Assembly (NCBI RefSeq): GCF_000970285.1 | Contig: NZ_CP009516.1 | Span: 1,777,036-1,841,035 of the forward strand | Direction: 5' to 3' | Source of the DNA: Methanosarcina horonobensis HB-1 = JCM 15518 | GTDB lineage: Archaea > Halobacteriota > Methanosarcinia > Methanosarcinales > Methanosarcinaceae | DNA: 64,000 nucleotides | Notes under the pieces: model-generated | The model's database searches: none | Told to the model about the DNA's origin: nothing | Seen by the model: only the letters and a program-made list of their open reading frames with translations | Shown here: one piece after another, positions 1-64,000 of the stretch | Layout: the number at the start of each line of letters is the position of its first letter | Numbering within the stretch: the stretch's first letter is position 1 | Translations under genes and position numbers: made by a program

Positions 1-1
1 C

Positions 2-235
2 ATTAAAACCATTGAAGTTACAGACTCTATTACCGAGGAGGGCATGGTACGACATGTACTGCATACTATTCAGAAATATCTCAGTGACGGGATGGAAGTC
101 CGGGAACTGTGCAAAATACTGACAAAGTGTTATGGGATCGCGTCAGATTACTGTTGTGATCTCGTACAGAGAATAAAAATAGAACTGGACATGTATAGTC
201 CAGACAAGAGACATCTGTATTTTGTCCAACCATAA
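2..235 (+). CDS. small conserved-looking protein, cut by window edge
   Basis: The open frame is already running at base 2, so the first ATG in the window (44) may be internal. The visible part is about 77 residues, rich in Cys, Lys and Glu, and ends with TAA at 233-235. The composition (two neighbouring Cys in YCCDLV, an amphipathic helix at the end) looks like a real small protein, but I do not recognise a family. Nothing upstream is visible to show an operon. Confidence 0.4.
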   Translation: MKTIEVTDSITEEGMVRHVLHTIQKYLSDGMEVRELCKILTKCYGIASDYCCDLVQRIKIELDMYSPDKRHLYFVQP

Positions 236-313
236 TCAAAGCGGACCGAGAAATATATATTTTGTAAACCTATTTTAATTGTTGTATAATTAATCCTGCC
301 TTAGTTTTTGAAT

Positions 314-1486
314 TTAGATTACGAATCCTGAAGTATCTTCCACCATGCCCAGTCCACTTCCGGTCTTCTGTAACGTTACTACACTATCTCCGGTATCGAC
401 CTGAAAATCGACGACTTCTACAAGGTTTTCGATATATCTGAAGTTGAAGTTATTTGTAAAACTGAAAGATTCCTTGCAGTAGCTCTTCGTGACCATGAAC
501 ACTTTACCTTCTTCAGTGGTAACGACCCACCTTTTGTCCCCTTTTTCGGATGGGTACTCATATACTTTTACCTTCTTAAAACGGTGTATCTTCCTGGATT
601 CAGCATCATAGAACTCCATGGAGTTGTATATATTGTATTCTACTCCTCCAATCTCTAAATTCGGTATGTAATAGGTAAGAATTGATCCGTTCCTGAAAAC
701 TATTCTCGACCATTTCCAGGGTATGAAAGGTCCTACAACAATTACTTTCTGAGCATAGCATTTTCCTGAGAAATCTTTTTCAAACAATGCACCCCTGAAA
801 TCGAAATACAGGTTGGCAAGCCTGTACCCGAATAAGCCCCTGAACTGCTCGGATATCTCTGAGTTATAATTGCTATCTGAGGGCTCTTTTATATCCAGAC
901 AGCAGATTTTTTCGCCGCTGTTTGAAACATCAAGTACATACTTAGGGAAGGAACCATGGAACTCTGCCTTCATGTCTTTACTTGAGCAGGTAACCCTTTC
1001 ATTTTTCACTTCAATAACTCCTAGATCATCAGTGATACCCCTCCGTATCTCATCATACGCCCAGGAAACGCAATATCCCTCCGTTTTATCGTCTATTATC
1101 CTGCTGTTCTCTACATATTTGCCATTGACTTCTATATCCCCAGCGCTCCTGCCGAATGTAAGAAAAAACTGCCGCCTTGACCCGTCATCGGCTGTAAATT
1201 TCATAAACCAGTATTCCTTTCCAAAAATAGGTAGCTCTTCAAAAGAAAACAGCAGGTCGTCAATACTTCTTTTAATTTCTTTTTTTACCAGCAGCCTTTC
1301 TATTTTGTCCTTACTTTCCTTTATCTTCTTTATTGACTCGATAAATGCCTTCTTTTCAATTTCAGGCAGGTTTCTGATATAATCATTTCTTTCTTTTATG
1401 AAGCGTAAAAGTCTGTCTTTTTCGGTGATAATTATCTCTTCAAGAGTTGTGGATCTAAGCTCTCTGTCACCTGATATGGCAGTCAT
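314..1486 (-). CDS. hypothetical protein, possible AttH/CrtC-type lipocalin fold
   Basis: A 390-residue soluble protein with no signal peptide or membrane segment. The first 80 residues are a charged helix likely to form a coiled coil. The rest is beta-rich with many aromatic residues (KEYWFMKFTADDG, GPFIPWKWSRIVF). That pattern recalls the AttH/hydroxyneurosporene-synthase type of double lipocalin, but the resemblance is weak and no catalytic residues can be assigned. The ATG at 1486 is chosen because GGAG lies 6 bases upstream. It stands alone, with more than 200 bp to the next gene. Function unknown. Confidence 0.6.
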   Translation of the reverse strand: MTAISGDRELRSTTLEEIIITEKDRLLRFIKERNDYIRNLPEIEKKAFIESIKKIKESKDKIERLLVKKEIKRSIDDLLFSFEELPIFGKEYWFMKFTADDGSRRQFFLTFGRSAGDIEVNGKYVENSRIIDDKTEGYCVSWAYDEIRRGITDDLGVIEVKNERVTCSSKDMKAEFHGSFPKYVLDVSNSGEKICCLDIKEPSDSNYNSEISEQFRGLFGYRLANLYFDFRGALFEKDFSGKCYAQKVIVVGPFIPWKWSRIVFRNGSILTYYIPNLEIGGVEYNIYNSMEFYDAESRKIHRFKKVKVYEYPSEKGDKRWVVTTEEGKVFMVTKSYCKESFSFTNNFNFRYIENLVEVVDFQVDTGDSVVTLQKTGSGLGMVEDTSGFVI

Positions 1487-1722
1487 TTCATTCTCCTTTA
1501 ATACTCATGCAAAGTTTTTCAAGAATATAACATTCATAAGTTCTAAAAAATATAATCCTATCGTAGAAAATAAAAAATGTAATTCATCCTGGCAAAATAA
1601 GATCAAAAAGATGACTGAAAAGAGAAAATAAGGAATAAAAGTAAAAACAAGATGGAAAAATGACAAAAGGAAATTGCAAATAAAAGAAGTAATAACGGCT
1701 TTGACGCCGTTTTAATCTGTTT

Positions 1723-2571
1723 TTATTTTAGTTCTCTCGGCTGCTTGTTCTCAGGAAGCACAGGCAGGGCCATGGTATTAATCAGAATAGGGCTTTTGAT
1801 GTCTTTTGCCCTTTCGATAACAAGTTCTTTTCCTTTCTGAGTAAGAGCAAAAAGCGGTACAGCAGTCCCTACCTGAGCGAGAGGCTTTACAAGGTCCCTG
1901 ATGGGCTTTGAAGCGCAGCTGGTTGCTATATCTGAGTTTTCCAGAAGTGCCTGGGCTTCTTCCCTGTCTAAACCTGTAACATGGACTCCAATTACTATTA
2001 AATCGAGTCCGAGTTCGGTTTCAAGCTTCCTTAACTCCTTTGCTGTCTCGGAGAATGCTGCAGTTACTGCAATCTTTTTGTAACCAAGTTCTGCTGCCTT
2101 TTTTACTCCGGCAACAGGGTCCATTTTTGCAGTTGAAGGATCAAGCACGATTCCGCCGCGTTCTGTGATCCCATTGATAATGCCTTCGATTGGCTCAGTT
2201 TCAACCAGGCCGGACATCCTGCCGCCCATGCCCTGAACAAGGGTGGGGTTATTGGAAATTACAGTTCCTGCGCCTTCACAGGCGGTTACGGTCGTGTCAA
2301 GCAAGCCTCTGCTCAGGCCTGTCATCATAACTTCGGATGCTCCGAACCCTACAAAGTCATCGAGTTCAAGTCTGCGTTTGTCAGTAAACATCCCGAAATC
2401 GCTTATCCTGAACTCCATATTCTTTTTGACTTCTTCCGGGGTGATTTTCTGGATTCCGCGGATTTTGGCAAAAAGGGGGCACCATTCAACTTCAGGCTCT
2501 CCGACTTCGATAACCTTTCCATCTTTTATGACTACTCTTGTTTTTCCAAGTAATTCCATTATATGAGGCAT
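1723..2571 (-). CDS. methanogenesis marker protein 8 (DUF2099)
   Basis: A 282-residue protein of the methanogenesis marker 8 family, found almost only in methanogens; its biochemical role is not established. Recognised from its opening (MELLGKTRVVIKDGKVIEVG), the segment EWCPLFAKIRGI, the FRISDFGMFTD block and the cysteine in SCASKPIRDLV. The frame is open 11 codons further upstream to a TTG at 2604, but the ATG at 2571 has AAGGTGA 4 bases before it and fits the family start, so I use it. This gene is good evidence that the host is a methanogen. Confidence 0.88.
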   Translation of the reverse strand: MPHIMELLGKTRVVIKDGKVIEVGEPEVEWCPLFAKIRGIQKITPEEVKKNMEFRISDFGMFTDKRRLELDDFVGFGASEVMMTGLSRGLLDTTVTACEGAGTVISNNPTLVQGMGGRMSGLVETEPIEGIINGITERGGIVLDPSTAKMDPVAGVKKAAELGYKKIAVTAAFSETAKELRKLETELGLDLIVIGVHVTGLDREEAQALLENSDIATSCASKPIRDLVKPLAQVGTAVPLFALTQKGKELVIERAKDIKSPILINTMALPVLPENKQPRELK

Positions 2572-2741
2572 AGTTTCACCTTTACAAGCTGAGCAAAAAT
2601 GCAATAGTTAAGAAATTCAAGTTAGGAAAAAATTGCAGGTAAGATTTAGGGGTGATTACTTAATAGGTTATTGGTTTTTGCTGCTCTAACCACTTGTTAG
2701 AGAATAGTGCCAGTAATGAGCCTATTCTTTAAGATCCGTTT

Positions 2742-2952
2742 TTAAGGTTTAATATAATCAAAATGGACTCTATGTTTTTTATAAAACTCCGGTAATCTGC
2801 AGGTCAGCAAAATATGCCGTATTAATTTGTTTTTTGCCATATTCTTATCAATTTCTGTTATGTTTAAGAATCGATTTAATACTCCTGTTAAACTTATGAA
2901 AGTGACCCTTACTTTTTTCGTCCTGCTCTTTTGAAACTTCGGCTTTATGTTT
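2742..2952 (-). pseudogene. decayed C-terminal tail of TPR copy 1
   Basis: Directly after the TAA of the 2953-4224 gene, the same frame continues with residues (KHKAEVSKEQDEKS) that match the C-terminal tail of TPR copy 2 (KQKTEVSKSRKKK). The stop replaces a TAC in copy 2. The longer open frame here (2742-2963) is in another phase and looks like a by-product, so I treat this as lost coding sequence. Confidence 0.5.
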
Positions 2953-4224
2953 TTAATAGCCATCCGTTTTCTTTGTTTCTTGCAGATCCCTTAATCTTTC
3001 TATTATAATTTCCTCTTGCCTTCTGTCACCAAATTCTCTGGAAATCACGAGTACTTGCTCAAAATACCTGCCTGCTGTTTCAGGCTTATTTAGATTAATA
3101 TAAGAGCGACCTAACTCTTCCAGAATATTTCTCTCTTCTTCTCTGTCAGCCGTCTTTCTTGAGATCTCAAGTGCCTGCTCATAGGACTCAATCCCTTCTT
3201 TTATCTGTCCTAGAGCATTATATGTCCATCCCAGTTTTTTGAAAGCAATTATTTCTCCCCCAGTGTTTCCAGTTTCCTGGAACGCTGTCAGAGCATACTT
3301 ATAATGCTCAACGGCTTTCTCCATTTTCCCCAGGCTGCTGTATCTTGTTCCTAAACTTACAGAAACCGATCCTGCTGCATTTCTATCTCCTTCATCTTCG
3401 AATATATAAAGTGCCTCTATATAACATTCAATTGATTCGCTTACTTTTCCCTGATAAAAGTACATGTTTCCTAAATTTCCGCAGGTGGCTGCTTCTCTTT
3501 TTTTCTCACCGATCTCTCTGAAGATTTCAAGTGCCTGCTCGTGGTATGTAATTGCTTTTCTTACTTCTTCCAAAAAGCCGTATATCAAACCCAATCTTTC
3601 AAGAGTTTGTCCTTCTTTGCTCTTTTCACCTGTCTCTCTCAAGACTTCAAGTTCCTGTTCGCTATATTCTGCTACTTTTTTTATTTCTCCCAGGCGGTTA
3701 TGTGCCATAACCAGATTCCCGAGAGTATCTTCTTCCCCGCGCTTATCATCGATTTCTCTGGAAATTTTAAGGGCCTGCTCATAGTATCCGGTTGCTTTTC
3801 TTACTTCTCCCGACTGATAACATAAATTCCCCAGATTTCCAAGGTGATTTCTCTCTCCCTTCAAATTACCGATTTCTCTGGCAATTTTAAGTGCATATTC
3901 ATGGAACTCAAGTGCTCTTTCTGTTTCTCCCAATAAACCGTATGCTAATCCTAAGTTCCCTGTAATGGTTCCTTCACTTTCTCTATTCCCTGTTTTGCGG
4001 GAGAATTCCAGTGCCTGCTCATAGTATTCAATCGCTTTTCCTGTTTCTCCTAGATGGCTATAAGCCAGACCCAATTTTCCGAGATTATTTCCTTCTTCCT
4101 TTCTATTTCCACTTACCCTGGAATTTTTTAGATCCCACTCACAAATCTTAATTGTTTTTTTGCTTTCTTCTATGTCGTTATCTGTTAACTCGAAGTTTAT
4201 GGACTTACTTTTTTCTTCTCTCAT
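2953..4224 (-). CDS. TPR repeat protein, copy 1
   Basis: A 423-residue protein made of nine complete 40-residue tetratricopeptide repeats plus a partial tenth, after a ~44-residue leader. Each repeat follows the pattern GN..EG..LGNLG..Y..LGE..KAIEYYEQAL.ISRE, the GPSM/LGN-like class of TPR that usually forms a peptide-binding superhelix. ATG at 4224 has GGGGG 5 bases upstream. It is a tandem paralogue of 4777-5763. Copy 1 has extra repeats near its C terminus, while copy 2 has an extra one near its N terminus. The tail seen in copy 2 is cut off here by a TAA at the equivalent of a Tyr codon. Scaffold role inferred; partner unknown. Confidence 0.82.
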   Translation of the reverse strand: MREEKSKSINFELTDNDIEESKKTIKICEWDLKNSRVSGNRKEEGNNLGKLGLAYSHLGETGKAIEYYEQALEFSRKTGNRESEGTITGNLGLAYGLLGETERALEFHEYALKIAREIGNLKGERNHLGNLGNLCYQSGEVRKATGYYEQALKISREIDDKRGEEDTLGNLVMAHNRLGEIKKVAEYSEQELEVLRETGEKSKEGQTLERLGLIYGFLEEVRKAITYHEQALEIFREIGEKKREAATCGNLGNMYFYQGKVSESIECYIEALYIFEDEGDRNAAGSVSVSLGTRYSSLGKMEKAVEHYKYALTAFQETGNTGGEIIAFKKLGWTYNALGQIKEGIESYEQALEISRKTADREEERNILEELGRSYINLNKPETAGRYFEQVLVISREFGDRRQEEIIIERLRDLQETKKTDGY

Positions 4225-4776
4225 ACTTGCCCCCTTCTGTAGAAATTATAATTTCTATTCGTGACGTTCACGCGTCGTTCTATCTTCCCTTTTTCCCTGT
4301 GGTTCCCCTGACCACAGTTTTTAAAATCGTCTAAAATACACTGTCTTTTTTCAATAATGTTTTAAGACAAGATAATTTTTTCTTTTCAAGGATATAGACT
4401 AGAAATCGGAAATTTCAATATAGACTCTTGATTTTCCATTTCTTTTCAGAGTCTAAGGAAATTTATACAAAAATCGCTCATAAAGCTGTTATAAGGATCC
4501 TTTATGCTCTAAAAATTTATATTTCCGGTTCTGATACTGTGACGAAAGAATTTGAGTTTAGTTTAACTACAAAAAAAGAGATAAAGAAATGTCAGGGAAT
4601 ATATTTTCCCTGGTATCCACCTGTGATTTATTAAGGCAATGGTCTTCTGGTTTTGGTGCAGGAAACAGTTTAAGGTCTGATTTTTTTAGAAATAATGTTG
4701 CTATTTTCACAGATTCTGTTTTTGATATTGAAGCTGTTAAAAAATGAATTTTATTATTTAGAACTCTACTAACCGG
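4225..4776. other. intergenic: duplicated leader of TPR copy 1
   Basis: No gene seen. The ~150 bp next to the TPR start (4225-4390) resemble the stretch in front of the second TPR gene (5764-5930), including an ACGCGT-centred motif (TTCACGCGTCG here, TCCACGCGTGG there). The duplication therefore included the leader and probably the promoter. The remainder is AT-rich without recognisable structure. Confidence 0.5.
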
Positions 4777-5763
4777 TTATTTTCGACCCACACAAAACAG
4801 CGAGAAACCATTTTTTTTCTTCCGGCTTTTTGAAACTTCGGTTTTCTGTTTGTAATAGCCATCCGTTTTCTTTGTTTCTTGCAGATTCCTTAATTTCTCT
4901 ATTATAATTTCCTCTTGCCTTTTGTTACCTAATTCTCTGGAAATCGTGAGTGCCTGCTCATAATTTTCAATTGCTTTTTCTTTCTCTCCAAAAAAGCTAT
5001 ATGTCAAACCTAATCTTTCAAGAGTTTGTCCTTCTTTGCTCTTTTCACCTATCTCTCTCAAAATTTCAAGTTCCTGCTCACTATATTCTGCTACTTTTTT
5101 TATTTCTCCCAGGCGATTATGTGCTATAACCAGGTTTTTAAGAACATCCCCTTCTCCTCGCTTATCACCTATTTCTCTGGAAATTTTGAGGCTTCGTTCA
5201 TAATATTCAATCGCTTTCCCTACTTCTCCCATCTGATAGTATAAGTTACCCAAATTTCCAAAACTATTTCTTTCTCCCCCCATGTTACCTGTTTCTCTGG
5301 CAACTTTAAGTGCATATTCATAAAATTCGATTGCTTTTCCTGTTTCTCCCAAAGAACTGTATATCATTCCTAAATTCCCTATAACCGTTCCTTCACTTTC
5401 TCTATTTTCTGTTTCACGGGAGAGTTCCAGTGCCTGCTCATAGTACTCAATCGCTTTTCCTATCTCTCCAAGGCGGGTATAGGCTAATCCCATGTTTTCT
5501 AAAGCTATTTCTTCCCCTTGCTTATCGCCTATTTCTTTAAAAATCTCTACCGTCTGTTGATAATACTCAATACCTTTTCTTATTTCTCCAAGATGGCTAT
5601 AAGCCAAACCCAATTTTCCGAGATTATTTCCCTCTTCTTTCCTGTTTCCACTTATCCTGGAATTTTTAAGGTCCAGTTCACAAATTTCAATTACTTTTTT
5701 ATTTTCTTTTACATCATTGTGTGTTAACCCAAAATTTATTGATCTGTTTTTTTCTTCTGGCAT
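4777..5763 (-). CDS. TPR repeat protein, copy 2
   Basis: A 328-residue paralogue of the 2953-4224 protein: a similar leader, six complete 40-residue TPRs and a partial seventh, then a basic tail ending in a Phe/Cys-rich stretch. Repeat 2 (starting GDKQGEEIALENMG) has no partner at that place in copy 1, and three to four C-terminal repeats of copy 1 are absent. This is what unequal exchange between repeats would produce. ATG at 5763 follows GGGGGG with 8 bases between. Probable protein-protein interaction scaffold; no catalytic domain. Confidence 0.82.
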   Translation of the reverse strand: MPEEKNRSINFGLTHNDVKENKKVIEICELDLKNSRISGNRKEEGNNLGKLGLAYSHLGEIRKGIEYYQQTVEIFKEIGDKQGEEIALENMGLAYTRLGEIGKAIEYYEQALELSRETENRESEGTVIGNLGMIYSSLGETGKAIEFYEYALKVARETGNMGGERNSFGNLGNLYYQMGEVGKAIEYYERSLKISREIGDKRGEGDVLKNLVIAHNRLGEIKKVAEYSEQELEILREIGEKSKEGQTLERLGLTYSFFGEKEKAIENYEQALTISRELGNKRQEEIIIEKLRNLQETKKTDGYYKQKTEVSKSRKKKNGFSLFCVGRK

Positions 5764-7184
5764 ACTTGCTCCCCCCTACAGGAATTATGTTTTTCTATGC
5801 GTGTCGTCCACGCGTGGTTCAATTATCTCTCCTTTTTTCCTGTAGTCTCCCTGATTGTTATTTTTAAGAATTATTTAAAAACATTAATTATTTTTTATAA
5901 TTGTTTTTAAACAAGATAAGTTTTTTCGTTTCAAAGATAAAGACCATATAGCCTGAAATATCGATATGAACTTTTAATTCTCATCTCTTTTCAGAATCTA
6001 AAGTAATTTAGACAAAAACCGCTCTCTGAGCATTAAATGACTTCCGATGTTCTTAGAATCAATACTTTCAGTCTTGCTACTGTGCTAAAATAAGCCCGAG
6101 TTAGTCAAACTGTATGTAAATAGAGTTAAAGAAAAGTAAGGGAATAAATTACATAAAAAGTCAGGGCATAAATTCCTTGGTTATTAGCTTGTAGTTTTGT
6201 AAATCACTTTCTCTGTTGTTAGGTTTGAGGTACAAAATTCGTTGACTACTGCAGTCAGAGTTGAAAATTCACTGTTTTTTTTGCTTTTCATTTATGACCG
6301 TTTTCTCAAACTTCATTTTACTCCGTCAGAGTATCCCTTTTTTCTTTACAAACAATTTTTCCCCATAAAATTGAAAAAAAGAAGATATTAATCACCAGAT
6401 CCTTTAAATTCATTCAATTCCTGCTCTAAAAGCTAATTATTCTATGATTTTCAACCGCTTTTCTTTTAACAGGGTATATTTCTTCATAAGTCAATTACTT
6501 TTTTGGTTTATCAGGATTATAGCGTATTAATCAGCAAGTTTCTCGAATCCTTTTTCTATTTGCTCATCAGTTAAGACATCTGGGATAGACTTAACAGCTG
6601 GATGCTGTACAAATCTCCATTATTGAAATATTATTAACATTTTATAAAACAGATAGTATTTTATAATAGGACTGTGTAGACTAGAGTGCCAAATCAGAAA
6701 TCCAATAGCAGGTAAATTACTTCTTTTGAAAAAACCCATTTTAGAAGAAGAATTGTCCTGGTTAAGGACCGTGATCAATTAAAACAAGGAGGTATTGACC
6801 AGAGGAGTAATGTCTCATGGTCAGTAGCAGATTTTGATTGTAGAAGCCAAAACTTCTAATGTCCGGCCACTTCCAATGCCTGATCCCTATAAGGTGATTG
6901 GAGAGTGGAGGCTCTGTGTGTAACGTGTTCGCCTCACATAAATCGCAGAGAACCATATTGGATAGGTTCAAAAATATTACCAAGACGTAATATAGATTTC
7001 TGAATAACCGTATAGAGCCGACCAGATTAGGTCATCTGATCTTATCTAATTAGATACGTCGGAAAAAAGGTATTACGAGTAAGTAATATAGAATTTCAAG
7101 AAAAAAACAGGGAAAAGTATAGAATCACCCTCTAAATCTTGATTCTACTTAGATCCCTATAAAAGATCCAACCCAAGGTGATAC
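5764..7184. other. long intergenic stretch with a possible gene remnant
   Basis: 1.4 kb without a convincing gene. The first ~170 bp duplicate the TPR copy 1 leader. On the minus strand around 6523-6611 a short protein-like frame (VQHPAVKSIPDVLTDEQIEKG) ends in a stop, suggesting the tail of a lost gene, but I cannot name it. The open frame on the minus strand at 6762-6983 has poor protein character and is not called. Confidence 0.4.
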
Positions 7185-7280
7185 ATGATGCTAAAGAGAC
7201 ATCCGGGAACCCTATTCCTGATAATATACCTTCTCTTAACAGTCGTATCTACTTTGGGAAAAAATACACAACTACTCTGA
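7185..7280 (+). pseudogene. leftover 5' fragment of a beta-helix protein gene
   Basis: ATGATGCTAAAGAGACATCC begins a 31-codon frame that closely copies the start of the gene at 7332, including the upstream CCCAACC-AAGGTGATAC leader and the signal peptide (LKRHPGTLFLIIYLLLTVVSTLG). It stops at TGA 7278-7280 where the intact gene continues. It looks like the remains of a tandem duplicate, or of an earlier version of the gene whose body was deleted. Confidence 0.7.
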
Positions 7281-7331
7281 AGATTTTGAGTTTACTCAAA
7301 ATCTGAAAAAACCCAACCCAAAGGTGATACG

Positions 7332-8273
7332 ATGCTAAAAAGACAGCTAGGAACCCTATTCCTTGCAATATGCCTTATTTTAACAACCGTACCTACTGTA
7401 TTAGGCGATGAGAACACACAGGTAGAGAACACACAGGTAGAGAACACACAGGTAGAGAACACACAGATCATAACTGTTGCCGGAGACGGAAGCGGAGACT
7501 ACAACTCTGATGGAATAGACGACCACGTCCAGATTAACCAGGCACTTGAAGAAGCAGCAAAGAACCCTGGAACAACTGTCCAGCTCAAAGGCCCGTTCAC
7601 ATATGATATAGGCGACTCTCTTCTGATCGGAAGTGACACAACTCTCGCCGGAGACTCAGATGTAACAATTAAGCTTGCCAAAGGACTACCTCTCTGGGGC
7701 AGCCGTGAGAGCAGTATTGCAGAAAAGAAAGCTATGCTTATGATCAGAGGCAGTTCTGCAAGCAATGTTAAAATAGAAAACTTAACTGTTGATGGTAGTC
7801 AGAGCGACTATTATCCGAATATCAGGCTCGGAACTTCAAGTTATAACATGGCAACTTTAATAAATGTTGATGGATTAACGATCCAGAACGTTACATTCCA
7901 GAACGGATGTAATGATGCCATGCTTATTTCAAAATCCAGCAACGTAATGATAGACACTGTAACTGTAAACAAACCTGGTCATGACGGTGTATATGCCTAT
8001 CATGTAAACGGCATTACAGTTAAGAATTCTACATTTATTAACAGAACCAATTCATCCGTCAGGTTCGATTCCGTTACAGATGGAGTGGTTATAGACAATG
8101 AAGCTACCACATCCGGCGGCGGGTATGCAGCTCTGGAATTACAGGGAACTCTTAAAAACATAGAGGCTTCTGGAAACTACTTCCATGACCTTCCTGTTCC
8201 TGCAGTAATACGCTTAAACACACAAGAAACCAATGTAAACGTCAACGATAACAGAATTGAAAACTGCGGATAA
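7332..8273 (+). CDS. secreted right-handed beta-helix protein, disaggregatase-like
   Basis: A 313-residue exported protein: signal peptide (residues 1-25, ending PTVLG), then three to four copies of the pentapeptide TQVEN encoded by a 15-bp repeat, then a domain starting ITVAGDGSGDYNSDG and running into irregular parallel beta-helix turns (VKIENLTVDG, LTIQNVTFQNG, VMIDTVTVN, ITVKNSTFIN). This opening and architecture are typical of Methanosarcina surface proteins related to disaggregatase, which acts on the methanochondroitin coat; that enzymatic role is inferred. RBS AAGGTGA sits 5 bases before ATG. It is shorter than multi-domain relatives and may lack the C-terminal anchoring part. Confidence 0.72.
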   Translation: MLKRQLGTLFLAICLILTTVPTVLGDENTQVENTQVENTQVENTQIITVAGDGSGDYNSDGIDDHVQINQALEEAAKNPGTTVQLKGPFTYDIGDSLLIGSDTTLAGDSDVTIKLAKGLPLWGSRESSIAEKKAMLMIRGSSASNVKIENLTVDGSQSDYYPNIRLGTSSYNMATLINVDGLTIQNVTFQNGCNDAMLISKSSNVMIDTVTVNKPGHDGVYAYHVNGITVKNSTFINRTNSSVRFDSVTDGVVIDNEATTSGGGYAALELQGTLKNIEASGNYFHDLPVPAVIRLNTQETNVNVNDNRIENCG

Positions 8274-9017
8274 AGAACTTTATTAACAGGAAAAGCTCTC
8301 AGTTAATTGACTGAGAGCCAATCCAATTTATTTTCTGCGTATATATTAAGATTAGAACTTATTAGATTAGAACCAAAAGTCGCCTTCTTGCCAGTCAACT
8401 TTTGAGTTTCTACTATTTTTATACTAAGGAATGATCTTTCGTCCTTAAAAATTGATCAATAGCAGTTCCTTCCATACTCCTGTTTTGTTCCAAACTTACT
8501 ACATAGTCTCCTTGCTTTTATCACTGTACTTTAAACCACGGAAGTGCTCTTAGTTTCTTTAGTTTCTTTAGGATCTCTTATTTTCAGACCTTCAGGAAAA
8601 GCCGCTCTCCTGCATCGAGCATAGAGTTACTCGGGGCCTTAAAAAGCAGTATTTATAACTGGCTTGTTGGGCTTATGAGAAAAATGAGCTTTAAAGTTTT
8701 GTTAGATATTTTTGGGTATTTCTATGGCATTATTTTAACGAAATAAAAACAGGTCAAAACAGGATGGAAGCAAAGAATCATGCGGACTATTTACTGATCA
8801 ACTATCTAAGTTTAGTTAACGTTCTACCGAGGTTTCTAATATATTTAATAATAATTATAGAATTGGTTGCAAAGATTTACGCTTAATTTTTTGGAAGAAT
8901 CAAAAATTTACTGTCTTAGAAGATATTGAAGGGATTCTCTCTTTTTCAGGTATGATTCTTCTTTTTTAAACGTAATTCTTTGCGAGAATAAGTATAGATG
9001 ACAGGGGGACATGGTAT
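8274..9017. other. intergenic: conserved leader of the secreted gene pair, copy 1
   Basis: No gene. From about 8595 the sequence parallels the 10725-11144 spacer, including the GCCGCTCTCC...CGAGC hairpin element, a GGTCAAAACAGGA block, a TTTAGTTAACGTTC block and the GCGAGAATAAGTATAG leader. The conservation suggests a promoter and 5' untranslated region duplicated together with the gene. Confidence 0.55.
8601..8622. repeat. hairpin element CCGCTCTCC..GAGC, copy 1 of 3
   Basis: GCCGCTCTCCTGCATCGAGCAT can fold with a 4-bp GCTC/GAGC stem. Near-identical elements lie at 10731-10752 and 12825-12845, one in front of each secreted paralogue and one after the second. Confidence 0.6.
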
Positions 9018-10532
9018 ATGAAAAATTATATGCTGGCTATGCTACTTGGCGTCTTGTTCACAATGCTAATAGGAACTGGCCTTGCACAGAATGTGGAAAC
9101 AGATGACGCGGAGGCTTTTCGACAGGCTTTAGAACAGGACGGGTTTATCGTACAGGAAGGTGAATTGGGTTACTTTGATTTAATCAGGTTATTAGAGGAA
9201 GGAGTATTGCCTTCTGCATATGGAAACAATCCAACCACAAAATATGTGGCATATTTTGTTCCAGCGGCATCTGGCCATGAAATAGATGAACGGATTTCTA
9301 GATTAACAAGTACGCTCGGGATGAGCGGGAATACAACTCCGTTCTGGAACCTTGGTCCTGATGAAGCTGTTGTTTTCGTGGGAAGAACACCACCGGAATG
9401 CAGATATTTCAGCTACGATAATTTCATAATGCACAGGACAATTGGGAACGAGAGGAGATGGATCTTTGCTAACATAGCAGATACAGTGAACAACATGGTT
9501 ATCAAAACCGAAGGTACTCCAGATGGGTCGTCCGGGGATCCTTTCAATCAAACCACGGTGATAATCATTACTGCTGACAGAGGCATTGATCAACGCATCA
9601 GGGATGCTGCTCAATCTGCAGGGTATTCGGACGATATAATTAATACCCAGGTGCTTCCCTCAGTCATGCTGAACATGGGCCTGGATAATGATTCCGATAC
9701 ATTTGCCTCATTTGTCCGTCCGGCCTTATTCAATGACACGCAGGCTGGCGACGATTACATCAATAATACACCTGCAACTGTTTTCCGGATTACTCCAAAC
9801 AACACTACTGAGCTTGACCCGTATGATTACCCGGAATTGAGGGTCCGCGGAACCGGGCAAACAGAGTTTGATCTTACGGATGATCTCGAAGAGCTAAGGA
9901 CTGCGATTCTCAACAAATATAATGAGTCGAATGCCACAGAGCTTCCGACCAGTCAGGCAGTTCCGATAGGGAGTGATGCTATTCAGAGAGGAATCAACGG
10001 CGTAGGTCCTACCAACGATGCAGCCTATCTATGGACAGCAAACCAGACTATTTCTTCGCCAACACCTCCTTTCTATAACACTTCGGAGTACTATCCTTTC
10101 CTGCAAGACTCGGCAATTACTCTGGGCAACGATACTGATGAATTCATAATTGTCTATGGGGTTAACCATGTAGCTACAGGAAAGGCTACGTACTCGAACT
10201 TCGCAATATACGGAGCGGATGTATGGAATGGTGTTAGAGCAATCACAGACGCAGATTTCAACGGATCTGCTGAGGAATACCTACCTGACAATCCCAATGC
10301 GAAATATCTGTATGTTTATAAGCTCGCCAGGAACTGCAGTGAGGATGATCAATACTGCTACGAAGTTCCTTATGGTCAGGGAGTTCATGGTATAGAACTG
10401 GATCAACCGCTTTTCATTGGCTGGAGAGCCTACCTGGAAAATACTACAAAAACCGGGCCATCTTACTCAGAGATCCTGTACGACCGGGCTATAAAGTTTG
10501 ATCCAATGAATTCTGGTAACATGAGCTCCTAA
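9018..10532 (+). CDS. secreted glycoprotein-like paralogue 1
   Basis: 504 residues with a signal peptide (residues 1-23, cleavage after GLAQ). The body is acidic and rich in N-X-S/T sites (NNTTEL, NATEL, NQTIS, NDTDE, NTTKTG), as in archaeal N-glycosylated surface proteins. There is no C-terminal membrane anchor or PGF-CTERM motif, so it may be released or held by partners. No enzyme motif recognised. The ATG at 9018 has GGGGG 9 bases upstream; another ATG between the two is out of frame. It is very similar over its whole length to 11145-12671. Confidence 0.78.
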   Translation: MKNYMLAMLLGVLFTMLIGTGLAQNVETDDAEAFRQALEQDGFIVQEGELGYFDLIRLLEEGVLPSAYGNNPTTKYVAYFVPAASGHEIDERISRLTSTLGMSGNTTPFWNLGPDEAVVFVGRTPPECRYFSYDNFIMHRTIGNERRWIFANIADTVNNMVIKTEGTPDGSSGDPFNQTTVIIITADRGIDQRIRDAAQSAGYSDDIINTQVLPSVMLNMGLDNDSDTFASFVRPALFNDTQAGDDYINNTPATVFRITPNNTTELDPYDYPELRVRGTGQTEFDLTDDLEELRTAILNKYNESNATELPTSQAVPIGSDAIQRGINGVGPTNDAAYLWTANQTISSPTPPFYNTSEYYPFLQDSAITLGNDTDEFIIVYGVNHVATGKATYSNFAIYGADVWNGVRAITDADFNGSAEEYLPDNPNAKYLYVYKLARNCSEDDQYCYEVPYGQGVHGIELDQPLFIGWRAYLENTTKTGPSYSEILYDRAIKFDPMNSGNMSS

Positions 10533-11144
10533 TTTTAAGCAAGTTCAAGCTCTGGTTGAGTGTGTTACTCCAACACATTCCTTATTTTTTGGCTATACAC
10601 CAGATCGTGTTTTATTATACTTTCCTGCTATTTAGAAAGGTTAAATTGAGTAATTTTCAGGTTTAACTGGTTTTTAGTGCTCTTCTAACAAAATCAGGAA
10701 ATCAATCTTTTTTGCAGCTTTTACGGAAAGACCGCTCTCCTTCGTCGAGCGTTGAGTTTCCCTGGTTCTTAGAAATCAATATTTACAACTGGCTATGAAA
10801 TATAATACAGAAAACGGGACTTTAAATTTTTGTTAAATTTTTTATGCACTTCTGTGGCATTATTTTAAAGAATTAGGAATAGGTCAAAACAGGACAGGAG
10901 TAAGGAATCGTTTGCACAATCAACAGATCAACTATCCAAATTTAGTTAACGTTCCACCAAGGTTTCTAATACATTTAATTATAATTATAGTATTAATTGC
11001 AAAGAATTGCATTTTATTTTTATGAAGTATCAAAAGTATATAATCTTAGAAAGAATTAAAGAGATACTCTTTTTAAGTTCAACCTTTCTTTTTTAAGTGT
11101 AATTTTTTGCGAGAATAACTATAGCTGACAGGGAGACATGGTGC
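10533..11144. other. intergenic: conserved leader, copy 2
   Basis: No gene. Counterpart of the 8595-9017 spacer, sharing the hairpin element, the GGTCAAAACAGGA and TTTAGTTAACGTTC blocks and the GCGAGAATAACTATAG leader. The repeat unit (leader plus gene) is about 2.13 kb, consistent with a tandem duplication. Confidence 0.55.
10731..10752. repeat. hairpin element, copy 2 of 3
   Basis: ACCGCTCTCCTTCGTCGAGCGT folds with a CGCTC/GAGCG stem and a 9-nt loop. It occupies the same place before the second secreted paralogue as copy 1 does before the first. Confidence 0.6.
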
Positions 11145-12671
11145 ATGAAAAATTATCTAGTAGTTATATTACTTGGCGTTTTGTTCTCGATATTTACAGG
11201 AACTGCACTTGCACAGGATATGGAAACAAATGACACAGAGGCAAATATCACAGAGGCGAACGATACAGAAGCTTTTCGACAGGCTTTAGAGCAGGACGGA
11301 TTCACCGTACAGGAAGGTGACTTGGGATTTTTTGATACAATTAGATTATTAGAGGAAGGAGTATTGCCTTCTGCGTATGGAAACAATCCAACCACTAAAT
11401 ATCTGATATATTTTGTTCCGCCAGCACCTGGCTATGAGGTAGATGAACGGATTTCTGGATTAACGAGTATTCTTGGAATAGGTGGGAACACAACCCCCTT
11501 CTGGAACCTTGGTCCTGATGAAGCTGTTGTTTTCGTGGGAAGAACACCTCCGGAATGCAGGTACTTCAGTTACGATAATTACTTAATACACAGGACAGTT
11601 GGGAACGAGAGGAGATGGCTCTTTGCTAACTTTGCCGATCCGATTAATAACCTGGTTATTAAAACTGAAGGGACTCCAGATGGTCAGCTTGGAAATCCTT
11701 TCGATCAAAGAACGGTAATAATCATTACTGCTGACAGAGGCATTGACCAGCGCATTCGGGATGCTGCTCAGTCTGCAGGATATTCGAACAATACAATTAA
11801 CACGCAGGTGCTGCCCTCGGTCATACTGAACATGGGCCTGGATAATGATTCCGATACATTTGCCTCATTTATCCGCCCGGCTCTGTTCAATGACGCGCAG
11901 GCTGGTGAGAATTACATCAATAATACACCTGCAACTGTTTTCAGGATTACTCCCAACAACACTACTGAGCTTGACCCGTATGATTATCCGGAGTTAAGGG
12001 TTCGTGGAACCGGACAAACGGAGTTTGACCTGACGGATGATCTCGAAGAGCTGAGGATTGCCATTATCAACAAATATAATGGGTCAAATGCAACGGAGCT
12101 TCCAATCAGTATGTGGGCTTCGGTAGGGACTGATGCTATCCAGAGAGGTATAAATGTCCTGGGTCCCAATAACGATGCAGCCTATCTCTGGACAGCAAAC
12201 CAGACTATCTCTTCGCCAACACCTCCTTTCTTTGACACGTCGCAGTACTATCCTTTCCTGCGAGACCCGGCAATTACTCTGGGCAATGATTCCGACGAAT
12301 TCATAATTGTCTATGGGGTCAATCATGTAGCTACAGGAAAGGCGACGTACTCGAATTTCGCAATATACGGAGCAGATACATGGAATGGAGTTAGAGCGAT
12401 CTCTGATGCGGATTTCAGTGGGTCTGCTGAGGAATATCTTCCTGATAATCCAAACGCGAAATACCTGTATGTCTATAAGCTAGCCAGGAACTGCACAGAA
12501 GATGATCAATATTGCTATGAAGTTCCTTATGGTCAGGGAGCTCGTGGCATAGAGCTGGATCAGCCGCTTTTTATTGGCTTCAGGATTTACCTGGAGAATA
12601 CAACAAAAACCGGACCAGCCTACTCGGAGATAGTGTACGACCGGGCTATAAAGTTCGACCCTCAGGATTAA
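11145..12671 (+). CDS. secreted glycoprotein-like paralogue 2
   Basis: 508 residues, near-duplicate of the 9018-10532 protein. It has the same type of signal peptide, then a short insert of TNDTEANITEANDTEA repeats, then the same acidic, N-glycosylation-site-rich body. Blocks such as TPPECRYFSYDN, ITADRGIDQRIRDAAQSAGY and YLYVYKLARNC are shared almost unchanged, while the N-terminal region and the segment around ISMWASVGTDAIQ differ. The two conserved cysteine pairs suggest disulphides outside the cell. Function unknown. Confidence 0.78.
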   Translation: MKNYLVVILLGVLFSIFTGTALAQDMETNDTEANITEANDTEAFRQALEQDGFTVQEGDLGFFDTIRLLEEGVLPSAYGNNPTTKYLIYFVPPAPGYEVDERISGLTSILGIGGNTTPFWNLGPDEAVVFVGRTPPECRYFSYDNYLIHRTVGNERRWLFANFADPINNLVIKTEGTPDGQLGNPFDQRTVIIITADRGIDQRIRDAAQSAGYSNNTINTQVLPSVILNMGLDNDSDTFASFIRPALFNDAQAGENYINNTPATVFRITPNNTTELDPYDYPELRVRGTGQTEFDLTDDLEELRIAIINKYNGSNATELPISMWASVGTDAIQRGINVLGPNNDAAYLWTANQTISSPTPPFFDTSQYYPFLRDPAITLGNDSDEFIIVYGVNHVATGKATYSNFAIYGADTWNGVRAISDADFSGSAEEYLPDNPNAKYLYVYKLARNCTEDDQYCYEVPYGQGARGIELDQPLFIGFRIYLENTTKTGPAYSEIVYDRAIKFDPQD

Positions 12672-13013
12672 GGCAAAAAAAAGAATCAAGGTAAAAGGAA
12701 CTGAATATTAAAAATTAAAGCTTAAGGCAAATTAAAGCTCTGGCTGAACGTGTTTGCAGATAACACGTTCATTTTTTTAGTATGCAACGTCAGAGCTGTA
12801 TCTATCTTCTTTTTTGTCTGCAAAGCCGCTCTCCTTCGTCGAGCGTGACGTTGCTTGGGGTTCTAATAAGCAATATGTTCAGCACGGCTGTCGTTTTGAA
12901 AATAAGAAATTGGAATTAGTTTAGGACGCAAAAAAGTAAGAGAAATCAGAGAACAAAAATTCCCTGATCACTTCAGTACTAAACAGTAATTTTTCTAAAA
13001 GGCTGAGCAAAGC
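12672..13013. other. intergenic between convergent genes, with third hairpin element
   Basis: No gene. It holds a third CCGCTCTCCTTCGTCGAGCG element although no further paralogue follows. Either the element is a 3' feature of the preceding gene, or a third unit has been lost. Confidence 0.5.
12825..12845. repeat. hairpin element, copy 3 of 3
   Basis: GCCGCTCTCCTTCGTCGAGCG, CGCTC/GAGCG stem. It lies downstream of the second secreted paralogue, preceded by an AT-rich region and followed by a TGACGTTGCTTGG stretch similar to the other copies. Confidence 0.6.
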
Positions 13014-14315
13014 TCAGATCTCCGGCCGCCTGTCGATAACCCTCTTTGCCTTTCCTGCGGTCCTTTCGATGCTGCCTTTCTCCAGCAGTTCTACGTTTGT
13101 GCGGATATTGAGGACGGATTTGAGTTCGTGCTGGACGTGGTTTTGGACGGCTTTGAGGTCTTTGAGGTCGCCGGTAAAGGCGTTTTCTTCGAGTTCGACT
13201 TCGATTGTGAGTTCGTCAAGCATGTGTTTGTTGCGGTCAAGGATAAGCTGGAAGTGTTCTCCGACCTGCGGGATTCGGGAGATTACGTCCTGGATCTGGG
13301 AAGGGAAGACATTGATGCCTCTTACTATGAGCATATCATCGGCTCTGCCGAGGAGGCGTGAAATCCTTGTGGTTGTCCTGCCGCAGTCGCATTCGGACTC
13401 AAGGAGTTTTGTCATGTCGCCTGTGCGATATCTTATATTGCAGAAGCCCTCTTTGCTGAGGGAAGTTAAGACGAGTTCTCCCTTTTCGCCTTCCGAGACC
13501 TGTTCTCCGTTTTCGTCAAGGACTTCTACAAGGAAGTTATCACTCCAGATATGGAGACCATTCTGTTCCTGACATTCAAAGCCGACTCCTGGCCCGAACA
13601 TTTCGGATAAGCCGTAGCAGTCATATGCTTTGAGGTTGAGCCTTTTCTCGAGCTGCTTGCGGGTGTTCTCCGACCAGGGTTCGCCGCCGAAAATGGCTGC
13701 TTTTAAGGAGAGCTTGTCTATGAGGTCGAGCTCTTCTGCGGTTTCTGCGAGGTAGAAGGCATATGAAGGGGTGCAGTGAACCGCGGTTACCCCGAAGTCG
13801 ATCATCATCTCAAGCTGCCTGGCAGTGTTTCCTGTTGCTGCAGGCACAATCATGGCTCCCATCCTTTCAACGCCATAATGGAAGCCGAGCCCGCCTGTAA
13901 AGAGGCCGTAGTTCATCGAGTTCTGGATAACATCGCCTTTTGAAAGCCCTATCATTGTAAGGCTGCGGGCAATCAGGTCAGACCATGTCTCTATGTCTTT
14001 TGCAGTATAACCGACAACCGTGGGCTTTCCACTGGTCCCGGAGGAGGCGTGGATCCTAACAATATCCTCTTTTTTTGCAGCAAAAAGGCCGAAAGGATAA
14101 TTGTCCCGAAGGTCTGTTTTGCGTGTGAAAGGCAGTTTCCGGACATCCTCAAGGGTTTTGATGTCATCGGGGGTAACTCCTGCCTCTTTGAATTTCTGCC
14201 TGTAGAAAGGAACGTTATCATAGACCAGCTTTGCACTGTTTTGCAGGCGTTTAAGCTGAAGTCTTTTCAGTTCTTCGGGATTCATTGTTTCGTATTTCGG
14301 CTGCCAGTATTTCAT
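13014..14315 (-). CDS. phenylacetate-CoA ligase family (PaaK/F390 synthetase type)
   Basis: 433 residues, the normal length for this adenylate-forming family. It has the ATP-binding loop SSGTSGKPT (residues 91-99), the adenylation motif YGLSEMFGPG near 235, TGD in RYRTGDMTKLL, and the C-terminal lysine region GKAKRV. PaaK enzymes activate aryl acids to CoA thioesters; in methanogens related genes are often annotated as coenzyme F390 synthetase, and the substrate cannot be read from sequence. It is convergent with the secreted gene pair and faces the casposon insertion 250 bp from its start. Confidence 0.85.
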   Translation of the reverse strand: MKYWQPKYETMNPEELKRLQLKRLQNSAKLVYDNVPFYRQKFKEAGVTPDDIKTLEDVRKLPFTRKTDLRDNYPFGLFAAKKEDIVRIHASSGTSGKPTVVGYTAKDIETWSDLIARSLTMIGLSKGDVIQNSMNYGLFTGGLGFHYGVERMGAMIVPAATGNTARQLEMMIDFGVTAVHCTPSYAFYLAETAEELDLIDKLSLKAAIFGGEPWSENTRKQLEKRLNLKAYDCYGLSEMFGPGVGFECQEQNGLHIWSDNFLVEVLDENGEQVSEGEKGELVLTSLSKEGFCNIRYRTGDMTKLLESECDCGRTTTRISRLLGRADDMLIVRGINVFPSQIQDVISRIPQVGEHFQLILDRNKHMLDELTIEVELEENAFTGDLKDLKAVQNHVQHELKSVLNIRTNVELLEKGSIERTAGKAKRVIDRRPEI

Positions 14316-14564
14316 TAAAAGGACCTTCTTCTAATTTGTAAAACCATTTTTTAGATTCGAATATTGCTATGAACTACCCTGTTCTTGCTATACCTACTCG
14401 TGCCATGCATCTGCATGTCATAATATGTTAAGTAATCTTATGAGTAATATAAAATGTTTGAAAAAATCCTTCTGTACTGTGACCCTTCCCACATATAAAT
14501 ATTGTTGAGTGAACCGCTTGGGGTGGGAAGGGGAGTAAATTTAGTGGGTTCGAATTATATTCAT
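14316..14564. other. left flank of the casposon
   Basis: No gene. It contains an archaeal TATA-like ATATAAATA at 14493-14501 and an inverted repeat CCCTTCCCAC (14483-14492) / GTGGGAAGGG (14523-14532). A T-loop-like GGTTCGAAT follows at 14548-14556, just before the casposon target site. Casposons are known to use 3' ends of tRNA genes, and this looks like a tRNA remnant or mimic, but no complete cloverleaf can be drawn. Confidence 0.45.
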
Positions 14565-14578
14565 CGCACTAAAATAGA
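14565..14578. repeat. 14-bp target-site duplication, left copy
   Basis: CGCACTAAAATAGA is repeated exactly at 25232-25245. Casposons generate duplications of 14-15 bp. The copy lies directly outside the left inverted repeat, which opens with GGG. Confidence 0.88.
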
Positions 14579-14639
14579 GGGTAATAGGTAACTCAAATTT
14601 TTTGTACGCCATTGCAAGAAATATGCACAACCGTTTTTT
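14579..14639 (+). repeat. casposon A left terminal inverted repeat
   Basis: Begins GGGTAATAGGTAACTC and continues through a T-run to GTACGC. Its reverse complement aligns with 25171-25231, closely for 31 bp and roughly two thirds identical for 30 bp more. Confidence 0.88.
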
Positions 14640-14765
14640 AGGATGTAGCCTTAACTCAAAAATACAAGTAACTTCTTTAATGCAAATTTAAATAAAAACT
14701 CAGGTTTTTAATATTTTTAGTCTGAATAATAGGTAATTGCATTTACTTTTTCCAAAAGGTTTCCG

Positions 14766-15557
14766 TCATTTTTGATCATTACAGTCTTTTTCAACTGAGA
14801 TTACAGGATTAATTCTATCTGATACGATTATTCTTCTCAGGCTTCCATCTGGGTTCTTTAACCATCTAATAAGTCCCCCATCTAGAGTCCTTTGTACAGG
14901 TATATTTAGACAATTCATTTCTTCTGGTGATAACTCTTTAAGTGGTATTTCTGTGACGTTATATTGATTAGTTAATGCAAATTTAAGTGAATCAAACTGA
15001 TTCTTAAGGGTATTTATGGAGTTTAATAACACGGTCGTATCATTGGATAGAACTTGATCATTTAGAAGTTTAGCAGGTTTGACACTCAATGAATGAATTA
15101 AAGAGTTTTCTAGATTATCTCTTAATTCATATGTGTTTTTTAGAGTATCTGCGATTAACTTGATTGATGAATTTATTTGATCAACTCTTAAACTTTCATT
15201 GTAATCAAGGCATCTTAACCCATCAATGTCAAAAATACGTGGGGTGATCAAGTCTTTTATAATCGTAACTGGTTTATTAAAAGATTGTCTTATTCCAAGT
15301 TCAAAAAGAACATTTGGATTTTGACCACTTAAATCACAGATAGCCATAGGTGAATTTAAGAGTCTTGTCAGTATATCTTTTACAATAAAATTTGTGTTTT
15401 TAATTTCGTCAGACCTTATAGGGGCAAAACCGGCTAGCGCGCATGCAGGTTTAATCAGATGATCATAGACTATTTTGAAATGTCCCTCTTCATAGGGTGA
15501 CCTATCCGTTATCGGCATAATTACAAAACATTCTTTTATACTATCGGTGTCTCCCAA
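14766..15557 (-). CDS. nucleoside deoxyribosyltransferase/TIR-like predicted defence protein
   Basis: 263 residues. The N-terminal domain (about 8-150) has the signature CFVIMPI, YEEGHFKIVYDHLIKPAC, and the block DILTRLLNSPMAICDLSGQN followed by PNVLFELGIR. This places it in the Rossmann-like nucleoside 2-deoxyribosyltransferase/TIR superfamily, whose members cleave or sense nucleotides such as NAD. The acidic residue in LFELG is the likely catalytic one. The C-terminal ~110 residues are an unrecognised domain. It lies next to the left TIR, and the neighbouring Mrr-like nuclease is on the same strand. This pairing inside a mobile element suggests antiviral cargo; that is inference. Confidence 0.68.
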   Translation of the reverse strand: MGDTDSIKECFVIMPITDRSPYEEGHFKIVYDHLIKPACALAGFAPIRSDEIKNTNFIVKDILTRLLNSPMAICDLSGQNPNVLFELGIRQSFNKPVTIIKDLITPRIFDIDGLRCLDYNESLRVDQINSSIKLIADTLKNTYELRDNLENSLIHSLSVKPAKLLNDQVLSNDTTVLLNSINTLKNQFDSLKFALTNQYNVTEIPLKELSPEEMNCLNIPVQRTLDGGLIRWLKNPDGSLRRIIVSDRINPVISVEKDCNDQK

Positions 15558-15853
15558 GGTATCGATTTTGGTACTCGCATCATTGCTTTTAGGTATACAA
15601 ATCGCCTCATGAAATTAGTCAGTTAAAAACACCATTTAAAAAGTGTTATTATATCTTTTATACATTTGGTTAAGAGTCTAATATGCGAACATTGCCTTCT
15701 TAACTTTGATTTTAAGTAAACTATCTAGTTAGTTTATATTCTATAAATTTTGTAATTATTTTTGGAATAAGAACCTGAAAAAATTGATACATGGATTTTG
15801 TCATAAAAGCTATGATTAAAAAATAAGAAATATAGAAATAGTTAGGTTTGATT

Positions 15854-16978
15854 TTATTGAGACGCTTTACTGTCTACATTAAACAATTCTTTAAATTTCG
15901 TAGGATCAAAATTAATTATTTCTAACATTTCTTCTTCAAATAAAAACGATAATACATATTCACAAAAGAAATTATAAATGGAACGATATTCTTCGTTTTG
16001 ATCTTGTATATTGTCTAGTTGACGATTAATCTTTTCCAATGTGCTTTCGATTACTTCTACAGAATAATGATTTTCAGATTCCTTTTCTTTCAATAATTCA
16101 TTTTGGATAGATTCTCTGAGAGACTCAAGGTTTTTGATACTTTGGTCTAAAGTTGTTGTGTCTCCTAATCTGAAACAAGTTTTCAATACAATATCTGTAA
16201 CATAAGTAGCTACTGATATGTTTTTATTCTTTTTTTCAGTTTCATAGCATTTAGACTTAAAATTTTCATAACTAACTTCATCAAGTAATAAATTTCTAAA
16301 CGTTTCATTCATCGTGGTTGGCTTTCTAAACTTAGGTCTAATTATTGAGCTGTATGCATAGCCTAAAATTTTGTCCCTCTTCGTTGCCTCAATATTATCC
16401 ATAATTTTAAAGAAAGAATCCAGCTTAAAAATATGTAAATCTTTAATATATAGTAGATGATTTGGATGCATAATGTTTATAAACGAAAAATCGTACCCAA
16501 TGTTATATTTTTTTAATAACAGTGAATGTCCTTGCGTAACTTTCTCTAAATCTTTTTTTTCCCAATATTTAATTTTAAATGGAGGTCTGTTCTCACGAAC
16601 ATAATCATCTAGAGAATTCTTACATTGGTTAGATAAGAAATTTGAAGCTATGATTAGTACTCTATCAGGTCTTTTAGAAGTCGCCCAACTCAATACGCCT
16701 TGAATTTTTTCAGGTGGAACCCCTGTTTTATAATGTTTACATTCAACAAACCACTTTTCAATTATTAATTCCCCATCTACTACATCTTCAAGTACTCTTT
16801 CGCACTCAATATCCCTTCCTTGATCAGAAGGACTAGAAGCGTGCCCTGTTCCTTTTCTCCAATTTACATTTCTAAAGCCTAAGCATTCTAACAATTCAAA
16901 ACAAAACTCTTCAAACTGAGTTGAATTTAAATGATCAAAAGAAAATTTATTTTCATAATTAATCTCTAATTGTTGCAT
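15854..16978 (-). CDS. Mrr-type restriction endonuclease-like protein
   Basis: 374 residues. The N-terminal 150 form a PD-(D/E)XK nuclease domain: a helix FDHLNSTQFEEFCFELL, the acidic residue D56 in QGRDIE, and E79-C-K81 in VECKHYK, followed by IQGVLSWA and a strand DRVLIIASN. This is the Mrr/Holliday-resolvase-like arrangement used by modification-dependent restriction enzymes. The C-terminal half is helical and rich in Lys and Glu with no recognised domain; it may sense the target. A ~300-bp gap separates it from the NDT-like gene. Cargo of casposon A, probably defensive. Confidence 0.7.
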   Translation of the reverse strand: MQQLEINYENKFSFDHLNSTQFEEFCFELLECLGFRNVNWRKGTGHASSPSDQGRDIECERVLEDVVDGELIIEKWFVECKHYKTGVPPEKIQGVLSWATSKRPDRVLIIASNFLSNQCKNSLDDYVRENRPPFKIKYWEKKDLEKVTQGHSLLLKKYNIGYDFSFINIMHPNHLLYIKDLHIFKLDSFFKIMDNIEATKRDKILGYAYSSIIRPKFRKPTTMNETFRNLLLDEVSYENFKSKCYETEKKNKNISVATYVTDIVLKTCFRLGDTTTLDQSIKNLESLRESIQNELLKEKESENHYSVEVIESTLEKINRQLDNIQDQNEEYRSIYNFFCEYVLSFLFEEEMLEIINFDPTKFKELFNVDSKASQ

Positions 16979-17138
16979 AATTAGAATTAAGTGTCAAGAG
17001 TTAAATAACCTGTTAAAAGTTTTAGAAAGCTTCCTACCGAAATTTGAACTATAAAAAAACTGATTTTACAAAATATGTAAAATTAACCATATTTTACTAC
17101 TCTTTTATGCCTTTTTTATACCATCTTTTACTATTTTC

Positions 17139-17214
17139 TGTAAAATTTACATTTTACCTGTAAAATTTACAGTCTTTCCTGATACTGTTTTACAATTTTA
17201 CTGTAAAATTTACA
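17139..17214. promoter_or_regulatory. iterated TGTAAA-N-TTTACA near-palindromes 3' of cas1
   Basis: Three copies of TGTAAAATTTACA start at 17139, 17159 and 17202, with further partial copies at about 17068-17090 and 17225-17245 (TTTTACATTTTACAGTAAAA). The same kind of sequence lies beside the cas1 fragment at 28785-28835. They could be binding sites for the element's own HTH, RHH or Cas1 protein, an origin-like iteron set, or a bidirectional terminator. Confidence 0.5.
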
Positions 17215-17257
17215 TTTTCTACTTTTTTTACATTTTACAGTAAAAATATACACATTT

Positions 17258-18475
17258 TTACTTTTGACTTGAAACCAACGCTTCCCACTTATTCACCCTT
17301 TCCAGAACATGAGCATTAAGAGTAAATGGCTTATCTGACTTGGCGTTCTGTTTCATATAATGTAAAGTGCCTTTGGAAAACCCTAATTTCTTCCAGTCAA
17401 CATAAGAAATATTGAGTATCTTTTGTCTTATTTCATAGGAATCAATTCTCTCAATTTCATACTCAGGCTTAACAAAGTCCAGTTTCTCCTTTTTGCTAGT
17501 AAGATAATGGGTTAACTCTCTTACCTTCAAAAAGATAACATAACTCCAAGTGCTTTCTTTCCCCTGGTAACTTACCTTTTTGTTCAGCATATTGGAAAAC
17601 TCATTAACAATTTTCCTTGCTCCTGTAGGTTTCAGCCTCAAATTGTAATTTTCTGTTCTTATGAAATCCTTACTTTCCATAGCTCCGCTTTCAACCAGGC
17701 TAATTACTGCCAGATCAACAAGGAACCTGAAAGGCTCCTGAAGGTCATAGGCTAAACTGTTCTTGCTTGGAGTCATTTCATGCAAAAACCCTACATGAGC
17801 ATCCAGACCTACAGTGTTTATGGCTCTTAAACACTCAGCCTCAAGGAGAGAATAGCCATAATTGAGCATAGTGTTTACTATATCTCCTGAACCCATAGCT
17901 CTTCTGAACTGGTCTATCCTGTTACAGAAATCATATTCCTTTGGAACAGCTTTAGAGAACTCAATCCAGTATTTACCGGCTAAGGTTCCCTCTACTCCCA
18001 AAATTTCCCTGGTGCTCTTTACTTCTCTTAACTTTGTGAGTCCATCCGAAATATCAAATTTAATTTCAGGATATCTTTGGCTAAGGAAATCAAGCACGGC
18101 TTTAGATTTATCGAATTTAGCCTCAATAAACTTCTTTGCTATCTCAAGCCTTGCTTCCTTATCCTCAAAAGCATGATACTGAGAAAACTTTGTTCTTAGA
18201 TTTGTACTTTCAGGAGGAAGCATTGTGGTTAAAAGTTTGCCGTTCCAGTCTAAGATAGAAACTTGGACATTATGCTTAATAAGCCATCTAATAGCCTCTA
18301 AGGTAAGGTTCCCACTCTTACCATAGATGATAATGCCGTCAATATCAATCCTTTTAGGAGAAAATACATATTCTTGAGGCTCTTCAGTAGTTGAAAATCT
18401 TCCTTCTTTAACATGGAGCCTGGCTCCATCAACATGCATATTTATGCCGTGTCCATTCAAAAGAAGAAGCTTCAT
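17258..18475 (-). CDS. cas1: Cas1 family integrase (casposase)
   Basis: 405 residues. An N-terminal beta domain (MKLLLLNGHGINMHVDG.., GIIIYGKSGNLTLEAIRWL) is followed by the helical catalytic domain. Conserved metal ligands are visible: E162 in VEGTLAGKYW, H232 in GFLHEM and E247 in YDLQEPFRFLVD, with D244 beside it. In casposons this protein cuts and joins the terminal inverted repeats to a target with a 14-15 bp duplication. The ~60 residues after the Cas1 fold (EYEIERIDSYEIRQ... LGFSKGTLHYMKQNA) look like an added HTH, a known casposase feature. ATG overlaps the stop of the upstream wHTH gene (ATGA), so the two are co-translated. No cas2 and no CRISPR array nearby. Confidence 0.95.
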   Translation of the reverse strand: MKLLLLNGHGINMHVDGARLHVKEGRFSTTEEPQEYVFSPKRIDIDGIIIYGKSGNLTLEAIRWLIKHNVQVSILDWNGKLLTTMLPPESTNLRTKFSQYHAFEDKEARLEIAKKFIEAKFDKSKAVLDFLSQRYPEIKFDISDGLTKLREVKSTREILGVEGTLAGKYWIEFSKAVPKEYDFCNRIDQFRRAMGSGDIVNTMLNYGYSLLEAECLRAINTVGLDAHVGFLHEMTPSKNSLAYDLQEPFRFLVDLAVISLVESGAMESKDFIRTENYNLRLKPTGARKIVNEFSNMLNKKVSYQGKESTWSYVIFLKVRELTHYLTSKKEKLDFVKPEYEIERIDSYEIRQKILNISYVDWKKLGFSKGTLHYMKQNAKSDKPFTLNAHVLERVNKWEALVSSQK

Positions 18476-19377
18476 TTGAAATCAACCTCTTTTTCTCCTT
18501 TTGTATATGGATTTTCATGTAACCCCAAATTAATTAGAGCATCAGTCCTGATATTGGAAACAAACTGTGAAGCGTTTTCTTTTCCTTCAATTGCTAACTC
18601 TTCCTCTAATTTGTATAGTTCCTCTCTGTGTTCCTCAATAAGATTGGCTGTATATTCTGTATTGTAAACATTTTCTATAGAAGAAAGATCTTTTAGGATT
18701 CTTGCATCTTCCATAAACCTATCAATTACGGCTTTATGCCCATAATGCCCAAGAAGATAGATAATGTGAGTTCTAAGGTTTACATGGGTTGAAACAGGAA
18801 CAGGATATTTCTCTAGCAATTTTACTAACAGGTCAATTGTTTTTGTTTTATTGGTTGGCTCAATACCTTTTTTCAAAATATATCTGTCTAATAAAAGTAA
18901 TAGCTTATCAGCAAGCTCATTATCTATAGTTCCTACATCAATGTTCTTATCAAACTGAGATACCACTAGATCCAATTGTTTTGGGGTTAAAACATAAGTT
19001 TGTTCATAACGGGCAATCTCTTTTAAAGCCATTTTTTGCTTTATGGACTCTTCTGAATCAAGCCTTTCTAAAATCTTATCCATATGCTCCGTTATTTTGG
19101 ATATATTTTTCAAGGTCAGATAACTGGCGTTTTTATCAGTATCCTCTATTCCTAATTTCCCAAAATCAGAATATTCTAGGCGTATAATCATACCTTGTTT
19201 CTTTAGGTTGTCTAATTTACGGTTTATACTCTTGAGGCTGTACCCAAGTTCATTTTTATGCTTTTTCATCAGGTCTTCGATGAGTTGTTTCCTTCTTGCA
19301 TATCCTTTTTGTGTAAGATACTGCTTTACCTCAGTTTCAAAGTCTCTTTGTGTCACAAATAATACTCTCTTTTTCAT
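18472..19377 (-). CDS. winged-helix DNA-binding protein of the casposon
   Basis: 301 residues. Residues ~25-75 (ARRKQLIEDLMKKHKNELGY, SLKSINRKLDNLKKQGMIIRLEY) form a winged helix-turn-helix. The remainder is helical and leucine-rich with no recognised domain. It is the first gene of a two-gene operon with cas1 and overlaps it by 4 bp. It faces the RHH-HNH-PolB operon across a ~105-bp divergent promoter region. Probable regulator of the element or accessory to excision; HTH genes beside cas1 are usual in family 2 casposons. Confidence 0.75.
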   Translation of the reverse strand: MKKRVLFVTQRDFETEVKQYLTQKGYARRKQLIEDLMKKHKNELGYSLKSINRKLDNLKKQGMIIRLEYSDFGKLGIEDTDKNASYLTLKNISKITEHMDKILERLDSEESIKQKMALKEIARYEQTYVLTPKQLDLVVSQFDKNIDVGTIDNELADKLLLLLDRYILKKGIEPTNKTKTIDLLVKLLEKYPVPVSTHVNLRTHIIYLLGHYGHKAVIDRFMEDARILKDLSSIENVYNTEYTANLIEEHREELYKLEEELAIEGKENASQFVSNIRTDALINLGLHENPYTKGEKEVDFK

Positions 19378-19482
19378 GTGTTTTACTCAAGTATATACAA
19401 AATATATGTCAAACTTATACTTAAAGTTATACTCAATTCTGTACATAAGTGTGATAGGGCGTATTATATGTTGTGATAAAAA
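19378..19482. promoter_or_regulatory. divergent promoter/operator region of the casposon
   Basis: About 105 AT-rich bp between the two casposon operons. It contains TTATACTTAA and TTATACTCAA as direct repeats 11 bp apart (19420-19440) and an inverted relative CTCAAGTATA at 19386-19395. This arrangement suits binding by the RHH or wHTH protein encoded on either side; that is inference. Confidence 0.5.
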
Positions 19483-19623
19483 GTGACTGAAAAAAATCGT
19501 GTTTTAATTACACTGTCTCCTTACCTTAAGGAGAAACTTAAACAGAAAGCAGAAGAATACGGATGCTCTCAGGCTGAAGTTATGAGAACAGCTTTTATCA
19601 GAATGATGGAGGCTGAAAGATGA
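19483..19623 (+). CDS. small ribbon-helix-helix protein
   Basis: A 46-residue protein starting at GTG 19483: a short strand (RVLITLSPYL), then helix (KEKLKQKAEEYGC) and helix (SQAEVMRTAFIRMMEAER). This is the complete CopG/MetJ-type ribbon-helix-helix fold, which binds DNA as a dimer. Its TGA overlaps the ATG of the next gene (ATGA), so it heads the rightward operon. Likely autoregulator of the casposon replication genes. Confidence 0.7.
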   Translation: MTEKNRVLITLSPYLKEKLKQKAEEYGCSQAEVMRTAFIRMMEAER

Positions 19624-20258
19624 GCCGACCAAGATTTTCCAAAGACTACAGGACTTATGGAGAATGGCTCAAGGCTCAGCCCAGGGATACAAAATATGCT
19701 AAGGAAATCATCAGGAAACACAAGTTTTTCCCTGATAAAAGCCTCAGCCAGCTTAGAAACCTAAAGATAGGGGATTTTGACCTTAGCCAGACAGCCTGGA
19801 AAACTCTTTCAGCCCAGGATAAGAGAGATAGAAACCTATCTCTCCAAATTTTAAGGGAAATGAGAAAAGGAGAAAATCTTTCTTCTATACTTGAAAAGAT
19901 AGGCAAAAGGACAGAATTTGCAGTCAAGCATCTTGGAAAGAACCTGCATAAGTCAGAAGGAACCTGGAAGGTTACAAAAACAGACACTATCCAGGCTGAA
20001 ATGCTGATTTACTCCACAGAAGGACAAAAAACGATTATTACAGCCAGTTCTAAGGATAGGTCTTTAATTGCAGAATATCATGCCAATGTTCAGAAGGCAA
20101 TAAAAAACAATGATCCTTCAGTTCTTGCCAAATTTAAGGATATTCAAATAGTGGATGCTAAAGGCAAAGTCCACCACTTTGAAACCGACCTTGATAAGCT
20201 CTATGAGATCCTGGAAGCCCAGGAAGAGCCAGAGTTTTTGGAAATTTATCAGCACTGA
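19620..20258 (+). CDS. conserved casposon protein of unknown function
   Basis: 212 residues, basic in its N-terminal half (MSRPRFSKDYRTYGEWLKAQ, RKHKFFPDKSLSQLRNL) and acidic at the C terminus. The pattern KFFPDKSLSQLRNLK suggests a DNA-binding helical segment, but no family is recognised. It is translationally coupled to the RHH gene by an ATGA overlap. Its TGA is followed in the same frame by the HNH gene after only 12 bases, so the two could once have been, or elsewhere be, one protein. Confidence 0.6.
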   Translation: MSRPRFSKDYRTYGEWLKAQPRDTKYAKEIIRKHKFFPDKSLSQLRNLKIGDFDLSQTAWKTLSAQDKRDRNLSLQILREMRKGENLSSILEKIGKRTEFAVKHLGKNLHKSEGTWKVTKTDTIQAEMLIYSTEGQKTIITASSKDRSLIAEYHANVQKAIKNNDPSVLAKFKDIQIVDAKGKVHHFETDLDKLYEILEAQEEPEFLEIYQH

Positions 20259-20270
20259 GGAGGTGAAACT

Positions 20271-20603
20271 ATAGACAAAGAAACCTATCAAAAAACTTTG
20301 AACAAACAGAAGAGAAAAGGAAAACCTTCTCTTTGCTGTATTGTCTGTGGGGAGGATGACCCAGAAGTTATTGAAATGCATCATGTCTATGGAAGGAGCA
20401 ATTCAGATCAGGTTAAGCCTCTCTGCAAAAACTGCCATTCCAAGGTAACAAAGGAACAGAATAAATTTAACCCAAAAGCCAGATCTGGAAATGCCTCTTC
20501 TGAGCAAAAGAGAGCTTTTCAGATTGTATCTATTGGTGCCTTGCTTACAGAATTAGGAACTCAGCTAATTGATCTTGGAAATGAGATGGTGCAAAATGTC
20601 TAA
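20271..20603 (+). CDS. HNH endonuclease of the casposon (possible ATA start)
   Basis: 110 residues with the zinc-bound HNH layout: CCIVCG (C-x2-C), EMHHVYGRS (the HH of the motif) and PLCKNCHSKVT (C-x2-C-H), then a helical tail. HNH nucleases are standard in casposons, probably for DNA processing. No ATG, GTG or TTG lies near the ribosome binding site. A perfect GGAGGTGA (20259-20266) is followed 4 bases later by ATA at 20271. The first conventional codon, TTG at 20298, is 31 bases from the site. I therefore propose ATA, a rare start codon. The gene overlaps the polB start by 8 bp. Confidence 0.8.
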   Translation: MDKETYQKTLNKQKRKGKPSLCCIVCGEDDPEVIEMHHVYGRSNSDQVKPLCKNCHSKVTKEQNKFNPKARSGNASSEQKRAFQIVSIGALLTELGTQLIDLGNEMVQNV

Positions 20604-23295
20604 AGTTGCAGTCAGGGGATATACTCAGAGGCTTGAGAAAAAAGGAGAGTATAGGAGCTTTAGGCGTTATGATACTCCTCTCAGGCATAACAGGGTACTG
20701 GTCTTTGATACTGAAACCACAACCGACCAGTATCAAAATTTTAAGATAGGATACTTCCAGATCTACCAGGATGGAGTTATTCAGCATGATGGTTTATTCT
20801 ATGATCCATCTACCCTGAACGAAAGAGAAATAAAGACTCTGGAAGCCTATTCAAGAAAACATGACATAAGCCTGTATTCCCTGGGTAAGTTCATAGACAA
20901 TGTGTTTTATCCTGAAGTCTTTGAGCTTAAAACCCTCTGCAATGGGTATAACTTGGCTTTTGACATAAGCAGGATAGCCAAAAAATCAGGAGATTCAAGG
21001 GTAAAGAATAGAGGGGGCTTTACTCTTACCCTCTCAGATGACCCTTTCAACCCTCCTATAATAGTCAAAAAGCTTGGATACTCTAACAGCTTCAAGTTTA
21101 CCACTACTAAGCAGAACAAAGGAGAGAGCTACTTCTCAGGCTATTTCCTGGATACTCAAAGATTAGCTGAAGTTCTCCTTCAGTCAAACCATATTTCCCT
21201 TGAGAAAGCAGGAGAGAAGCTTAACACACCTGTTCAGAAGATGAAAGGGATTGAACATGGGAAGGTTACTGAAAAGTACATTGATTATCTAGTAAAGGAT
21301 GTTGAAACTACCCAGGCTGTATATGAGAAGCTTGTTAAGGAGCTTGATGTTTATCAGATTCACATACCCATAACAAAGATCTTTAGTGAGGCTTCTATTG
21401 GAAAACATTCTCTTGAGCAAATGGGGATTAAGCCATTCTTGGAAATGAATCCAGATTTTCCAGATTCGATTATTGGAAACATGATGACTTCTTATTTTGG
21501 AGGAAGAACAGAATGTAAAATCAGGAAGGAGCCAATAAAGGTAACAGTTCTTGATTTTACAAGCATGTACCCTACAGTTACAATGTTAATGAACCTCTGG
21601 AAATACATCATAGCTGAAAGCCTGGAAATTCAGGACATAACCGAGGAGGTTAGGATATTTGTTTCAAAACTGAAGCTTTCAGACCTTCAGAAACCGGATA
21701 CATGGAAAAAGCTTGTTGTTATGGTTAGGATTCAGCCAGATAATGACATTTTGCCTGTAAGGATGGATTACAAAGGAAATAATACAGGCTTTAACGTAGG
21801 AATCAATTATCTGAGTTCTAAGTCTGAGATGTGGTATTCTTTACCGGATGTTATAGGCTCATATCTCCTTACCGGCAAGGTTCCAAAGATTATAGAAGCC
21901 GTGAAATTTGTTCCTAAAGGAGTACAGAAGAACTTAAGGAAATCCAGGGTTCTTGGAATTGATATTGATCCATTAAAGGATAATGTTGTTCAGGTTCTTG
22001 TAGAAGAGAGGCAGAGGATTAAGCAGGAATTGAAAAACACAGAGAGAAATGATCCTGAATATCAGCATTTATCAAGCAGAGCCCAGGCTATCAAGATTCT
22101 TGTAAATGCTCTGAGTTATGGAATCTTTATTGAGCTTAATCCCGAAGATAAGAAAAGCGAGTTTCAGGTTTATGGGCTTGAAAACTTTGTTACTAAGGAA
22201 AACAGGTTCGAGAAGTCAGGAAAGTATTTTCATCCTCTCCTAGCTGTTATGATTACGTCAGGAGCCAGGCTTTTCTTAACAATGGCTGAAGCCAGATTAA
22301 AAGAGCTTGGGGCAATTCACGCTTATATGGATACTGATTCTGTGTTTGTACCTCCTGATAAGGCTCAGGAGCTTGTAGAGTTCTTTCAGCCTCTTAACCC
22401 CTATAACATTGATATTCCATTGCTTAAACCTGAGAAAAAAGATCTCTGGTTTTATGGAATTGCTTCTAAAAGGTATGCTCTGTACTATTATGAAGATAGA
22501 AAAATCAGGTTCATGGAAGATGAAAGATCTTATAAGCTTCATGGGCTTGGACATTTAACAAACCCTTTCCCTAACTCAGTTGAAGATTGGCAGGGTGAAA
22601 TCTGGCAGGATATTCTTAAACTGCATTATGGGCTGATTACTGAAAGGGATATTGGAGAGAAGTATTCAAACCTTTATGCAATTTCCAAGCTTACTGTCAG
22701 CACTTCCAATGTATTGAACAGGTTTAAGAAACTGAATGATGGGAAGCCTTGGAAAGAGCAAATTAAGCCTTTTAACTTCTTTCTTGTAGGGTTCCAGGCA
22801 ATTGAAGAAAATGAGAAGGCTGTTAAGCCTCTGGCTCCATTTACCAAAGATTATCAGAAGATTGTCTATGAGCCATTTATTGATTATGAAAAAGGAGAAG
22901 TTAAGGAAGGATCTCAGTATTTCAAACCATTGAGCAGAACAATTTTGCAGTATATTGAGCATCTTGAAAACAAGTTTGATGGAGATATAGGAGTTTTAAA
23001 GAGGAAATATATTCAGGCTGATGGTCTTGTTTACATTGGGAAAGAAGCAAATAATATTGAGGATCAGCCTTTAGATGTTACTGGGGCTCAAGGTTTTATT
23101 AATGAGGAAGAGACAATAAACTTTATTTTGACTCTGATCCCTGAAAAAGCCCGAAAAATAGGTATTAAGCACCGGAGTGAACTAAAATATCTGAAAGAAA
23201 AAGCAAGAGAGAGAAAGCTAAATTTTAATACTACCAATATGCAAAAAATTCTGAAATATTATAGCTCTCAAGGATTGAATACTGAAGCTAAATAG
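20596..23295 (+). CDS. polB: family B DNA polymerase of the casposon
   Basis: 899 residues, a protein-primed-like or short archaeal PolB of the type carried by casposons. Exonuclease motifs: D38-T-E40 in VLVFDTETT, NLAFDISRIA (ExoII) and YLVKDVETTQAVY (ExoIII). Polymerase motifs: D320-FTSMYPT (A), K500-ILVNALSYG (B) and Y577-M-DTDS (C). All catalytic acids are present, so it should be active with proofreading. I prefer ATG 20596 over the upstream frame start at 20569 because homologous-looking sequence begins at MSKVAVRGYT. It ends with TAG followed at once by TAA, a backup stop in a lineage where UAG can be read as pyrrolysine. Confidence 0.93.
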   Translation: MSKVAVRGYTQRLEKKGEYRSFRRYDTPLRHNRVLVFDTETTTDQYQNFKIGYFQIYQDGVIQHDGLFYDPSTLNEREIKTLEAYSRKHDISLYSLGKFIDNVFYPEVFELKTLCNGYNLAFDISRIAKKSGDSRVKNRGGFTLTLSDDPFNPPIIVKKLGYSNSFKFTTTKQNKGESYFSGYFLDTQRLAEVLLQSNHISLEKAGEKLNTPVQKMKGIEHGKVTEKYIDYLVKDVETTQAVYEKLVKELDVYQIHIPITKIFSEASIGKHSLEQMGIKPFLEMNPDFPDSIIGNMMTSYFGGRTECKIRKEPIKVTVLDFTSMYPTVTMLMNLWKYIIAESLEIQDITEEVRIFVSKLKLSDLQKPDTWKKLVVMVRIQPDNDILPVRMDYKGNNTGFNVGINYLSSKSEMWYSLPDVIGSYLLTGKVPKIIEAVKFVPKGVQKNLRKSRVLGIDIDPLKDNVVQVLVEERQRIKQELKNTERNDPEYQHLSSRAQAIKILVNALSYGIFIELNPEDKKSEFQVYGLENFVTKENRFEKSGKYFHPLLAVMITSGARLFLTMAEARLKELGAIHAYMDTDSVFVPPDKAQELVEFFQPLNPYNIDIPLLKPEKKDLWFYGIASKRYALYYYEDRKIRFMEDERSYKLHGLGHLTNPFPNSVEDWQGEIWQDILKLHYGLITERDIGEKYSNLYAISKLTVSTSNVLNRFKKLNDGKPWKEQIKPFNFFLVGFQAIEENEKAVKPLAPFTKDYQKIVYEPFIDYEKGEVKEGSQYFKPLSRTILQYIEHLENKFDGDIGVLKRKYIQADGLVYIGKEANNIEDQPLDVTGAQGFINEEETINFILTLIPEKARKIGIKHRSELKYLKEKARERKLNFNTTNMQKILKYYSSQGLNTEAK

Positions 23296-23676
23296 TAACC
23301 CCGTCTTCCTAGATAAAATTAGAACCTCCATAGTAGTAAAACTCAGAAACATCAGCGTTTTCCACTAAGATTAAAGACGGTTATTGTGGTTTTCATTAGA
23401 ATGCCTAAATTTCCCTATCTGACGTATTAAGTAAACTAAGATTGCCTCTTTCCTAACTTATTAGTTCAGTGATCTAAACTCATTATCTTTTTTGGAAATT
23501 ACTCCTCGTTTAAGTATGTTTTAACATTGAAAATAGGCTTTATACGTCTTTTTGACACACACGAGTTTATCATTAAATTACATAAAAAAAATACAATTTC
23601 GTTAATTTATTTAGTAAGTTATATATAGTAGCTATATGAACCTTAGTTTAAAACAAAGAATTAAAGAGATTTAAAC
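23296..23676. other. intergenic within casposon A
   Basis: 380 bp, AT-rich, without a gene. A strong AT block with a TTATATATAG stretch at 23620-23629 may be the promoter of the following membrane protein gene. Confidence 0.4.
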
Positions 23677-24321
23677 ATGCAGGATATGCCAAAAAACGAA
23701 CCTGAGTTTAAAGAAGATATTTTGCAAATAATACTCAATGAGTCAAGAGACCTGAGAAACCAGCAACTTGAACATTTATTTCAAACTTCAGAAAACATAT
23801 GGGGCAGTTTGAATTTGTTACTGGTTCTCTTGGGAATTTACGCTTCTGTATTTCTTTTTTTATGTGATTTTAATAATGTACATCTTATGTCAAACAAAAT
23901 AATTACTTGTCCTTTAATTATTAGTGTGTTGTTTATATTATTCGCTATAGTTAGGGCTATAATTGGAATTTTTCCAACTAATAAATTTAGAGTTCCTACT
24001 CCAAATGCAATCTATGAATTACTTGCTGAAGAGAAAGAAATAATATTGGAAAAATTTACTCAAACATACTTATTAGGGTATGGAAGTATCATAATTAGTG
24101 CTGAAGAGCGTAATTCTCTTAGAAAAGAGATAATTATGGTAGCATTAGCCTCAATCGTTGAGTTTATATTTTTCGTTTCAGCTTTAATTTTGAAAAATCT
24201 AACTATAATGTTTGTTACAATATCCATAATTTTTGTTATATTATTTGTGGTGTTTATGATAGGTTTTATAGAAAGTGAGGGCAAAAGAATAGAAATGCTA
24301 CAGGAAGATATGAATTCATGA
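23677..24321 (+). CDS. four-helix membrane protein, casposon cargo
   Basis: 214 residues: a charged N-terminal helix (residues 1-42), two membrane helices (about 48-66 and 76-98), a ~50-residue soluble loop, two more membrane helices (about 152-170 and 174-194) and a short charged tail. The 2+2 helix plan with a cytoplasmic loop resembles small effector membrane proteins of defence systems, but no family signature can be named. It is separated from polB by 380 bp and is followed after 35 bp by the tiny PKLP genes, which may belong with it. Confidence 0.5.
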   Translation: MQDMPKNEPEFKEDILQIILNESRDLRNQQLEHLFQTSENIWGSLNLLLVLLGIYASVFLFLCDFNNVHLMSNKIITCPLIISVLFILFAIVRAIIGIFPTNKFRVPTPNAIYELLAEEKEIILEKFTQTYLLGYGSIIISAEERNSLRKEIIMVALASIVEFIFFVSALILKNLTIMFVTISIIFVILFVVFMIGFIESEGKRIEMLQEDMNS

Positions 24322-24356
24322 ATTAATTTGTTTGTTTATAAGAAGGAGGTTTGAAC

Positions 24357-24497
24357 TTGGTTAGAGAAACTAAAAATTTGGATAAGGAAAATAAAAATAG
24401 AGAAATACCGAAACTTCCGGAAGAAGAACCTATAAGAAGCATATGGATACAGAAAGGTGGTTCTAATAATGACAGGAAAAATAACAAGGAAAAGTGA
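24357..24497 (+). CDS. tiny charged protein 1 with PKLPEEEPIR motif
   Basis: A 46-residue frame starting at TTG 24357 with AGGAGGT 7 bases upstream. The centre reads IPKLPEEEPIRSIWIQKGG and the rest is Lys, Asn and Glu, so it is probably unfolded alone. The motif PKLPxxEPhK recurs in the next frames (24469 and 24792). It overlaps the second gene by 29 bp in another frame. Unknown family; the strong RBS and repeated motif argue for real translation. Confidence 0.5.
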   Translation: MVRETKNLDKENKNREIPKLPEEEPIRSIWIQKGGSNNDRKNNKEK

Positions 24498-24618
24498 AAT
24501 GTATGAAATAAAAGAAAAGCCAAAACTACCAGAGAAGGAACCTTTAAAAATGAAAGATATTCAATTATCTGAGAACCCAAAAAAAGAACTAAAAAAAAGT
24601 CCAAAGAAAAACTCATAA
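24469..24618 (+). CDS. tiny charged protein 2 with PKLPEKEPLK motif
   Basis: 49 residues from ATG 24469, with GGTGG 8 bases upstream. It contains KEKPKLPEKEPLKMKDIQLSE and a very basic tail (PKKELKKSPKKNS). It shares the PKLPxxEPhK core with its neighbours. Just after its stop, another frame continues with a related but degenerate copy (24619-24740). Confidence 0.5.
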   Translation: MTGKITRKSEMYEIKEKPKLPEKEPLKMKDIQLSENPKKELKKSPKKNS

Positions 24619-24740
24619 AAAGCACATCAGTTCAAAAAACAAATTATAATAACGCCAAAAGATGAGATAAAAGAAAAGCCAAAAATTACCATAAAAGTCT
24701 TTAAAAATAGTAACCCAAATGAGAATAAAGTGTTGACATA
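24619..24740 (+). pseudogene. degenerate PKLP copies
   Basis: Two overlapping broken frames. One ends in STSVQKTNYNNAKR at a TGA (24663-24665), comparable with the C terminus of protein 3. The other begins EIKEKPK and loses the motif through a one-base change in phase (compare GAAATAAAAGAAAAGCC in protein 2 with GAGATAAAAGAAAAGCC here). They look like decayed members of the same tandem family. Confidence 0.4.
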
Positions 24741-24791
24741 GGCACAATCTATCAGATATACAGAAATTGAAAGAGATATAGAGGTAATATC

Positions 24792-24917
24792 TTGAGTGAC
24801 ACGAAAGCCCCAAAAAAGACTACTCCTAAATTGCCAGACAAAGAGCCTATAAAAACAGTAAATTTACAAGCAAACAGGAAAGTAACAAAAAAATCCACTG
24901 GTAACGTTAAAAGATAA
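24792..24917 (+). CDS. tiny charged protein 3 with PKLPDKEPIK motif
   Basis: 41 residues from TTG 24792, with GAGGTAA upstream. It reads TTPKLPDKEPIKTVNLQANRK in the middle and has a basic tail. Same core motif as proteins 1 and 2. It is the last gene before the right TIR of casposon A. Confidence 0.5.
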   Translation: MSDTKAPKKTTPKLPDKEPIKTVNLQANRKVTKKSTGNVKR

Positions 24918-25170
24918 TTTCCTATCATTCGGATTTCTATAAATTATCAAACAAACTCACCCAAACAATGTAAAAATATTCCTAATTAGTGATTGTCTCT
25001 GAAAAAACTCACATGATATTCTTCGAATAACATGCCCAAACAATGAAAATACTTGAAAGCACTTTCATGCTAAATAGATTTTTCAGAAGTCTTGCAGAGA
25101 TATAGAATAAATTTAATTTTTTATTAATAAAGGTTATAGAAATCTATTTTTTGGTTAAAGCAATTTTATG

Positions 25171-25231
25171 AAAAAATGGTACTGCAATTATCTTACAGTT
25201 GCGTACAAAAAATTCGAGTTACCTATATCCC
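25171..25231 (-). repeat. casposon A right terminal inverted repeat
   Basis: Read inward on the minus strand it begins GGGATATAGGTAACTCG and reaches GTACGC after the same T-run as the left end. Only three of the first 31 positions differ, and weaker similarity continues to about 61 bp. Confidence 0.88.
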
Positions 25232-25245
25232 CGCACTAAAATAGA
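25232..25245. repeat. 14-bp target-site duplication, right copy of A and left flank of B
   Basis: CGCACTAAAATAGA is identical to 14565-14578. It is followed directly by GGG and a second left-type TIR, so this single copy serves as the right flank of casposon A and the left flank of casposon B. Confidence 0.88.
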
Positions 25246-25307
25246 GGGAATATATACAACGCTAAAAAAGTGTACGCTATTGAAAAATATCTACATCGCC
25301 GTTTTCT
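25246..25307 (+). repeat. casposon B left terminal inverted repeat
   Basis: Reads GGGAATATATAC...GTGTACGCTATTGAAAAATAT...CCGTTTTC. It aligns in direct orientation with 14579-14640, with the same GGG start, GTACGC and CCGTTTT landmarks. Similarity is lower than between the two ends of A, so B is a different or older element. Confidence 0.75.
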
Positions 25308-25656
25308 AAAAAGTTATCCTTAATAAAAATTAATTAATTTCTATAATATTTGTTCAAAAGAGTTGACTCATTTTAATTCATCGTTCAGTTGTCTTTTAAG
25401 TTTATTATCAAAGAAAATAGTTCAAAATTTTTATTAGTCAAAGGTTCTGCACATTCCCCTGGGCAAGATAAAAATCCAAAGTTTTATTTGACTATAGTAT
25501 GCTTTTTTAAAGGTGTTTTAGTTTAAATGCTAAGGTGTTAATTTTCATGAAATCATAAATCTAAAGGAGTTACTAGATTAAACTCTAGTTGAAATTAAAA
25601 GCAAAAAATGTTATGAGCTACTTAAAAAAGTTTGCAAGCAGCAAAGGAGCAGATAA

Positions 25657-28602
25657 ATGTCTGAAGATGCGATTCTGAGGTTACACCAAACAGGTCTATT
25701 TAATAAGCTTCTTGAGAAAGAGAATGAAGAGAAAAAAAGTACTTCAATAGAAGATCATGAAATCTCACAAAATATAATTTCAGTTGTTCGCAAAGCTGCT
25801 CCTTTGTTAGAAAGAATTCCAATAAACATGCCTGAATTCACATTACATAACGCTAATCATAGTATACATGTAATTAAAAATATAGAAGATTTAATACCTC
25901 CAGAGACTCTTGAACAATTAAACGCTGTTGAAATTTCCATACTTATTTACGCTGCGTATCTTCACGACATAGGAATGATCTCTTCTTCTGATGAGCGGAA
26001 GCAGATTGTTAAAACTAATGAATTTAAGAAGCTTTTAAACTCAAATGAAGAATTATATGAAAAGCTTGAGAAAGCGAAAAACAATGGCGATTATCAAGCA
26101 GTACTTGAAATTGAAAACAAAGCATTTACTGATTTTCTTCGAAAAAATCACGTTGAACATGCACACAAAATAATCAAAGAATATGAATTGGACTCTGAAA
26201 TCTCATGGAAAGGCACTTCATACTATAAATGGGTAAAGGCAGTATGCGACAGTCATGGACTTCCAGTAAAAGAGCTAAAGAAGAATGATAATTGGCCAAT
26301 TGATGTTTTAGTACGAAATAAGCCAGTGAATGTTCAGTATTTATCTCTTATATTACGACTAGCTGATATATTGGATCTCGATTCCGAAAGAACACCAAAG
26401 CGTTTATTCTATCATATAAATCCAAAGGATAAAATCAGCATTCAAGAGTGGGAAAAACATCTTTCCATTACTGGATTTCGGATTGGACCTGAAGAAATCA
26501 AAGTTGAAGCTGAATGTAAAAGTCCAAACTGCGAACGTGTACTTAGAAAATTTATAAAAGATATTGATAAAGAACTCGAAGAAAGCAATTATTTGATTTC
26601 GAGTTATAGAGCTGATTTCGCTAAATATAGATTAAATCTTTCTGAGTCAGTTAATGTACGAATCCATTCTATTGGTTATGAATACCGTGATTTCCGTTTC
26701 GAACTTGATTATCGTCGAGTCCTCGACTTACTGATGGGAGAAGGACTATATGGAAATCCGGTTGTAGCACTTAGAGAGCTTCTACAAAACTCTGTAGATG
26801 CTGTACGTTATAGAGAATCTCTAGAGAAAAGAGAAGGAAATGGTTATCGCCCTAGCATAGAAGTCTCTTTGACAAATGACGAATTAATTGTTGAAGATAA
26901 TGGCATCGGAATGGATGAGGAGATATTTAAAAATTATTTCATGAAAGTTGGTAGAAGTTATTATCAAAGCTCAGATTTTCGTGAAAAAAATGTGGACATA
27001 GATCCTGTAAGCGAATTTGGAATCGGTATTTTATCAGTTTTTATGGTTGCCGATAAGTTTACCGTTGAGAGTAGAAGAAAAACTTTTGAAGATGAGCTCA
27101 ATCCATACATATCAATATATTTTGAAATCCCAACAGCTTATGACTATTTTGTAAAACGGCAATCTAAACGTTCTAAGTATGGAACGAAAATAATTTTGAA
27201 CTTAAAATCTGATCATCCATTTTCTCCCTCATCACTAATTGAAAAAATATCAGAAATTGCTCCTTTTATTGAATATCAAATAAAGGTTAAAACAAATGAT
27301 GAAACAAAAATCTATGAACCTCTTTTACCAGGTGAAATATATGGAGATACCTCTAACATAAAAACTTATTATGACATTACTTTTAATGAATTGGATAAAT
27401 CTGAGGGGATAGAAGGTACAATGAAAGTTGTAAGGACTTCTAGAGAAAGAAAACATCTGATCGCTCAACGGGGTTTCTCAATTCCTCTTGACAAACTATT
27501 ACCCCCTTGGTTATCCAATAGTCTCCTGATGTCAATAAATATTTCAGGTCAAACAAAATTATCACTATCTCCAAACAGATCAAATATAATTGAAGATGAA
27601 AAATACCATGAGTTAATTGAAAAAATACAATTGAGATTATTAGATGAACTCGAAAATAGCTTGAAGACATATAGAGATTCGAATACATTTGAAAAATATA
27701 TTAAATATGTTGATGAATTAATAGATGACAATTTTTTTAGTACTTATAGACATGATCCGCCTTTTGGATCCGATTATGAGGAAGATAAGAGAATAGAATT
27801 AATGACAAAAATCATCCTCAATAACGTTCCTTTTCTAACGATTTCACGTGACGGAACACGTGCTTATAAATTAGTTAAAGACTTTAATAAGTTTTCAACA
27901 ATAGTAGTAACTTCAGAAATTTGGCCTGAAGAAATCCAAAACGAAAATGTTTTCGAAGAAATAAAACGTCTAATCGACCTAGATGTAATTGTTTTACTAG
28001 GTAGAGATCAGAATAGCATGAGGAAATACTACATGTTATGTGAAATTTTAGAGAATCCTTCTGACATCTATATTACATCTATACCTGGAGTCGTCGTCAA
28101 AACTTTTGTAAGTAACGATGATTTAAAAATGTATAGTATTAACTATAATATGTTCACATTTAAGATGTATAGTAAAACTGGAACCAAAGAACCGCTATTT
28201 GTTCATGATCCAGAAGATAATATTGATTCTGAAACAGTGATTTTTAATGCTAATCATCGATTATTGTATAGATTTTTTGATGGATGGGATCCAAGAGATG
28301 AAAATTGTCTTGAAGCGTTAAATTATCTGGGTAAACTCTTTTCCGATTTATTAATTAATATGGAGGCTGTAGCATTTTCAGCTTATAACACACGAGGGAT
28401 CAGATATAAGGAGGATATAAATTGCTCGTATATTGGAATACTCAAACATTATCCAGAAATATTTGAGTATTTCTGTAATGCAGTAGAGGAGTTTTGGAAA
28501 AATGCCCAAGATGTGGGAGCTATTTCTCATGGTGAGGAGTTTCCTGGTTTTAATGTGGATGACCTACCTTGGTTTTGGAACTATTGCAATGAGCAAACAT
28601 GA
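25657..28602 (+). CDS. HD-domain/Hsp90-type ATPase fusion, predicted defence cargo
   Basis: 981 residues. N-terminal HD phosphohydrolase-like domain: histidines in LHNANHSIHV (64-71) and H103-D104 in YLHDIGM, then HGLP and RLADILDLD. From about 345 comes a GHKL ATPase of Hsp90 type: E374/N378 in RELLQNSVDA, D414 in DNGIGMDEEI, and GIGILSVF at 455-462, followed by an Hsp90-like middle domain (RGFSIPLDKLLPPW, SLSPNRSNIIEDE). The last ~330 residues are unassigned. ATG at 25657 has AAAGGAG 7 bases before it. Such HD-Hsp90 proteins occur in microbial defence islands; the activity here is inferred. It occupies the same slot in B as the NDT/Mrr pair does in A. Confidence 0.75.
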   Translation: MSEDAILRLHQTGLFNKLLEKENEEKKSTSIEDHEISQNIISVVRKAAPLLERIPINMPEFTLHNANHSIHVIKNIEDLIPPETLEQLNAVEISILIYAAYLHDIGMISSSDERKQIVKTNEFKKLLNSNEELYEKLEKAKNNGDYQAVLEIENKAFTDFLRKNHVEHAHKIIKEYELDSEISWKGTSYYKWVKAVCDSHGLPVKELKKNDNWPIDVLVRNKPVNVQYLSLILRLADILDLDSERTPKRLFYHINPKDKISIQEWEKHLSITGFRIGPEEIKVEAECKSPNCERVLRKFIKDIDKELEESNYLISSYRADFAKYRLNLSESVNVRIHSIGYEYRDFRFELDYRRVLDLLMGEGLYGNPVVALRELLQNSVDAVRYRESLEKREGNGYRPSIEVSLTNDELIVEDNGIGMDEEIFKNYFMKVGRSYYQSSDFREKNVDIDPVSEFGIGILSVFMVADKFTVESRRKTFEDELNPYISIYFEIPTAYDYFVKRQSKRSKYGTKIILNLKSDHPFSPSSLIEKISEIAPFIEYQIKVKTNDETKIYEPLLPGEIYGDTSNIKTYYDITFNELDKSEGIEGTMKVVRTSRERKHLIAQRGFSIPLDKLLPPWLSNSLLMSINISGQTKLSLSPNRSNIIEDEKYHELIEKIQLRLLDELENSLKTYRDSNTFEKYIKYVDELIDDNFFSTYRHDPPFGSDYEEDKRIELMTKIILNNVPFLTISRDGTRAYKLVKDFNKFSTIVVTSEIWPEEIQNENVFEEIKRLIDLDVIVLLGRDQNSMRKYYMLCEILENPSDIYITSIPGVVVKTFVSNDDLKMYSINYNMFTFKMYSKTGTKEPLFVHDPEDNIDSETVIFNANHRLLYRFFDGWDPRDENCLEALNYLGKLFSDLLINMEAVAFSAYNTRGIRYKEDINCSYIGILKHYPEIFEYFCNAVEEFWKNAQDVGAISHGEEFPGFNVDDLPWFWNYCNEQT

Positions 28603-28845
28603 CATTGTATCCAAGAATTTGACGTTGAATTTATAGAGAAATTGGCATGTCCCATTTTAAATGAGTTAATGTCTTTATTATTAGTTCTTCAACCTTCTCC
28701 AATTTTGAACCATTTTACTGAATTTTACTAAGGGATGTAAAATTAATTAGATTTACAACTCTTTTATAGCCTCTCCTTAAGCCGTTTTACTATTTTACTG
28801 TAAATTTTACATTTTTTACATTTTACAGTAAAAACATACACATTT

Positions 28846-29399
28846 TTACTTTTGACCTGAAACCAATGCCTCCCACTTATTTACTCTTTCCAGAACATGT
28901 GCATTAAGAGTAAACGGTTTATCTGACTTGGCGTTCTGCTTCATATAATGCAAAGTACCTTTAGAAAACCCTAATTTCTTCCAGTCAACATAAGAAATGT
29001 TGAGGATCTTTTGTCTTATGGCATAAGAATCAATTCTCTCTATCTCATATTCAGGCTTAACAAAATCCAGTTTTTCCTTTTTGCTTGTGAGATAATGGGC
29101 TAATTCTCTAACCTTAAGGAAGATAACATAACTCCAAGTGCTTTCCTTTCCCTGGTAACTTACTTTTTTATTCAGCATATTGGAAAACTCATTAACAATT
29201 TTCCTTGCTCCTGTAGGTTTCAGTCTCAAATTGTAATTTTCTGTTCTTATGAAATCCTTACTTTCCATAGCTCCATTTTCAACCAAGCTGATAACTGCCA
29301 GATCCACAAGGAACCTGAAAGGCTCCTGAAGGTCATAGGCTAAGCTGTTCTTGCTTGGTGTCATTTCATGCAAAAACCCTACATGAGCATCCAGACCTA
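28846..29399 (-). pseudogene. cas1: cas1 3' fragment (casposon B)
   Basis: Encodes about the last 184 residues of a casposase nearly identical to 17258-18475, starting at GLDAHVGFLHEM. It keeps the catalytic H and E but lacks the N-terminal domain and the first catalytic glutamate, so it cannot work alone. The downstream 110 bp also match casposon A. Identity to A ends after CCAGACCTA, where the complete gene continues CAGTG and this copy continues into the palindrome ATAACTCGAGTTAT. Confidence 0.9.
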
Positions 29400-29412
29400 T
29401 AACTCGAGTTAT
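29399..29412. repeat. 14-bp perfect palindrome at the cas1 breakpoint
   Basis: ATAACTCGAGTTAT is a perfect inverted repeat lying exactly where similarity to the intact cas1 ends. It may be the deletion scar or the entry point of another element. Confidence 0.7.
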
Positions 29413-30008
29413 ATGCAAAATCAAATTGTGGGCGGCCACTCACCCTAAAGAATGTGGTATTCTTCAGGTCGCCCGCTCGGTTAGTCTGGTACTTATAATT
29501 TGTTAATTCTCCTATGCTTAGATTTCTTTAATTTATATGTTGAACGTCTGTTTTTGGTATTACCCGTGCCTCCTTAATGTAATGCTTGGTTGCGTCAACA
29601 GTAACAAAACCATACTTTACAAAGAAGCTATAGTTTAGAGATTTAAATGAAAAAAGAAGCGAAAGTTCACTTCTGCCCCGACTTAAATGACCGGGTATTC
29701 GTGACCCTCCGCACTTCCCGTAATAATATAGAAATTTCTTAAGATCCAGTATTATATTCCCATACTCCTTATTTTTTAGGTTGTAACACTGAGAACAGTA
29801 TTATATGAATTTATAATGTTATCATGTTTTAATCAAAAAAATAAAGCTTTATCAAGCTTTAAACTCAAATTCGGATTTTTATTTAATCTTCTGAAAATAA
29901 GTATGTTTATATAGTAATTTATCCTGTAGTTTTTGAGTAAATTTATTCTGTAATTTTTGATTATGGGTGTTCCCGGATCAAAATATGGAAAAAACAGGAG
30001 AAAATAAC
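29413..30008. other. intergenic right of casposon B, with nested hairpin
   Basis: No gene. At 29430-29474 a nested hairpin can form: outer GGGCGGCC/GGTCGCCC arms enclosing AAGAAT-GTGGT-ATTCTT. Hairpins of this kind occur at ends of IS200/IS605-type elements, but no tnpA or tnpB is present. The rest is AT-rich up to the promoter of the PKD protein. Confidence 0.4.
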
Positions 30009-30437
30009 ATGAAAAGTAATGGAAAGTTTATATGGAAAATAACACTGTCTGTTTTCACCATATTAATGATGTTGACTTTATTGTCTACAGCAGCCTCTGC
30101 ATCAGTTACTATATACAAAACTCCCCTTGGTGCAGGAACTCCTCCAGCAACAGAACGCCTATCCGGCGGGGGTAATTCCATTGATTATACGGCTGTAGCC
30201 GCTTCGAGTACTGATCCGAGAATAGTACAATTCAAGGATCTATCTAAAGGTACAGAGACATATATCAGATGGGACTTTGGAGATGGAACCTATCTCGAGG
30301 GAACAAAAATTACTCCACAACTAAAAAATCCGGTACACAAGTATGCAAAAACTGGTTATTATATTAGTTGTCTGACTATCAAATGCAGTGGTTATAATGG
30401 AAAGTTGTGGGTTCATAAGACTCTTGTTATTAAATAA
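30009..30437 (+). CDS. small secreted PKD-domain protein
   Basis: 142 residues from ATG 30009 (AGGAG 8 bases upstream); the frame is open to 29967 but without a better RBS. It has a signal peptide (FIWKITLSVFTILMMLTLLS, cut near ASA) and a single PKD immunoglobulin-like domain with the diagnostic ETYIRWDFGDGTYLEG and HKYAKTGYYISCLTI. PKD domains are frequent on Methanosarcina surface proteins and mediate adhesion or spacing. No anchor is visible, so it is probably secreted. Confidence 0.78.
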   Translation: MKSNGKFIWKITLSVFTILMMLTLLSTAASASVTIYKTPLGAGTPPATERLSGGGNSIDYTAVAASSTDPRIVQFKDLSKGTETYIRWDFGDGTYLEGTKITPQLKNPVHKYAKTGYYISCLTIKCSGYNGKLWVHKTLVIK

Positions 30438-30697
30438 ATTTGAGGAAGTTAAAAGTTGACTTGGTTAAAAGTTGACTTATAACTTTTAATTTTTATAACG
30501 TCTGTTCTTATACGGTTTCTGTAGTCTCTGTAGTAATTACCACAAAAAATATCCCAATTTTGGTCATTATGCTTGGTTTTTTGTAAATTGAAAATCAAAT
30601 GACTTAGTTTAAAATTTTTATTATTTAGCTTAAAGCTATCTTAAAAAAACGATATCATTGACTTTTTAGATTAGCTTCAAGATGCATTTTAGGGATA

Positions 30698-30862
30698 ATG
30701 TGCTGCATCACACTTCCACAATTATCTCAGAAACCTCTCGATATCCCAGATCTGGAACATTGGGGAAAATCTGTCGAACTATTAGAAAGGGATATATTTG
30801 GTACATCTGCTACGAGCGATATTCCTGGACATTGTAAGTGGCTTCCAGGCATATGTGCGTGA
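30698..30862 (+). CDS. possible 54-residue small protein
   Basis: ATG 30698 with AGGGATA upstream opens a 54-codon frame (MCCITLPQLSQKPLDIPDLE...HCKWLPGICA). It has four cysteines and a plausible amino-acid mixture, but no family is recognised and it stands alone in a 500-bp gap. It could also be the end of a lost gene. Confidence 0.3.
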   Translation: MCCITLPQLSQKPLDIPDLEHWGKSVELLERDIFGTSATSDIPGHCKWLPGICA

Positions 30863-30935
30863 AAAGAATCGGACTATAATCGGACTATATAATGTCTTTA
30901 CTTAGCCACAAAAAAGAAGTAAGTTCAATTAGAGT

Positions 30936-31172
30936 CTATTTTTCTATGTTTGAACATAACACGAGAGTACACTCTGTACCGGTGTAGAACATAACACAAT
31001 TTTCCGTCATTTCAAGCAGATTGACACGCTGGTAATACATCTTCTCAGATAATTTATACTTATCTGCCCATAGGGTATTCAATAAGAACGAATATACACT
31101 GGCAGGGTCCTTATGGTTGACATAATAGGCTTGTACTGCATCGAAATATTCTTTTGATTGTATTCTTTGCAC
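30936..31172 (-). CDS. small hypothetical protein
   Basis: 78 residues from GTG 31172, with AGGGA about 6 bases upstream. The composition is protein-like, with several aromatic residues (KEYFDAVQAYYVNHKDPASVY). The C terminus (VLCSNIEK) has no motif. Not recognised; it could be a fragment of a larger gene because the start is weak. Confidence 0.4.
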   Translation of the reverse strand: MQRIQSKEYFDAVQAYYVNHKDPASVYSFLLNTLWADKYKLSEKMYYQRVNLLEMTENCVMFYTGTECTLVLCSNIEK

Positions 31173-31310
31173 TGTTAGTCCCTATCTTTCATTAGACTGT
31201 TTTAATAAATAACTTTGGGCAAGATAAATATTACGGTGAATATTGCAGCAGTCCTTCGGTAGGTAAAGACCTTCTTGCCTGCTACGACTTATATAGAGCC
31301 TCTACACTCA

Positions 31311-31440
31311 ATTAAAAACAGCTTACTTGCTCTTTAGCCGAAAATAATACAGACTTTATAGCTATATATGACGCCAGCCTTGACTCACAGGCACCTTTAC
31401 AGGCAATTTCACATCCAAAAGTAATTGAACTGAGAAACAA
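31311..31440. repeat. dispersed intergenic repeat, copy 1
   Basis: AAAAACAGCTTACTTGCTC followed about 75 bp later by TTTACAGGCAATTTCACATCC. The same two blocks occur in the same order at 41575-41690 and 56135-56260, and the second block alone at 60380. Confidence 0.5.
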
Positions 31441-31459
31441 ATAGCTTAGAATTTTGTCT

Positions 31460-31717
31460 TTATACAAAAGCTATTCCAAGATAGTTCAATATGATAATTA
31501 AAAGTGCTCCGAAGATGCCTCCAATTGCGCAAATCAAGACAGTCAATAATGTTATTGCGATTTCAAGCCCAAATAAAAACTTTGCTGCAGCTAGGACTAG
31601 AATTCCAAGTACAGCATTCATGGCAAGTTGAGTACCGTTCTTAAGTATTACATATAATACAACAGCTATTATAATTGCCAGAACTAGCGTTGAGATCTCT
31701 ATAACTGCAAATGCCAT
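31460..31717 (-). CDS. BofA-like small membrane protein
   Basis: 85 residues, almost wholly hydrophobic, with two to three membrane helices. The middle NAVLGILVLAAAKFLFGLEI and the end TLLTVLICAIGGIFGALLII fit the BofA family. In Bacillus that family inhibits pro-sigma-K processing; in archaea the role is unknown and sigma-K is absent, so only the fold is implied. It stands alone with its own start (ATG). Confidence 0.72.
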   Translation of the reverse strand: MAFAVIEISTLVLAIIIAVVLYVILKNGTQLAMNAVLGILVLAAAKFLFGLEIAITLLTVLICAIGGIFGALLIIILNYLGIAFV

Positions 31718-31879
31718 AATTTCTAGTTAGAAATTCAATTCATTTATATCTATCATTGATTTTTAGCTTTACTTTTTTGGCATATCGAATTATTAAAGCC
31801 TCAATTCCATGAGTTCTTTGCGTCTGGTTTAAACAACGCTGGTGTTGCCCCTTAACGATAACCGATGAATTGTTTCAAG

Positions 31880-32647
31880 TTAAAACTCAAAATTAGGCTC
31901 TCTATTAATAGAGTTCAACAATCTCTTTGTAGATTCAATCTGTTCATCGTTTCCATCCACTACAAGCCAGATAGCGCCCTCAGCTCCACTTACTCCACCA
32001 CCTGCAACAAGTTGTGCACTTGCACCAGTAAGAAGTGAAATTGCTTCGATTTCAGTGACAATTTCACCAGCTACAGGTAGTAAACGGGGCCCATGCGAGC
32101 CTGGAGCATTTAATTTCCGTGCTAAATCATTTAAATCATCGTAAACACGTTTTTCAAGTCCTGCAGGAAGTATCAGTCTGACACGTCGGCCTACAACTGC
32201 CTGAATCGATGCAACAGTAGTTCCGCCATGCAGATCTCCAATGTAAATGCCTGCCTGTCCTTTTGGAAGGTTCAACGCATTAACACCCTTTAAAATCACG
32301 TCTCCTTCCTTCAAATCATCCACAACGTTAAAAATAGTTTCTCCCTGCTTCCAGATACCATCCTTAATTACTATATCTCCTGGAAAACCAGTTTCATCTT
32401 TAATACGCCCGGAACTGGTCACAGGACTGCCAGGAGGAAGGACAACACCCCTGAAAAATCTTTTTCTTGAAAAATTTTCTGCTTGACCTATAAAAGACAA
32501 TATTTCTTCAGCCACGTAACCGTTTGTAGTTCCAGCAATTATAACAGTGGTTCCAGATGCAAGAGATTCATTTACTGCTGGATGCTTCACCAGAGCTTTT
32601 GCTATTAATCTTTTCCCTGCAGCTGGGGTTATTAAAAACTGTTCCAT
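31880..32647 (-). CDS. conserved hypothetical protein
   Basis: 255 soluble residues. There are glycine-rich turns ([57 protein letters not shown]) and a Rossmann-like alternation, suggesting a nucleotide or small-molecule binding enzyme, but no catalytic motif or family can be named. No signal peptide. It is well separated from its neighbours, so there is no operon clue. Confidence 0.6.
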
Positions 32648-32840
32648 TTATTTCCATCTCCAATCATTGACTCAGTTCCAAAATATAGTAGTAAAAATAA
32701 TGTAATCTAGTGGTAAAAATAAAGTAACATCCTTACGCAAAATTTATAATTTTTACAGTTTTGTAATGATGTTATGGTACAATGGAAACTATAATCTTAC
32801 TCTTAAATCAAAATTACGCTGGTACACCTCGCTACAAGGA

Positions 32841-32955
32841 GGCTGTCCTACAATTATTGGCAGTAATAAAGAAGTGCTAAAAAGAAAGCAAATAAGACCC
32901 TTTAAATCAAAAAAGAAGGAATTCTTTTATTACTTAAGGTAATTGTCGGACAGCC
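32841..32955. mobile_element. MITE with GGCTGTCC inverted ends
   Basis: 115 bp bounded by GGCTGTCCTACAATTATT and its near-exact inverse GGTAATTGTCGGACAGCC (two mismatches in 18). Too short to code for a transposase; the interior is AT-rich. No clear target duplication. Probably mobilised by a full-length IS with the same ends elsewhere in the genome. Confidence 0.7.
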
Positions 32956-33160
32956 CGCAAGCAACGGGGCCCACGCCAGATCCTTCTTTTGTTTGTATCA
33001 TTGAAGCTTGTATAGTATCAACAGAAGAAGCAAAAATAACAGCAAGAAGCCAAAAGTAATTGTTTTGTTGCCCCTAAATATCAAAAATATATTCCAATGC
33101 GGTTAAAATTTTATCACTTTGCATGAGAAAAAGGAAAAAGGAAAATACTAAAATACCTCA

Positions 33161-34279
33161 TTAATTTAGTCCTATTTGAGTATTATTAATTACATTGGTA
33201 ACTACATTGACTACCGTAATTATATATACAGTTGAGTTATTATTTTTCCATTCCAGTCCGGGTACATTGTTCATATTTTCAGCCATTTCTTTTACTTTGT
33301 CTATATTCTCAGATATCTCTGTCATATTATCCATTTTTTGATCCAGTTTTTTTATTTCTTCTATGTCTTCAGATATATCTGTAATATTATCCGGAATTTC
33401 AGGCATCTCAGTCATATTATCCGTGTTTTTGATTAAAATCATGTTTCCAATCACGTTGCATTTCATTGGTTCGGCCATTGTACTCATGTTTCCGACCATT
33501 GTTGTCACATTGATCATGTCTTCAGCCGTTCCAGCCGTATTACCAATGTTCTTGATTTTAATCATTTTTTTAGTCATATTACCTGTTATGATCCCAGTCA
33601 TATTTCCCTTCATGAGCACAGTCATGTTGCTCGTGTTCTCTGTCATGTTAGCCATATTTTCTGTCATATTGCACGTTATGTTTCCGGTCATATTTCCCTT
33701 CATGAGCACAGTCATGTTGCTCGTGTTCTCTGTCATGTTAGCCATATTTTCTGTCATATTGCACGTTATGTTTCCGGTCATATTTCCCTTCATGAGCACA
33801 GTCATGTAGTCTATTTTTCCTTCCATTCCCGTCATATTGACAACTTTTCCGTCTATCTCAGCTTTGTCCGTTTTTCCGACTATAACCACTTTTCCAGGCA
33901 TATCATCTATTTTCCCTATCATTACCATGCTTTCAGTTCTGTTGACCACGTCTTCGATTATAGTTAACTCTCCGGTTACGTTACATGTCATGAGTTTGGT
34001 CACATTTTCCGTTTTTCCGGTAGCGTTTGCAGTTTGGGTTTCGATAAGGTTTCTAATTCTATTTTTAGTCCGGTTATCAGTCATGTTTTCAGTCATATTG
34101 CCCGATGTACCGACTACAAATGCGTTTCCGGTCACGTTACACATGACTGTTTTATCTATATCTTCAGTCGCGACCATATACATATTATTCGAATTCTCAG
34201 TCGTGGTAGTTTGTGCCTGTACGGGTACAGCAGACAAAGCTATGTATATCGCTAGTAGAGAAACCATTACTTTCCTCAT
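33161..34279 (-). CDS. secreted Asn-Met-Thr repeat surface protein
   Basis: 372 residues from ATG 34279, which has GGGGGG 6 bases upstream; the frame is open further but the signal peptide starts here (MRKVMVSLLAIYIALS, cut after VQAQ). The body is almost entirely N-M-T, N-V-T and N-I-T units, giving dozens of N-glycosylation sequons. It includes a 30-residue unit (MTVLMKGNMTGNITCNMTEN...) repeated exactly from 90-bp DNA repeats. The C terminus is hydrophobic (TVYIITVVNVVTNVI), possibly a weak anchor. Likely a heavily glycosylated coat protein; no relative recognised. Confidence 0.65.
   Translation of the reverse strand: MRKVMVSLLAIYIALSAVPVQAQTTTTENSNNMYMVATEDIDKTVMCNVTGNAFVVGTSGNMTENMTDNRTKNRIRNLIETQTANATGKTENVTKLMTCNVTGELTIIEDVVNRTESMVMIGKIDDMPGKVVIVGKTDKAEIDGKVVNMTGMEGKIDYMTVLMKGNMTGNITCNMTENMANMTENTSNMTVLMKGNMTGNITCNMTENMANMTENTSNMTVLMKGNMTGIITGNMTKKMIKIKNIGNTAGTAEDMINVTTMVGNMSTMAEPMKCNVIGNMILIKNTDNMTEMPEIPDNITDISEDIEEIKKLDQKMDNMTEISENIDKVKEMAENMNNVPGLEWKNNNSTVYIITVVNVVTNVINNTQIGLN
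33601..33807. repeat. exact 90-bp tandem repeats inside the Asn-Met-Thr gene
   Basis: Units begin at 33601, 33691 and 33781 (TATTTCCCTTCATGAGCACA). The first two are identical over 90 bp and the third is partial. Perfect identity means recent duplication or ongoing homogenisation. Confidence 0.85.
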
Positions 34280-34775
34280 TACTTTCCCCCCGGTATTCGA
34301 ATTTACGCATTGAATGAGTAGATATGCCAAATAAATTAAAATCAGTTTTATAATCTCCATGGAATTATTTTCTTCCTATTTTATAATTAGTTAATCATAA
34401 TTAACTGAAATCCTACTTCCCGAATTAAAATTCATTTTTTCATAATTTTTTCTGATATCTATCCCTGATTAAACATGAATTTATTGAACTTCTATGAGAT
34501 AGTTTAAAACGACTAGATGCGACATCTACATCAGGATAAAGAATCTTGTTTCAGCCAGGTACACGGCTCCTTAGAAAAGCCATTATTTTGTTTGTATCAT
34601 TGAAGCCCATACAGCACCCTTTATCTGCCTGTCATCCTGAATATCTCTCTTAATCCCAACGATATTAAATACAGATATGGCTTTAATTGGAGCCGATGAG
34701 CCGGGAAAAAGTCGTCCCTCCTCGGGTTTTAAATTTCTCCCGGCTCAGAAGTGTTCAGCACACTGGCGCCTGAAT
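34280..34775. other. intergenic between divergently oriented blocks
   Basis: No gene. TTTTGTTTGTATCATTGAAGC at 34586-34606 repeats a sequence at 32989-33009, so these spacers share another dispersed element. Confidence 0.4.
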
Positions 34776-35528
34776 TTAGCCCACATGTATGAATTCGGGA
34801 TTTTCTGCAGGCTTGTCTCCATAGATAAAGATTCCCATATGAGTAACTTTTCTCTTTTTGTCTTCTGTAGGAGACTTATAATTGAAATCGTGCCAGCGCT
34901 CTATGAACTCGTCATGTGGAACATACCCTCTGCTGCCAAGTATCCAGGGGTCTTCAAGGTATACATTTTTGCTGTCCACGCCTATGACTACCATGTAGTG
35001 TCCGTTCTCATTCATTTCCCAGGTTTGGTTCTCCTCCTTCCAGGCCTGACCCTCAACTATTACCGGAACACCCTCCTCGATGGATTTTTTCAAATCATCC
35101 AGTGTCAGGTTCTCCCTAACCTCGGCTCTGAACCCCATTTTCTCTGCTCCCTTCACCATATTATCGGGGTAAGTGCCCTTGTGGGGAGTCTCCCCAAGGG
35201 TAGTGTTGAGAAGCTCAATAAGCTGGCCCTCTCCCTGATCTTCACCGCCCCAGTAACTCATTACAGCCTGAAAGCATGCAGCTCCGCACGAATAGTTGGT
35301 ACACTGGCGCACATCAGGTACCTGTAACAATATAGTTGTGCCATTTTCAGGAACTACATCCTGAACTTTTTCCTCACAGACGCCTTTTACCGTTCCTTCA
35401 GCCGTTCCTTCAGCCGTTCCTTCAGCCGTTCCTTCAGCCATTCCTGCAGCTGTCAATAATACCAAACCAGCGAGGCTCAGAAAAAATGATGCTCTTCTTA
35501 TATCCAGACTCTTAATAGCTATTTTCAT
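34776..35528 (-). CDS. secreted C39-like cysteine peptidase
   Basis: 250 residues from ATG 35528 (GGTGGGG about 10 bases upstream); the frame is open to 35588, but the signal peptide begins here. After the export signal (residues 1-29) come four AEGT repeats encoded by a 12-bp repeat, then a papain-like C39 domain: C81 in YSCGAACFQAVMSYWGG, H177 in NGHYMVVIG and D193 in LEDPWILG. Such domains in archaea cleave or bind peptides outside the cell. It lacks the ABC transporter part of bacteriocin-processing C39 proteins. Confidence 0.8.
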   Translation of the reverse strand: MKIAIKSLDIRRASFFLSLAGLVLLTAAGMAEGTAEGTAEGTAEGTVKGVCEEKVQDVVPENGTTILLQVPDVRQCTNYSCGAACFQAVMSYWGGEDQGEGQLIELLNTTLGETPHKGTYPDNMVKGAEKMGFRAEVRENLTLDDLKKSIEEGVPVIVEGQAWKEENQTWEMNENGHYMVVIGVDSKNVYLEDPWILGSRGYVPHDEFIERWHDFNYKSPTEDKKRKVTHMGIFIYGDKPAENPEFIHVG

Positions 35529-35837
35529 AGACTGTGCCCCACCATATTCAAATTTAGAGAAAGAAGCCAGGCTTTTACCGAAGAACATAAAGCAGGCCTC
35601 TTCCTCTTAATATCTTAGTATTTATATATATTATGTGAAAAACTAAGTATTGAACACATGAGAAAAAAGAGTCAGAAACAGAATAGCTGATTAGATGCCC
35701 TGAAAGATGATAATAGGGAGGCTGAGATAACTGTCAAAGAAGCAGAAACTATTTTATTACAGTTTGAGATGATTATATTCCAATTTCTTAGTATCAAGTT
35801 TCTCCATTTTAATAACAAGCTTTGGACAGATAGCATC

Positions 35838-36059
35838 CTATAGGAATGTTAAGCTTATGAGGAGTATTTTGAGAGGTGGCCAGGCCATATTGGTGCAGAT
35901 ACCAATACCTGCAGAGTTGAAACCGAACTCGATGGTACCTCCTGAGGACAAACAAAGTTGTTCTATCCCATCAGCCCGCTTTATCCAAAGAAGGTGTACC
36001 GGGGTATTTTCACCCCAATCTAAATTCTGGCCTATTAAAGTGGTTCCGTTTTGATGGCT
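35838..36059 (-). pseudogene. fragment of a C45/acyl-CoA:6-APA acyltransferase-like gene
   Basis: An open stretch on the minus strand, with no start and bounded by TAA and TAG, reads NGTTLIGQNLDW...PVHLLWIKRADGIEQ and IEFGFNSAGIGICTNMAW. The GQNxDW and GxNSAGIGI..N segments are hallmarks of the N-terminal-nucleophile C45/AAT family. Only about 70 residues of the middle remain, so it is a relic. Confidence 0.55.
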
Positions 36060-36226
36060 TTACCGATAGCTGAGAACGCTGTGCATAGACTAGGAGGCCG
36101 GTCTGTAGCCCTCTAACTTTACTGATAGCTACTTACGCTATTATCCAGCACACCTTGATTTGTCATACCTTCACTTTTTTAACTGTTTATATAAATATCG
36201 AATATTTTTGGGTCCATCTTTCTTTA

Positions 36227-37078
36227 TTACATGTATACTGCCTCATGGAAGAGTTCTGCTAGTTTTTGCGTCCATTTACCAGACCTACCACTGCCGATTA
36301 CACGACCGTCGATTTTTGTGACCGGAATTAACTCCGCTCCTGTTCCAGTCAGGAAACATTCGTCTGCGTTGTAAAGATCATACTGCGTTAAATGGATTTC
36401 TCGGACAGTCATTCCGGCGTTTTCGGCAATTTCCATCACAAAATTACGGGTTATTCCTTCAAGGGCACAGTCTGTCAGGCAGGGTGTATAAAGAACCCCA
36501 TTCGACACTGTAAAGATGTTGTCTGCAGTGCACTCCGCTACATAGCCTTCTCGAGTCAGCATTATCGCTTCCATGCATCCTACTTGTGCCGCCTCGATCT
36601 TCGCAAGGGCATTGTTCAAATAATTGAGAGATTTGATCCGAACATCAAAGCAATCTGGGCTTATCCGCCTGAGACTGGATGTGATAACCGAGATTCCTTC
36701 TGTGTAATACTTTTCGGGATAAAGCTGAATATCCCCTACAATGATAATTACTGAAGCCTTTTTGCAGAGGAACGGGTTTACTCCAAGATCCCCTTCACCC
36801 CGTGAAATCACCAGTCGAATATAGCCATTCTCTTTCTGGTTACGCTTCACAGCATCCTCAACATCCTTTTTTAATTCATCTGGAGTTAATGGAATTTCGA
36901 GCATCAGGGCCTTTGCACTTTTATAAAGTCTGTCCAGGTGTTCTTTTAGCTTGAATATTTTCCCGGAATAAATCCTAATTCCTTCGAAAACTCCATCTCC
37001 ATAAAGAAAGCCGTGATCAAACACAGATACCTTAGCATCTTCCTTTTCGTAATACTCTCCATTGATGTAGATTTGCAT
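36227..37078 (-). CDS. ilvE: branched-chain amino acid aminotransferase
   Basis: 283 residues, normal for class IV PLP aminotransferases. The opening YINGEYYEKEDAKVSVFDHG, then FLYGDGVFEGIRIY, is typical of IlvE. K149 in VRIKSLNYLNN is the PLP lysine, E182 in VAECTADNIF binds the pyridine nitrogen, and GITRNFVMEIA follows. It catalyses the last step of Val, Leu and Ile synthesis with glutamate. ATG at 37078; no adjacent biosynthetic genes. Confidence 0.9.
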   Translation of the reverse strand: MQIYINGEYYEKEDAKVSVFDHGFLYGDGVFEGIRIYSGKIFKLKEHLDRLYKSAKALMLEIPLTPDELKKDVEDAVKRNQKENGYIRLVISRGEGDLGVNPFLCKKASVIIIVGDIQLYPEKYYTEGISVITSSLRRISPDCFDVRIKSLNYLNNALAKIEAAQVGCMEAIMLTREGYVAECTADNIFTVSNGVLYTPCLTDCALEGITRNFVMEIAENAGMTVREIHLTQYDLYNADECFLTGTGAELIPVTKIDGRVIGSGRSGKWTQKLAELFHEAVYM

Positions 37079-37679
37079 TCACAACATCTCATTTGGATAA
37101 ACATAGTGTAGTTTTAAATATTTTTCTCTAAGTCTGATCATTTCTTCGATATTCTACGATTCCTGTATCTATTATTCCGAAAAAACAAGCATATTTTCCT
37201 TATTTGAGAAAAATATATAGAAATTCTTATGCTTCTGATTTCTCACTAACTCTCGGATACTACCCATGATTTCTCCCACTTTGATATTAATCTGAAGTAT
37301 ATTATCACATATAAAATATGAACATAAGTTATATACACATAAACATTCGTATAACAATAGGGAGTCGGAAGTTACCTCCCTACAAGACTAAGGAAATTTT
37401 CAATAGTAAACTCATGGCTTTGCCATGAGTAAGTTGTGACACGTACAATAGTATATGGTTCCTGCTCCTGTGAAACTTACATTACACAATATATTGTAAT
37501 TGTTCCTTATTATTTAGTTAAATTTTTCATGATTAGTTTCCAGTGTAACGAATGGCTGCGTTTCCGTGAACCAAATCCAGATCTAACCTGGTCTCACAGA
37601 AGCACGGAAAAAAACTCAGAAATGACATTAAAGGGTATTCTACAATTAAACATCAACCAAATGATAGAAGGTCTCTTAT
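37079..37679. other. intergenic with IS200/IS605-like hairpin
   Basis: No gene. ACTCATGGC-TTT-GCCATGAGT at 37410-37430 is a perfect 9-bp hairpin with a 3-nt loop. A smaller GGGAG/CTCCC pair lies at about 37360-37380. Hairpins of this form mark ends of IS200/IS605 elements and their derived MITEs; no transposase gene is present. Confidence 0.45.
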
Positions 37680-37922
37680 ATGGTTAATTCTCAAACAGCC
37701 GGTGAGATACAAAAGGAATTAGCAGACATAACGTCTCTAGCTTCTGAAATCGAGAAGGTTCCAACGTTTGGAGTAGATGTTTGGATCATGAAAGACGTCC
37801 ACAGAAAATGCCAAAAAATTATAGCAAAATGCGATCGAATATCCATGTTAATCGGAACTGGGTCAGGTGAGATGAGTACAGGCACCGGAACAGGATATGG
37901 TGGTACAGGACCAGGATATTAA
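37680..37922 (+). CDS. small protein with Gly/Thr-rich tail
   Basis: 80 residues from ATG 37680, with AAGGT about 10 bases upstream. The first 55 residues form an amphipathic helical region with two Cys (HRKCQKIIAKCDRI); the end is low-complexity (TGTGTGYGGTGPGY). No family recognised. It is convergent with the large kinase gene. Confidence 0.5.
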   Translation: MVNSQTAGEIQKELADITSLASEIEKVPTFGVDVWIMKDVHRKCQKIIAKCDRISMLIGTGSGEMSTGTGTGYGGTGPGY

Positions 37923-37971
37923 CTTCTGGCTATGTGGGTATATGTGGCCTATCCTATCTCAACTAATATTT

Positions 37972-40845
37972 TTACAGATTCTCTTTTTCTTCTACGCTGA
38001 AGCTTATTGTAAATTCAGTACCTTTATCCCTTTTAAGTTCGATTTCACCGTCTAACTGATCTACTAAAATATTCACAAGCTGCAGACCAAGAGTTTCTGT
38101 ATTTTCAAAATCAATGTTTTCAGGAATGCCAACTCCATTGTCTGAAATAGTCAGAACGTACTCTGTATTTCCATCTTTTATATCTTCTTTTCTGTGGAGT
38201 ATTATTTGGATTTCTCCTCCATCTCTGCCTGAAAATGCATACTTGAAGGAATTACTGACAATCTCATTAACAATCATTCCTAATGGGACTGCTGTATCCA
38301 TGTCAAAGAAAATGCTCTCTTCAAGATCCAAGTTTAAACTGACATTGGTATTCTCAAGCCTGCAAGTATGGAAAAGACTGTCAGCAAGTCTCTGCAGGTA
38401 TAGCGAAAAGTTCAATTTATCTATTCCTCTACCTTCGTGCAGTTCCTCATGAATCAAGGCAATAGACATTACTCTATCCTGACTTTCCCTAAAAGCTTCC
38501 AAAACTTCATGATTCTTGATATCTTTTCTACTTTTGAACTTTTCAGCTTGAAGATCAAGAAGGGAAGAGATTACCTGTAGATTATTTTTGATTCTGTGGT
38601 GGACTTCCTGTTTACGGGCAATTTCAATTTTTGCAAGGGCTTCTTCTGCTTTTTTGCGATCGGTGATGTCCAAGGCCGATACAGTGCCTCCAATAACATT
38701 GCCAGTGTCGTTATAAAGTGGTTCGATGATAGTATCATACGTGTGTACACCATCGCTGCGGCTGAACGAGATCTCCTCATGGATGCCTTTGCCACTTTTC
38801 AACACCTGCCTCTTGAGGGCTGTAAACCGTCGCATTTCATCAGAGTTCTCCAGCTCATCACCGCGTTTACCAATTAGTAAAGAAGCATCAAAGTCTGGAT
38901 GAGGGTTATATATCCACGTGTATCTCAAATTGGAATTGAATTGGGACAACACGAATTTTGTATTCTTTACAGAAATGCGGAAGCGTTCCTCACTCTCTTT
39001 CAACAAGTTGTAAGCTTCTTCAAGTTCTGCTGTGCGTTCTTTAACTTTTATTTCTAAGGAAGAATATGCTTCTTTCAGTGCCTCCTCGGCGCGTTTTCGC
39101 TCGGTGATGTCCATAAATATGACTCCGAAGCGTGGAGGTTTTATTGGAAAGGCGTAGACCTCGAAGTATCTGTTGAGTGCTTTTGAATAATTCTCAAAGT
39201 GGGCCGGTTCACCGGTGAGCACTACACTATTATATTTTTCAAGCCAGTATGGGTCGGCGACAGCAAACAAATCGTTTCTCAGCTTGCCTATCACATCTGC
39301 CCGCTCCAACCCTATAAGCCATTCAAATGCCGGGTTTACGTCTATAAACTTCAAGTCCACTGGTAATTGTTCACCGTCGTAAACGACCTCTTGTACGGCG
39401 AACCCTTCAGACATCGAATTAAATAGAGTTCGGAAGCTCTCCTCGCTCTCCCGAAGTGCCTCTTCCATGTGTTTACGTTCTGTGATATCCCTGATAATAG
39501 CGACTGCTCGAGGCTCTCCATTTATATCTGTGAAAAGGGCAGTATTTAACTCTCCAATGAATCTAGTTCCATCCTTACGTCTGTAAGTGAGCTGTACTTT
39601 TGCTGATCCAGAGCGTGTACGTTTGTCTAACAAGGAGGATAGCGCAGGATCTTCGGGGTCAAACATCGCATCGCGCCCCTTACCTATCAGTTCTTTTTCC
39701 GACCATCCAAGCAGTCGACAGGCAGCTGGATTAGCTGACAGAATTTTTCCATTACCTCTAGGATCAGTCAGAATAATCGCATCCAGGCTGTGGTCAAAGA
39801 GAAGACGACACCGCTTTTCACTTTCACTCATTGCTTCATAAGCCTCTTTGAGTTCTTCAGTTTGAGCTTGCAACTCTTCAGACTGTAGTTGTAATTCTTC
39901 ATTAACCGCCTGTAATTTCTCAGATTTAATCTGAAGCTCCTCATGAGCTTCGTGTAATGTATTTTCAGCTTTCTTTCGCTCGGTAATATCTCTTACATAG
40001 CCTGCCAACCCGATTATTTTGCCTTCTTTATTACTCCAAGGCTCATAAGTACTTATGAAATGTTGAGATCCAGCAGACCCATTAAGTGTCATTTCCAGAG
40101 TGCGCCCGATACCCGACTCAAGAATTTGCTGCTTGATAGCGTGCAGTTCTCGTCCAGATTCAGGTATTTCTCCTATATCACCTAATTCGATATCGGTATG
40201 CCCAAGATACTGATCTATGCTTAAACCTTCTATTGGTTTGGGTACCCATACATAGCGTAGGCCTGAGTCTTGCAGGAAAATACTATCAGGAGAATTATCT
40301 ACGATAAACTGTAGCCGTTCTTTAATTTCATTAAGCGTTTCTTCAGCCTGTTTATACTTTGTCGTCTCACGTAATGATAAGACCAGGCCAGTCACATTTC
40401 CGTCTGAATTCTTAACTGGCACTAGGCTCCAATCCCAATAGGTGACTCCACGTTCAGGCTGATCAGGATAAACAAACGGCTTGTCTTTGAAGAATACGCC
40501 TTTGCCGGTATCCCTGACTTTCCGGAAAATAGCCTCATTTTCCTCGTGGGGATATAATACAAAATGATTCTTGCCAACCAGTTCTTCCGGTTTCATATGG
40601 CACGATTCGGCATAGGCGGGGTTGACCCACACAAAGTTGAATTGGGGATCAAAAAAGGCCAGCATAAAGTCGGTGGTCTGCATTACGCTTTCAAGCAAGT
40701 TTCGATCACGGCTAAGCGTCTCATCAGCCTTCTTGCATTCAAGAATCTCAGCACGCAAATCTTTATTGGCCTTTTCCAACTCAGCTATTCTTCTTTGCAT
40801 CTGGAGATCCGTTTCATCCTTATTCGGAAGGTCAGAAGCAGTCAT
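37972..40845 (-). CDS. five-PAS sensor histidine kinase (HisKA_2 type)
   Basis: 957 residues, no membrane helices. An N-terminal coiled coil is followed by five PAS domains (starting near 55, 180, 345, 460 and 610, each ending in a DIT(E/D)RK-like linker), with a QEEL/QAQ-type coiled coil between PAS 2 and 3. Then comes a HisKA_2 phosphoacceptor (H in VHHRIKNNLQVISSLLDLQ) and an ATPase domain (NEIVSNSFKYAF, SDNGVGIPENI, LGLQLV). Cytosolic sensor; ligand unknown. The N-terminal coiled coil and leader resemble the kinases at 44518-46824 and 56439-58583, so the three are paralogues. No response regulator is adjacent. Confidence 0.88.
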   Translation of the reverse strand: MTASDLPNKDETDLQMQRRIAELEKANKDLRAEILECKKADETLSRDRNLLESVMQTTDFMLAFFDPQFNFVWVNPAYAESCHMKPEELVGKNHFVLYPHEENEAIFRKVRDTGKGVFFKDKPFVYPDQPERGVTYWDWSLVPVKNSDGNVTGLVLSLRETTKYKQAEETLNEIKERLQFIVDNSPDSIFLQDSGLRYVWVPKPIEGLSIDQYLGHTDIELGDIGEIPESGRELHAIKQQILESGIGRTLEMTLNGSAGSQHFISTYEPWSNKEGKIIGLAGYVRDITERKKAENTLHEAHEELQIKSEKLQAVNEELQLQSEELQAQTEELKEAYEAMSESEKRCRLLFDHSLDAIILTDPRGNGKILSANPAACRLLGWSEKELIGKGRDAMFDPEDPALSSLLDKRTRSGSAKVQLTYRRKDGTRFIGELNTALFTDINGEPRAVAIIRDITERKHMEEALRESEESFRTLFNSMSEGFAVQEVVYDGEQLPVDLKFIDVNPAFEWLIGLERADVIGKLRNDLFAVADPYWLEKYNSVVLTGEPAHFENYSKALNRYFEVYAFPIKPPRFGVIFMDITERKRAEEALKEAYSSLEIKVKERTAELEEAYNLLKESEERFRISVKNTKFVLSQFNSNLRYTWIYNPHPDFDASLLIGKRGDELENSDEMRRFTALKRQVLKSGKGIHEEISFSRSDGVHTYDTIIEPLYNDTGNVIGGTVSALDITDRKKAEEALAKIEIARKQEVHHRIKNNLQVISSLLDLQAEKFKSRKDIKNHEVLEAFRESQDRVMSIALIHEELHEGRGIDKLNFSLYLQRLADSLFHTCRLENTNVSLNLDLEESIFFDMDTAVPLGMIVNEIVSNSFKYAFSGRDGGEIQIILHRKEDIKDGNTEYVLTISDNGVGIPENIDFENTETLGLQLVNILVDQLDGEIELKRDKGTEFTISFSVEEKENL

Positions 40846-41408
40846 AATTCCTCAACATGGCTTTAAAACAGGGCATTGATATTTCCCAGTAATTTTTATC
40901 TCCCAGTAATTTTTATCTTATCCCGTTGTCTGCTAGAATTGACATAAGTGTGACTCTGGGCAAATCCCTAATACCTATTAATTGATAAATATTTATCTAA
41001 TGATATTTATGATATCGGCAATATATAGTTTTTAAGAATTGAAGTGAAGAAGTTATTTGGGAAAAGTAATATTTTATCTATTACAGATAAAAAGACCTAA
41101 ATAGTTCAAATAGAAGCTTTTTTATTTAGGCGAAAAGCGTATTGCATAAAGAAGGAAGTATAGAAGACAATTTTTGCCTCTTTTGCATTTACTTTTACGA
41201 ACAACCCCACACCAAAAATTCTTTAAAAAGCCAATAGACGACTTTATCAACTATTAATTCACTAGCCAATCTTAAGCCAAATTTTTTCTCATAAACACTC
41301 GAATCAGGTTAGTGCATAAGAGCCGGATTTTTAACATAACCTTTGAAGCATACAAGGTTATTACAGGTAATGTTCTAAAGCCCTGAGAAAACTTATTTTA
41401 TAGAAGAT

Positions 41409-41496
41409 AATCAAAGTTTCCTTAATCAAAGTTTCCTTAATCAAAGTTTCCTTAATCAAAGTTTCCTTAATCAAAGTTTCCTTAATCAAAGTTTCC
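41409..41496. repeat. 15-bp tandem repeat, six copies
   Basis: AATCAAAGTTTCCTT repeated at 41409, 41424, 41439, 41454, 41469 and 41484 (last copy short by two bases). The copies are identical, so the copy number has probably changed recently by slippage. Confidence 0.9.
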
Positions 41497-41574
41497 TGGC
41501 AAATCCCTCTGCAAATAAAGAGGTAGTCACTGCCAAATTCTTCTAGTCTCTAACAATTACATAGAAATTCTACA

Positions 41575-41830
41575 TCGGTTAAAATCAGCTTCCTTTTATT
41601 TTTCTTCACAGGGCACTCTACAGCATAAGCATTGAATCAGGTGTCTTTATAATCAATCTCACAGTCAAACAATGCTTTTAATGGTTATCCATTAACTTTC
41701 TCATGTTCTTATATTGGTAGGCAAATTCCTCATTTATCCCTCAAAAACGCAAACGATCAAAACTAATTAAGATATATAACCTCTTCGTTACTCAGAGGTT
41801 ATATCATATACTCTACCACAGCAGGAGAAA
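41575..41830. repeat. dispersed intergenic repeat, long copy 2
   Basis: Matches 56135-56412 along its length: AAATCAGCTTCCTTTTA, then a CAGCATAAGCATTGAA block, ATCTCACAGTCAAACA, CAAAACTAATTAAGA and a final GGTTATATCATATAC-like block. Shorter copies lie at 31311 and 60340. Confidence 0.55.
41774..41804. terminator. hairpin downstream of the FAD oxidoreductase
   Basis: ATATAACCTCT / AGAGGTTATAT form an 11-bp perfect stem with a 9-nt loop. It lies about 220 bp past the stop of the minus-strand gene 42026-43090 and inside the dispersed repeat. It may end transcription or be part of a structured RNA. Confidence 0.4.
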
Positions 41831-42025
41831 GCATTACCGACAGCATCAGCGACTTTGATATTGCAGCCTTGGATTGAAGAACAAGGGAAGTGACAAAAGC
41901 GATTTACGTTTATTTTGTGGGCGTATTTACAGGTGAATCTAAGAGGCTGTCTTTCAAATAGGCTCGATATTTTTACTGTGTGGGAGTACGAACAAACTTT
42001 TACACACCACATTTATATTTGGTTG

Positions 42026-43090
42026 TCATGCTTCGCCATCAAAATTTTGCGTTACATTATTCCAAAAATAAGGATAAAAACATTCAATAAATTTCCACTG
42101 TCTTTTCATGTACTTTATCTCATTTGACAGATTACTATTATAATTCAGTTCGATTTCTGCACAATCGGTTAACTCTAACGACTTTTGTTTTATACACGCA
42201 TTTGATAAGCAAAGTCCACTTGTCAATGCTATTGAAATACCTTCACCGAATGGATTTAAAAGTCCCGCAACTTCACCTGCAAAAAAAACTCTTCTATTTC
42301 TTAAAACTATAGGAAAATCAGGTATAACTAATGGTATATACCAGGCTTCATCTTTGATTTCTTTGATTATTTCAAAATTAATTTCTTTTTTTAGAAAGGA
42401 AATAAATTGGTTGTGAAAATATTTTGATTTGGCTAATGTTTTTGCTATCGTACCTACAACAATGTGGTTATTTTTGGTGTTTATCCATGAATCATATTCT
42501 GAGAAATCCTTTGAAATATAAGCATAAAACTTTGATCTATCAATAGAAGCCCTTGCATTGTAGTATTTTTGATATGTAACCAACTTATTTTGCTTTGGTG
42601 TATTTGTCATTATCCTTGAAGTTCCGCTGGCTCCATCACATGCAATTACAATTTTAGAGTTAATTTTGTAGACACTATCGGCTTTTATTGTTAATGTAAC
42701 TCCATTTTCATTCTCATCCAATTTTACAACCCTTGAATGATCTATAAGATCTGCTCCTGCCTTAATTGCATGTTGTACTAGCCAATAATCAAATTTATCT
42801 CTTAAAATGTTTAAACCTTTATCTGGAAAGTCTTGTGGCACCATATATTCATCAATAATATTAATTCCATTAGTCTCGTAGGGAGTGCATTTGACATCAT
42901 CAGGAATATTATCAAAATATTTCTCAAGTACATCTACCGACTTTTTTATCAGGATTCCAGAACAGGATTTATTGCGTGGTAAATCCTGTGCTTCTACAAT
43001 AAGCACCTTAAAGTGATTAGCAAGGTTATATGCACTCATACTGCCAGCAGGACCGGCACCGATGATTGTAATGTCATATTGTTTATCCAA
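42026..43090 (-). CDS. geranylgeranyl reductase-family FAD oxidoreductase
   Basis: 354 residues from TTG 43090 with AAGGAG about 8 bases upstream. N-terminal FAD-binding GAGPAGS (residues 11-17) and an acidic residue ending strand 2 (LIVEAQDLPRNK); then CSGILIKKS, VIACDGASG and the second FAD motif FFAGEVAGLLNPFGEGI. This is the geranylgeranyl/digeranylgeranylglycerophospholipid reductase group, which saturates isoprenoid chains of archaeal lipids. The AT-rich gene and the residue pattern (CSG, LNPFGEGI) fit, but a different small FAD enzyme is possible. Confidence 0.72.
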   Translation of the reverse strand: MDKQYDITIIGAGPAGSMSAYNLANHFKVLIVEAQDLPRNKSCSGILIKKSVDVLEKYFDNIPDDVKCTPYETNGINIIDEYMVPQDFPDKGLNILRDKFDYWLVQHAIKAGADLIDHSRVVKLDENENGVTLTIKADSVYKINSKIVIACDGASGTSRIMTNTPKQNKLVTYQKYYNARASIDRSKFYAYISKDFSEYDSWINTKNNHIVVGTIAKTLAKSKYFHNQFISFLKKEINFEIIKEIKDEAWYIPLVIPDFPIVLRNRRVFFAGEVAGLLNPFGEGISIALTSGLCLSNACIKQKSLELTDCAEIELNYNSNLSNEIKYMKRQWKFIECFYPYFWNNVTQNFDGEA

Positions 43091-43356
43091 ACTCTAATTC
43101 TCCTTAAACCAGAACCTGGTGCAAATTCAATGCATGGCTTAGATTTTGGTCGTGCATTAGTAGCTGGTTAATATTTTGTCTTTGAGTATTTTTGCTTAAT
43201 TGCATCTGTTGTCAGAAATCACTCTGTCAGTAGATTTTTTCTCTGCAAACTTTATATAAGGAAAGTGCAACTTAAAGTAATTCAACCCTCCTGCCGGGGC
43301 CCCTATTGATCTCACTTTCTAGTTCAGAAAAGGTGTCCGTGCACCCTCAATTGCCT

Positions 43357-44220
43357 TCAAGTTATGTTGTTCTCCTCTCCACCTTTATTATTCGGCCTTA
43401 CGCCTTGAAAAAACGCGAGCAAATCCTCATTGACCCGGTCTTTGAGTGTCGTGCACATGCCATGCGGCGCGCCCTTATAAATCTTCAGCGTGGAGTCCTT
43501 AATAAGCTTGGACGAGAGTAGGGCCGAGGCACCAATCGGCACAATCTGATCGTCGTCACCATGCAGGATCAGCGTCGGAACATCGAATTTTTTAAGGTTC
43601 TCCGTTAGGTCTGTTTCGGAGAAAGCCTTGATGCAAAAGTATGCGGCCGGAAATCCAGCCATCATTCCTTGGAGCCAGAATGATTCACGCACGCCTTCCG
43701 AGATTTTGGCGCCCGGCCTGTTATAACCATAGAAGGGTAGGCTGAGATCCTTCCAGAACTGCGAACGGTCGGCTTGGACAGCCTCACGCAACTTGTCAAA
43801 CTCCTCGATCGGTGTGCCTGCCGGGTTTGTCTCTGTTTTCAACATCAGTGGTGGGATCGCACCGATCAGTACGGTCTTAGCTACACGTTTCGTGCCGTGA
43901 CGGCCAATGTAGCGAGCAACTTCACCGCCGCCTGTGGAGTGACCAACGTGAATCACGTTTTTCAGGTCAAGCGCTTCGACAAGCGTCGCGAGGTCGTCCG
44001 CGTAGGTGTCCATGTCATTGCCATTCCAGGGCTGGCTCGAGCGCCCGTGACCCCGGCGGTCATGGGCTATGCATCGATATCCCCGGGAAGCTAGAAAGAA
44101 CATCTGGTCTTCAAAAGCATCCGCGCTCAACGGCCAGCCATGGCTGAAGACCACCGGCTGTCCACTGCCCCAGTCCTTGTAATAGATCTGTGTGCCGTCC
44201 TCTGTCGTGATCGTTGTCAT
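43357..44220 (-). CDS. alpha/beta hydrolase, non-haem chloroperoxidase type
   Basis: 287 residues. Oxyanion and nucleophile elbows [15 protein letters not shown] and GHSTGGG (S95), acid in HGDDDQIVP (222-224) and H253 in APHGMC: the complete triad of the cofactor-free haloperoxidase/esterase family. DNA here is clearly richer in G and C than its surroundings, and the protein is typically bacterial, so it was probably acquired by transfer. Physiological substrate unknown; such enzymes hydrolyse esters and can form peracids. No operon partners. Confidence 0.85.
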
Positions 44221-44517
44221 AGGACGATGTCCGTTATCAAATCATATATAATTTTAAGAATAACTTCTTCTTAATATTAATAGTCTTTAAAAAAAATTCG
44301 CTTTTATACGTAGCTTCTATACATATATGCACGGTTTAGGTATATGCCTTAGGGATATATGTTAAAAACAGCAAATATCTTCGCAAATTATATTTTTTGC
44401 TGACGGCGAAGAATAACTGATAACATAATAAATTTAATAAATTTAATCCATTGATATTGATTTTCAACTTATTTACAAAAATGATTCAATCTAAAAATCG
44501 AATCTATTAAGAGGTAC
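44221..44517. other. intergenic
   Basis: AT-rich spacer with TATA-like sequences near 44320. No gene or repeat recognised. Confidence 0.4.
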
Positions 44518-46824
44518 TTACTGCCTAATGTAAGTTCCGCTTATTGGAATTACGAACGCAAAGGTACTTCCCTTATCGGAATTACTTCTGAACCAGACAT
44601 ACCCACCATGCAAATAGACAATCTGCTTAACCAATGAAAGTCCTAGTCCTGTTCCCTGGAATTTTTTGGAGAAAAAATTGTCTACCTGGCTAAATGGTTT
44701 GAAGAGTTTATTCTGATCTTCGAGTTTAATACCTATCCCTGTATCTTCAACTGTTATTTCCACCATATCTCCCTTTTTTCTTGCCCTTATCTTTACAAGA
44801 CCATTTTCATAGGAGAACTTAATAGCGTTATCCACAAGGTTATACATGATCTGAGCAAACCTGGATTCGTCCGCACGGATCCTTTTAAGTTCTCTCTCGA
44901 CATCTACTTCAATTTTAATATTTTTTCGATCTGCAATTGGAGACAGCAGATTTTGTATCATCTTAAGCTTAGCAGCAAGTTCAAAGTCTTTATAATCAAG
45001 CTCGAGTTTTCCGGCTTCGATTTTAGAAAGATCCAAAAGATCATTGATCAAATTAAGGAGATGCTTTCCGCTTCGAGAAATATTTTCTGTAGCTCTTAAT
45101 TGTCTTTCCGTAAGTTTTCCATATGCCTGCTCATACAACATATCAGAAAATCCTATTATTGAGTTAAGTGGGGTTCTCAGTTCGTGGCTCATATTTGCAA
45201 GGAATTCACTCTTGGCACGGTTTGCAACTTCTGCAATTCGTTTTTCTTGCAAAAGTTTTTCTGCTATCTTCTTTTCCGTAATATCTCTAGCAATAATAGA
45301 AATAGCCACAAGTTCTCCATATATGTCAAAAACCGGAGAATAAGTTAATGAAATATTTATGATTGTACCATCCTTTTTTAATCGCAAAGTCTCATAGTGT
45401 TGAATTCTTTCTCCCTGTTTAATCTTTTCAACTAACTGCTTTATTTCTCCTTTAATAATATCCGGTTCAAGTATTGATGTATATTTTCCCAGGACTTCTC
45501 CAGCCAAATAACCATAAGCCTGCTCCGCCCCCTTATTCCAGCTGGTAATAATACCATCAAGAGACTCAGTTGTAATTATATCGTTCGATGATTCTACAAC
45601 ATTCGCTAATCTCTTAATTTTCTCCTCAGCTTTCTTACGTTCTGTAATATCTATGAATGCAGATACTGATCCTCGTAGATTTCCCTGCTCGTCACGTAAG
45701 GGTCTGGCGTTGCCTAATACATGCCGTATACCGCCGTCAGCAGATACAATATCTAGCTCGCAGTCCTTTATCTCTATACCTGCAGCCGCCATCTGCGACG
45801 GCATTTTTTCAGGCGGGATTTCCCTTCCGTCCTTGAATAACTTAAACATCTCTGGCCGCTCTCCTTCAGGAGCTGACTTGGAAAAGTTTGTACCCACAGG
45901 AACCCCTAGCCATTTATAGGAGAGGCGGTTACCAGTTAGCTGACGAACCTGAGGATCGTGCGCTATACATACGGAAACAGGAACGGAATCCAATACTGCT
46001 GCCAGTTCATCCGAACGAGCTCGCTCACGTTTCTCACTCTCAAGCAGCGCATCTACTAGTGTATCGCGTTCAGCCAGCGATTTAGATAGCTTGATATTGC
46101 TGTAACTTAGCTGCGAAATCACGTTAGCAAACGTCATGAGAAATGACATGCCTGTGTTCACAGCCTTCCTACTCAACCGTGGAACTTTTTCAAGCGCTGC
46201 CATATATTCCTTTTCATCGAAGCCGTATTTTCTGGCCTGGGATCGGAAAAGCTTATAGTCAACAGGCTCATCCTCAAAAAAGAACTGCCCTCCGAAGATA
46301 TAGCCGACATGCTAGTCACCCACCATGATGGGAGTTACTACGTCCCACATGTTGTTCTTACATTTATACATTTTAAACTCTCCAGGGGTAATTCCCGAGG
46401 ATAGGTTTATGTTGCTTTCTACGCAGTGCTTGCAGGTTTCGGGATGAACTCTGTGGAATCTGGTGCAGATATCCTGCCACCCTACACCTGCCAGAACACT
46501 CCCTTTGAGATCGTTTAAGCCTATGGGAATATGAGTAAGTTTATAAAAATCATCCATTAAGGGCTGGATAGTTTGGACATCAATAATCTCAGCCAGATCC
46601 AGAAGGTCTATTTTTTGAGAAGGTGAAAGGTCATTTTCTAACTTCAGCCTGACGCACTGCTCATTCCGGCTAGATGCCTCCTCAGCCCTTTTGGACCTGG
46701 TAATATTTCGGTTCGGTACCATATTATCGGCACGCAAGTCTTGATTGATTTCTTCCAGTTCAGCTATCCGTTTTTTCATCTGGATCTTTATTTCATCCCT
46801 ATCCGGAAGATTAAAATGAGTCAT
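44518..46824 (-). CDS. PocR-PAS-PAS histidine kinase with one in-frame UAG
   Basis: A continuous 768-codon frame broken only by TAG at codon 171 (46312-46314). Before it: a coiled coil and the first part of a PocR sensory domain (VGWQDICTRFHRVHPETCKHC, cysteines likely to bind a ligand or metal). After it the PocR domain carries on without shift (HVGYIFGGQFFFEDEPVDY). It is followed by two PAS domains, a HisKA domain (H in FLANMSHELRTPLNSIIGF) and an ATPase domain (DNAIKFSYENGL, VEDTGIGI, GTGLGLSLVKQ). The paralogue at 58168 has lysine at the UAG site. In Methanosarcina UAG may encode pyrrolysine, so it may be a full-length readthrough product; otherwise it is a recent pseudogene. Confidence 0.75.
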
Positions 46825-47394
46825 AATTTCCTCAGTCTTGCTTTAAAGCAGGCATCTAATATTCACATTAAATATATTTTTATCTCGCCCTTTATTGATT
46901 AAATTATCCTGTAAAATAATCTCAAAACCCGTTTATTGAAGACTATTTTAAGTAAAAAATACAGACAATTATATATAAAAAAGCAAAAAAAATTGATCAA
47001 AACTTGTTTGTCTCGGGAAAAGAGAACTTATTTGGTAAATAGTTCTGGTATAAAGTAACACCACTTAAAAGCAAGGTACGTATGATATAATCTTCAGCTC
47101 TCCCAGAGCCTCACATTTTGTTAAAAGCAGCTTCCTTACCTCTTTTTATCCTGAAAATTAGCCAAAAAGTAATTTTTTTGTAAAATCCCGCAGGTGTTAG
47201 GAAACATCTGTTCTGCTTTGTACATAGTATCTTTTTTCAACCAACCATATCCAAACTTAAAATCTGGCGCTTTGACATACTCATGTTAAATTTTTATACC
47301 ATGTTGGAATTTTAGAACAAATATTCAATTCCATGACAATATTTACAACCAAATTGTAACTAACTAACAAAGTAAGACTTCAAAGACAATAAAA
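46825..47394. other. intergenic
   Basis: About 570 bp without a gene. TAAAAGCAGCTTCCTTACCTC at 47117-47137 is the first block of the dispersed repeat family. Confidence 0.4.
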
Positions 47395-47614
47395 GTGACT
47401 ACAAATATAGGAACTAATTCATGGGTAGAAGACGAAGCTGAATTTTCTGTTCAGAACTGAAGAAGAAAACAATGGAGAAATCAATAATTCGAGCAATAGT
47501 AATTCTGAATCTGATAACAAGGGTAAACTAGGTAATACTACCTCTACTCCAGGATTCGGATTATTAGGTGGCCTGACATGTCTGTATGGTGGTTGGAAGC
47601 TCAGGAAGAGGTAA
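47395..47614 (+). pseudogene. C-terminal relic of a PGF-CTERM surface protein
   Basis: Frame one reads NIGTNSWVEDEAEFSVQN and stops at TGA. One base over, the reading goes on EEENNGEINNSSNSN...STPGFGLLGGLTCLYGGWKLRKR. The end is a PGF-CTERM-like archaeosortase signal: PGF, a hydrophobic stretch and a basic tail, preceded by a Ser/Asn-rich linker. The frameshift and missing N terminus show that it is the tail of a lost S-layer-type protein. Confidence 0.6.
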
Positions 47615-47762
47615 TGTAGAGCTTGGATAACTCGACCTCTGGCGCCTGGTAATCTATTACCTACTGAGTTTAATCCAATTTTATGCAATCAATAGTGAGA
47701 TTGTATCTTTTTTTCAGTCCAATATAGTTTCAAAAATGAAAGCTGGATGATAGAAAATGTGA

Positions 47763-47969
47763 TTATCTCTGACTATTGGAAATAATAAAAAGCATGGAAT
47801 TGTTCTAATCTTAGTGTTTTCTTTGTTAATTTTATGCTCTTTAACATTATCCAATTCTTCTCAAGATGATGTTAAACTAGCAATACAGTGTACAGTAAGT
47901 AGGCAACCGGACGATTTTGGTATAATATCCTACTGTAAGAATTCGAACATTGTTCACGTAAAGATGTAA
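47763..47969 (+). pseudogene. small exported protein with stop at codon 2
   Basis: A 68-codon frame (LSLTIGNNKKHGIVLILVFSLLILCS..., then a short Cys-containing domain) looks like a signal peptide plus a mini-protein. The only ATG in frame (47757) is followed immediately by TGA. Either it is dead or it starts at a non-standard codon. Confidence 0.35.
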
Positions 47970-48246
47970 ATTTTCAGGATCTTTTTGATAATTGATTTTG
48001 GATATTTTAGTTCGTTCATTTGTATTTCATCATGAAAATAAATATGCAAAGAAAACATATAAAATTATTCATTTCTTTGCATCTATTTATAGAAAAGTCA
48101 GACTTAGGGGGAAAATAGGAAAAAATGCATAGATTTTCTATATAAATCCTGTGCATCTAAACGAGAGAAAAAGAAGGAAAAAATAATCTCTGGAAATATA
48201 TGGCATATCATAACAAAAAGAAAAGTGCATTAATGGTTAATGCTTT

Positions 48247-48990
48247 GTGGTCACTATGTATGAATCTGATGAATGGGCGAAAACTGGGTCAGAAGCTGCA
48301 AAAGTTGTTACCACTTTAGTAGGAGCGGTAGAAAAGGCAGGAAGTTATTTTGCAAGGTATCTAGACGAACCACTTACACAATTTTCTGGAATAACCACTG
48401 ACGAACTAAAATCAATTCGTCAGCAGCTCCAATTAAAGCACAAAACAAGAGAATTAGACAAAATTATTGAAATCCTCGATCAAAGAGGAATAAAAGTCAC
48501 GAGATCTATTTCTAAAAGACTCTTGATACCAATGTTAGAGCAAGCTACTTTGGAGGAAGAAGATGAGCTAAAAGCTATCTGGTGTAAACTAATAGCAAAT
48601 AGTTTAGATCCAGCTTTTGGTGTGAAAATAAGATATGCTTTTATTGATATTCTTAAGAGCCTAACATCCTTAGATGCTAAAATACTAAAATACATTTATG
48701 ATACCGTAATGATTACAGTTACGCAAGAACAAACAAACATAGCTGAAGTCAATCTCAATGAGTATACAATAAGTATTGATAAAATCATAAAAGATGTTCC
48801 TGCTCCAGATTCAGAAATTAAGTTAAGTCTATATAATTTAAAGAGAGTCCAATGTGTGTGGGATGGGGATTTCATAGATAGAAAATCAGGAATATTACCA
48901 GGTAAAGGAATAGTAGTTAGAGAAAATCGAGATAAAAATTACACACTTACACTATTGGGATCTGCTTTAATAGAGGCGTGTATGAAGTGA
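48247..48990 (+). CDS. Abi-alpha family protein (DUF4393-like)
   Basis: 247 residues from GTG 48247 (an ATG three codons on is possible). It has helical segments in the family order: a GSEAAKVVTTLVGAVEKAGSY start, LKHKTRELDKIIEILDQRGIK, the core LEQATLEEEDELKAIWCKLIAN followed by SLDP, and FIDILKSLTSLDAKILKYI. This matches the abortive-infection alpha family, found in phage-defence settings; the mechanism is not known. It lies in an accessory patch with an IS element and an integrase relic, which fits. Confidence 0.75.
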   Translation: MVTMYESDEWAKTGSEAAKVVTTLVGAVEKAGSYFARYLDEPLTQFSGITTDELKSIRQQLQLKHKTRELDKIIEILDQRGIKVTRSISKRLLIPMLEQATLEEEDELKAIWCKLIANSLDPAFGVKIRYAFIDILKSLTSLDAKILKYIYDTVMITVTQEQTNIAEVNLNEYTISIDKIIKDVPAPDSEIKLSLYNLKRVQCVWDGDFIDRKSGILPGKGIVVRENRDKNYTLTLLGSALIEACMK

Positions 48991-49419
48991 TTCCTTATCG
49001 ATATAACCTTAATTCTAGAAGTAGCTTGTAAAGAGTCTCTTCTATGGAATGCCCTAAAACCTTAATATCCGAAGCTATACCTTTTAAATGTATTTTTTTT
49101 GAGAATATTTTATTTTAATAAATAAGCTATAACTATAGATAAAATTAAAAATATTGTTGAAATTATAATGTCATCTTTCTTTCTTTCCAAAAAGGATGTT
49201 TCAAATTTTATATTTTGAAGAGATATTGGGAACTGTTTTTTTAACTTCTTCTTATTTTTTGAAAGTTGAACATAACGTGTTATAGAACGTGTGATATAGT
49301 AAAAAGTCATGGAAAGAGACAGGAAAAACACAAATATAGAAATGTCATTGTTTATACCTGATTCTGCACTCATTATAATCAATATAATGGGTAAATAAAT
49401 AATACTTATAGTAATGAGC

Positions 49420-49896
49420 CTATCCCAAAACTTCATTTAATCTAATTATTGCTGCTACCATTACAACTCCTAGATATGATTCCTCTTTTATTTCATATCT
49501 TGGAAATACTTTCTTACATGACTCTATCCAGCTAAAGAACCTTTCTACTATACTTTTCTTTTTGTATTCTTTCTGATCTACCTTTATTGGTCTTCCTATC
49601 TTCTTTTTCTTCCGATTTCTTTTATTTACTGATATATTGGACTTTATTCCTCTTTTCCTGTTATATTTTCTAATTTTAGTTGTATCATACATTCCATCAG
49701 CTGTTACTTTTGAAAGCCTGTTAACAGGCCTTCCTACAGGTCTCTTAATTTTGAAATTATTAAGTGTAGGTATATAAAGTGTTGAATCATTCTCATTTGC
49801 GGGAACAACAATTATAGAGAGGGGTAGACCCTGTAAATCTACTAAAACGCTTAATTTTATTCCTTTTACTTTTTTATGACCGTCGTAGCCGATATT
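49420..49896 (-). CDS. IS5/IS427 transposase OrfB (after -1 frameshift)
   Basis: About 158 residues with no start of its own, continuing in the -1 frame: NIGYDGHKKVKGIKLSVLVD, LPLSIIVVPANENDS, a DG segment (VTADGMYDT), and the C-terminal YKKKSIVERFFSWIESCKKV containing the DDE glutamate (E in VERFFSW). Together with OrfA it gives a full DDE transposase. Confidence 0.8.
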   Translation of the reverse strand, partial: NIGYDGHKKVKGIKLSVLVDLQGLPLSIIVVPANENDSTLYIPTLNNFKIKRPVGRPVNRLSKVTADGMYDTTKIRKYNRKRGIKSNISVNKRNRKKKKIGRPIKVDQKEYKKKSIVERFFSWIESCKKVFPRYEIKEESYLGVVMVAAIIRLNEVLG

Positions 49897-50225
49897 CCCC
49901 CTTTTTTAGCCGGAATATCTTTCGTATCAGTAAAACAATGAGAGAGATCTATTTTCTTCAAATCATAACCTTTGTTTAAAAGTTCATTAAAGATTTCCTG
50001 ATAAATTCCATGTTCACAGAGGTAGAGGTGGAATCTATGAACGGTTGATTTAGAACCATAGCGGCGAGGAACATCTTTCCATGTACAACCTGTCATAACA
50101 ACGTACAAAATACCATTCATTAACTTCCTCATATTTGCACGTGGTCTTCCTGTATGTGGTTTCTGAGGAGGAAGATAAGGCTCTATTGATTCCCATAGAA
50201 CGTCATCGATTTCATGGAATGACAT
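49866..50225 (-). CDS. IS5/IS427 transposase OrfA
   Basis: 119 residues, DUF4096-type N-terminal part: IDDVLWESIEPYLPPQKPHTGRP, MNGILYVVMTGCTWKDVPRRYG, STVHRFHLYLCEHGIYQEI. It carries the first part of the DDE nuclease (CFTDTKDIPAKKGG). The frame ends shortly after an A6G5 run at 49897-49907, where a -1 slip would join it to OrfB. Confidence 0.85.
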   Translation of the reverse strand: MSFHEIDDVLWESIEPYLPPQKPHTGRPRANMRKLMNGILYVVMTGCTWKDVPRRYGSKSTVHRFHLYLCEHGIYQEIFNELLNKGYDLKKIDLSHCFTDTKDIPAKKGGISATTVIKK

Positions 50226-50579
50226 AAAGGTAGATTTATAATTTCAACATAATATTACTTTTGGGATAGGCTCAATAAGTGAACTTTTTATTTTTTCAAT
50301 TTCTTTCTGCATGTCATCTTCGGTATCACTCTTATATTTCAAAAGTTGTATAAAATATCGAACTAAACGTATGAAAAGGTGAATAGACGGAACAAAAGAT
50401 AGTAAAAATAATAATATAAAGACGGTGTTCTCAATTATATTTAATATCGAACCAATTATAACTAATATAATAGGTATACAGAGAATACCTATATTGATAA
50501 GTCTATCTTTTACTAATTCAATATTTTCCTGAGACTCCTTTTTGTTTGAAAATATTAAGTTCCATAAATCTAATGTCAT

Positions 50580-50832
50580 TCATTTCAGAATTTCTTAATG
50601 ATGTTTAAATCTTTTGTTTTAAATCCGTTATTTATTAAGAGCGTCTAATACGGAGAGTCCGACAAAATATATTATGTCGTTTTGTGTTCAGATTTGTATA
50701 AAAATATCAATAATTTGTATTATCGTAGACTTCATGTGCCTTTTCTACGCGAAACGAGAATTGAAAAAGCCTTTATTCAATCTTTTTCGATAACTATTTA
50801 AACTAGTTAACAAAAAATAATTGTGAGCCGTT
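50580..50832. other. intergenic with start region of membrane protein
   Basis: AT-rich spacer; no gene. TTTCGATAACTATTTAAACTAG at about 50788-50808 has a TATA-like core that could serve the 50833 gene. Confidence 0.35.
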
Positions 50833-51516
50833 ATGATTCCTTTGAATGGTTTTTGGTCTGATGTTTTATCTGGAACTATTGTTATATTTCTAGGACTAGC
50901 AATAACATACATTGCCTCGTACTTATATAAAATAATTGTTGAAAAAAAACCAGCTAAATTAGAGATTAAATTAGTGGTTTGTGTTATTTTTGTAATCGTA
51001 GTTGCGTTTGCAGGTATCTACGCCTCTATGACTGACAAGCCAGAGGGACCTACAGAGGGATCTACAGGACCTACAGAGGGATCTACAGGACCTACAGAAG
51101 TTAGTTATAATGAATGGAATGGAAAAATAATTCCTGATATAGGAGGAACTTCTAACACAGGAGGAACTTCTGATACAGGAGTTTGTTATTATGATTGGAA
51201 AGGAACAGTTCTAGATAACCTTACTGGTACTTACAATCCAGATTATACTTATTTTATGGTGACTTTATATGTCAAAAACGATGCAAGTCAACCAGTGTCT
51301 ACAAATGCTTGGTATTGGAAACTTGTAGTAGATGGGGTAGAATACTCCCGTGATATGAATTCATTCGGTTCGACATACCAGACACCAGTAGAAATACAAA
51401 ATGGCGGAGAAAAAGAAACTCGGATTATATATTGCCTAAATAGCATACCATCTGAAGCTGAAGTAATATATAAAAGACCCAGTACTCCAATTATGGAAAG
51501 AATAAAGCATTACTGA
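50833..51516 (+). CDS. membrane-anchored protein with DUF4352-like domain
   Basis: 227 residues: two membrane helices (about 10-32 and 45-66), then an outside linker of GPTEGST repeats, GGTSNTGGTSDTG, and a C-terminal beta-sandwich (VTLYVKNDASQPVSTNAWYW, LVVDGVEYSRDMNS, ETRIIYCLNSIPSEAEVIYK). That pattern fits DUF4352/immunoprotective extracellular-type domains. The role is unknown. It lies in the accessory patch next to the integrase relic. Confidence 0.6.
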   Translation: MIPLNGFWSDVLSGTIVIFLGLAITYIASYLYKIIVEKKPAKLEIKLVVCVIFVIVVAFAGIYASMTDKPEGPTEGSTGPTEGSTGPTEVSYNEWNGKIIPDIGGTSNTGGTSDTGVCYYDWKGTVLDNLTGTYNPDYTYFMVTLYVKNDASQPVSTNAWYWKLVVDGVEYSRDMNSFGSTYQTPVEIQNGGEKETRIIYCLNSIPSEAEVIYKRPSTPIMERIKHY

Positions 51517-51678
51517 ATTTGTTTCTGCTCAAAAGAATAAATATTTAAAATTAATCTAGAAGTAAACCTTAAAAACTCTAATTGAAAATTCTACTGAGTG
51601 TATATACTCTAAATAAAAAAAGAAAGAATGAGATGTTTTTTAATTTCCGAAAAAAAGATTCACTCGATAGAATTCCTT

Positions 51679-52690
51679 TCAAGTGAATCTTTTTCCCTTC
51701 TTAATACGTTTTTTTAAATTTTGAATTTCAACCCTTTCAACGGTTGCCTTTGCTGTTTCCCTTGCTAATACTTCATTTTCTGATTTTAATTTAATGAATT
51801 CGGGAGATTCGGAAATATCAATTTCTTTTTGGATCGTAAGGTATGGGATGTAATTTTCATACTTTTCTCGAAGTGCTTTTGGATCAGCACGAAAATAAGC
51901 ATCTCTTGTACTGTCTATCTTATGTCCCATCATAAAATCGGTCGTGAAAATATCACAACCATTAGCAAGCAATGTGGAATTGAAGAATTTCCTTAAATTG
52001 TGTGATCTTACTAAGTTTCTTTCACCATAAGGGCTTGACATTCTTGCTCTTTCATTTAGTTCTCTATATATTTTCTGTATTGTGTGAGTATCAAGTTTTC
52101 TTAATTCTTCTGCTTCTCGAACATTTGTTTTTCGAATTTCGATATATTGTGATGGTACTGCCCTACAGATGAATATATATCCTGTTGCTTTCCCTCTTTT
52201 GTCATATTCTACTCTTTGTTTGAGCAATTGATTTTGTCGATATTGGTCTTTGTTTTCAGATATCCTGTTTCTATATTCTATGTATTTCCAAATTGCTCTT
52301 GAAGCTTCGGGAGTCAGGAAAGTATAAAATTCGTAATCGACTTTTTTCCTAATCAGGTGTAAAGTTGTTATTTCGGTTTCTTCATCGTAACTTTGCTGGC
52401 ATCTCTGTTTTTTAATTGTGGACTTGATTTTTTGTATATCTAGGCAGTATAGGTAACTGAATATTATAAAAAATAAAAAAGCTTCTTACACCTGTCATTC
52501 TGCTTCTTATGGTAAGTGGTGCTATACCAGATTTTTCTAAATCTTCCCTAAACTCCCTTAGCTCATCAAAGATTCTTCTTTCCCTCATTAGCTAGCCGGA
52601 TCTTGGATCTTATATCTTCTTCAGCTTCAATTAATATTTGCTCAGGTGTTTTGTCTAAAAATTCCGTATAGACTCTCATAGCATCAGTAT
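51679..52690 (-). pseudogene. tyrosine recombinase (integrase), decayed
   Basis: The C-terminal part (51679-52227 and its open extension to about 52400) has the tyrosine recombinase motifs H-x2-R in RSHNLRKFF, MGHKID and the nucleophile Y in TRDAYFR. N-terminal pieces are found in other frames (TDAMRVYTEFLDKTPEQIL, FDELREFREDLEKSGIAPLT), interrupted by a frameshift near 52590 and a stop near 52420, and the core between them is partly missing. It is the relic of an integrative element that may have brought in the surrounding accessory genes. Confidence 0.7.
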
Positions 52691-52835
52691 ATACATTTTT
52701 TGTATTTTTTGACGAGCCGGAAAGCTATTTTTTTATAGTTTGGTTGCACACAATCTCATTACGGAGTATTTTACCACCTTCTAACTTTCTAACTTTCTTA
52801 TATTTCAATATAACTCCGAAGGAGTGTATGTATTA

Positions 52836-53230
52836 TTGAATGAAGCTCTGCTCATTGCTCCCTGTGGAATGAACTGTTGCATTTGCATGGCTTACTTGAG
52901 GAAGAGAAATAAATGCCCGGGCTGTAGAACTGATGCTAACAAACCTGTTTCTCGAGTCATATGCAAAATAAAAACATGTGAAATTTTAACAAAAAATAAA
53001 TTAACATTTTGTTTTGAATGCGAAAATTTTCCCTGCAAAAATTTAAAACATCTGGATAAAAGGTACCGTACCAAATACAATATGAGTATGACTGAAAACC
53101 TTGAAAATATTAAAAAACTTGGATAGAAGAATTTCTAAGAAATGAAAAAATAAGATGGACATGCACCGAATGCGGCGGCACAATCTGTGTTCATAAAGGC
53201 AATTGTTATAACTGCGGGAAAAAAATTTGA
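52836..53230 (+). pseudogene. DUF3795 zinc-binding-like protein, frameshifted
   Basis: Starts ALLIAPCGMNCCICMAYLRK and has the cysteine set of DUF3795 (PCGMNC, CPGCR, CKIKTCEI, CFECENFPC). The frame stops at TAG 53124-53126 after IKKLG, but the next frame carries on with EEFLRNEKIRWTCTECGG and CYNCGKKI, the usual end of such proteins. Loss of a single A (GGATAGAA for GGAATAGAA) explains it. Confidence 0.7.
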
Positions 53231-53289
53231 ATTCAAAATTTTACCTATGGAGGTTTGACAAACTCTAATTTATCAAATATTATCTTCCG

Positions 53290-53385
53290 CATCAATTATT
53301 GTCTACATCAATTATTGTCTACATCAATTATTGTCTACATCAATTATTGTCTACATCAATTATTGTCTACATCAATTATTGTCTA
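53290..53385. repeat. 16-bp tandem repeat, six copies
   Basis: CATCAATTATTGTCTA repeated at 53290, 53306, 53322, 53338, 53354 and 53370 without differences. It lies in the spacer between the DUF3795 relic and the ICMT-like gene. No spacers, so not CRISPR. Confidence 0.9.
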
Positions 53386-53494
53386 CATAATTGCCTGCAA
53401 TTCCCTGAACTTCTAATACTTTTGAGGCATTATAAGTAAACTTTTCATACTGGTGCGGGAATATAAGCTATATAAATAAGGGGGACTGCTGGAA

Positions 53495-54127
53495 TTGGCT
53501 TCTTCCAAAGTTACTGCTGTTTTTTCTCTGTTTGCATTTGCGGTTATTCACAGCCTGACTGCGAGCCTGCCCTTCAAACGCCTGGTCATGAGAGTAGCTG
53601 GTCCCAAAGCAGAAACGCTCTATCTGCCGGCATACAGCCTTATTGCAGGGCTGACGATACTGCCGCTTGTCTATCAGCTTTACAAAAACCCGGGGCGGAT
53701 TCTCTACAAAGTACCTTCACCATGGCGCTGGCTCATGGTCGGGGGACAGTTAATTGCCGGAACTCTTTCCCTCATGGCTTTTCGGGACGCCCCACATAGG
53801 TTCAAAATACGCTCCCAGCTCTCCGGCCCGCAGGCTTCCGAAGCAGATTCCCTGAGGATCAAGGGCGTTTACCGGTGGGTAAGGGATCCCTTCCTGCTCT
53901 CGGGGGTGATCATGATCTGGCTCACTCCCTTTATGACCGTCAATCTGCTTATCGTATACATTTTGACTACCATATACTTTTATATGGGGTCTCTTCACTG
54001 GGAGAAAAGGTTGGTGGTACAGTTTGGTGACGAATACAGAGAATACCGGAAACGGGTTAACAGGATAATTCCAGGATTAAGGAGAAGGGTTAAAGAATCT
54101 GATCAATCTCTGGCTAATATAACGTAA
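53495..54127 (+). CDS. ICMT/NnrU-like membrane methyltransferase family
   Basis: 210 residues from TTG 53495 with GGGGGAC 11 bases upstream. Five to six membrane helices and the family C-terminal signature: IKGVYRWVRDPFLLSGVIMIW, then HWEKRLVVQFGDEYREYRKRV. This resembles isoprenylcysteine carboxyl methyltransferases and PEMT-type lipid methyltransferases (R-x-P..H and E-E binding SAM). The substrate cannot be inferred. Confidence 0.75.
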   Translation: MASSKVTAVFSLFAFAVIHSLTASLPFKRLVMRVAGPKAETLYLPAYSLIAGLTILPLVYQLYKNPGRILYKVPSPWRWLMVGGQLIAGTLSLMAFRDAPHRFKIRSQLSGPQASEADSLRIKGVYRWVRDPFLLSGVIMIWLTPFMTVNLLIVYILTTIYFYMGSLHWEKRLVVQFGDEYREYRKRVNRIIPGLRRRVKESDQSLANIT

Positions 54128-54225
54128 ATATAATAATGCTAAATATAATTAAAACCCAATTTAACGTAAACCCCGGAAACACCATAAACCATGTCCGGGC
54201 GAAACCGGCAGGTTGATGAAAGCTC

Positions 54226-54708
54226 ATGATAAAGGCAGGCAGTTCTTTTTTTCACAATGGAAAACGCGGTACTATCGGCGCTGTAATCTCGCTCAAAGGA
54301 GTGCTTTATATGGTTACGGTTTCTCATATCTTTCGGGGTGAAGGAGACCGCCTGACAGTTAATGGAATGAGACTCTTTGTTACGCGAATTTTGAAAGATC
54401 ACAATTTAGCCCTTATAGAGCTTCCTCCTGACAGCGAGGTTGAAATCACGGAATTTGGCAGCCCTGCCGAACTTGAGCTGGCTAAACTTATCAATGACAC
54501 CCGTACTATCCATTATTGCAGGGTAGTTAATTCAGGAGCTTCACTGCTTTTCCTGGGCTTCCAGTGTCATGATATGCCGGAGCCGGGGGACAGCGGCTCT
54601 CCTATCGTGCAGGGAGGGAAGGTAATAGGTCTTATGTCCTCGACAACACTGGATACCTGCATGGGAATGGCGGTTTCATCTAAAATTCTCGGCAGCCTGG
54701 AAGTATAG
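54226..54708 (+). CDS. short trypsin-fold protein
   Basis: 160 residues without a signal peptide. Chymotrypsin-like landmarks: H34 in MVTVSHIF (like the usual TAAHC), D58 in KDHNLALIEL and S123 in PGDSGSPIV. The acid sits two residues earlier than in the usual D-x-ALI, so catalysis is uncertain. It may be an intracellular trypsin-like protease or an inactive sensor. A 98-bp gap separates it from the ICMT-like gene on the same strand. Confidence 0.65.
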   Translation: MIKAGSSFFHNGKRGTIGAVISLKGVLYMVTVSHIFRGEGDRLTVNGMRLFVTRILKDHNLALIELPPDSEVEITEFGSPAELELAKLINDTRTIHYCRVVNSGASLLFLGFQCHDMPEPGDSGSPIVQGGKVIGLMSSTTLDTCMGMAVSSKILGSLEV

Positions 54709-54763
54709 GAATGCTAAGATGCTGAAAATTAATTTCGTTTTCGATTTCACGTCATATTTTATC

Positions 54764-55837
54764 TTAACGTGATTCCTTCTGCAGGTAAAAAGCAACTGGA
54801 AAACCGATCAGAGTAGGGATCCAGAAAGAAAACATCCTGTAACTAAGTATAACCACAACTGCAATCGGTCCTGGTACTCCAAGACCTGTATAGAGAGCTG
54901 CCATAGTGCTCTCTACAATCCCTACCCCTCCTGGGATTAGAAAAGTCATCTTTCCGAAAAGCAGGGGAAGTCCGTACCCCACAAGCAGGATTGAAGGCTT
55001 TATCGGGTGTCCTGCAGCTATGAAGAATAAGTAAAGAGTTAGCATATCAAGACTTATGGAAAAAGCTGCTGCCAGGGCTGGACGCTGCCACCCTCCTTTA
55101 TGCAGAACATCAAGAGCTGCAAAGAGCCGGCTTACAAAGTTCTCGATAGGCACAGGATTATAGGGCTTGTTCCGGATTCTGGCAAAGAAAGCTGCTATTT
55201 TCCCGGCTCCTGCATTAAATCTGGTCCTGTGTTTTCTTCCCCAGCTTACTGCCAGAGTACCAAGACTCAGCAGAGTGAGGATCAGGAGAAATGCGTAGAA
55301 TTGCACGGAAGAAAGTTCATGAACCAGAAGCAGGTGTACTGTTCCTGCTGTTGCGAGTAAAATCAGAACTGCATTGTTAAACATTGTAGGCAGTGTACCT
55401 GCAAGCCCTGAAGCCTCTTTGCTTACGCCAGCTTTCCTTACCCAGCTGTAGGTAGCTGCAGCATTTCCTAAAGTGCCTCCTGCCAGCATTCCCATACTCG
55501 ATGCAGCAAGAGTGATGGCAGCTCCTTTTAAGATTGGGATATGCTGGTTTGCTATTGACAGAACCGAATTAATAAGATAGCTGTATCCGATGTAACTTAT
55601 AATCTCTGCAAGGCCAGCGAGCAGTACAGCCCATAAAGTCATTGTCCTGATTACCTGAAGGGACCCTTCAAAAGAAGTAATTTGCGGAAGAATCAGATGA
55701 ACCGCGAGTCCCAGGAAAACAAGAGTTAGAAGGTGACGTCCGGCTTTCAGGATCAGAGGTTGAGACGATAAAAGGCTCCAATAGTTATTGCTTTTATTTT
55801 CCAGATTCTGTAAACCTTCCTGTCCGTTTATACCCAT
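54764..55837 (-). CDS. flippase-like membrane protein (LPG synthase TM/UPF0104)
   Basis: 357 residues with eight or nine membrane helices, ATG 55837 after GAGG. Typical segments: GTLGNAAATYSWVRKAGVSKE, LFFIAAGHPIKPSILLVGYG and the family hallmark FLIPGGVGIVESTMAALYTGLG. Members include AglD-type and lysylphosphatidylglycerol synthase membrane domains, thought to move lipid-linked molecules. It is convergent with the trypsin-like gene. Confidence 0.82.
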   Translation of the reverse strand: MGINGQEGLQNLENKSNNYWSLLSSQPLILKAGRHLLTLVFLGLAVHLILPQITSFEGSLQVIRTMTLWAVLLAGLAEIISYIGYSYLINSVLSIANQHIPILKGAAITLAASSMGMLAGGTLGNAAATYSWVRKAGVSKEASGLAGTLPTMFNNAVLILLATAGTVHLLLVHELSSVQFYAFLLILTLLSLGTLAVSWGRKHRTRFNAGAGKIAAFFARIRNKPYNPVPIENFVSRLFAALDVLHKGGWQRPALAAAFSISLDMLTLYLFFIAAGHPIKPSILLVGYGLPLLFGKMTFLIPGGVGIVESTMAALYTGLGVPGPIAVVVILSYRMFSFWIPTLIGFPVAFYLQKESR

Positions 55838-56134
55838 TTTTAATCCTCTAAAACTAACATCACCTTTATTTTGTATTTTCTCACACCTCTTAATATATAA
55901 AAGAAATGACTCCTGGAATAAAGTTAATTTTATTCAAAATATAATCAGTTCTATAAATGCATATATTATAGCATTTAACGCAGCACTCTGCATTTGGTCT
56001 AAAGGATAATTATCGCAATGGTGAAGATATCTTCGATGTAACAAAAAACAATACACAAGCTTTTATGGACAGCAATAGATGGGAAGGCTTATCGACAACT
56101 TAGCTACGCTACGGTTTACGCAGTAGTCAAAGCA
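55838..56134. other. intergenic
   Basis: No gene in about 300 bp. AT-rich, merging into the dispersed repeat at 56135. Confidence 0.4.
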
Positions 56135-56412
56135 GTAGCTAGGAAGGCAGGATACCTTACCTCTTTTATCCTAAAGATAATTCTGGCATCACATAGTACT
56201 CGATAGCACCAGCATTGAAAGCAACCATCTTTACAGGCAGTCTCACGTTCAAACATCGTTTTTGAGGTTAAACGATTACCTCTTAATCTTCTTGTTTCAG
56301 TAGACAAATTTCTCTTCTAATCTGTAAAAACACTAACGACCAAAACTAATTAAGACATATAAACTATGAATTACGAAGAGGTTACTTCATATACCCTGCG
56401 ACAGCAATAGAG
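56135..56412. repeat. dispersed intergenic repeat, long copy 3
   Basis: Contains CCTTACCTCTTTTATCC, then CACCAGCATTGAAAGCA, CTTTACAGGCAGTCTCAC, CAAAACTAATTAAGACATAT and GAAGAGGTTACTTCATATAC. It aligns with 41575-41830 for roughly 250 bp and with part of 31311-31440. Confidence 0.55.
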
Positions 56413-56438
56413 AACTTATGCTTTCATCAGTTCTCTTT

Positions 56439-58583
56439 TTATTCTGCACCGAAGCTAATTACAAATTCAGCACCATTATCCCTTTTAAGCTCGACCTGAC
56501 CGTCTAACTGTTCTACCAGAATATTTACAAGCTGCAGACCAAGAGTCTCGGTATTCTCCAGATTTGTTTCTTTTGGAATACCAATCCCATTATCTGAAAT
56601 AATTAGGGTATATCTTTTACCCATCTCGAAAAGCTCCCCTCTGGTATCCACCTCACTGATAGCTTCTTCACTAAAGAGTTTAATCTGAATCTCTCCTGCT
56701 CTTTTGTCTGGAAATGCATACTTTAAGGAATTGGAAACAAGCTCGTTAACAATCATTCCTAACGGGACAGCAATATCCATATCAAAGAAGATGTTTTCTT
56801 CAACATCCAAATTTAAGCTGGTATCGAGACTGCCAAGTTTATAAGTCTGGAAAAGGTTTTCAACAAGCCTTTTCAGATATGGTGAGAAGTTTAGCTTATC
56901 GGTTCCTCTGCCTTCGTGCAGCTCTTTGTGGATAAAGGCAATTGACATTACTCTGTCCTGACTCTCCCTGAAAGCGTCAAGAACTTCAAACTCCTCAGCA
57001 GACCCTCTACTTCTGAACTTTTCAGCCTGCAGGTCAAGAAGGGAAGAGATCACTTGGAGATTATTTTTGATTCTATGATGGATTTCTTTTTTTCTGGCTT
57101 CTTCGGCTTTTGCCAGTAATTTTTCCGCATTGACTTGCTCAGTAATGTCTCTGCCAATAGCTGAGATAGCCATCAGCTTTCTAGAAGCATCAAAAACCGG
57201 AGAATAAGTTATTGACACATTTGTTATTGTACCATCCTTTTTTAGCCGTAGAGTTCTGTAATGCTGGACCTTTTCTCCCTGTTTTACTTGCTCAATTATC
57301 TTTTTTATTTCTCCTTTAACACTTTCTGGTTCAAAGATTGAGACATTTTTCCCCAGAATTTCTTCAGCCGAATAACCGTAAATATGCTCTGCTGTCTTAT
57401 TCCAGCTAGTAATATTACCATCGAGAGACTCTGTTACAATAGCATCATTTGACGATTCCGCAGCATCCGCTAATATCCTAATTTTCTCTTCTGCTTTCTT
57501 ACGTTCGGTGATATCCTGAACTATTCCTCTCATCAGAACAGGAACATTTTCGTCGTTACAAATCACTTCTCCGTATGCATGAACTATGAGCTCTTTTCCG
57601 TCAGCTGAGATTACTCTGTGATCAATGCTGTATGGCTCTTCTCCTTTAAGAGCCTCTTTAACAGCATCATTTACATGGTCTCGGTCCTCAGGATGTATAG
57701 GTTTAAAGTTAAAGCGAGGGTTATTTCAGATTCTTGAGGATTAAGCCCAAAAATACGGTGATTATCATCAGACCATGTTAATTTGTTTTTACGGACATTC
57801 AGACGCTAGCTTCCGATATTTCCCACGGCCTGGGCACGGTCTAAGTCTTCTCTGTTCTTCTCCAGCTTATCCACCAGAGTATCGCGTTCCTCCAGCAACT
57901 GGGCTAACTTGATGTTACTGTGGCCTAGCTGTGAGAGCATATTGGCAAGTTTCATGAAGAAAGACATGCTGTTTTCAACAGTTTCTCTGCTCAGCCGTGG
58001 AACTTTTTCTAAAGCTGCTATGTATTCCTCTTCATTAAAGCCATATTTTCTGGCCTGGGATAGGAAGAGCTCATAGTCCAGAGGCTCGTCGTCAAAAAAG
58101 AACTGACCTGAGAAGATGTTGCCGATATGCTTTCCGTCAACAATGATGGGGGTTACTATGTCCCACATGTTGTTTTTGCACCTGTAGAGCTTAAACTCTC
58201 CAGGAGGAACGCCTGCGGACAGCTTTGTATCACTTTCTACGCAGTGCCTGCAGGTTTAGGGATGAACCCTATGGAACTCGGTGCAGATCTCCTGCCATCC
58301 AACACTTATCAGAACGTTGCCTTTGAGATCAAGTAAGGCCATGGTAATGTGAGCAAATTTGTAAAAGTCATCCATGATGGACTGGACTGCCTGAATTCTC
58401 CAGTTTCAGCCTGACGCGCTGCTCATTCTAACGCGCCTCCTCAACCCTTTTATGCCTGGTGATATCCCGGTTCAGCACCATATTCTCGGCACGCAAGTCT
58501 TGATTAGCCTTTTCCAATTCAGTGATCCGTTTTTGCATCTGGATCTCCAGTTCATTCCTATCTGGAAGATTAAAAGTACCCAT
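56439..58583 (-). pseudogene. PocR-PAS histidine kinase, decayed
   Basis: Paralogue of 44518-46824 in its first part and of 37972-40845 in its kinase core. From the start (MGTFNLPDRNELEIQMQK) it meets TAG after KRVEEAR, loses about 27 residues with a frame change and has TAA where the relative has Glu (HPxTC). It then reads well through the PocR end (58168-57806), has TAG in place of Trp after GNIGS, shifts frame again and runs open from 57566 to 56439 with a PAS domain, HisKA_2 (IHHRIKNNLQVISSLL) and ATPase (NELVSNSLKYAF, SDNGIGIPKE). Several independent lesions make it non-functional as a whole. Confidence 0.85.
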
Positions 58584-59311
58584 AACTCTCCGGTCCCTCT
58601 TTTAAAGCAGGAAATGGTATTTGTTAGATATTCTTTTGTCTGATCCTTGTGTTTAACAGAATTTAATATAAACGTGATCCCAAGCAGACTTCTAATAAAC
58701 AGATCTCTAATATCTTGTGGTAAGTTAATTATTTATTTATTTATTATTTATAAAATTATAGAATAATTTTATATTACATACCAGAAGCCATGTGGATACA
58801 ATTTTCAACTCACACAAAACATCTACACCTGGTTAAAAACAGCTACCTTACCAAAGGAGAAATAGATCTGGATAACAACTCATCTGGTAATTGGTATAAG
58901 ACCATCAAAAAGTAAGGATTCCCATAGAACAACATTCAGGCAGTTCAGGCTTACCATCACCATTAATATCTGCGCACCGAATCGTCTTGTAGTATTCTGG
59001 ACAGGGCCAGTCCTCCTTATCATCCAACAAGTCAAGTGCATTAGGAAGTTCATTCACAAAACTTAGTTTTATCAGTCCTAAATATGGGGTTTAGAGAGTT
59101 GATTCATGAGGTACGACAAAAGCTCCTAAGTATTTCTTGTTCTGATCGGGAACTGGTTTAGTGGGAGGTCAGATCTAGGCTTAGAGAGTTTAAACTTTAA
59201 GGTTTCCAACAGCTTGAGGGAGAGGAGATTTGGGATTTAGAGGCTTCTTTTGGTAATAACGTTCAAGAAGCCCGAATAAATGGGAAAAATAGCTCAGATA
59301 GAGGTCATTAG
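58584..59311. other. intergenic with FG-GAP-like relic
   Basis: No intact gene. On the minus strand at about 58906-59057 a ~50-residue frame reads DWPCPEYYKTIRCADINGDG then KPELPECC, a calcium-binding FG-GAP/VCBS-type unit left from a surface protein. TTAAAAACAGCTACCTTACC at about 58833 is another first block of the dispersed repeat. Confidence 0.45.
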
Positions 59312-60274
59312 ATGGAAGTGAATTATTTGTTTGATATTTTCCTGGAATCTTTAACAGACAGCGCAAAAATGATTCCGCTACTTCTTATCAGTTACGTTGG
59401 AATTGAGTTAGTTGAATACAAATATGCAAATAAGATCAGGGGAATGGTACAAAAAGCTGGAGCAGCTGGACCTGCTATAGGGGCGTTGACAGGCAGTTTC
59501 CCTCAGTGTGGCATGTCCGTTGTAGCTTCGGTGCTATACTCACAAAGGTTGGTCACTACTGGCACTTTACTTGCTGTTTATCTGTCTACTTCAGATGAGG
59601 CAATTCCAGTAATTCTTTCTCAACCAGAAAGCATTAAAATCATTGTGCCTTTGCTCATAACAAAGATTATTATCGCTCTAATCGGTGGATATACTGTTGA
59701 CTTTGTTTTTAGAAAATCAAATAAAGAGACCTTAGTCCATATCAAGGCATATGCAGAAGGTTCCGATAATAAACATCATAATCATGAAATAATACTTGAA
59801 AAAAAAGCTTGCTGCGGTCACAGCACAAGCCCTTCCTCAGTAGAATTTAATCATAAAGAGATTATTCTTCATCCAATAGTTCATACAGCCAAGGTCTTTA
59901 TTTTTATTTTTAGCTTTTCGTTTGCAATAAGTTTTGCTATTGCTCAAATGGGTGAAGAAGCATTCAAAAACCTGTTCTTAGGAAGTAGTGTTTTCCAACC
60001 GTTTTTAGTGGCTTTATTCGGACTTATTCCAAATTGTGCTGCCTCTGTCGCGATAACGATGTTATATCTCAAAGGTGCTATTACTTATGGTTCAACAATC
60101 GCCGGACTCTGCACCAGTGTGGGTCTAGGATTACTGGTCTTATTTAAAGAGGAAAAAGGCAAGAAGAATGTATTGATTATACTGCTTCTACTATTTGGGA
60201 TAAGTGTCTTAGCCGGATATATCATCCAATACATTTTTATTGAGTTCATCCCAAAACTCAAATTGTTTCTCTGA
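59312..60274 (+). CDS. ArsP_2-type 10-TM heavy-metal exporter-like permease
   Basis: 320 residues, ATG after GAGGTCATTAG. Two similar halves of about five helices each contain the paired motifs GSFPQCGMSVVASVLYS (near 60-76) and GLIPNCAASVAITMLY (near 237-252), with P-x-C as probable metal site. Between them is a His/Cys-rich cytoplasmic loop (DNKHHNHEI, KKACCGHSTS). This is the putative 10TM heavy-metal exporter (ArsP_2) family; the metal or metalloid is not known. Confidence 0.78.
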   Translation: MEVNYLFDIFLESLTDSAKMIPLLLISYVGIELVEYKYANKIRGMVQKAGAAGPAIGALTGSFPQCGMSVVASVLYSQRLVTTGTLLAVYLSTSDEAIPVILSQPESIKIIVPLLITKIIIALIGGYTVDFVFRKSNKETLVHIKAYAEGSDNKHHNHEIILEKKACCGHSTSPSSVEFNHKEIILHPIVHTAKVFIFIFSFSFAISFAIAQMGEEAFKNLFLGSSVFQPFLVALFGLIPNCAASVAITMLYLKGAITYGSTIAGLCTSVGLGLLVLFKEEKGKKNVLIILLLLFGISVLAGYIIQYIFIEFIPKLKLFL

Positions 60275-60559
60275 ATTCCTTATTCCTAATTTTTCCTGAA
60301 AATAGTACCGGCTTTACAGGGTATTCGAGGTGCCATTAACTCTGATACTGAAGTCTCTGGACCATGGACATTTTACAGCAATTTCACATCCAGACATTAT
60401 TTTGAAGTCAATCGACAACTTCATCAACTACTTATGTTAGTTGTAGATTTTGTGAGCTATCTTTTCAAGCAAGTTAATCAAACCAGATTAATCAACCTAA
60501 AATAATGAGTTCAATATAATTTAGAATGCTTTAATTATTATTAAGGAGAATTCTTTCCC
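60275..60559. repeat. spacer with partial dispersed repeat
   Basis: No gene. TTTTACAGCAATTTCACATCC at about 60371-60391 matches the second block of the repeat family at 31393 and 56212. Confidence 0.4.
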
Positions 60560-60832
60560 ATGACAGACACTACTTACTTTCTTTTCCCCATTGTTTATGC
60601 TGCCCTTAACGCAGCTTCATTTGCCCTTTACGGGCTGGACAAATACAAAGCAAGAAAAGAAAAGTGGCGCATTTCGGAAAAAAGCCTGCTGATGATCTCC
60701 CTCTTTGGACCGATAGGAGCATGGCTCGGAATGACGCAGTTCAGGCATAAAACCCAGAAACCCATATTCAGGTACCTTGTGCCGGCATTTGTAGGAATTC
60801 ATATTCTGCTGGTGCTCTGGATAAACCTGTAA
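60560..60832 (+). CDS. DUF1294 small membrane protein
   Basis: 90 residues with two or three membrane helices and the DUF1294 pattern: ALYGLDKYKARKEKWRISEK, LLMISLFGPIGAWLGM, RHKTQKPIFRYLVP. AAGGAG precedes the ATG. The family is widespread and uncharacterised. Confidence 0.85.
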   Translation: MTDTTYFLFPIVYAALNAASFALYGLDKYKARKEKWRISEKSLLMISLFGPIGAWLGMTQFRHKTQKPIFRYLVPAFVGIHILLVLWINL

Positions 60833-61205
60833 GGAAGGCTATATCAACCTGTAATGCTTCTTATACAGGGCTCTCTTCTTATACCCAGATTAGATTAAAG
60901 TTTTCTGTTAAGAGACTAAATTGATTATAATAGGTATAAGAGCAGGATAACAGCTAGAATAGGTTAAACCGCATAAAAACCGGATATACAGTGTCACATT
61001 AACTCTTTTTTTTGTAAAACCTTTTTTATAGTATTTTCTTCATAAGATATGAAGCATTACAGTTTTCATTCCTTATCCTGGATAGGGGTATACTCTGGAG
61101 ATTGGCTTTGGGAACTGCAAATAAATGGGAATCGGGGAACAAAAATATATCTCATACTATTAAAAATATATCTCATACTATTTTGAGCTTATTTGGGGGA
61201 CTCCA
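60833..61205. other. intergenic, promoter region of inositol-phosphate synthase
   Basis: No gene. AAAAATATATCTCATACTAT occurs twice in tandem at 61141-61183, close to the start of the downstream gene, and may hold the promoter. Confidence 0.4.
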
Positions 61206-62312
61206 ATGGCAGGTAAAGACAGGATAAAAATTGCCATTGCAGGAGTTGGGAACTGTGCAAGTTCACTTCTGCAGGGGATTGAGTATTACAGAAATAAAGA
61301 GAATGCAGATACTATTGGTCTTATGCATCTGGACCTTGGGGGATATTTACCGTCTGATATTGAGGTGGCAGCAGCTTTTGATATTGATAAAAGAAAAATT
61401 GGAAAGGACGTGTCAGAAGCGATATTTTCTCTTCCGAACTGCACAACTGCTTTCTGTCCCGATGTGCCGAAAACAGGCATTGAGGTAAAAATGGGAAGAG
61501 TTCTGGACGGCTGTTCCGAACACCTTATCAATTACCCGGAAGACTGCAGGTTTTCTCCTGTGGAAGGGGAGGGTTCGACAAAAGAGGAGATTATAAACAC
61601 CCTGCAGAATTCTGGAGTCGAGATTCTTGTAAACTACATGCCTGTAGGTTCCGAAGAGGCTGCCCGTTTTTATGCTGAATGTGCCCTTGAAGCAGGCTGT
61701 GCCTTTATCAACAGTATGCCTGTTTTTATTGCGAGCGACCCTGAATGGGCGAAACGCTTTGAAGAAAAGAAACTCCCTATTATAGGGGACGACATCAAAT
61801 CCCAGCTCGGAGCGACCATAGTTCACAGGACTCTTGCCGACCTTTTCAAAAAACGCGGAGTAAAAGTGGAAAGGACTTACCAGCTGAACACAGGTGGGAA
61901 TACGGATTTCCTTAATATGCTCAACAGGAACAGGCTCAAATCCAAAAAAATCTCAAAAACCGAAGCAGTTCAGTCCGTACTTGCCGAAAGGCTTGATAAT
62001 GAAAGTATTCACGTGGGTCCAAGCGACTATATTCCCTGGCAAAAGGACAACAAGGTTTGCTTCCTGAGGATGGAAGGAAAACTCTTCGGGGATGTGCCCA
62101 TGAACCTCGAACTTAGGCTGTCGGTAGAAGACTCACCTAACTCTGCAGGTGTTGTAATCGATGCCATTCGATGCTGCAAACTGGCACTTGACAGGGGTAA
62201 AGGAGGAATTCTTTATCAGCCGTCTGCGTATTTTATGAAACACCCTCCAAAGCAGTATCCGGATGACGAAGCATACCGCATGATTGAAGAGTTTATTGCA
62301 GAAAATCGGTAA
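61206..62312 (+). CDS. ino1: myo-inositol-1-phosphate synthase
   Basis: 368 residues, ATG after GGGGGACTCC. NAD-binding [18 protein letters not shown] at the N terminus, the family signature [20 protein letters not shown], then [26 protein letters not shown] and [22 protein letters not shown]. It converts glucose-6-phosphate to inositol-3-phosphate; in Methanosarcina this feeds archaetidylinositol lipids. Length suits the short archaeal form. Confidence 0.92.
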
Positions 62313-62375
62313 ATGAAAAAGAAAAAAGTAGGGTTCGAAGCTAAAATCAGAGGCTCTATTCATTATCCTGGCTGT

Positions 62376-62657
62376 TTATTTGGACAGCTCCTCTGCCTCT
62401 TTCCCTCCTGCTTCAAGCTCCTGTTTTTGCTGGGTATCGAACCGGAGTAAAAGCGCCTGAAACTCCCCAATATGTGTTTTTTCTTCTTTTGCCACATCCA
62501 TCAAGACATCTCTTATGTTCTCGTTTTCAGTAAGGGCAGCCATCTGTTCGTAAAGGTTTATAGCATCAAGCTCGGCAATAATTCCGGCTCTGAGAATTTC
62601 CTTATCCAGGTCTTCTTCAGCTACGTTCTTAAGATTTATCGGAATTTTAGATAACAA
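62376..62657 (-). CDS. encapsulin-type ferritin-like protein
   Basis: 93 residues from TTG 62657 with GGGGGTGA upstream. Two helices carry the di-iron ligands: E and D in AGIIAELDAINLYEQMA, and EEKTHIGEF (E-x2-H). This closely resembles the ferritin-like domain fused to the N terminus of the Pyrococcus furiosus encapsulin shell protein, including the acidic tail (QELEAGGKEAEELSK). Here it stands alone with no shell gene in the window. Probably a half-ferritin that dimerises and oxidises or stores iron. Confidence 0.78.
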   Translation of the reverse strand: MLSKIPINLKNVAEEDLDKEILRAGIIAELDAINLYEQMAALTENENIRDVLMDVAKEEKTHIGEFQALLLRFDTQQKQELEAGGKEAEELSK

Positions 62658-62828
62658 TTATTCACCCCCTGTTTATCGTATATGAAGATATAATCATAAA
62701 TATTTTTACCAAATACGGGAAATTCTTTAATTATTCTGGCTCCTTTAACATGTTTTTAAAATGCCGGTTTTTAATACGTTTATTTTTAAGATATCAGTCT
62801 TTACATGCCGATTTTTAGATATTTTTAT

Positions 62829-63968
62829 TCAGCTGTAACTGATCCTGTAGATCGCATTATTACTATCATCTGACACAAGCAAAGCTCCGTCAGGCATTAC
62901 AAGGACGTCCACAGGTCTCCCCCAGTCTGCAAATCCCTGGAGCCAGCCGTAGGCAAAGGGTTCATAACTTACAGGAGTTCCGTTCTCCAGCCTGACAAGT
63001 GTAACCCGGTAACCTATAGGGATTTTCCTGTTCCATGAGCCGTGCTCGGCAATGAAGATCTGGTTCCTGTATTCTTCTGGGAACATTGTACCTGTGTAAA
63101 AGGTCATCCCAAGGGCAGCCACATGAGGGCCCAGTTCAACCTCAGGCGGTGTGAATTCGGAACAGTTCCGCAGTTCTCCGAATTCCGGGTCAGGGATATC
63201 CTCTCCATGACAGTAGGGAAAACCGAAGTTCATCCCCGGTTCAGGTGCCCTGTTCAGTTCATCCGGAGGCAAATCGTCCCCAAGCCAGTCCCTGCCATTG
63301 TCAGTAAACCATAGCTCTTCGGTTTCAGGATGCCAGGCAAAACCAACTGTGTTCCTTATTCCTCTTGCGAAAATCTCGAGCTGGCTCCCGTCAGGCTCCA
63401 TTTGCATAATGGTTCCGTAGCGCTCATCTTCAGGATTACAAATATTACACGGCATTCCCACAGGCACGTACAGTTTTCCATCGGGGCCGAACTTGATATA
63501 CTTCCATCCGTGCGAACGGTCGGAAGGGAAATTATCGTTGACCACGACCGGTTCCGGCGGATTTTCAAGCCTTGCTTCAATATCGTCGTAGCGGATCACC
63601 CTTGAAATCTCGGCTACATACAGGGAACCGTTCCTGAATGCCACCCCATTAGGCATATTCAAGCCTTCGGCAAGCACAATTACATCATCAGCTTTATTGT
63701 CTCTATCCTTGTCAAGTACAGCATAGACTCTTCCCTCACCCCGGCTTCCGACAAAAAGCGTCCCATTTGGACTGAGAGCCATAGATCTTGCACCTTCAAC
63801 ATTTTCGGCATAATAATCAATAGAAAAACCCGGCGGAAGCTCGATACAGGCAAGACCTGTCCCGTTTTCCCCACAGTCATCAATGGGTACGGTCCTCAGG
63901 ACGACATAAGCTGAAAAAATAAGAACAGCAAGAGCAAAAAAGCCAAGTATTATCCTTGTTCCTTTCAT
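62829..63968 (-). CDS. PQQ-type sugar/sorbosone dehydrogenase family, membrane-anchored
   Basis: 379 residues from ATG 63968 (GGAGG 5 bases upstream). An N-terminal membrane anchor (residues 5-24) leads into a six-bladed beta-propeller: GFSIDYYAENVEGARSMALS, MPNGVAFRNGSLYVAE, SHGWKYIKFGPDGKLYV, FARGIRNTVGFAWHPETEEL, WFTDNGRDWLGDDLPPDELN, FIAEHGSWNRKIPIGYRV. These are the blocks of the soluble glucose/sorbosone dehydrogenase family. Whether PQQ is made or bound here is not known; extracellular oxidoreductase inferred. Confidence 0.83.
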   Translation of the reverse strand: MKGTRIILGFFALAVLIFSAYVVLRTVPIDDCGENGTGLACIELPPGFSIDYYAENVEGARSMALSPNGTLFVGSRGEGRVYAVLDKDRDNKADDVIVLAEGLNMPNGVAFRNGSLYVAEISRVIRYDDIEARLENPPEPVVVNDNFPSDRSHGWKYIKFGPDGKLYVPVGMPCNICNPEDERYGTIMQMEPDGSQLEIFARGIRNTVGFAWHPETEELWFTDNGRDWLGDDLPPDELNRAPEPGMNFGFPYCHGEDIPDPEFGELRNCSEFTPPEVELGPHVAALGMTFYTGTMFPEEYRNQIFIAEHGSWNRKIPIGYRVTLVRLENGTPVSYEPFAYGWLQGFADWGRPVDVLVMPDGALLVSDDSNNAIYRISYS

Positions 63969-64000
63969 TTCTCCCTCCAATTCATTTCTCCCTTCATTTC

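Follow-up and report, generated by a model that had tools for sequence, protein, structure and literature searches.

Casposons, of which MetBur-C1 to MetBur-C3 of Methanococcoides burtonii are examples, are the foremost candidates for the elements from which CRISPR adaptation arose. As at the locus described here, MetBur-C1 to -C3 and the casposons of M. psychrophilus R15 are adjacent elements, at least one of which is inactivated or deteriorating, according to passages of PMC4046053, and part of a review (PMC9939771) describes tandem casposons separated only by target-site duplications (TSDs). Family 2 casposons encode a further pair of conserved HTH proteins, one of them containing HEAT repeats, and a Cas1 whose C-terminal extension folds as an HTH, as set out in sections of PMC4046053.

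We analysed a window of 64,000 nt, the whole stretch of DNA under study, from Methanosarcina horonobensis HB-1. An element of 10,653 bp, referred to as casposon 1, occupies positions 14579-25231. Its host is a methane-making archaeon, and the spot in which it is inserted imitates the end of a tRNA gene. Casposon 1 is very probably a complete casposon of family 2, of the type seen in Methanosarcina, that lies beside an older casposon remnant, the two parts of this reading being judged jointly. The element type itself is already known; its neighbourhood shows the pile-up and decay of such elements.

The element of genome G006 (locus L168) has 88% nucleotide identity to casposon 1 over 6.1 kb of core. 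We take G006 to be M. mazei because its TSD, CGCATTAAGATTAT, is the one given for MetMaz-C1 in part of PMC10359463. MetMaz-C1, also of family 2, resembles casposon 1 in its Cas1 (94% identical), a 14-bp TSD beginning with CGCA, a leader without a tRNA call and a further terminal repeat directly beyond the leader-distal TSD, whereas it carries other cargo on both sides, has the opposite orientation to the leader and occupies another site. A second TSD-flanked casposon of the M. horonobensis genome (G000:C1:2712161-2731325), which sits directly at a tRNA-Leu (TAA), shares the family 2 core and an exact TSD (CGCATCTGTTTCTA). It differs from casposon 1 in its size (about 19.2 kb), its TPR-rich cargo, an extra polB fragment inside, its weak terminal-repeat matches (E=3e-4 and 0.03) and its Cas1, which is 75% identical. 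This casposon, the tandem neighbour of casposon 1 and the tRNA-like leader were absent from the initial annotation of the window.

Ends and core genes of casposon 1

Two exact copies of CGCACTAAAATAGA lie directly outside the ends of casposon 1, at 14565-14578 and 25232-25245 (both + strand; exact copy search), the right one being common to casposon 1 and casposon 2. They are the sole exact copies in the whole 5.02-Mb genome, in which the reversed control sequence does not occur, and the chance of an exact 14-mer at a fixed pair of positions is about 1.6e-8. No further match was found in the window at two or fewer mismatches; two such loose matches would be unremarkable by themselves, as 11 of 100 shuffles reach two. 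The terminal inverted repeats, of 61 nt each, span 14579-14639 (+ strand; terminal-repeat profile E=1.6e-17) and 25171-25231 (- strand; E=3.7e-17), the profile having been built partly from the left of these ends. They match at 49 of 61 positions (80% complementary), as compared with a mean of 16.9 matches (sd 3.6) and a maximum of 33 among 20,000 random pairs from the region. The ends of about 60 bp, the length of 10.65 kb and the exact 14-bp duplication reported in the initial annotation agree with these measurements.

The cas1 gene (17258-18475, - strand) encodes a casposase of 405 aa, whose residues 1-405 align over their full length with the M. mazei casposase of crystal structure 6OPM (E=1.2e-260). 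Its Cas1 domain stops at residue 294 and is followed by the C-terminal extension, which aligned with 6OPM up to residue 405. The catalytic residues annotated earlier, E162, H232 and E247, were all found and match those listed for the active site of the M. mazei enzyme (PMC6977970). Apart from cas1 and a truncated cas1 copy, no cas gene was detected among 20 scanned proteins of the element and its surroundings, and the two distant Cas1 proteins of the genome (26-27% identity) sit elsewhere. A core gene of 301 aa (18472-19377, - strand) stands, judging by position, in place of the published HTH-HEAT protein, and another of 212 aa (19620-20258, + strand) encodes the second conserved protein. Both are conserved in place in related casposons, and neither gave an HTH or HEAT Pfam match above the cut-off.

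The HNH-like nuclease (101 aa; 20298-20603, + strand) was recognised by eye from the pattern CxxC...HH...CxxCH, and related casposons carry a homologue at this position; the annotated HNH gene is retained on these grounds, with a Pfam score below the cut-off (16.9 bits vs 21.4). Sequence matches and motifs identify polB (20569-23295, + strand) as the gene for a B-family DNA polymerase of up to 908 aa, with its true start probably a little downstream of 20569. The exonuclease motifs FDTETT (46-51), NGYNLAFD (125-132) and YLVKD (240-244) and the polymerase motifs LDFTSMYP (328-335), KILVNALSYG (509-518) and YMDTDS (586-591) were all located, bearing out the acids that had been assigned to both activities. 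All five genes of the family 2 set given in passages of PMC4046053 are present, free of stops and in the order seen in related casposons.

Casposon 1 combines the marks of the casposon superfamily (Cas1 outside a CRISPR-cas locus, a family B polymerase, terminal inverted repeats and a duplication of about 14 bp) with those of family 2 (an HNH nuclease gene and a Cas1 with a C-terminal extension). The earlier identification as a casposon, made from Cas1, PolB and HNH, is now backed by the ends, the TSD, the gene set, the catalytic residues and the similarity to the G006 element.

The tandem neighbour and the order of decay

Casposon 1 had been taken as standing alone, but a second casposon end begins at 25246. 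This left terminal repeat of casposon 2 (25246-25307, + strand) matched the profile at 25247-25307 (E=4.4e-11), which was built with this end among others, and was recovered independently by blastn (E=2e-4). Casposon 2 also includes a cargo gene of 981 aa with HD-CE and HSP90/HATPase domains (25657-28602, + strand) and an ORF (28846-29439, - strand) with a truncated cas1 (match 28849-29421). The latter corresponds to Cas1 residues 215-405 and is 94% identical to casposon 1, with a dS of 0.455. Neither a second terminal inverted repeat nor a PolB piece was found in 25246-29439. The stretch at 29417-29718 (+ strand) matches a genomic repeat in two halves (33 matching pieces, including itself) and is probably an insertion-sequence remnant at the casposon 2 end. 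It overlaps the start of the native right flank (29722-30500, + strand; alignments begin between 29673 and 29731), which contains a PKD-domain gene and is conserved in relatives.

We read 25246-29439 as an older, truncated casposon in tandem with casposon 1. That recombination instead duplicated part of casposon 1 to produce it, or that it is an island of unrelated origin, is very unlikely: the 94% identity and the missing repeat and PolB piece would suit such an origin, but its terminal repeat clearly differs from both ends of casposon 1 and resembles, by eye, the equivalently placed end beyond the casposon of G006. Its cas1 also differs at silent sites, its cargo is different, and the junction of terminal repeat, 14 nt and terminal repeat recurs in other arrays.

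A set of 12 tandem arrays, separate from those of MetBur and R15, was compared for the order of elements from the leader and for the 14-nt junctions. In 11 of them the more intact element was the one next to the tRNA or tRNA-like leader, with one tie and none reversed. Arrays were counted once each (L003 is L171/L172, L027 continues L010 and L189 continues L170), L007 was left out on account of a junction without CGCA, and L010 and L028, which carry similar casposons, may not be independent. Both TSDs match exactly in L008, L009, L010 and L013; outside Methanosarcina, several of the junction ends match the profile weakly (E 0.1-2.1) and rest on the 14-nt spacing. Of the distal element, about 2.3 kb falls within locus L028 and about 5 kb within locus L168.

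By analogy, this leader-side intactness resembles the growth of CRISPR arrays at their leader end, and we lean towards an insertion order in which newer casposons enter on the leader side. Stops or splits also occur in some leader-proximal casposons (L008, L009 and L013), which counts against our preferred explanation, and successive duplications in L171 differ (ATAACTTTAGTGCG and AAAAGAAGAGTGCG), a difference not expected from simple duplication at the leader end. Alternatively, the tRNA or promoter next to an element might protect it from deletions irrespective of insertion order, a possibility we regard as real but rather doubtful. Because a deletion running into the tRNA would be deleterious, the leader side could last longer without ordered insertion, and the distal elements are mostly fragments of a kind that deletions alone could make. 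Such protection leaves unexplained the small lesions of the middle casposon in a three-element array, namely a polB frameshift after residue 611 and one stop in the 212-aa gene, both absent from its leader-proximal casposon. Also set against protection is a tandem formed in vivo when a mini-casposon entered IS1a, a duplication of MetMaz-C1 in M. mazei that may or may not be the leader-side one (excerpts of PMC10359463). A fixed insertion orientation was rejected, given that some complete casposons face the leader with the cas1 side and others with the polB side.

Most Cas1 remnants are C-terminal and lie on the cargo side, in a count that drew on at least 102 entries among the matches listed. 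Full-length copies, distant Cas1 (24-29% identity) and entries below 48% identity, including a near full-length G020 copy (42%), were left out of this count, in which pieces of one broken cas1 may appear twice. A control speaks against this bias: the 30 fragments ending before residue 330 among the matches listed were divided equally, 15 being centred in each half; much of the C-terminal excess therefore comes from fragments with the C-terminal extension. Mixed orientation makes it less likely that leader protection alone accounts for the cas1-side bias.

It is highly improbable that the truncated stubs are selected as stand-alone proteins, for instance as inhibitors of incoming casposases. 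Several are open frames, and two (e2 and L026) have dN/dS values of 0.036 and 0.035, like intact genes. In contrast, break points vary, and dN/dS is graded from 0.049 in intact genes through 0.087 in nine less decayed stubs pooled, some with one stop or frameshift, to 0.246 in four more decayed copies. Stub selection was dropped as a main claim, the very low pairwise dN/dS, which also covers the period before the genes were broken, being set against this graded decay in per-sequence counts.

The target leader and a proposed mechanism

The target leader (14548-14568, + strand) consists of the T-loop-like GTTCGAAT (14548-14555), a 9-nt spacer and CGCA (14565-14568). ARAGORN called no tRNA in the window, and Rfam returned nothing at the gathering score and, at E up to 10, two weak snoRNA matches but no tRNA. 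We regard the target site as a tRNA-like remnant or mimic that keeps the tRNA-Leu T-loop sequence nine bases before CGCA. Published casposase work indicates that the T-loop sequence before CGCA matters to the enzyme, and mutating the four bases before CGCA severely reduced integration in vitro (PMC6977970). These four bases are TCAT at casposon 1 vs CCCT at the occupied tRNA-Leu site of the genome, which counts against the preferred explanation.

For the leader motif, 22 junctions were chosen, 14 of them without a tRNA call; duplicate junctions from two loci, ends facing away, between-element junctions and the weak L130 end were left out. Within this set, the window and L119 represent one site sampled in two species, and the two sites of L178 lie next to each other. 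At the 14 junctions, positions -17 to -10 are conserved at 79-100% and +1 and +4 at 100%; outside the T-loop, conservation reaches 100% at -6 and -1, 93% at -2 and 79-86% at -24, -23 and -20, which counts against the preferred explanation. The T-loop motif with a T before CGCA has 10 copies in the genome and none in the reversed control, and a terminal inverted repeat directly follows the leader motif at 2 of the 10. A target without a detectable tRNA could separate the sequence needs of the enzyme from those of the tRNA.

Drawing on published casposase biochemistry, we propose that casposon 1 would have been integrated beside the older casposon by its own Cas1 casposase. The enzyme would recognise the T-loop sequence and the CGCA border and would join one casposon 3' end to each strand, at points 14 bp apart, with the 14 bp then duplicated by gap repair. 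Since this restores the target beside the leader, a subsequent insertion would fall on the leader side, and older elements would be pushed away and decay there. We infer copying by PolB and roles for the HNH nuclease and the two other core proteins.

More tentatively, the arrays could be leader-polarised archives in which new casposons lie beside the tRNA or tRNA-like leader and older ones are displaced, decaying to a terminal repeat, cargo and a cas1 3' stub. Recombination near the conserved cas1 3' region might then swap cargo between casposons and stubs, and the leader might outlive the tRNA, reduced to a T-loop and CGCA read by the casposase, and so be a natural precursor of the CRISPR leader and first repeat. 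Whether casposons accumulate at a leader in time order, in the manner of spacers, becomes testable with this locus and its relatives.

Mobility and cargo

Casposon pieces lie beside paaK at the same spot in at least five relatives. The check for an empty site in related genomes, proposed in the initial annotation, gave a partial result: among the aligned flanks of 17 relatives none had a single exact CGCACTAAAATAGA; G013 has the leader with TTGCACTAATTG and no terminal inverted repeat at that point, and in G007 about 190 bp separate the left flank from the distal native flank. No strain-level empty site or transposition event was found among the genomes examined, one per species; this and the 80% match between the terminal inverted repeats count against the preferred explanation.

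Casposon 1 may be an immobile relic kept for its cargo (an Mrr-type nuclease and a TIR-domain-like protein), although we think this somewhat unlikely. The 12 of 61 differing positions of its terminal inverted repeats would fit such a fate, as would the many relatives with a cas1-side piece with cargo and the rest missing. The 212-aa core protein had no plasmid match and Cas1 no viral-contig match, which likewise suits a relic; a plasmid or viral vehicle was rejected on these searches. Against immobility, the five core genes are open, the catalytic residues are in place, and cas1, the 212-aa gene and polB have pairwise dN/dS values of 0.03-0.16; excision of the M. mazei casposon and insertion of a mini-casposon have also been reported in vivo, in parts of PMC10359463. 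As far as sequence can indicate, the open core genes and dN/dS values are compatible with present-day mobility of casposon 1, in line with the earlier suggestion, and any present activity is inferred.

On the polB side, casposon 1 carries an ORF of 214 aa (23677-24321, + strand), with no Pfam match above the cut-off, and one of 100 aa that may not be a gene (24323-24625, - strand). On the cas1 side, a 263-aa ORF (14766-15557, - strand) weakly matches a TIR-domain effector profile (E=9.6e-6) and has neither a Pfam match (E 0.001) nor a PDB match (E 0.1), and a 374-aa ORF (15854-16978, - strand) has an Mrr-type restriction endonuclease domain (PF04471, 8.4e-10; PDC-M58A, 3.2e-11). Casposon cargo in relatives includes AAA ATPases of the OLD/AriA kind, a retron-type reverse transcriptase and others without a defence match. 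The Mrr-type nuclease, the TIR-domain-like protein and the HD-CE/ATPase protein of this locus, together with the OLD/AriA-type ATPases and the reverse transcriptase in relatives, suggest that some casposons carry defence-like genes.

A complete casposon beside a truncated, probably older one

The exact 14-bp duplication reported in the initial annotation, CGCACTAAAATAGA, occurs at 14565-14578 and 25232-25245, and these are its only two copies in the window and in the whole genome, a single contig of 5,018,607 bp of which the window covers 1777036-1841035. It encloses an element of 10,653 bp (casposon 1, 14579-25231), matching the 10.65 kb proposed. Its terminal inverted repeats (TIRs), described as about 60 bp long, span 14579-14639 and 25171-25231 and match at 49 of 61 positions, compared with a mean of 17 and a maximum of 33 matches in 20,000 random pairs from the same region. 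No stop was found in any of the five core genes (cas1, the 301-aa and 212-aa genes, HNH and polB). The casposase gene cas1 (17258-18475, minus strand) encodes a protein that aligns over its full length with the M. mazei casposase chain 6OPM and retains E162, H232 and E247, as had been claimed; these residues form the active site according to PMC6977970. The exonuclease and polymerase motifs attributed to PolB are likewise present. The HNH assignment stands on its motif and gene position, but the Pfam match is sub-threshold. Casposon 1 is thus a real, complete family 2 casposon and a further example of a known casposon type.

The element had been handled as standing alone, which has to be revised, as a second, truncated casposon adjoins it on the right. 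Position 25246, the first base beyond the right duplication, opens a third casposon end, detected by plain blastn (E=2e-4) and by a TIR profile partly built from the same end (E=4.4e-11). Next come a 981-aa HD-CE/HATPase cargo gene and then a truncated cas1 comprising the C-terminal half (residues 215-405, 94% identical to casposon 1 Cas1). This cas1 gives way to a short segment plus a stretch matching repeated genome sequence (33 matching pieces, itself included), and the native right flank alignments of relatives start between 29673 and 29731. Casposon 1 therefore lies between its leader, the target-side sequence, and the truncated, probably older casposon 2. The repeat match at 29417-29718 falls in two halves that are set further apart in other copies; it is probably an insertion-sequence remnant.

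A tRNA-like leader at the target

Ahead of the left duplication, the sequence reads GTGGGTTCGAAT, nine bases and CGCA, where the target-site duplication (TSD) starts. No tRNA was called at the casposon 1 target, and inspection by eye showed that it keeps a tRNA-Leu T-loop without the matching T-stem strand. The M. mazei casposase needs base pairs 12-17 upstream of the duplication (PMC6977970), and that of A. boonei a 7-nt motif located 8 bp before it (PMC6614799); both segments coincide with the T-loop GTGGGTTCGAAT. We compared 22 leader junctions chosen by hand, 14 of them without a tRNA call. Within these 14, bases -17 to -10 were 79-100% conserved and +1 and +4 100%, compared with 50-57% at T-stem positions -9, -8 and -5 to -3, although the contrast between the T-loop and the rest of the leader is only partial, because -6, -2 and -1 (93-100%) and -24, -23 and -20 (79-86%) are conserved too.

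Ten copies of the leader motif with a T in front of CGCA were counted in the window genome, and none in the reversed control. Seven of the 10 copies end a called tRNA (six Leu, one Gly), and two, at the casposon 1 site and the tRNA-Leu site of the casposon described next, are directly followed by a TIR. The same genome carries a second TSD-flanked casposon of ~19.2 kb at tRNA-Leu (TAA) (G000:C1:2712161-2731325), with an exact duplication, CGCATCTGTTTCTA, and weak TIR matches; its cargo is a 1,128-aa TPR-repeat protein.

Order and decay in tandem arrays

Earlier work has described casposons in tandem and their tRNA-Leu targets (PMC4046053, PMC9939771, PMC10359463 and PMC6977970); among the open-access titles listed on casposons, their cargo and defence, tandem arrangement, leaders and non-autonomous forms, none was recognised as describing this locus or ordered decay. 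Defining arrays as two casposon ends 12-17 bases apart in the loci searched, with the leader side read from CGCA, we obtained 12: the window, L171/L172, L168, L170/L189, L006, L008, L009, L010/L027, L011, L013, L023 and L028. The leader-proximal element was the more intact in 11, with L006 tied and none reversed; among the 11, the leader-proximal element is itself incomplete in L011 and L023 and contains stops or splits in L008, L009 and L013.

In the three-element array of Methanosarcina sp. 2.H.T.1A.6 (L171/L172), the leader-proximal casposon has a core free of stops. In the middle one, polB is frameshifted after residue 611 and the 212-aa gene contains a stop; the third element is a polB fragment. 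The polB genes of the second and third elements (L171:4425-7116 and 517-1375) are broken at the same point (residues 611-614), so both may have been copied from one already broken casposon. Successive duplications in this array (L171:2993-3006 vs 13301-13314) differ within their ten AT-rich bases, which simple leader-end duplication does not predict; PMC10359463 reports an insertion that replaced the target site, and suggests that another mechanism operates. A retron-type reverse transcriptase (L172:977-2485; best PADLOC profile RT_III-A, E=5e-98) is carried as cargo by the leader-proximal casposon, between cas1 and the end of that element.

Remnants, possible exchange and site history in relatives

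Counting distant Cas1, matches were present in at least 26 of 30 Methanosarcina genomes, PolB in 10 of 30, and the central 212-aa gene as nine near-complete copies and one short piece. Among the matches listed, 87 of 102 casposon-type Cas1 fragments were centred in the C-terminal half, as were 35 of the 38 of at least 80 aa, while the 30 ending before residue 330 divided equally (15 vs 15). In stubs (remnants with truncated cas1) with a mapped end, the cas1 side faced the leader in 11 of 11, polB-side remnants (the third L171 element, a piece in L125) being under-sampled because stubs were chosen via Cas1 hits. One stub at tRNA-Leu in G012 (L175, 8102-11888; 3,787 bp) is bounded by two casposon ends and flanked by an exact 14-bp duplication, with a cas1 piece as its only core gene plus split Mrr-type pieces; it may represent a non-autonomous casposon or have arisen by deletion in place. 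G004 and an element of the 2.H.T.1A.6 array have a cargo block in common (99.6% identical over 2.2 kb) beside a cas1 region at 93.8%, a pattern suggestive of recombination close to the 3' end of cas1.

The paaK-side (native left) flank of casposon 1 was found in 18 of 24 Methanosarcina genomes, the window's own included (39 genomes searched), and the flank stretches of 17 relatives were compared. Cas1 pieces lay within 3 kb in four of the 17 (G013, G006, G014, G005), and in G004 one was located on a contig that overlaps, at its end, the contig bearing the flank. The site is bordered by a TIR in G022 and by a weakly matching one in G021 (E=0.1); in G007 the site is nearly empty, with ~190 bp between the two flanks. 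Because G004 and G006 have the same cas1 break point, read by eye, beside the native right flank, this remnant is probably older than the split of the two hosts. In G013, a serpin gene (L115:1607-3398; PF00079, E=6e-120) lies between the end and the cas1 piece of the remnant near paaK.

Against relatives, dN/dS was 0.026-0.085 in cas1, 0.089-0.155 in the 212-aa gene and 0.123-0.164 in polB, the three genes compared. Synonymous divergence to G006 was lower in polB (0.37, L168) and the 212-aa gene (0.26-0.34) than in paaK (0.75), with cas1 at 0.49-0.75; with this one host gene as comparison, these values hint at casposon transfer between hosts after their split.

Follow-up and report, generated by a model that had tools for sequence, protein, structure and literature searches.

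The DNA analyzed here (the 'window') is a stretch of 64,000 nucleotides from Methanosarcina horonobensis HB-1 = JCM 15518. It includes a casposon in which three tiny open reading frames (ORFs) follow the gene for a four-helix membrane protein. The features that define the casposon, and the cargo at its left end, are as follows, with positions counted from the first letter of the window.

14565 to 14578, plus strand: left target-site duplication CGCACTAAAATAGA, 14 bp
14579 to 25231: casposon, 10,653 bp (~10.65 kb) between the outer ends of its terminal inverted repeats (TIRs)
14579 to 14639 and 25171 to 25231: the two TIR arms, 61 nt each and 80% complementary
14766 to 15557: left-end cargo, protein that weakly matches a TIR effector model
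15854 to 16978: left-end cargo, Mrr-like restriction endonuclease
17258 to 18475, minus strand: Cas1 (PF01867, E 1e-64)
20569 to 23295, plus strand: PolB (PF00136, E 4e-7; 88% identity to other casposon polymerases)
25232 to 25245, plus strand: right target-site duplication CGCACTAAAATAGA, 14 bp

This element is a casposon, as evident by its TIRs, its target duplication of ~14 bp, and its combination of a solo Cas1 with a family B polymerase. Read on the minus strand, its right end has the sequence GGGATATAGGTAACTC, with which the published TIR of the M. mazei casposon also begins (PMC10359463). The resemblance to this type element extends to the Cas1, the PolB, an HNH-like protein, the 14-bp length of the target duplication, and a tandem array. 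Unlike the M. mazei element, however, the casposon of the window carries the membrane protein and its tiny companions as cargo, which is absent from the other casposons examined.

These genes fill the slot that lies between polB and the casposon's right end. In eight other Methanosarcina casposons, the corresponding slot holds RES-domain, sacsin/NOV_C, TPR, repeat, or unnamed membrane proteins, and the content differs in each. Because each of these casposons carries a different gene between polB and its right end, we regard this location as a variable cargo slot. Interest in casposons stems from their role as ancestors of CRISPR adaptation, whereas to our knowledge little has been learned about what their cargo does. 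The module itself is arranged as follows.

23677 to 24321, plus strand: four-helix membrane protein, 214 aa, the first gene of the module, directly before the tiny ORFs
24343 to 24350, plus strand: near-perfect Shine-Dalgarno sequence AAGGAGGT of tiny ORF 1, read from the sequence
24357 to 24497, plus strand: tiny ORF 1, 46 aa, TTG start, core IPKLPEEEPIRSIWIQ
24469 to 24618, plus strand: tiny ORF 2, 49 aa, ATG start, core KPKLPEKEPLKMKDIQ
24661 to 24710, plus strand: dead copy of tiny ORF 2
24781 to 24785, plus strand: Shine-Dalgarno sequence GAGGT of tiny ORF 3, six bases 5′ of the TTG, read from the sequence
24792 to 24917, plus strand: tiny ORF 3, 41 aa, TTG start, core TPKLPDKEPIKTVNLQ

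A preliminary description of this DNA had reported three frames of 46, 49 and 41 residues with a common motif, located after a four-helix membrane protein inside a casposon, and the coordinates, lengths, alignment, TIRs, duplication, cas1 and polB all bear this out. It had also credited two of the frames with clear ribosome binding sites; the Shine-Dalgarno sequence of ORF 2 is weaker (AAAGGTGG). The start of ORF 2 lies inside the end of ORF 1, so that the two frames overlap by 29 nt. Alignment of the three proteins reveals the common core PKLP[ED]xEP[IL][KR], which is followed by a hydrophobic pattern with an [IL]Q end. Beyond this point the tails are lysine-rich, divergent and poorly conserved, and the underlying region is A-rich. 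All three proteins are basic, with net charges of +3, +7 and +9 and pI values of 9.5-10.6. Of the degenerate copies that were said to lie between the frames, we recover one, located between ORFs 2 and 3, whose DNA alignment score of 51 compares with a best score of 37 among 300 shuffles; the plural is not supported. This copy carries a one-base insertion inside the motif, followed by a stop codon in the shifted frame.

The base composition of this region raises the concern that the frames are not genes at all, and that low-complexity, A-rich DNA simply reads as lysine-rich peptides with poorly conserved tails. Indeed, a DNA-level search with the region yielded only A-rich chance matches. Several observations argue against this explanation. 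The nine codons of the core, compared among the three copies, give a pS of 0.89 versus a pN of 0.14, although this contrast is biased and partly circular because the core was chosen for its conservation. The differences fall mostly at third codon positions or are CTN/TTG leucine exchanges, as a coding sequence would show. When the three proteins are aligned in pairs, only 0-0.2% of shuffles reach their scores. Sequence comparison demonstrates that the tiny frames are homologs of one another, apparently constrained at the protein level in their core.

The motif is also rare. We scanned 30 Methanosarcina genomes with a DNA pattern for P-K-L-P-x-x-E-P (CCN-AAR-YTN-CCN-N6-GAR-CC), which yielded five matches, three of them within 440 bp at this locus; a reversed control pattern gave four matches in the same 30 genomes. 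The other two matches in the genus lack a comparable small ORF beside a membrane protein. When the looser pattern [KR][LIVM]Px(1,2)EP was applied to 471 kb of other DNA in six frames, it gave just two matches beyond the module, one of them at a locus that had been fetched by the motif itself. From about 1-2 matches per 471 kb in six frames, we estimate that the chance of encountering the motif within ~200 bp downstream is on the order of 1e-4. Given the synonymous pattern of the core, the ribosome binding sites, the rarity of the motif, and the occurrence of a similar ORF next to a homolog of the membrane protein (see below), the view that these frames are not genes is very improbable and can be considered largely refuted.

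The tiny proteins do not resemble any family that we could match, in agreement with the preliminary description. Searches of Pfam, NCBIfam, PHROGs and PADLOC returned zero matches, ORF 2 has no match among phages and plasmids, and an Rfam search returned nothing. Sequence searches that used the tiny proteins alone gave only chance matches; one of these, with 57% identity in another Methanosarcina genome, falls within a polyferredoxin-like gene but is read in an alternative frame. Overall, the evidence supports the view that the tiny proteins constitute a real, translated-looking and previously undescribed family arranged in tandem.

The decisive evidence comes from the larger neighbor. The membrane protein likewise has no curated family match in Pfam, NCBIfam, PHROGs or PADLOC, and no relatives were found in 29 other Methanosarcina genomes, elsewhere in 237 genomes of its own class, or in IMG/VR, phages and plasmids. 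Among 294 genomes of the phylum, there is one intact relative in another class (34% identity over 185 residues, E 1e-21), which is encoded on record JAUWQN010000017.1 of a metagenome-assembled genome labelled Methanosarcinales archaeon CSMAG_2503. Searches of whole genomes from the class of this relative (58), from two small classes, and from one class of 232 added only a remnant. A scan of contigs, which provided the sole coverage of bacteria, returned the same relative and nothing else; because it uses short peptide patterns, distant bacterial relatives could escape it. AlphaFold2 models, predicted with two sequences, were of too low quality for use (pLDDT 47 and 57), and a fold search was uninformative.

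The preliminary description had proposed that a motif-bearing small ORF should be sought next to the membrane protein, and such an ORF is present beside the relative. It spans 35 codons, begins 2 nt past the stop codon of the membrane protein gene, and reads KKKKLPKEPPLQTIQI. For this ORF (MGEKKEKKKKKKLPKEPPLQTIQITMEQEVKKEKE), GGAGG lies within the last codons of the preceding membrane protein gene. The product keeps the core, K-L-P and then E-P, followed by a hydrophobic stretch, and carries a net charge of +5. A third genome, from the same class as the relative, retains a joint remnant of the pair, in which a deletion has fused the final membrane helix directly to EPPLQTITI. Thus, the two genes lie side by side in two genomes of different archaeal classes, and what is left of the pair is found in a third. 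A lack of conservation and of coding bias would have refuted the preliminary description, but core changes are mostly synonymous and the frame is conserved in another class. Both the coding status of the tiny frames and their linkage to the membrane protein are well supported.

The first residues of the membrane protein of the window (23677-23720) read MPKNEPEFKEDI, which resembles a variant of the tiny-protein core. That this segment is a copy of the motif is at most a lead. The chance of the pattern is 0.2%, but the alignment is not significant (8% at best), and the segment is absent in the relative.

The tiny ORFs adjoin the right terminal repeat, and tandem small ORFs near the ends of mobile elements are often anti-defense genes. 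It could therefore be argued that the tiny proteins serve the casposon, in transposition, regulation or as anti-CRISPR factors, and that the membrane protein is an unrelated neighbor. We find this improbable, since the pair also occurs in another class, where no cas1-like ORF is present in the 12 kb read around the relative. Furthermore, the tie to Methanosarcina casposons that the preliminary description had implied is not supported, as neither the motif nor the membrane protein occurs in any of the eight others examined. Because the relative has an adjacent tiny ORF and the remnant preserves parts of both genes, the tiny ORF is tied to the membrane protein and not to the casposon. The family is thus one half of a two-part module and is not a feature of casposons as such.

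Beside the intact relative lies a gene for a type IIG restriction-modification enzyme, with a TIR gene nearby, and the remnant lies beside a type II DNA methyltransferase. Since the pairing recurs in an archaeon that is only distantly related, where antivirus genes adjoin it, we regard the tiny proteins as probably genuine partners, and perhaps off-switches, of the membrane protein. Defense neighbors in one setting and a cargo slot in the other point, by association only, to a conflict system. The Mrr-like nuclease and the weak TIR-effector match in the casposon itself lean the same way, as do the RES-domain and sacsin/NOV_C proteins that, among unrelated genes, occupy the slot in other Methanosarcina casposons. 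In the relative's locus, a TIR-domain protein and then a small TPR protein are encoded directly upstream of the membrane protein (8470-9860 of that locus). It is possible that these two proteins form a four-gene defense locus together with the relative's pair.

The charges of the two components provide a clue to how they might interact. The predicted cytosolic segments of the membrane protein in the window are acidic (net -5, -2 and -3), which makes direct binding of the basic tiny proteins plausible; in the relative, the cytosolic charge is less clearly negative as judged by eye. We tentatively favor a two-part module in which the basic tiny proteins would attach to the acidic cytosolic side of a defense effector that acts on the membrane, and so hold it back. 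Such a module would consist of the four-helix membrane protein and its tiny, basic and probably cytosolic partners, produced from one apparent transcription unit. The KLPxxEPhK core would serve as the docking motif for the acidic cytosolic side, and the tails may contribute electrostatically. When bound, a tiny protein would keep the membrane protein inactive in an antitoxin- or gate-like role, and release upon infection or loss of the element would allow the membrane protein to perturb the membrane. Tandem copies might raise the dose of inhibitor or vary its specificity. This inhibitor reading draws on one intact relative and one remnant, and its defense neighbors amount to guilt by association.

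Nearly as likely, although hardly probable in its own right, is that the membrane protein forms a four-helix channel or transporter and that the tiny proteins belong to it permanently, as small subunits or as assembly factors, without acting as inhibitors of a toxin. The conserved adjacency and tight spacing of the genes fit this idea, and small Methanosarcina proteins are reported to act on membrane complexes, by binding Mtr or by inhibiting the transport of ammonium. However, a patchy presence (one of 30 genomes of the genus), mobile or defense settings, and 3+1 tandem copies with freely diverging tails suit an accessory conflict gene better than a housekeeping one.

Small, positively charged proteins that diverge in tandem beside a membrane protein could also be its substrates, such that the membrane protein exports or senses them as signals, bacteriocin-like peptides or effectors. 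This arrangement seems improbable, because the sequences read as having no signal peptide, double-glycine leader or cysteine, and no processing or ABC-transport gene was found near the locus. In addition, the conserved part is an acidic, proline-containing core in the middle of the protein rather than a leader.

If the inhibitor reading is adopted, two groups of known systems invite comparison. Like type II toxin-antitoxin systems, the module joins a small basic protein and a larger one in what looks like a single transcription unit, and it is found in mobile or defense settings. It departs from them in that a membrane protein with four helices, encoded first, would be the effector, and in that no DNA-binding antitoxin domain and no known family are matched. 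The small multi-helix membrane protein and the defense-like neighborhood also recall the SLATT, S-4TM and TIR-TM effectors, yet no profile in PADLOC or Pfam matches the membrane protein. The 8xMP family (PF24838) gave a weak local match to the first two helices of the relative (E 0.0012, about 19-20.8 bits). We rejected it as the parent family since this score is below the 30-bit cut-off, the protein of the window is unmatched, and the family loci inspected lack a KLP..EP ORF.

A broader proposal, which we put forward as speculation and consider rather doubtful, is that the pair would represent an archaeal module of a new kind, serving immunity or addiction, in which a tiny protein holds a four-helix membrane effector in check through KLPxxEPhK. 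Casposons and defense islands would have spread this module, and its inhibitor would have been duplicated into a tandem array. In any case, a membrane protein with partners of fewer than 50 residues, seen again in a defense island of another class, is a concrete system, small enough to be put to the test in Methanosarcina. The approach of anchoring on a neighboring gene also recovers genes that are too small for annotation.

To the right of the module-bearing casposon, a second, decayed casposon lies head-to-tail at 25246-29439, shares the target duplication, and has its left repeat from 25246. It includes a truncated copy of cas1 at 28846-29439 on the minus strand. Such a tandem arrangement has been described for Methanosarcina (PMC9939771), and the casposon end to the right of the duplication together with the truncated cas1 identifies the present case as an example. 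The second element also encodes a 981-aa protein with HD-CE and HSP90-like ATPase regions (25657-28602), which resembles defense proteins. Finally, short repeats around TTTACATTTTAC are located beside both cas1 copies, at 17146-17261 and 28786-28820; downstream of the intact copy, three of them follow one another in tandem.

Follow-up and report, generated by a model that had tools for sequence, protein, structure and literature searches.

The question raised by this locus is whether the sequence behind an intact casposon is a second casposon, inserted at the target of the first and having one target copy in common with it, or a chance resemblance next to displaced cas1 sequence. An earlier note on this DNA, made from the letters alone, had proposed head-to-tail stacking, with each insertion adding a repeat.

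Casposon A, its target and the leader

The window (the whole 64-kb stretch of DNA that was analysed, part of a Methanosarcina chromosome of 5.02 Mb) contains two copies of the 14-bp target CGCACTAAAATAGA, at 14565–14578 (+) and 25232–25245 (+), which bracket the intact casposon A (14579–25231, +; 10 653 bp). These are the only copies in the window, even with up to two mismatches allowed, and the 16-mer consisting of the target and the next GG occurs twice in the whole genome. The repeat is 14 bp long. Each terminal repeat opens with the GGG that follows the target, which makes the left-end positions given in the earlier note, 14579 and 25246, exact. Casposon A has the defining features of its class: a cas1-solo gene and a family B polymerase gene lie inside terminal inverted repeats and the target is duplicated. 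From the left end (GGGTAATAGGTAACTC...) the order is Mrr-like and TIR-effector-like cargo, cas1 (17258–18475, −; 405 aa), a protein in the HTH position, an ORF in the HNH position, PolB (20569–23295; 908 aa) and the right end, which reads, inverted, GGGATATAGGTAACTC...; the cargo is placed between the left end and cas1. The Cas1 protein carries a C-terminal extension past the Pfam domain, and a homologous gene set is present in the M. mazei-type genome G008. The ORFs in the HNH and HTH positions gave no Pfam match. Elsewhere in the window, diverged direct repeats at 8576–12661 include a 1.9-kb gene pair with 82% identity, and a short-period repeat (33555–33807) is located within the ORF at 33161–34360.

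Directly 5′ of the first target copy is a tRNA-like 'leader', GGGTTCGAAT-N9 (14546–14564, +), a motif that is common throughout the genus. A pattern of GGGTTCGAAT, nine nucleotides, CGCA and then, ten bases on, a GGGATATAGG-type end, with up to three mismatches, had ∼48 occurrences, spread over 21 of the 31 genus genomes, many of them at tRNA 3′ ends; the reversed control pattern gave no matches in the same set. ARAGORN detected no tRNA gene in the window, and the target here is intergenic and only mimics a tRNA. The genus-wide pattern agrees with the reports that the M. mazei casposase requires CGCA and bases 12–17 upstream (PMC6977970) and that a leader motif is recognised by its A. boonei counterpart (PMC6614799). 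The right end of A (25210–25231) reads TTCGAGTTACCTATATCCC before CGCA and resembles the TTCGAAT leader motif with a 3-bp offset; with TTCGAG at −19, this end might itself act as a leader.

Casposon B, a left-end stub

The second target copy serves as the right copy of A and the left copy of casposon B, the left terminal repeat of which (25246–25347, +) starts with GGGAATATATACAACGCTAAAAAAGTGTACGC immediately 3′ of it. This sequence was compared with 17 casposon ends from other loci, gathered by the rule CGCA-N10-GGG, using 1000 dinucleotide shuffles as the null. The mean score was 27.4, compared with 16.0 ± 1.0 for the shuffles (maximum 20.7), and when the 17 ends were run across the entire window only 25246 (+) and the two ends of A stood out, the latter scoring higher. 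BLAST against other ends gave E values of 4e-12 to 8e-15, with some alignments including the common target. The best partner of the B end, with an 85–88% match, is GGGATATATACAAGGCTGAAAAAGTGTACGCTG in G008, a stacked end that lies behind a complete casposon and the same kind of 14-bp target; stacked ends of G010 and G020 are also matched. Identity to the left end of A is only ∼70%. A casposon terminal repeat thus adjoins a casposase target, and the casposon end–target–casposon end junction of a tandem array is present around the second target copy; the left-type repeat claimed at 25246 is borne out.

The interior of B retains one gene and part of another. The cargo gene (25657–28602, +) is intact and encodes a 981-aa protein with HD-CE and Hsp90-like ATPase domains (Pfam HD-CE, 2e-56; HATPase_c_3, 2e-9), which is predicted to be of conflict or defence type. 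Homologues with 53–64% identity occur in seven other genus genomes; no casposon was found within the ∼1.5 kb of flank examined around these Hsp90-type homologues, and a search for a casposon relative carrying this cargo found none. Behind the cargo, a cas1 3′ flank (28717–28845, −) is homologous to that of A (79% identity between 28717–28815 and 17059–17155) and is followed by a cas1 stump (28846–29399, −) corresponding to reference codons ∼222–405. The stump comprises only the last ∼184 codons; it is open, with no frameshift or stop, and lacks the N-terminal half. As the earlier note stated, it has the same orientation as cas1 of A: nucleotides 28763–29399 are 90.4% identical to 17166–17811 over 646 bp, and the protein translated from 28846–29439 matches Pfam Cas_Cas1 (203–282 of 283) with an E value of 1e-19. 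A and B have left end, cargo and cas1 3′ end in identical order, and homology between the two is limited to the ends, the cas1 3′ flank and cas1. Palindromic TTTTACTGTAAAA-type units are repeated in both flanks (17010–17257 and 28717–28845) and likewise in G025 and G001; they are possibly regulator sites, terminators or recombination points.

At its right side B ends abruptly. Similarity to cas1 runs out at 29399, at a probable deletion junction where a host-gene piece of 29 bp (29392–29420, +) is fused to cas1 with an overlap of ACCT. This piece is identical at 24 of 29 positions to a gene in G001, with similar sequences in G004 and G028 and weaker ones in G018 and G012; we take the gene to be of the DUF3795 type. 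In G001, G004 and others it lies downstream of the same left-flank gene as here. The remnant of a multi-copy IS-like repeat follows (29416–29734), with copies elsewhere in the genus and many per genome; the query pieces 18–206 and 204–335 sit ∼400 bp apart in other copies. The right flank is a host PKD-type gene (29967–30437, +) that is present in most genus genomes; in G020, 194 bp separate it from the left flank. No right end of B and no third target copy was found downstream in the window. B therefore has neither two terminal repeats nor two target copies of its own, and its cas1 is partial and polB is absent; it is the remnant of a casposon reduced to a left-end stub and not a working element. 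A single deletion best accounts for the missing right half, last target copy and host-gene portion. The repeat that each insertion was said to add is seen at A, which is flanked by two copies; that of B would have been lost with its right half.

Stacked elements and remnants in Methanosarcina

Further end–target–end junctions were found in G008, G010 (two), G011 and G020 (three), with no matches to the reversed control pattern. A collection-wide scan for stacked junctions returned Methanosarcina, Methanococcoides and Methanolobus records along with many unrelated chance bacterial matches. Each of the five gene-bearing arrays (the window, G008, G010, G020 C29 and G020 C30) has its more complete element on the leader-proximal side, an outcome with a chance probability of ∼3%; it is intact in the first four, and in G020 C30 it is a divergent element with one in-frame stop in the polymerase and no detected cas1, with scraps behind it. 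This pattern fits growth on the leader side. The G008 array has a casposon with both the 31-nt end and the target (CGCATTAAGATTAT) published for MetMaz-C1, ahead of a B-type stub (G008:C1:1771000-1777000, L132) that consists of a left end, a 1643-aa NB-ARC protein and a cas1 3′ scrap. In G010 (C54:1-23090; L073/L074) three casposons are stacked behind tRNA-Leu, the third being inverted; the target between the second and third is CGCACTCTTCTTTT and the other two copies are CGCACTAAAGTTAT.

B is one of a set of similar remnants in which the cargo gene outlasts the mobility genes. A left end, one large intact ORF and a cas1 stump are found at eight loci (B, G001, G025, G013, G012, G018, G008 and G020), with a different cargo at each: serpin, transglutaminase-like, NB-ARC, AAA/AriA-like and others. 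Among the cas1 matches listed at at least 45% identity in the genus genomes, partial matches reach a mean depth of ∼50 over the last 50 codons and of less than one over the first 27, a bias that is indicative only, as some of the short, weakly similar matches may be other HTH proteins. Matches to cas1 (CRISPR cas1 included) occur in 27 genomes and to polB in 11. An element in G030 (L083, G030:C2:1880079-1883920) has both ends and both target copies around only a cas1 3′ piece, with no large ORF, and is possibly a non-autonomous, internally deleted casposon.

One of these remnants is a mosaic. The G025 element (L062) is 99.6% identical to a casposon with intact cas1 in G010 (L073), a different species, over the left end, the transglutaminase-type cargo and the cas1 flank; exactly at the cas1 stop codon the identity falls to ∼90%, and the G025 cas1 runs on into a degenerate stretch common to G024, G013 and G008 at that locus. 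The two G025 contigs, joined through ∼75 common bases, meet at the same host locus as B. Since cas1 would be expected to be the more conserved part, we read the mosaic as recombination, and this one case suggests that cargo can be exchanged at cas1 stumps.

History of the locus

Two elements share a 14-bp target here, and the second has a real casposon left end and, correctly placed behind it, a cas1 stump homologous to cas1 of A; its right side is lost. We consider it very probable that these are two casposons stacked at one target, as the earlier note proposed, and that B was later cut by a deletion before an IS-like element entered. Cas1 (the casposase) would have inserted two family-2-type casposons at one tRNA-mimicking intergenic target, as the target and ends indicate, to give the order leader–target–A–target–B. 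A single deletion, probably at the 4-bp microhomology ACCT, would then have removed the 5′ half of B's cas1, the polymerase, the right end, the last target and the beginning of the adjoining host gene. The left end, the cargo gene and the cas1 3′ stump would have been left, with the cargo presumably being what selection kept, and the IS-like element would have arrived later beside this stub.

Over their common codons the cas1 genes of A and B share 92% nucleotide identity, with a dN of 0.013 and a dS of 0.46, values that point to two separate arrivals of one sub-lineage rather than a recent duplication. In a tree of 19 cas1 sequences the two are nearest neighbours, with weak support (82/41). 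The stump has a single private amino-acid residue, a number similar to that of intact copies, and no frameshift or stop, so that its truncation appears to be recent. As for the suggestion that B is older or from another lineage, B is not a recent duplicate, but its cas1 is the closest sampled relative of that of A and its stump is clean; its end sub-type is also found in the M. mazei-type G008. A greater age for B would follow from position and not from decay: we infer that B preceded A because A is intact and leader-proximal, and the more complete element is leader-proximal in the other arrays too. The order cannot be read from position by itself, since a tandem insertion observed in vivo entered the copy called IS1a, apparently the leader-distal one to judge by the strand as printed (PMC10359463). 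Descent of B from the old remnant at the same locus in G008, G013, G024 and G025 was rejected, as the cas1 stumps there are broken or partly degenerate (seven frameshifts in G024) and that of B is clean; where seen, their cargo also differs from that of B. Selection on the stump as a working protein, to which a dN/dS of 0.02–0.03 in some stumps might point, was set aside; recent truncation is simpler, as other stumps have stops and frameshifts.

Other histories were weighed against stacking followed by deletion. That the similarity at 25246 arose by chance and the cas1 piece is unrelated scrap moved in otherwise could appeal to the AT-richness of the B end and its modest likeness to the left end of A, but is extremely improbable given a score ∼11 s.d. 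above the shuffles, a position directly after the target and the 85–88% agreement with the G008 stacked end. We also think it unlikely that B is a recombination product of an incoming casposon and a resident cas1 stump, with the left end and cargo from one and the stump from the other. The G025 mosaic at the same host locus and the heavy bias of stumps toward the cas1 3′ end favour such an origin; a plain deletion suffices, however, for the junction with the host-gene piece, and the search for B's cargo yielded no partner casposon for a breakpoint comparison.

The reverse order, in which A came first and B later entered its distal target copy with the right end of A replacing the leader, agrees with the apparent use of the leader-distal copy in vivo and with the TTCGAGTTACCTATATCCC that precedes CGCA at the end of A. 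It is nevertheless unlikely, as B is the broken element and in each of the five arrays degradation has gone further in the distal element.

Tandem casposons are already known in Methanosarcina, and the B locus is a further case. Tandem family 2 casposons of this genus were published earlier (Krupovic et al., 2016, as related in PMC6563490 and PMC9939771); as far as these accounts describe them, they are likewise head-to-tail elements parted only by the target duplication, with the target re-used, whereas at the present locus a stub with cargo takes the distal place and an intergenic tRNA mimic is the target. MetMaz-C1 of M. mazei Go1, with a 31-nt end (GGGATATAGGTAACTC...) and a 14-nt target containing CGCA, has the same end and target design, and it was a MetMaz-C1 mini-casposon that gave the tandem insertion in vivo (PMC10359463); in G008 a casposon of this type fronts the B-type stub with NB-ARC cargo. 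NitNF5-C1/C2 of Nitrosopumilus ef-2 are tandem family 1 casposons, two at one target (PMC6563490), and differ from the present pair in family and in having a protein-gene target. In the accessible casposon literature we found no description of the seven other stub loci, the completeness pattern of the five arrays or the mosaic at the cas1 stop codon.

The parallel with CRISPR arrays lies in Cas1 insertions at a repeat beside the leader, each of which makes another repeat copy; here, in contrast, whole 10-kb elements and a 14-bp repeat are involved, Cas2 is absent and the insertion order is presumed. The locus offers a clean natural example of Cas1-type stacking, which has been put forward as an intermediate stage between casposons and CRISPR arrays, and it has the sequence features by which the need for a leader and the order of insertion could be tested. 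From the survey it seems that a lone cargo gene and a cas1 stump can be what remains of a casposon, and that recombination may exchange such genes; casposon sites would then supply methanogens with defence-type genes. Tentatively, and with the odds somewhat against it, target sites may act as cargo depots: elements stack, right halves are lost, and the left end, cargo and stump persist, with the stump a docking site at which an incoming cas1 recombines and swaps cargo, so that mobility genes are shed and cargo, often of defence type, is exchanged.
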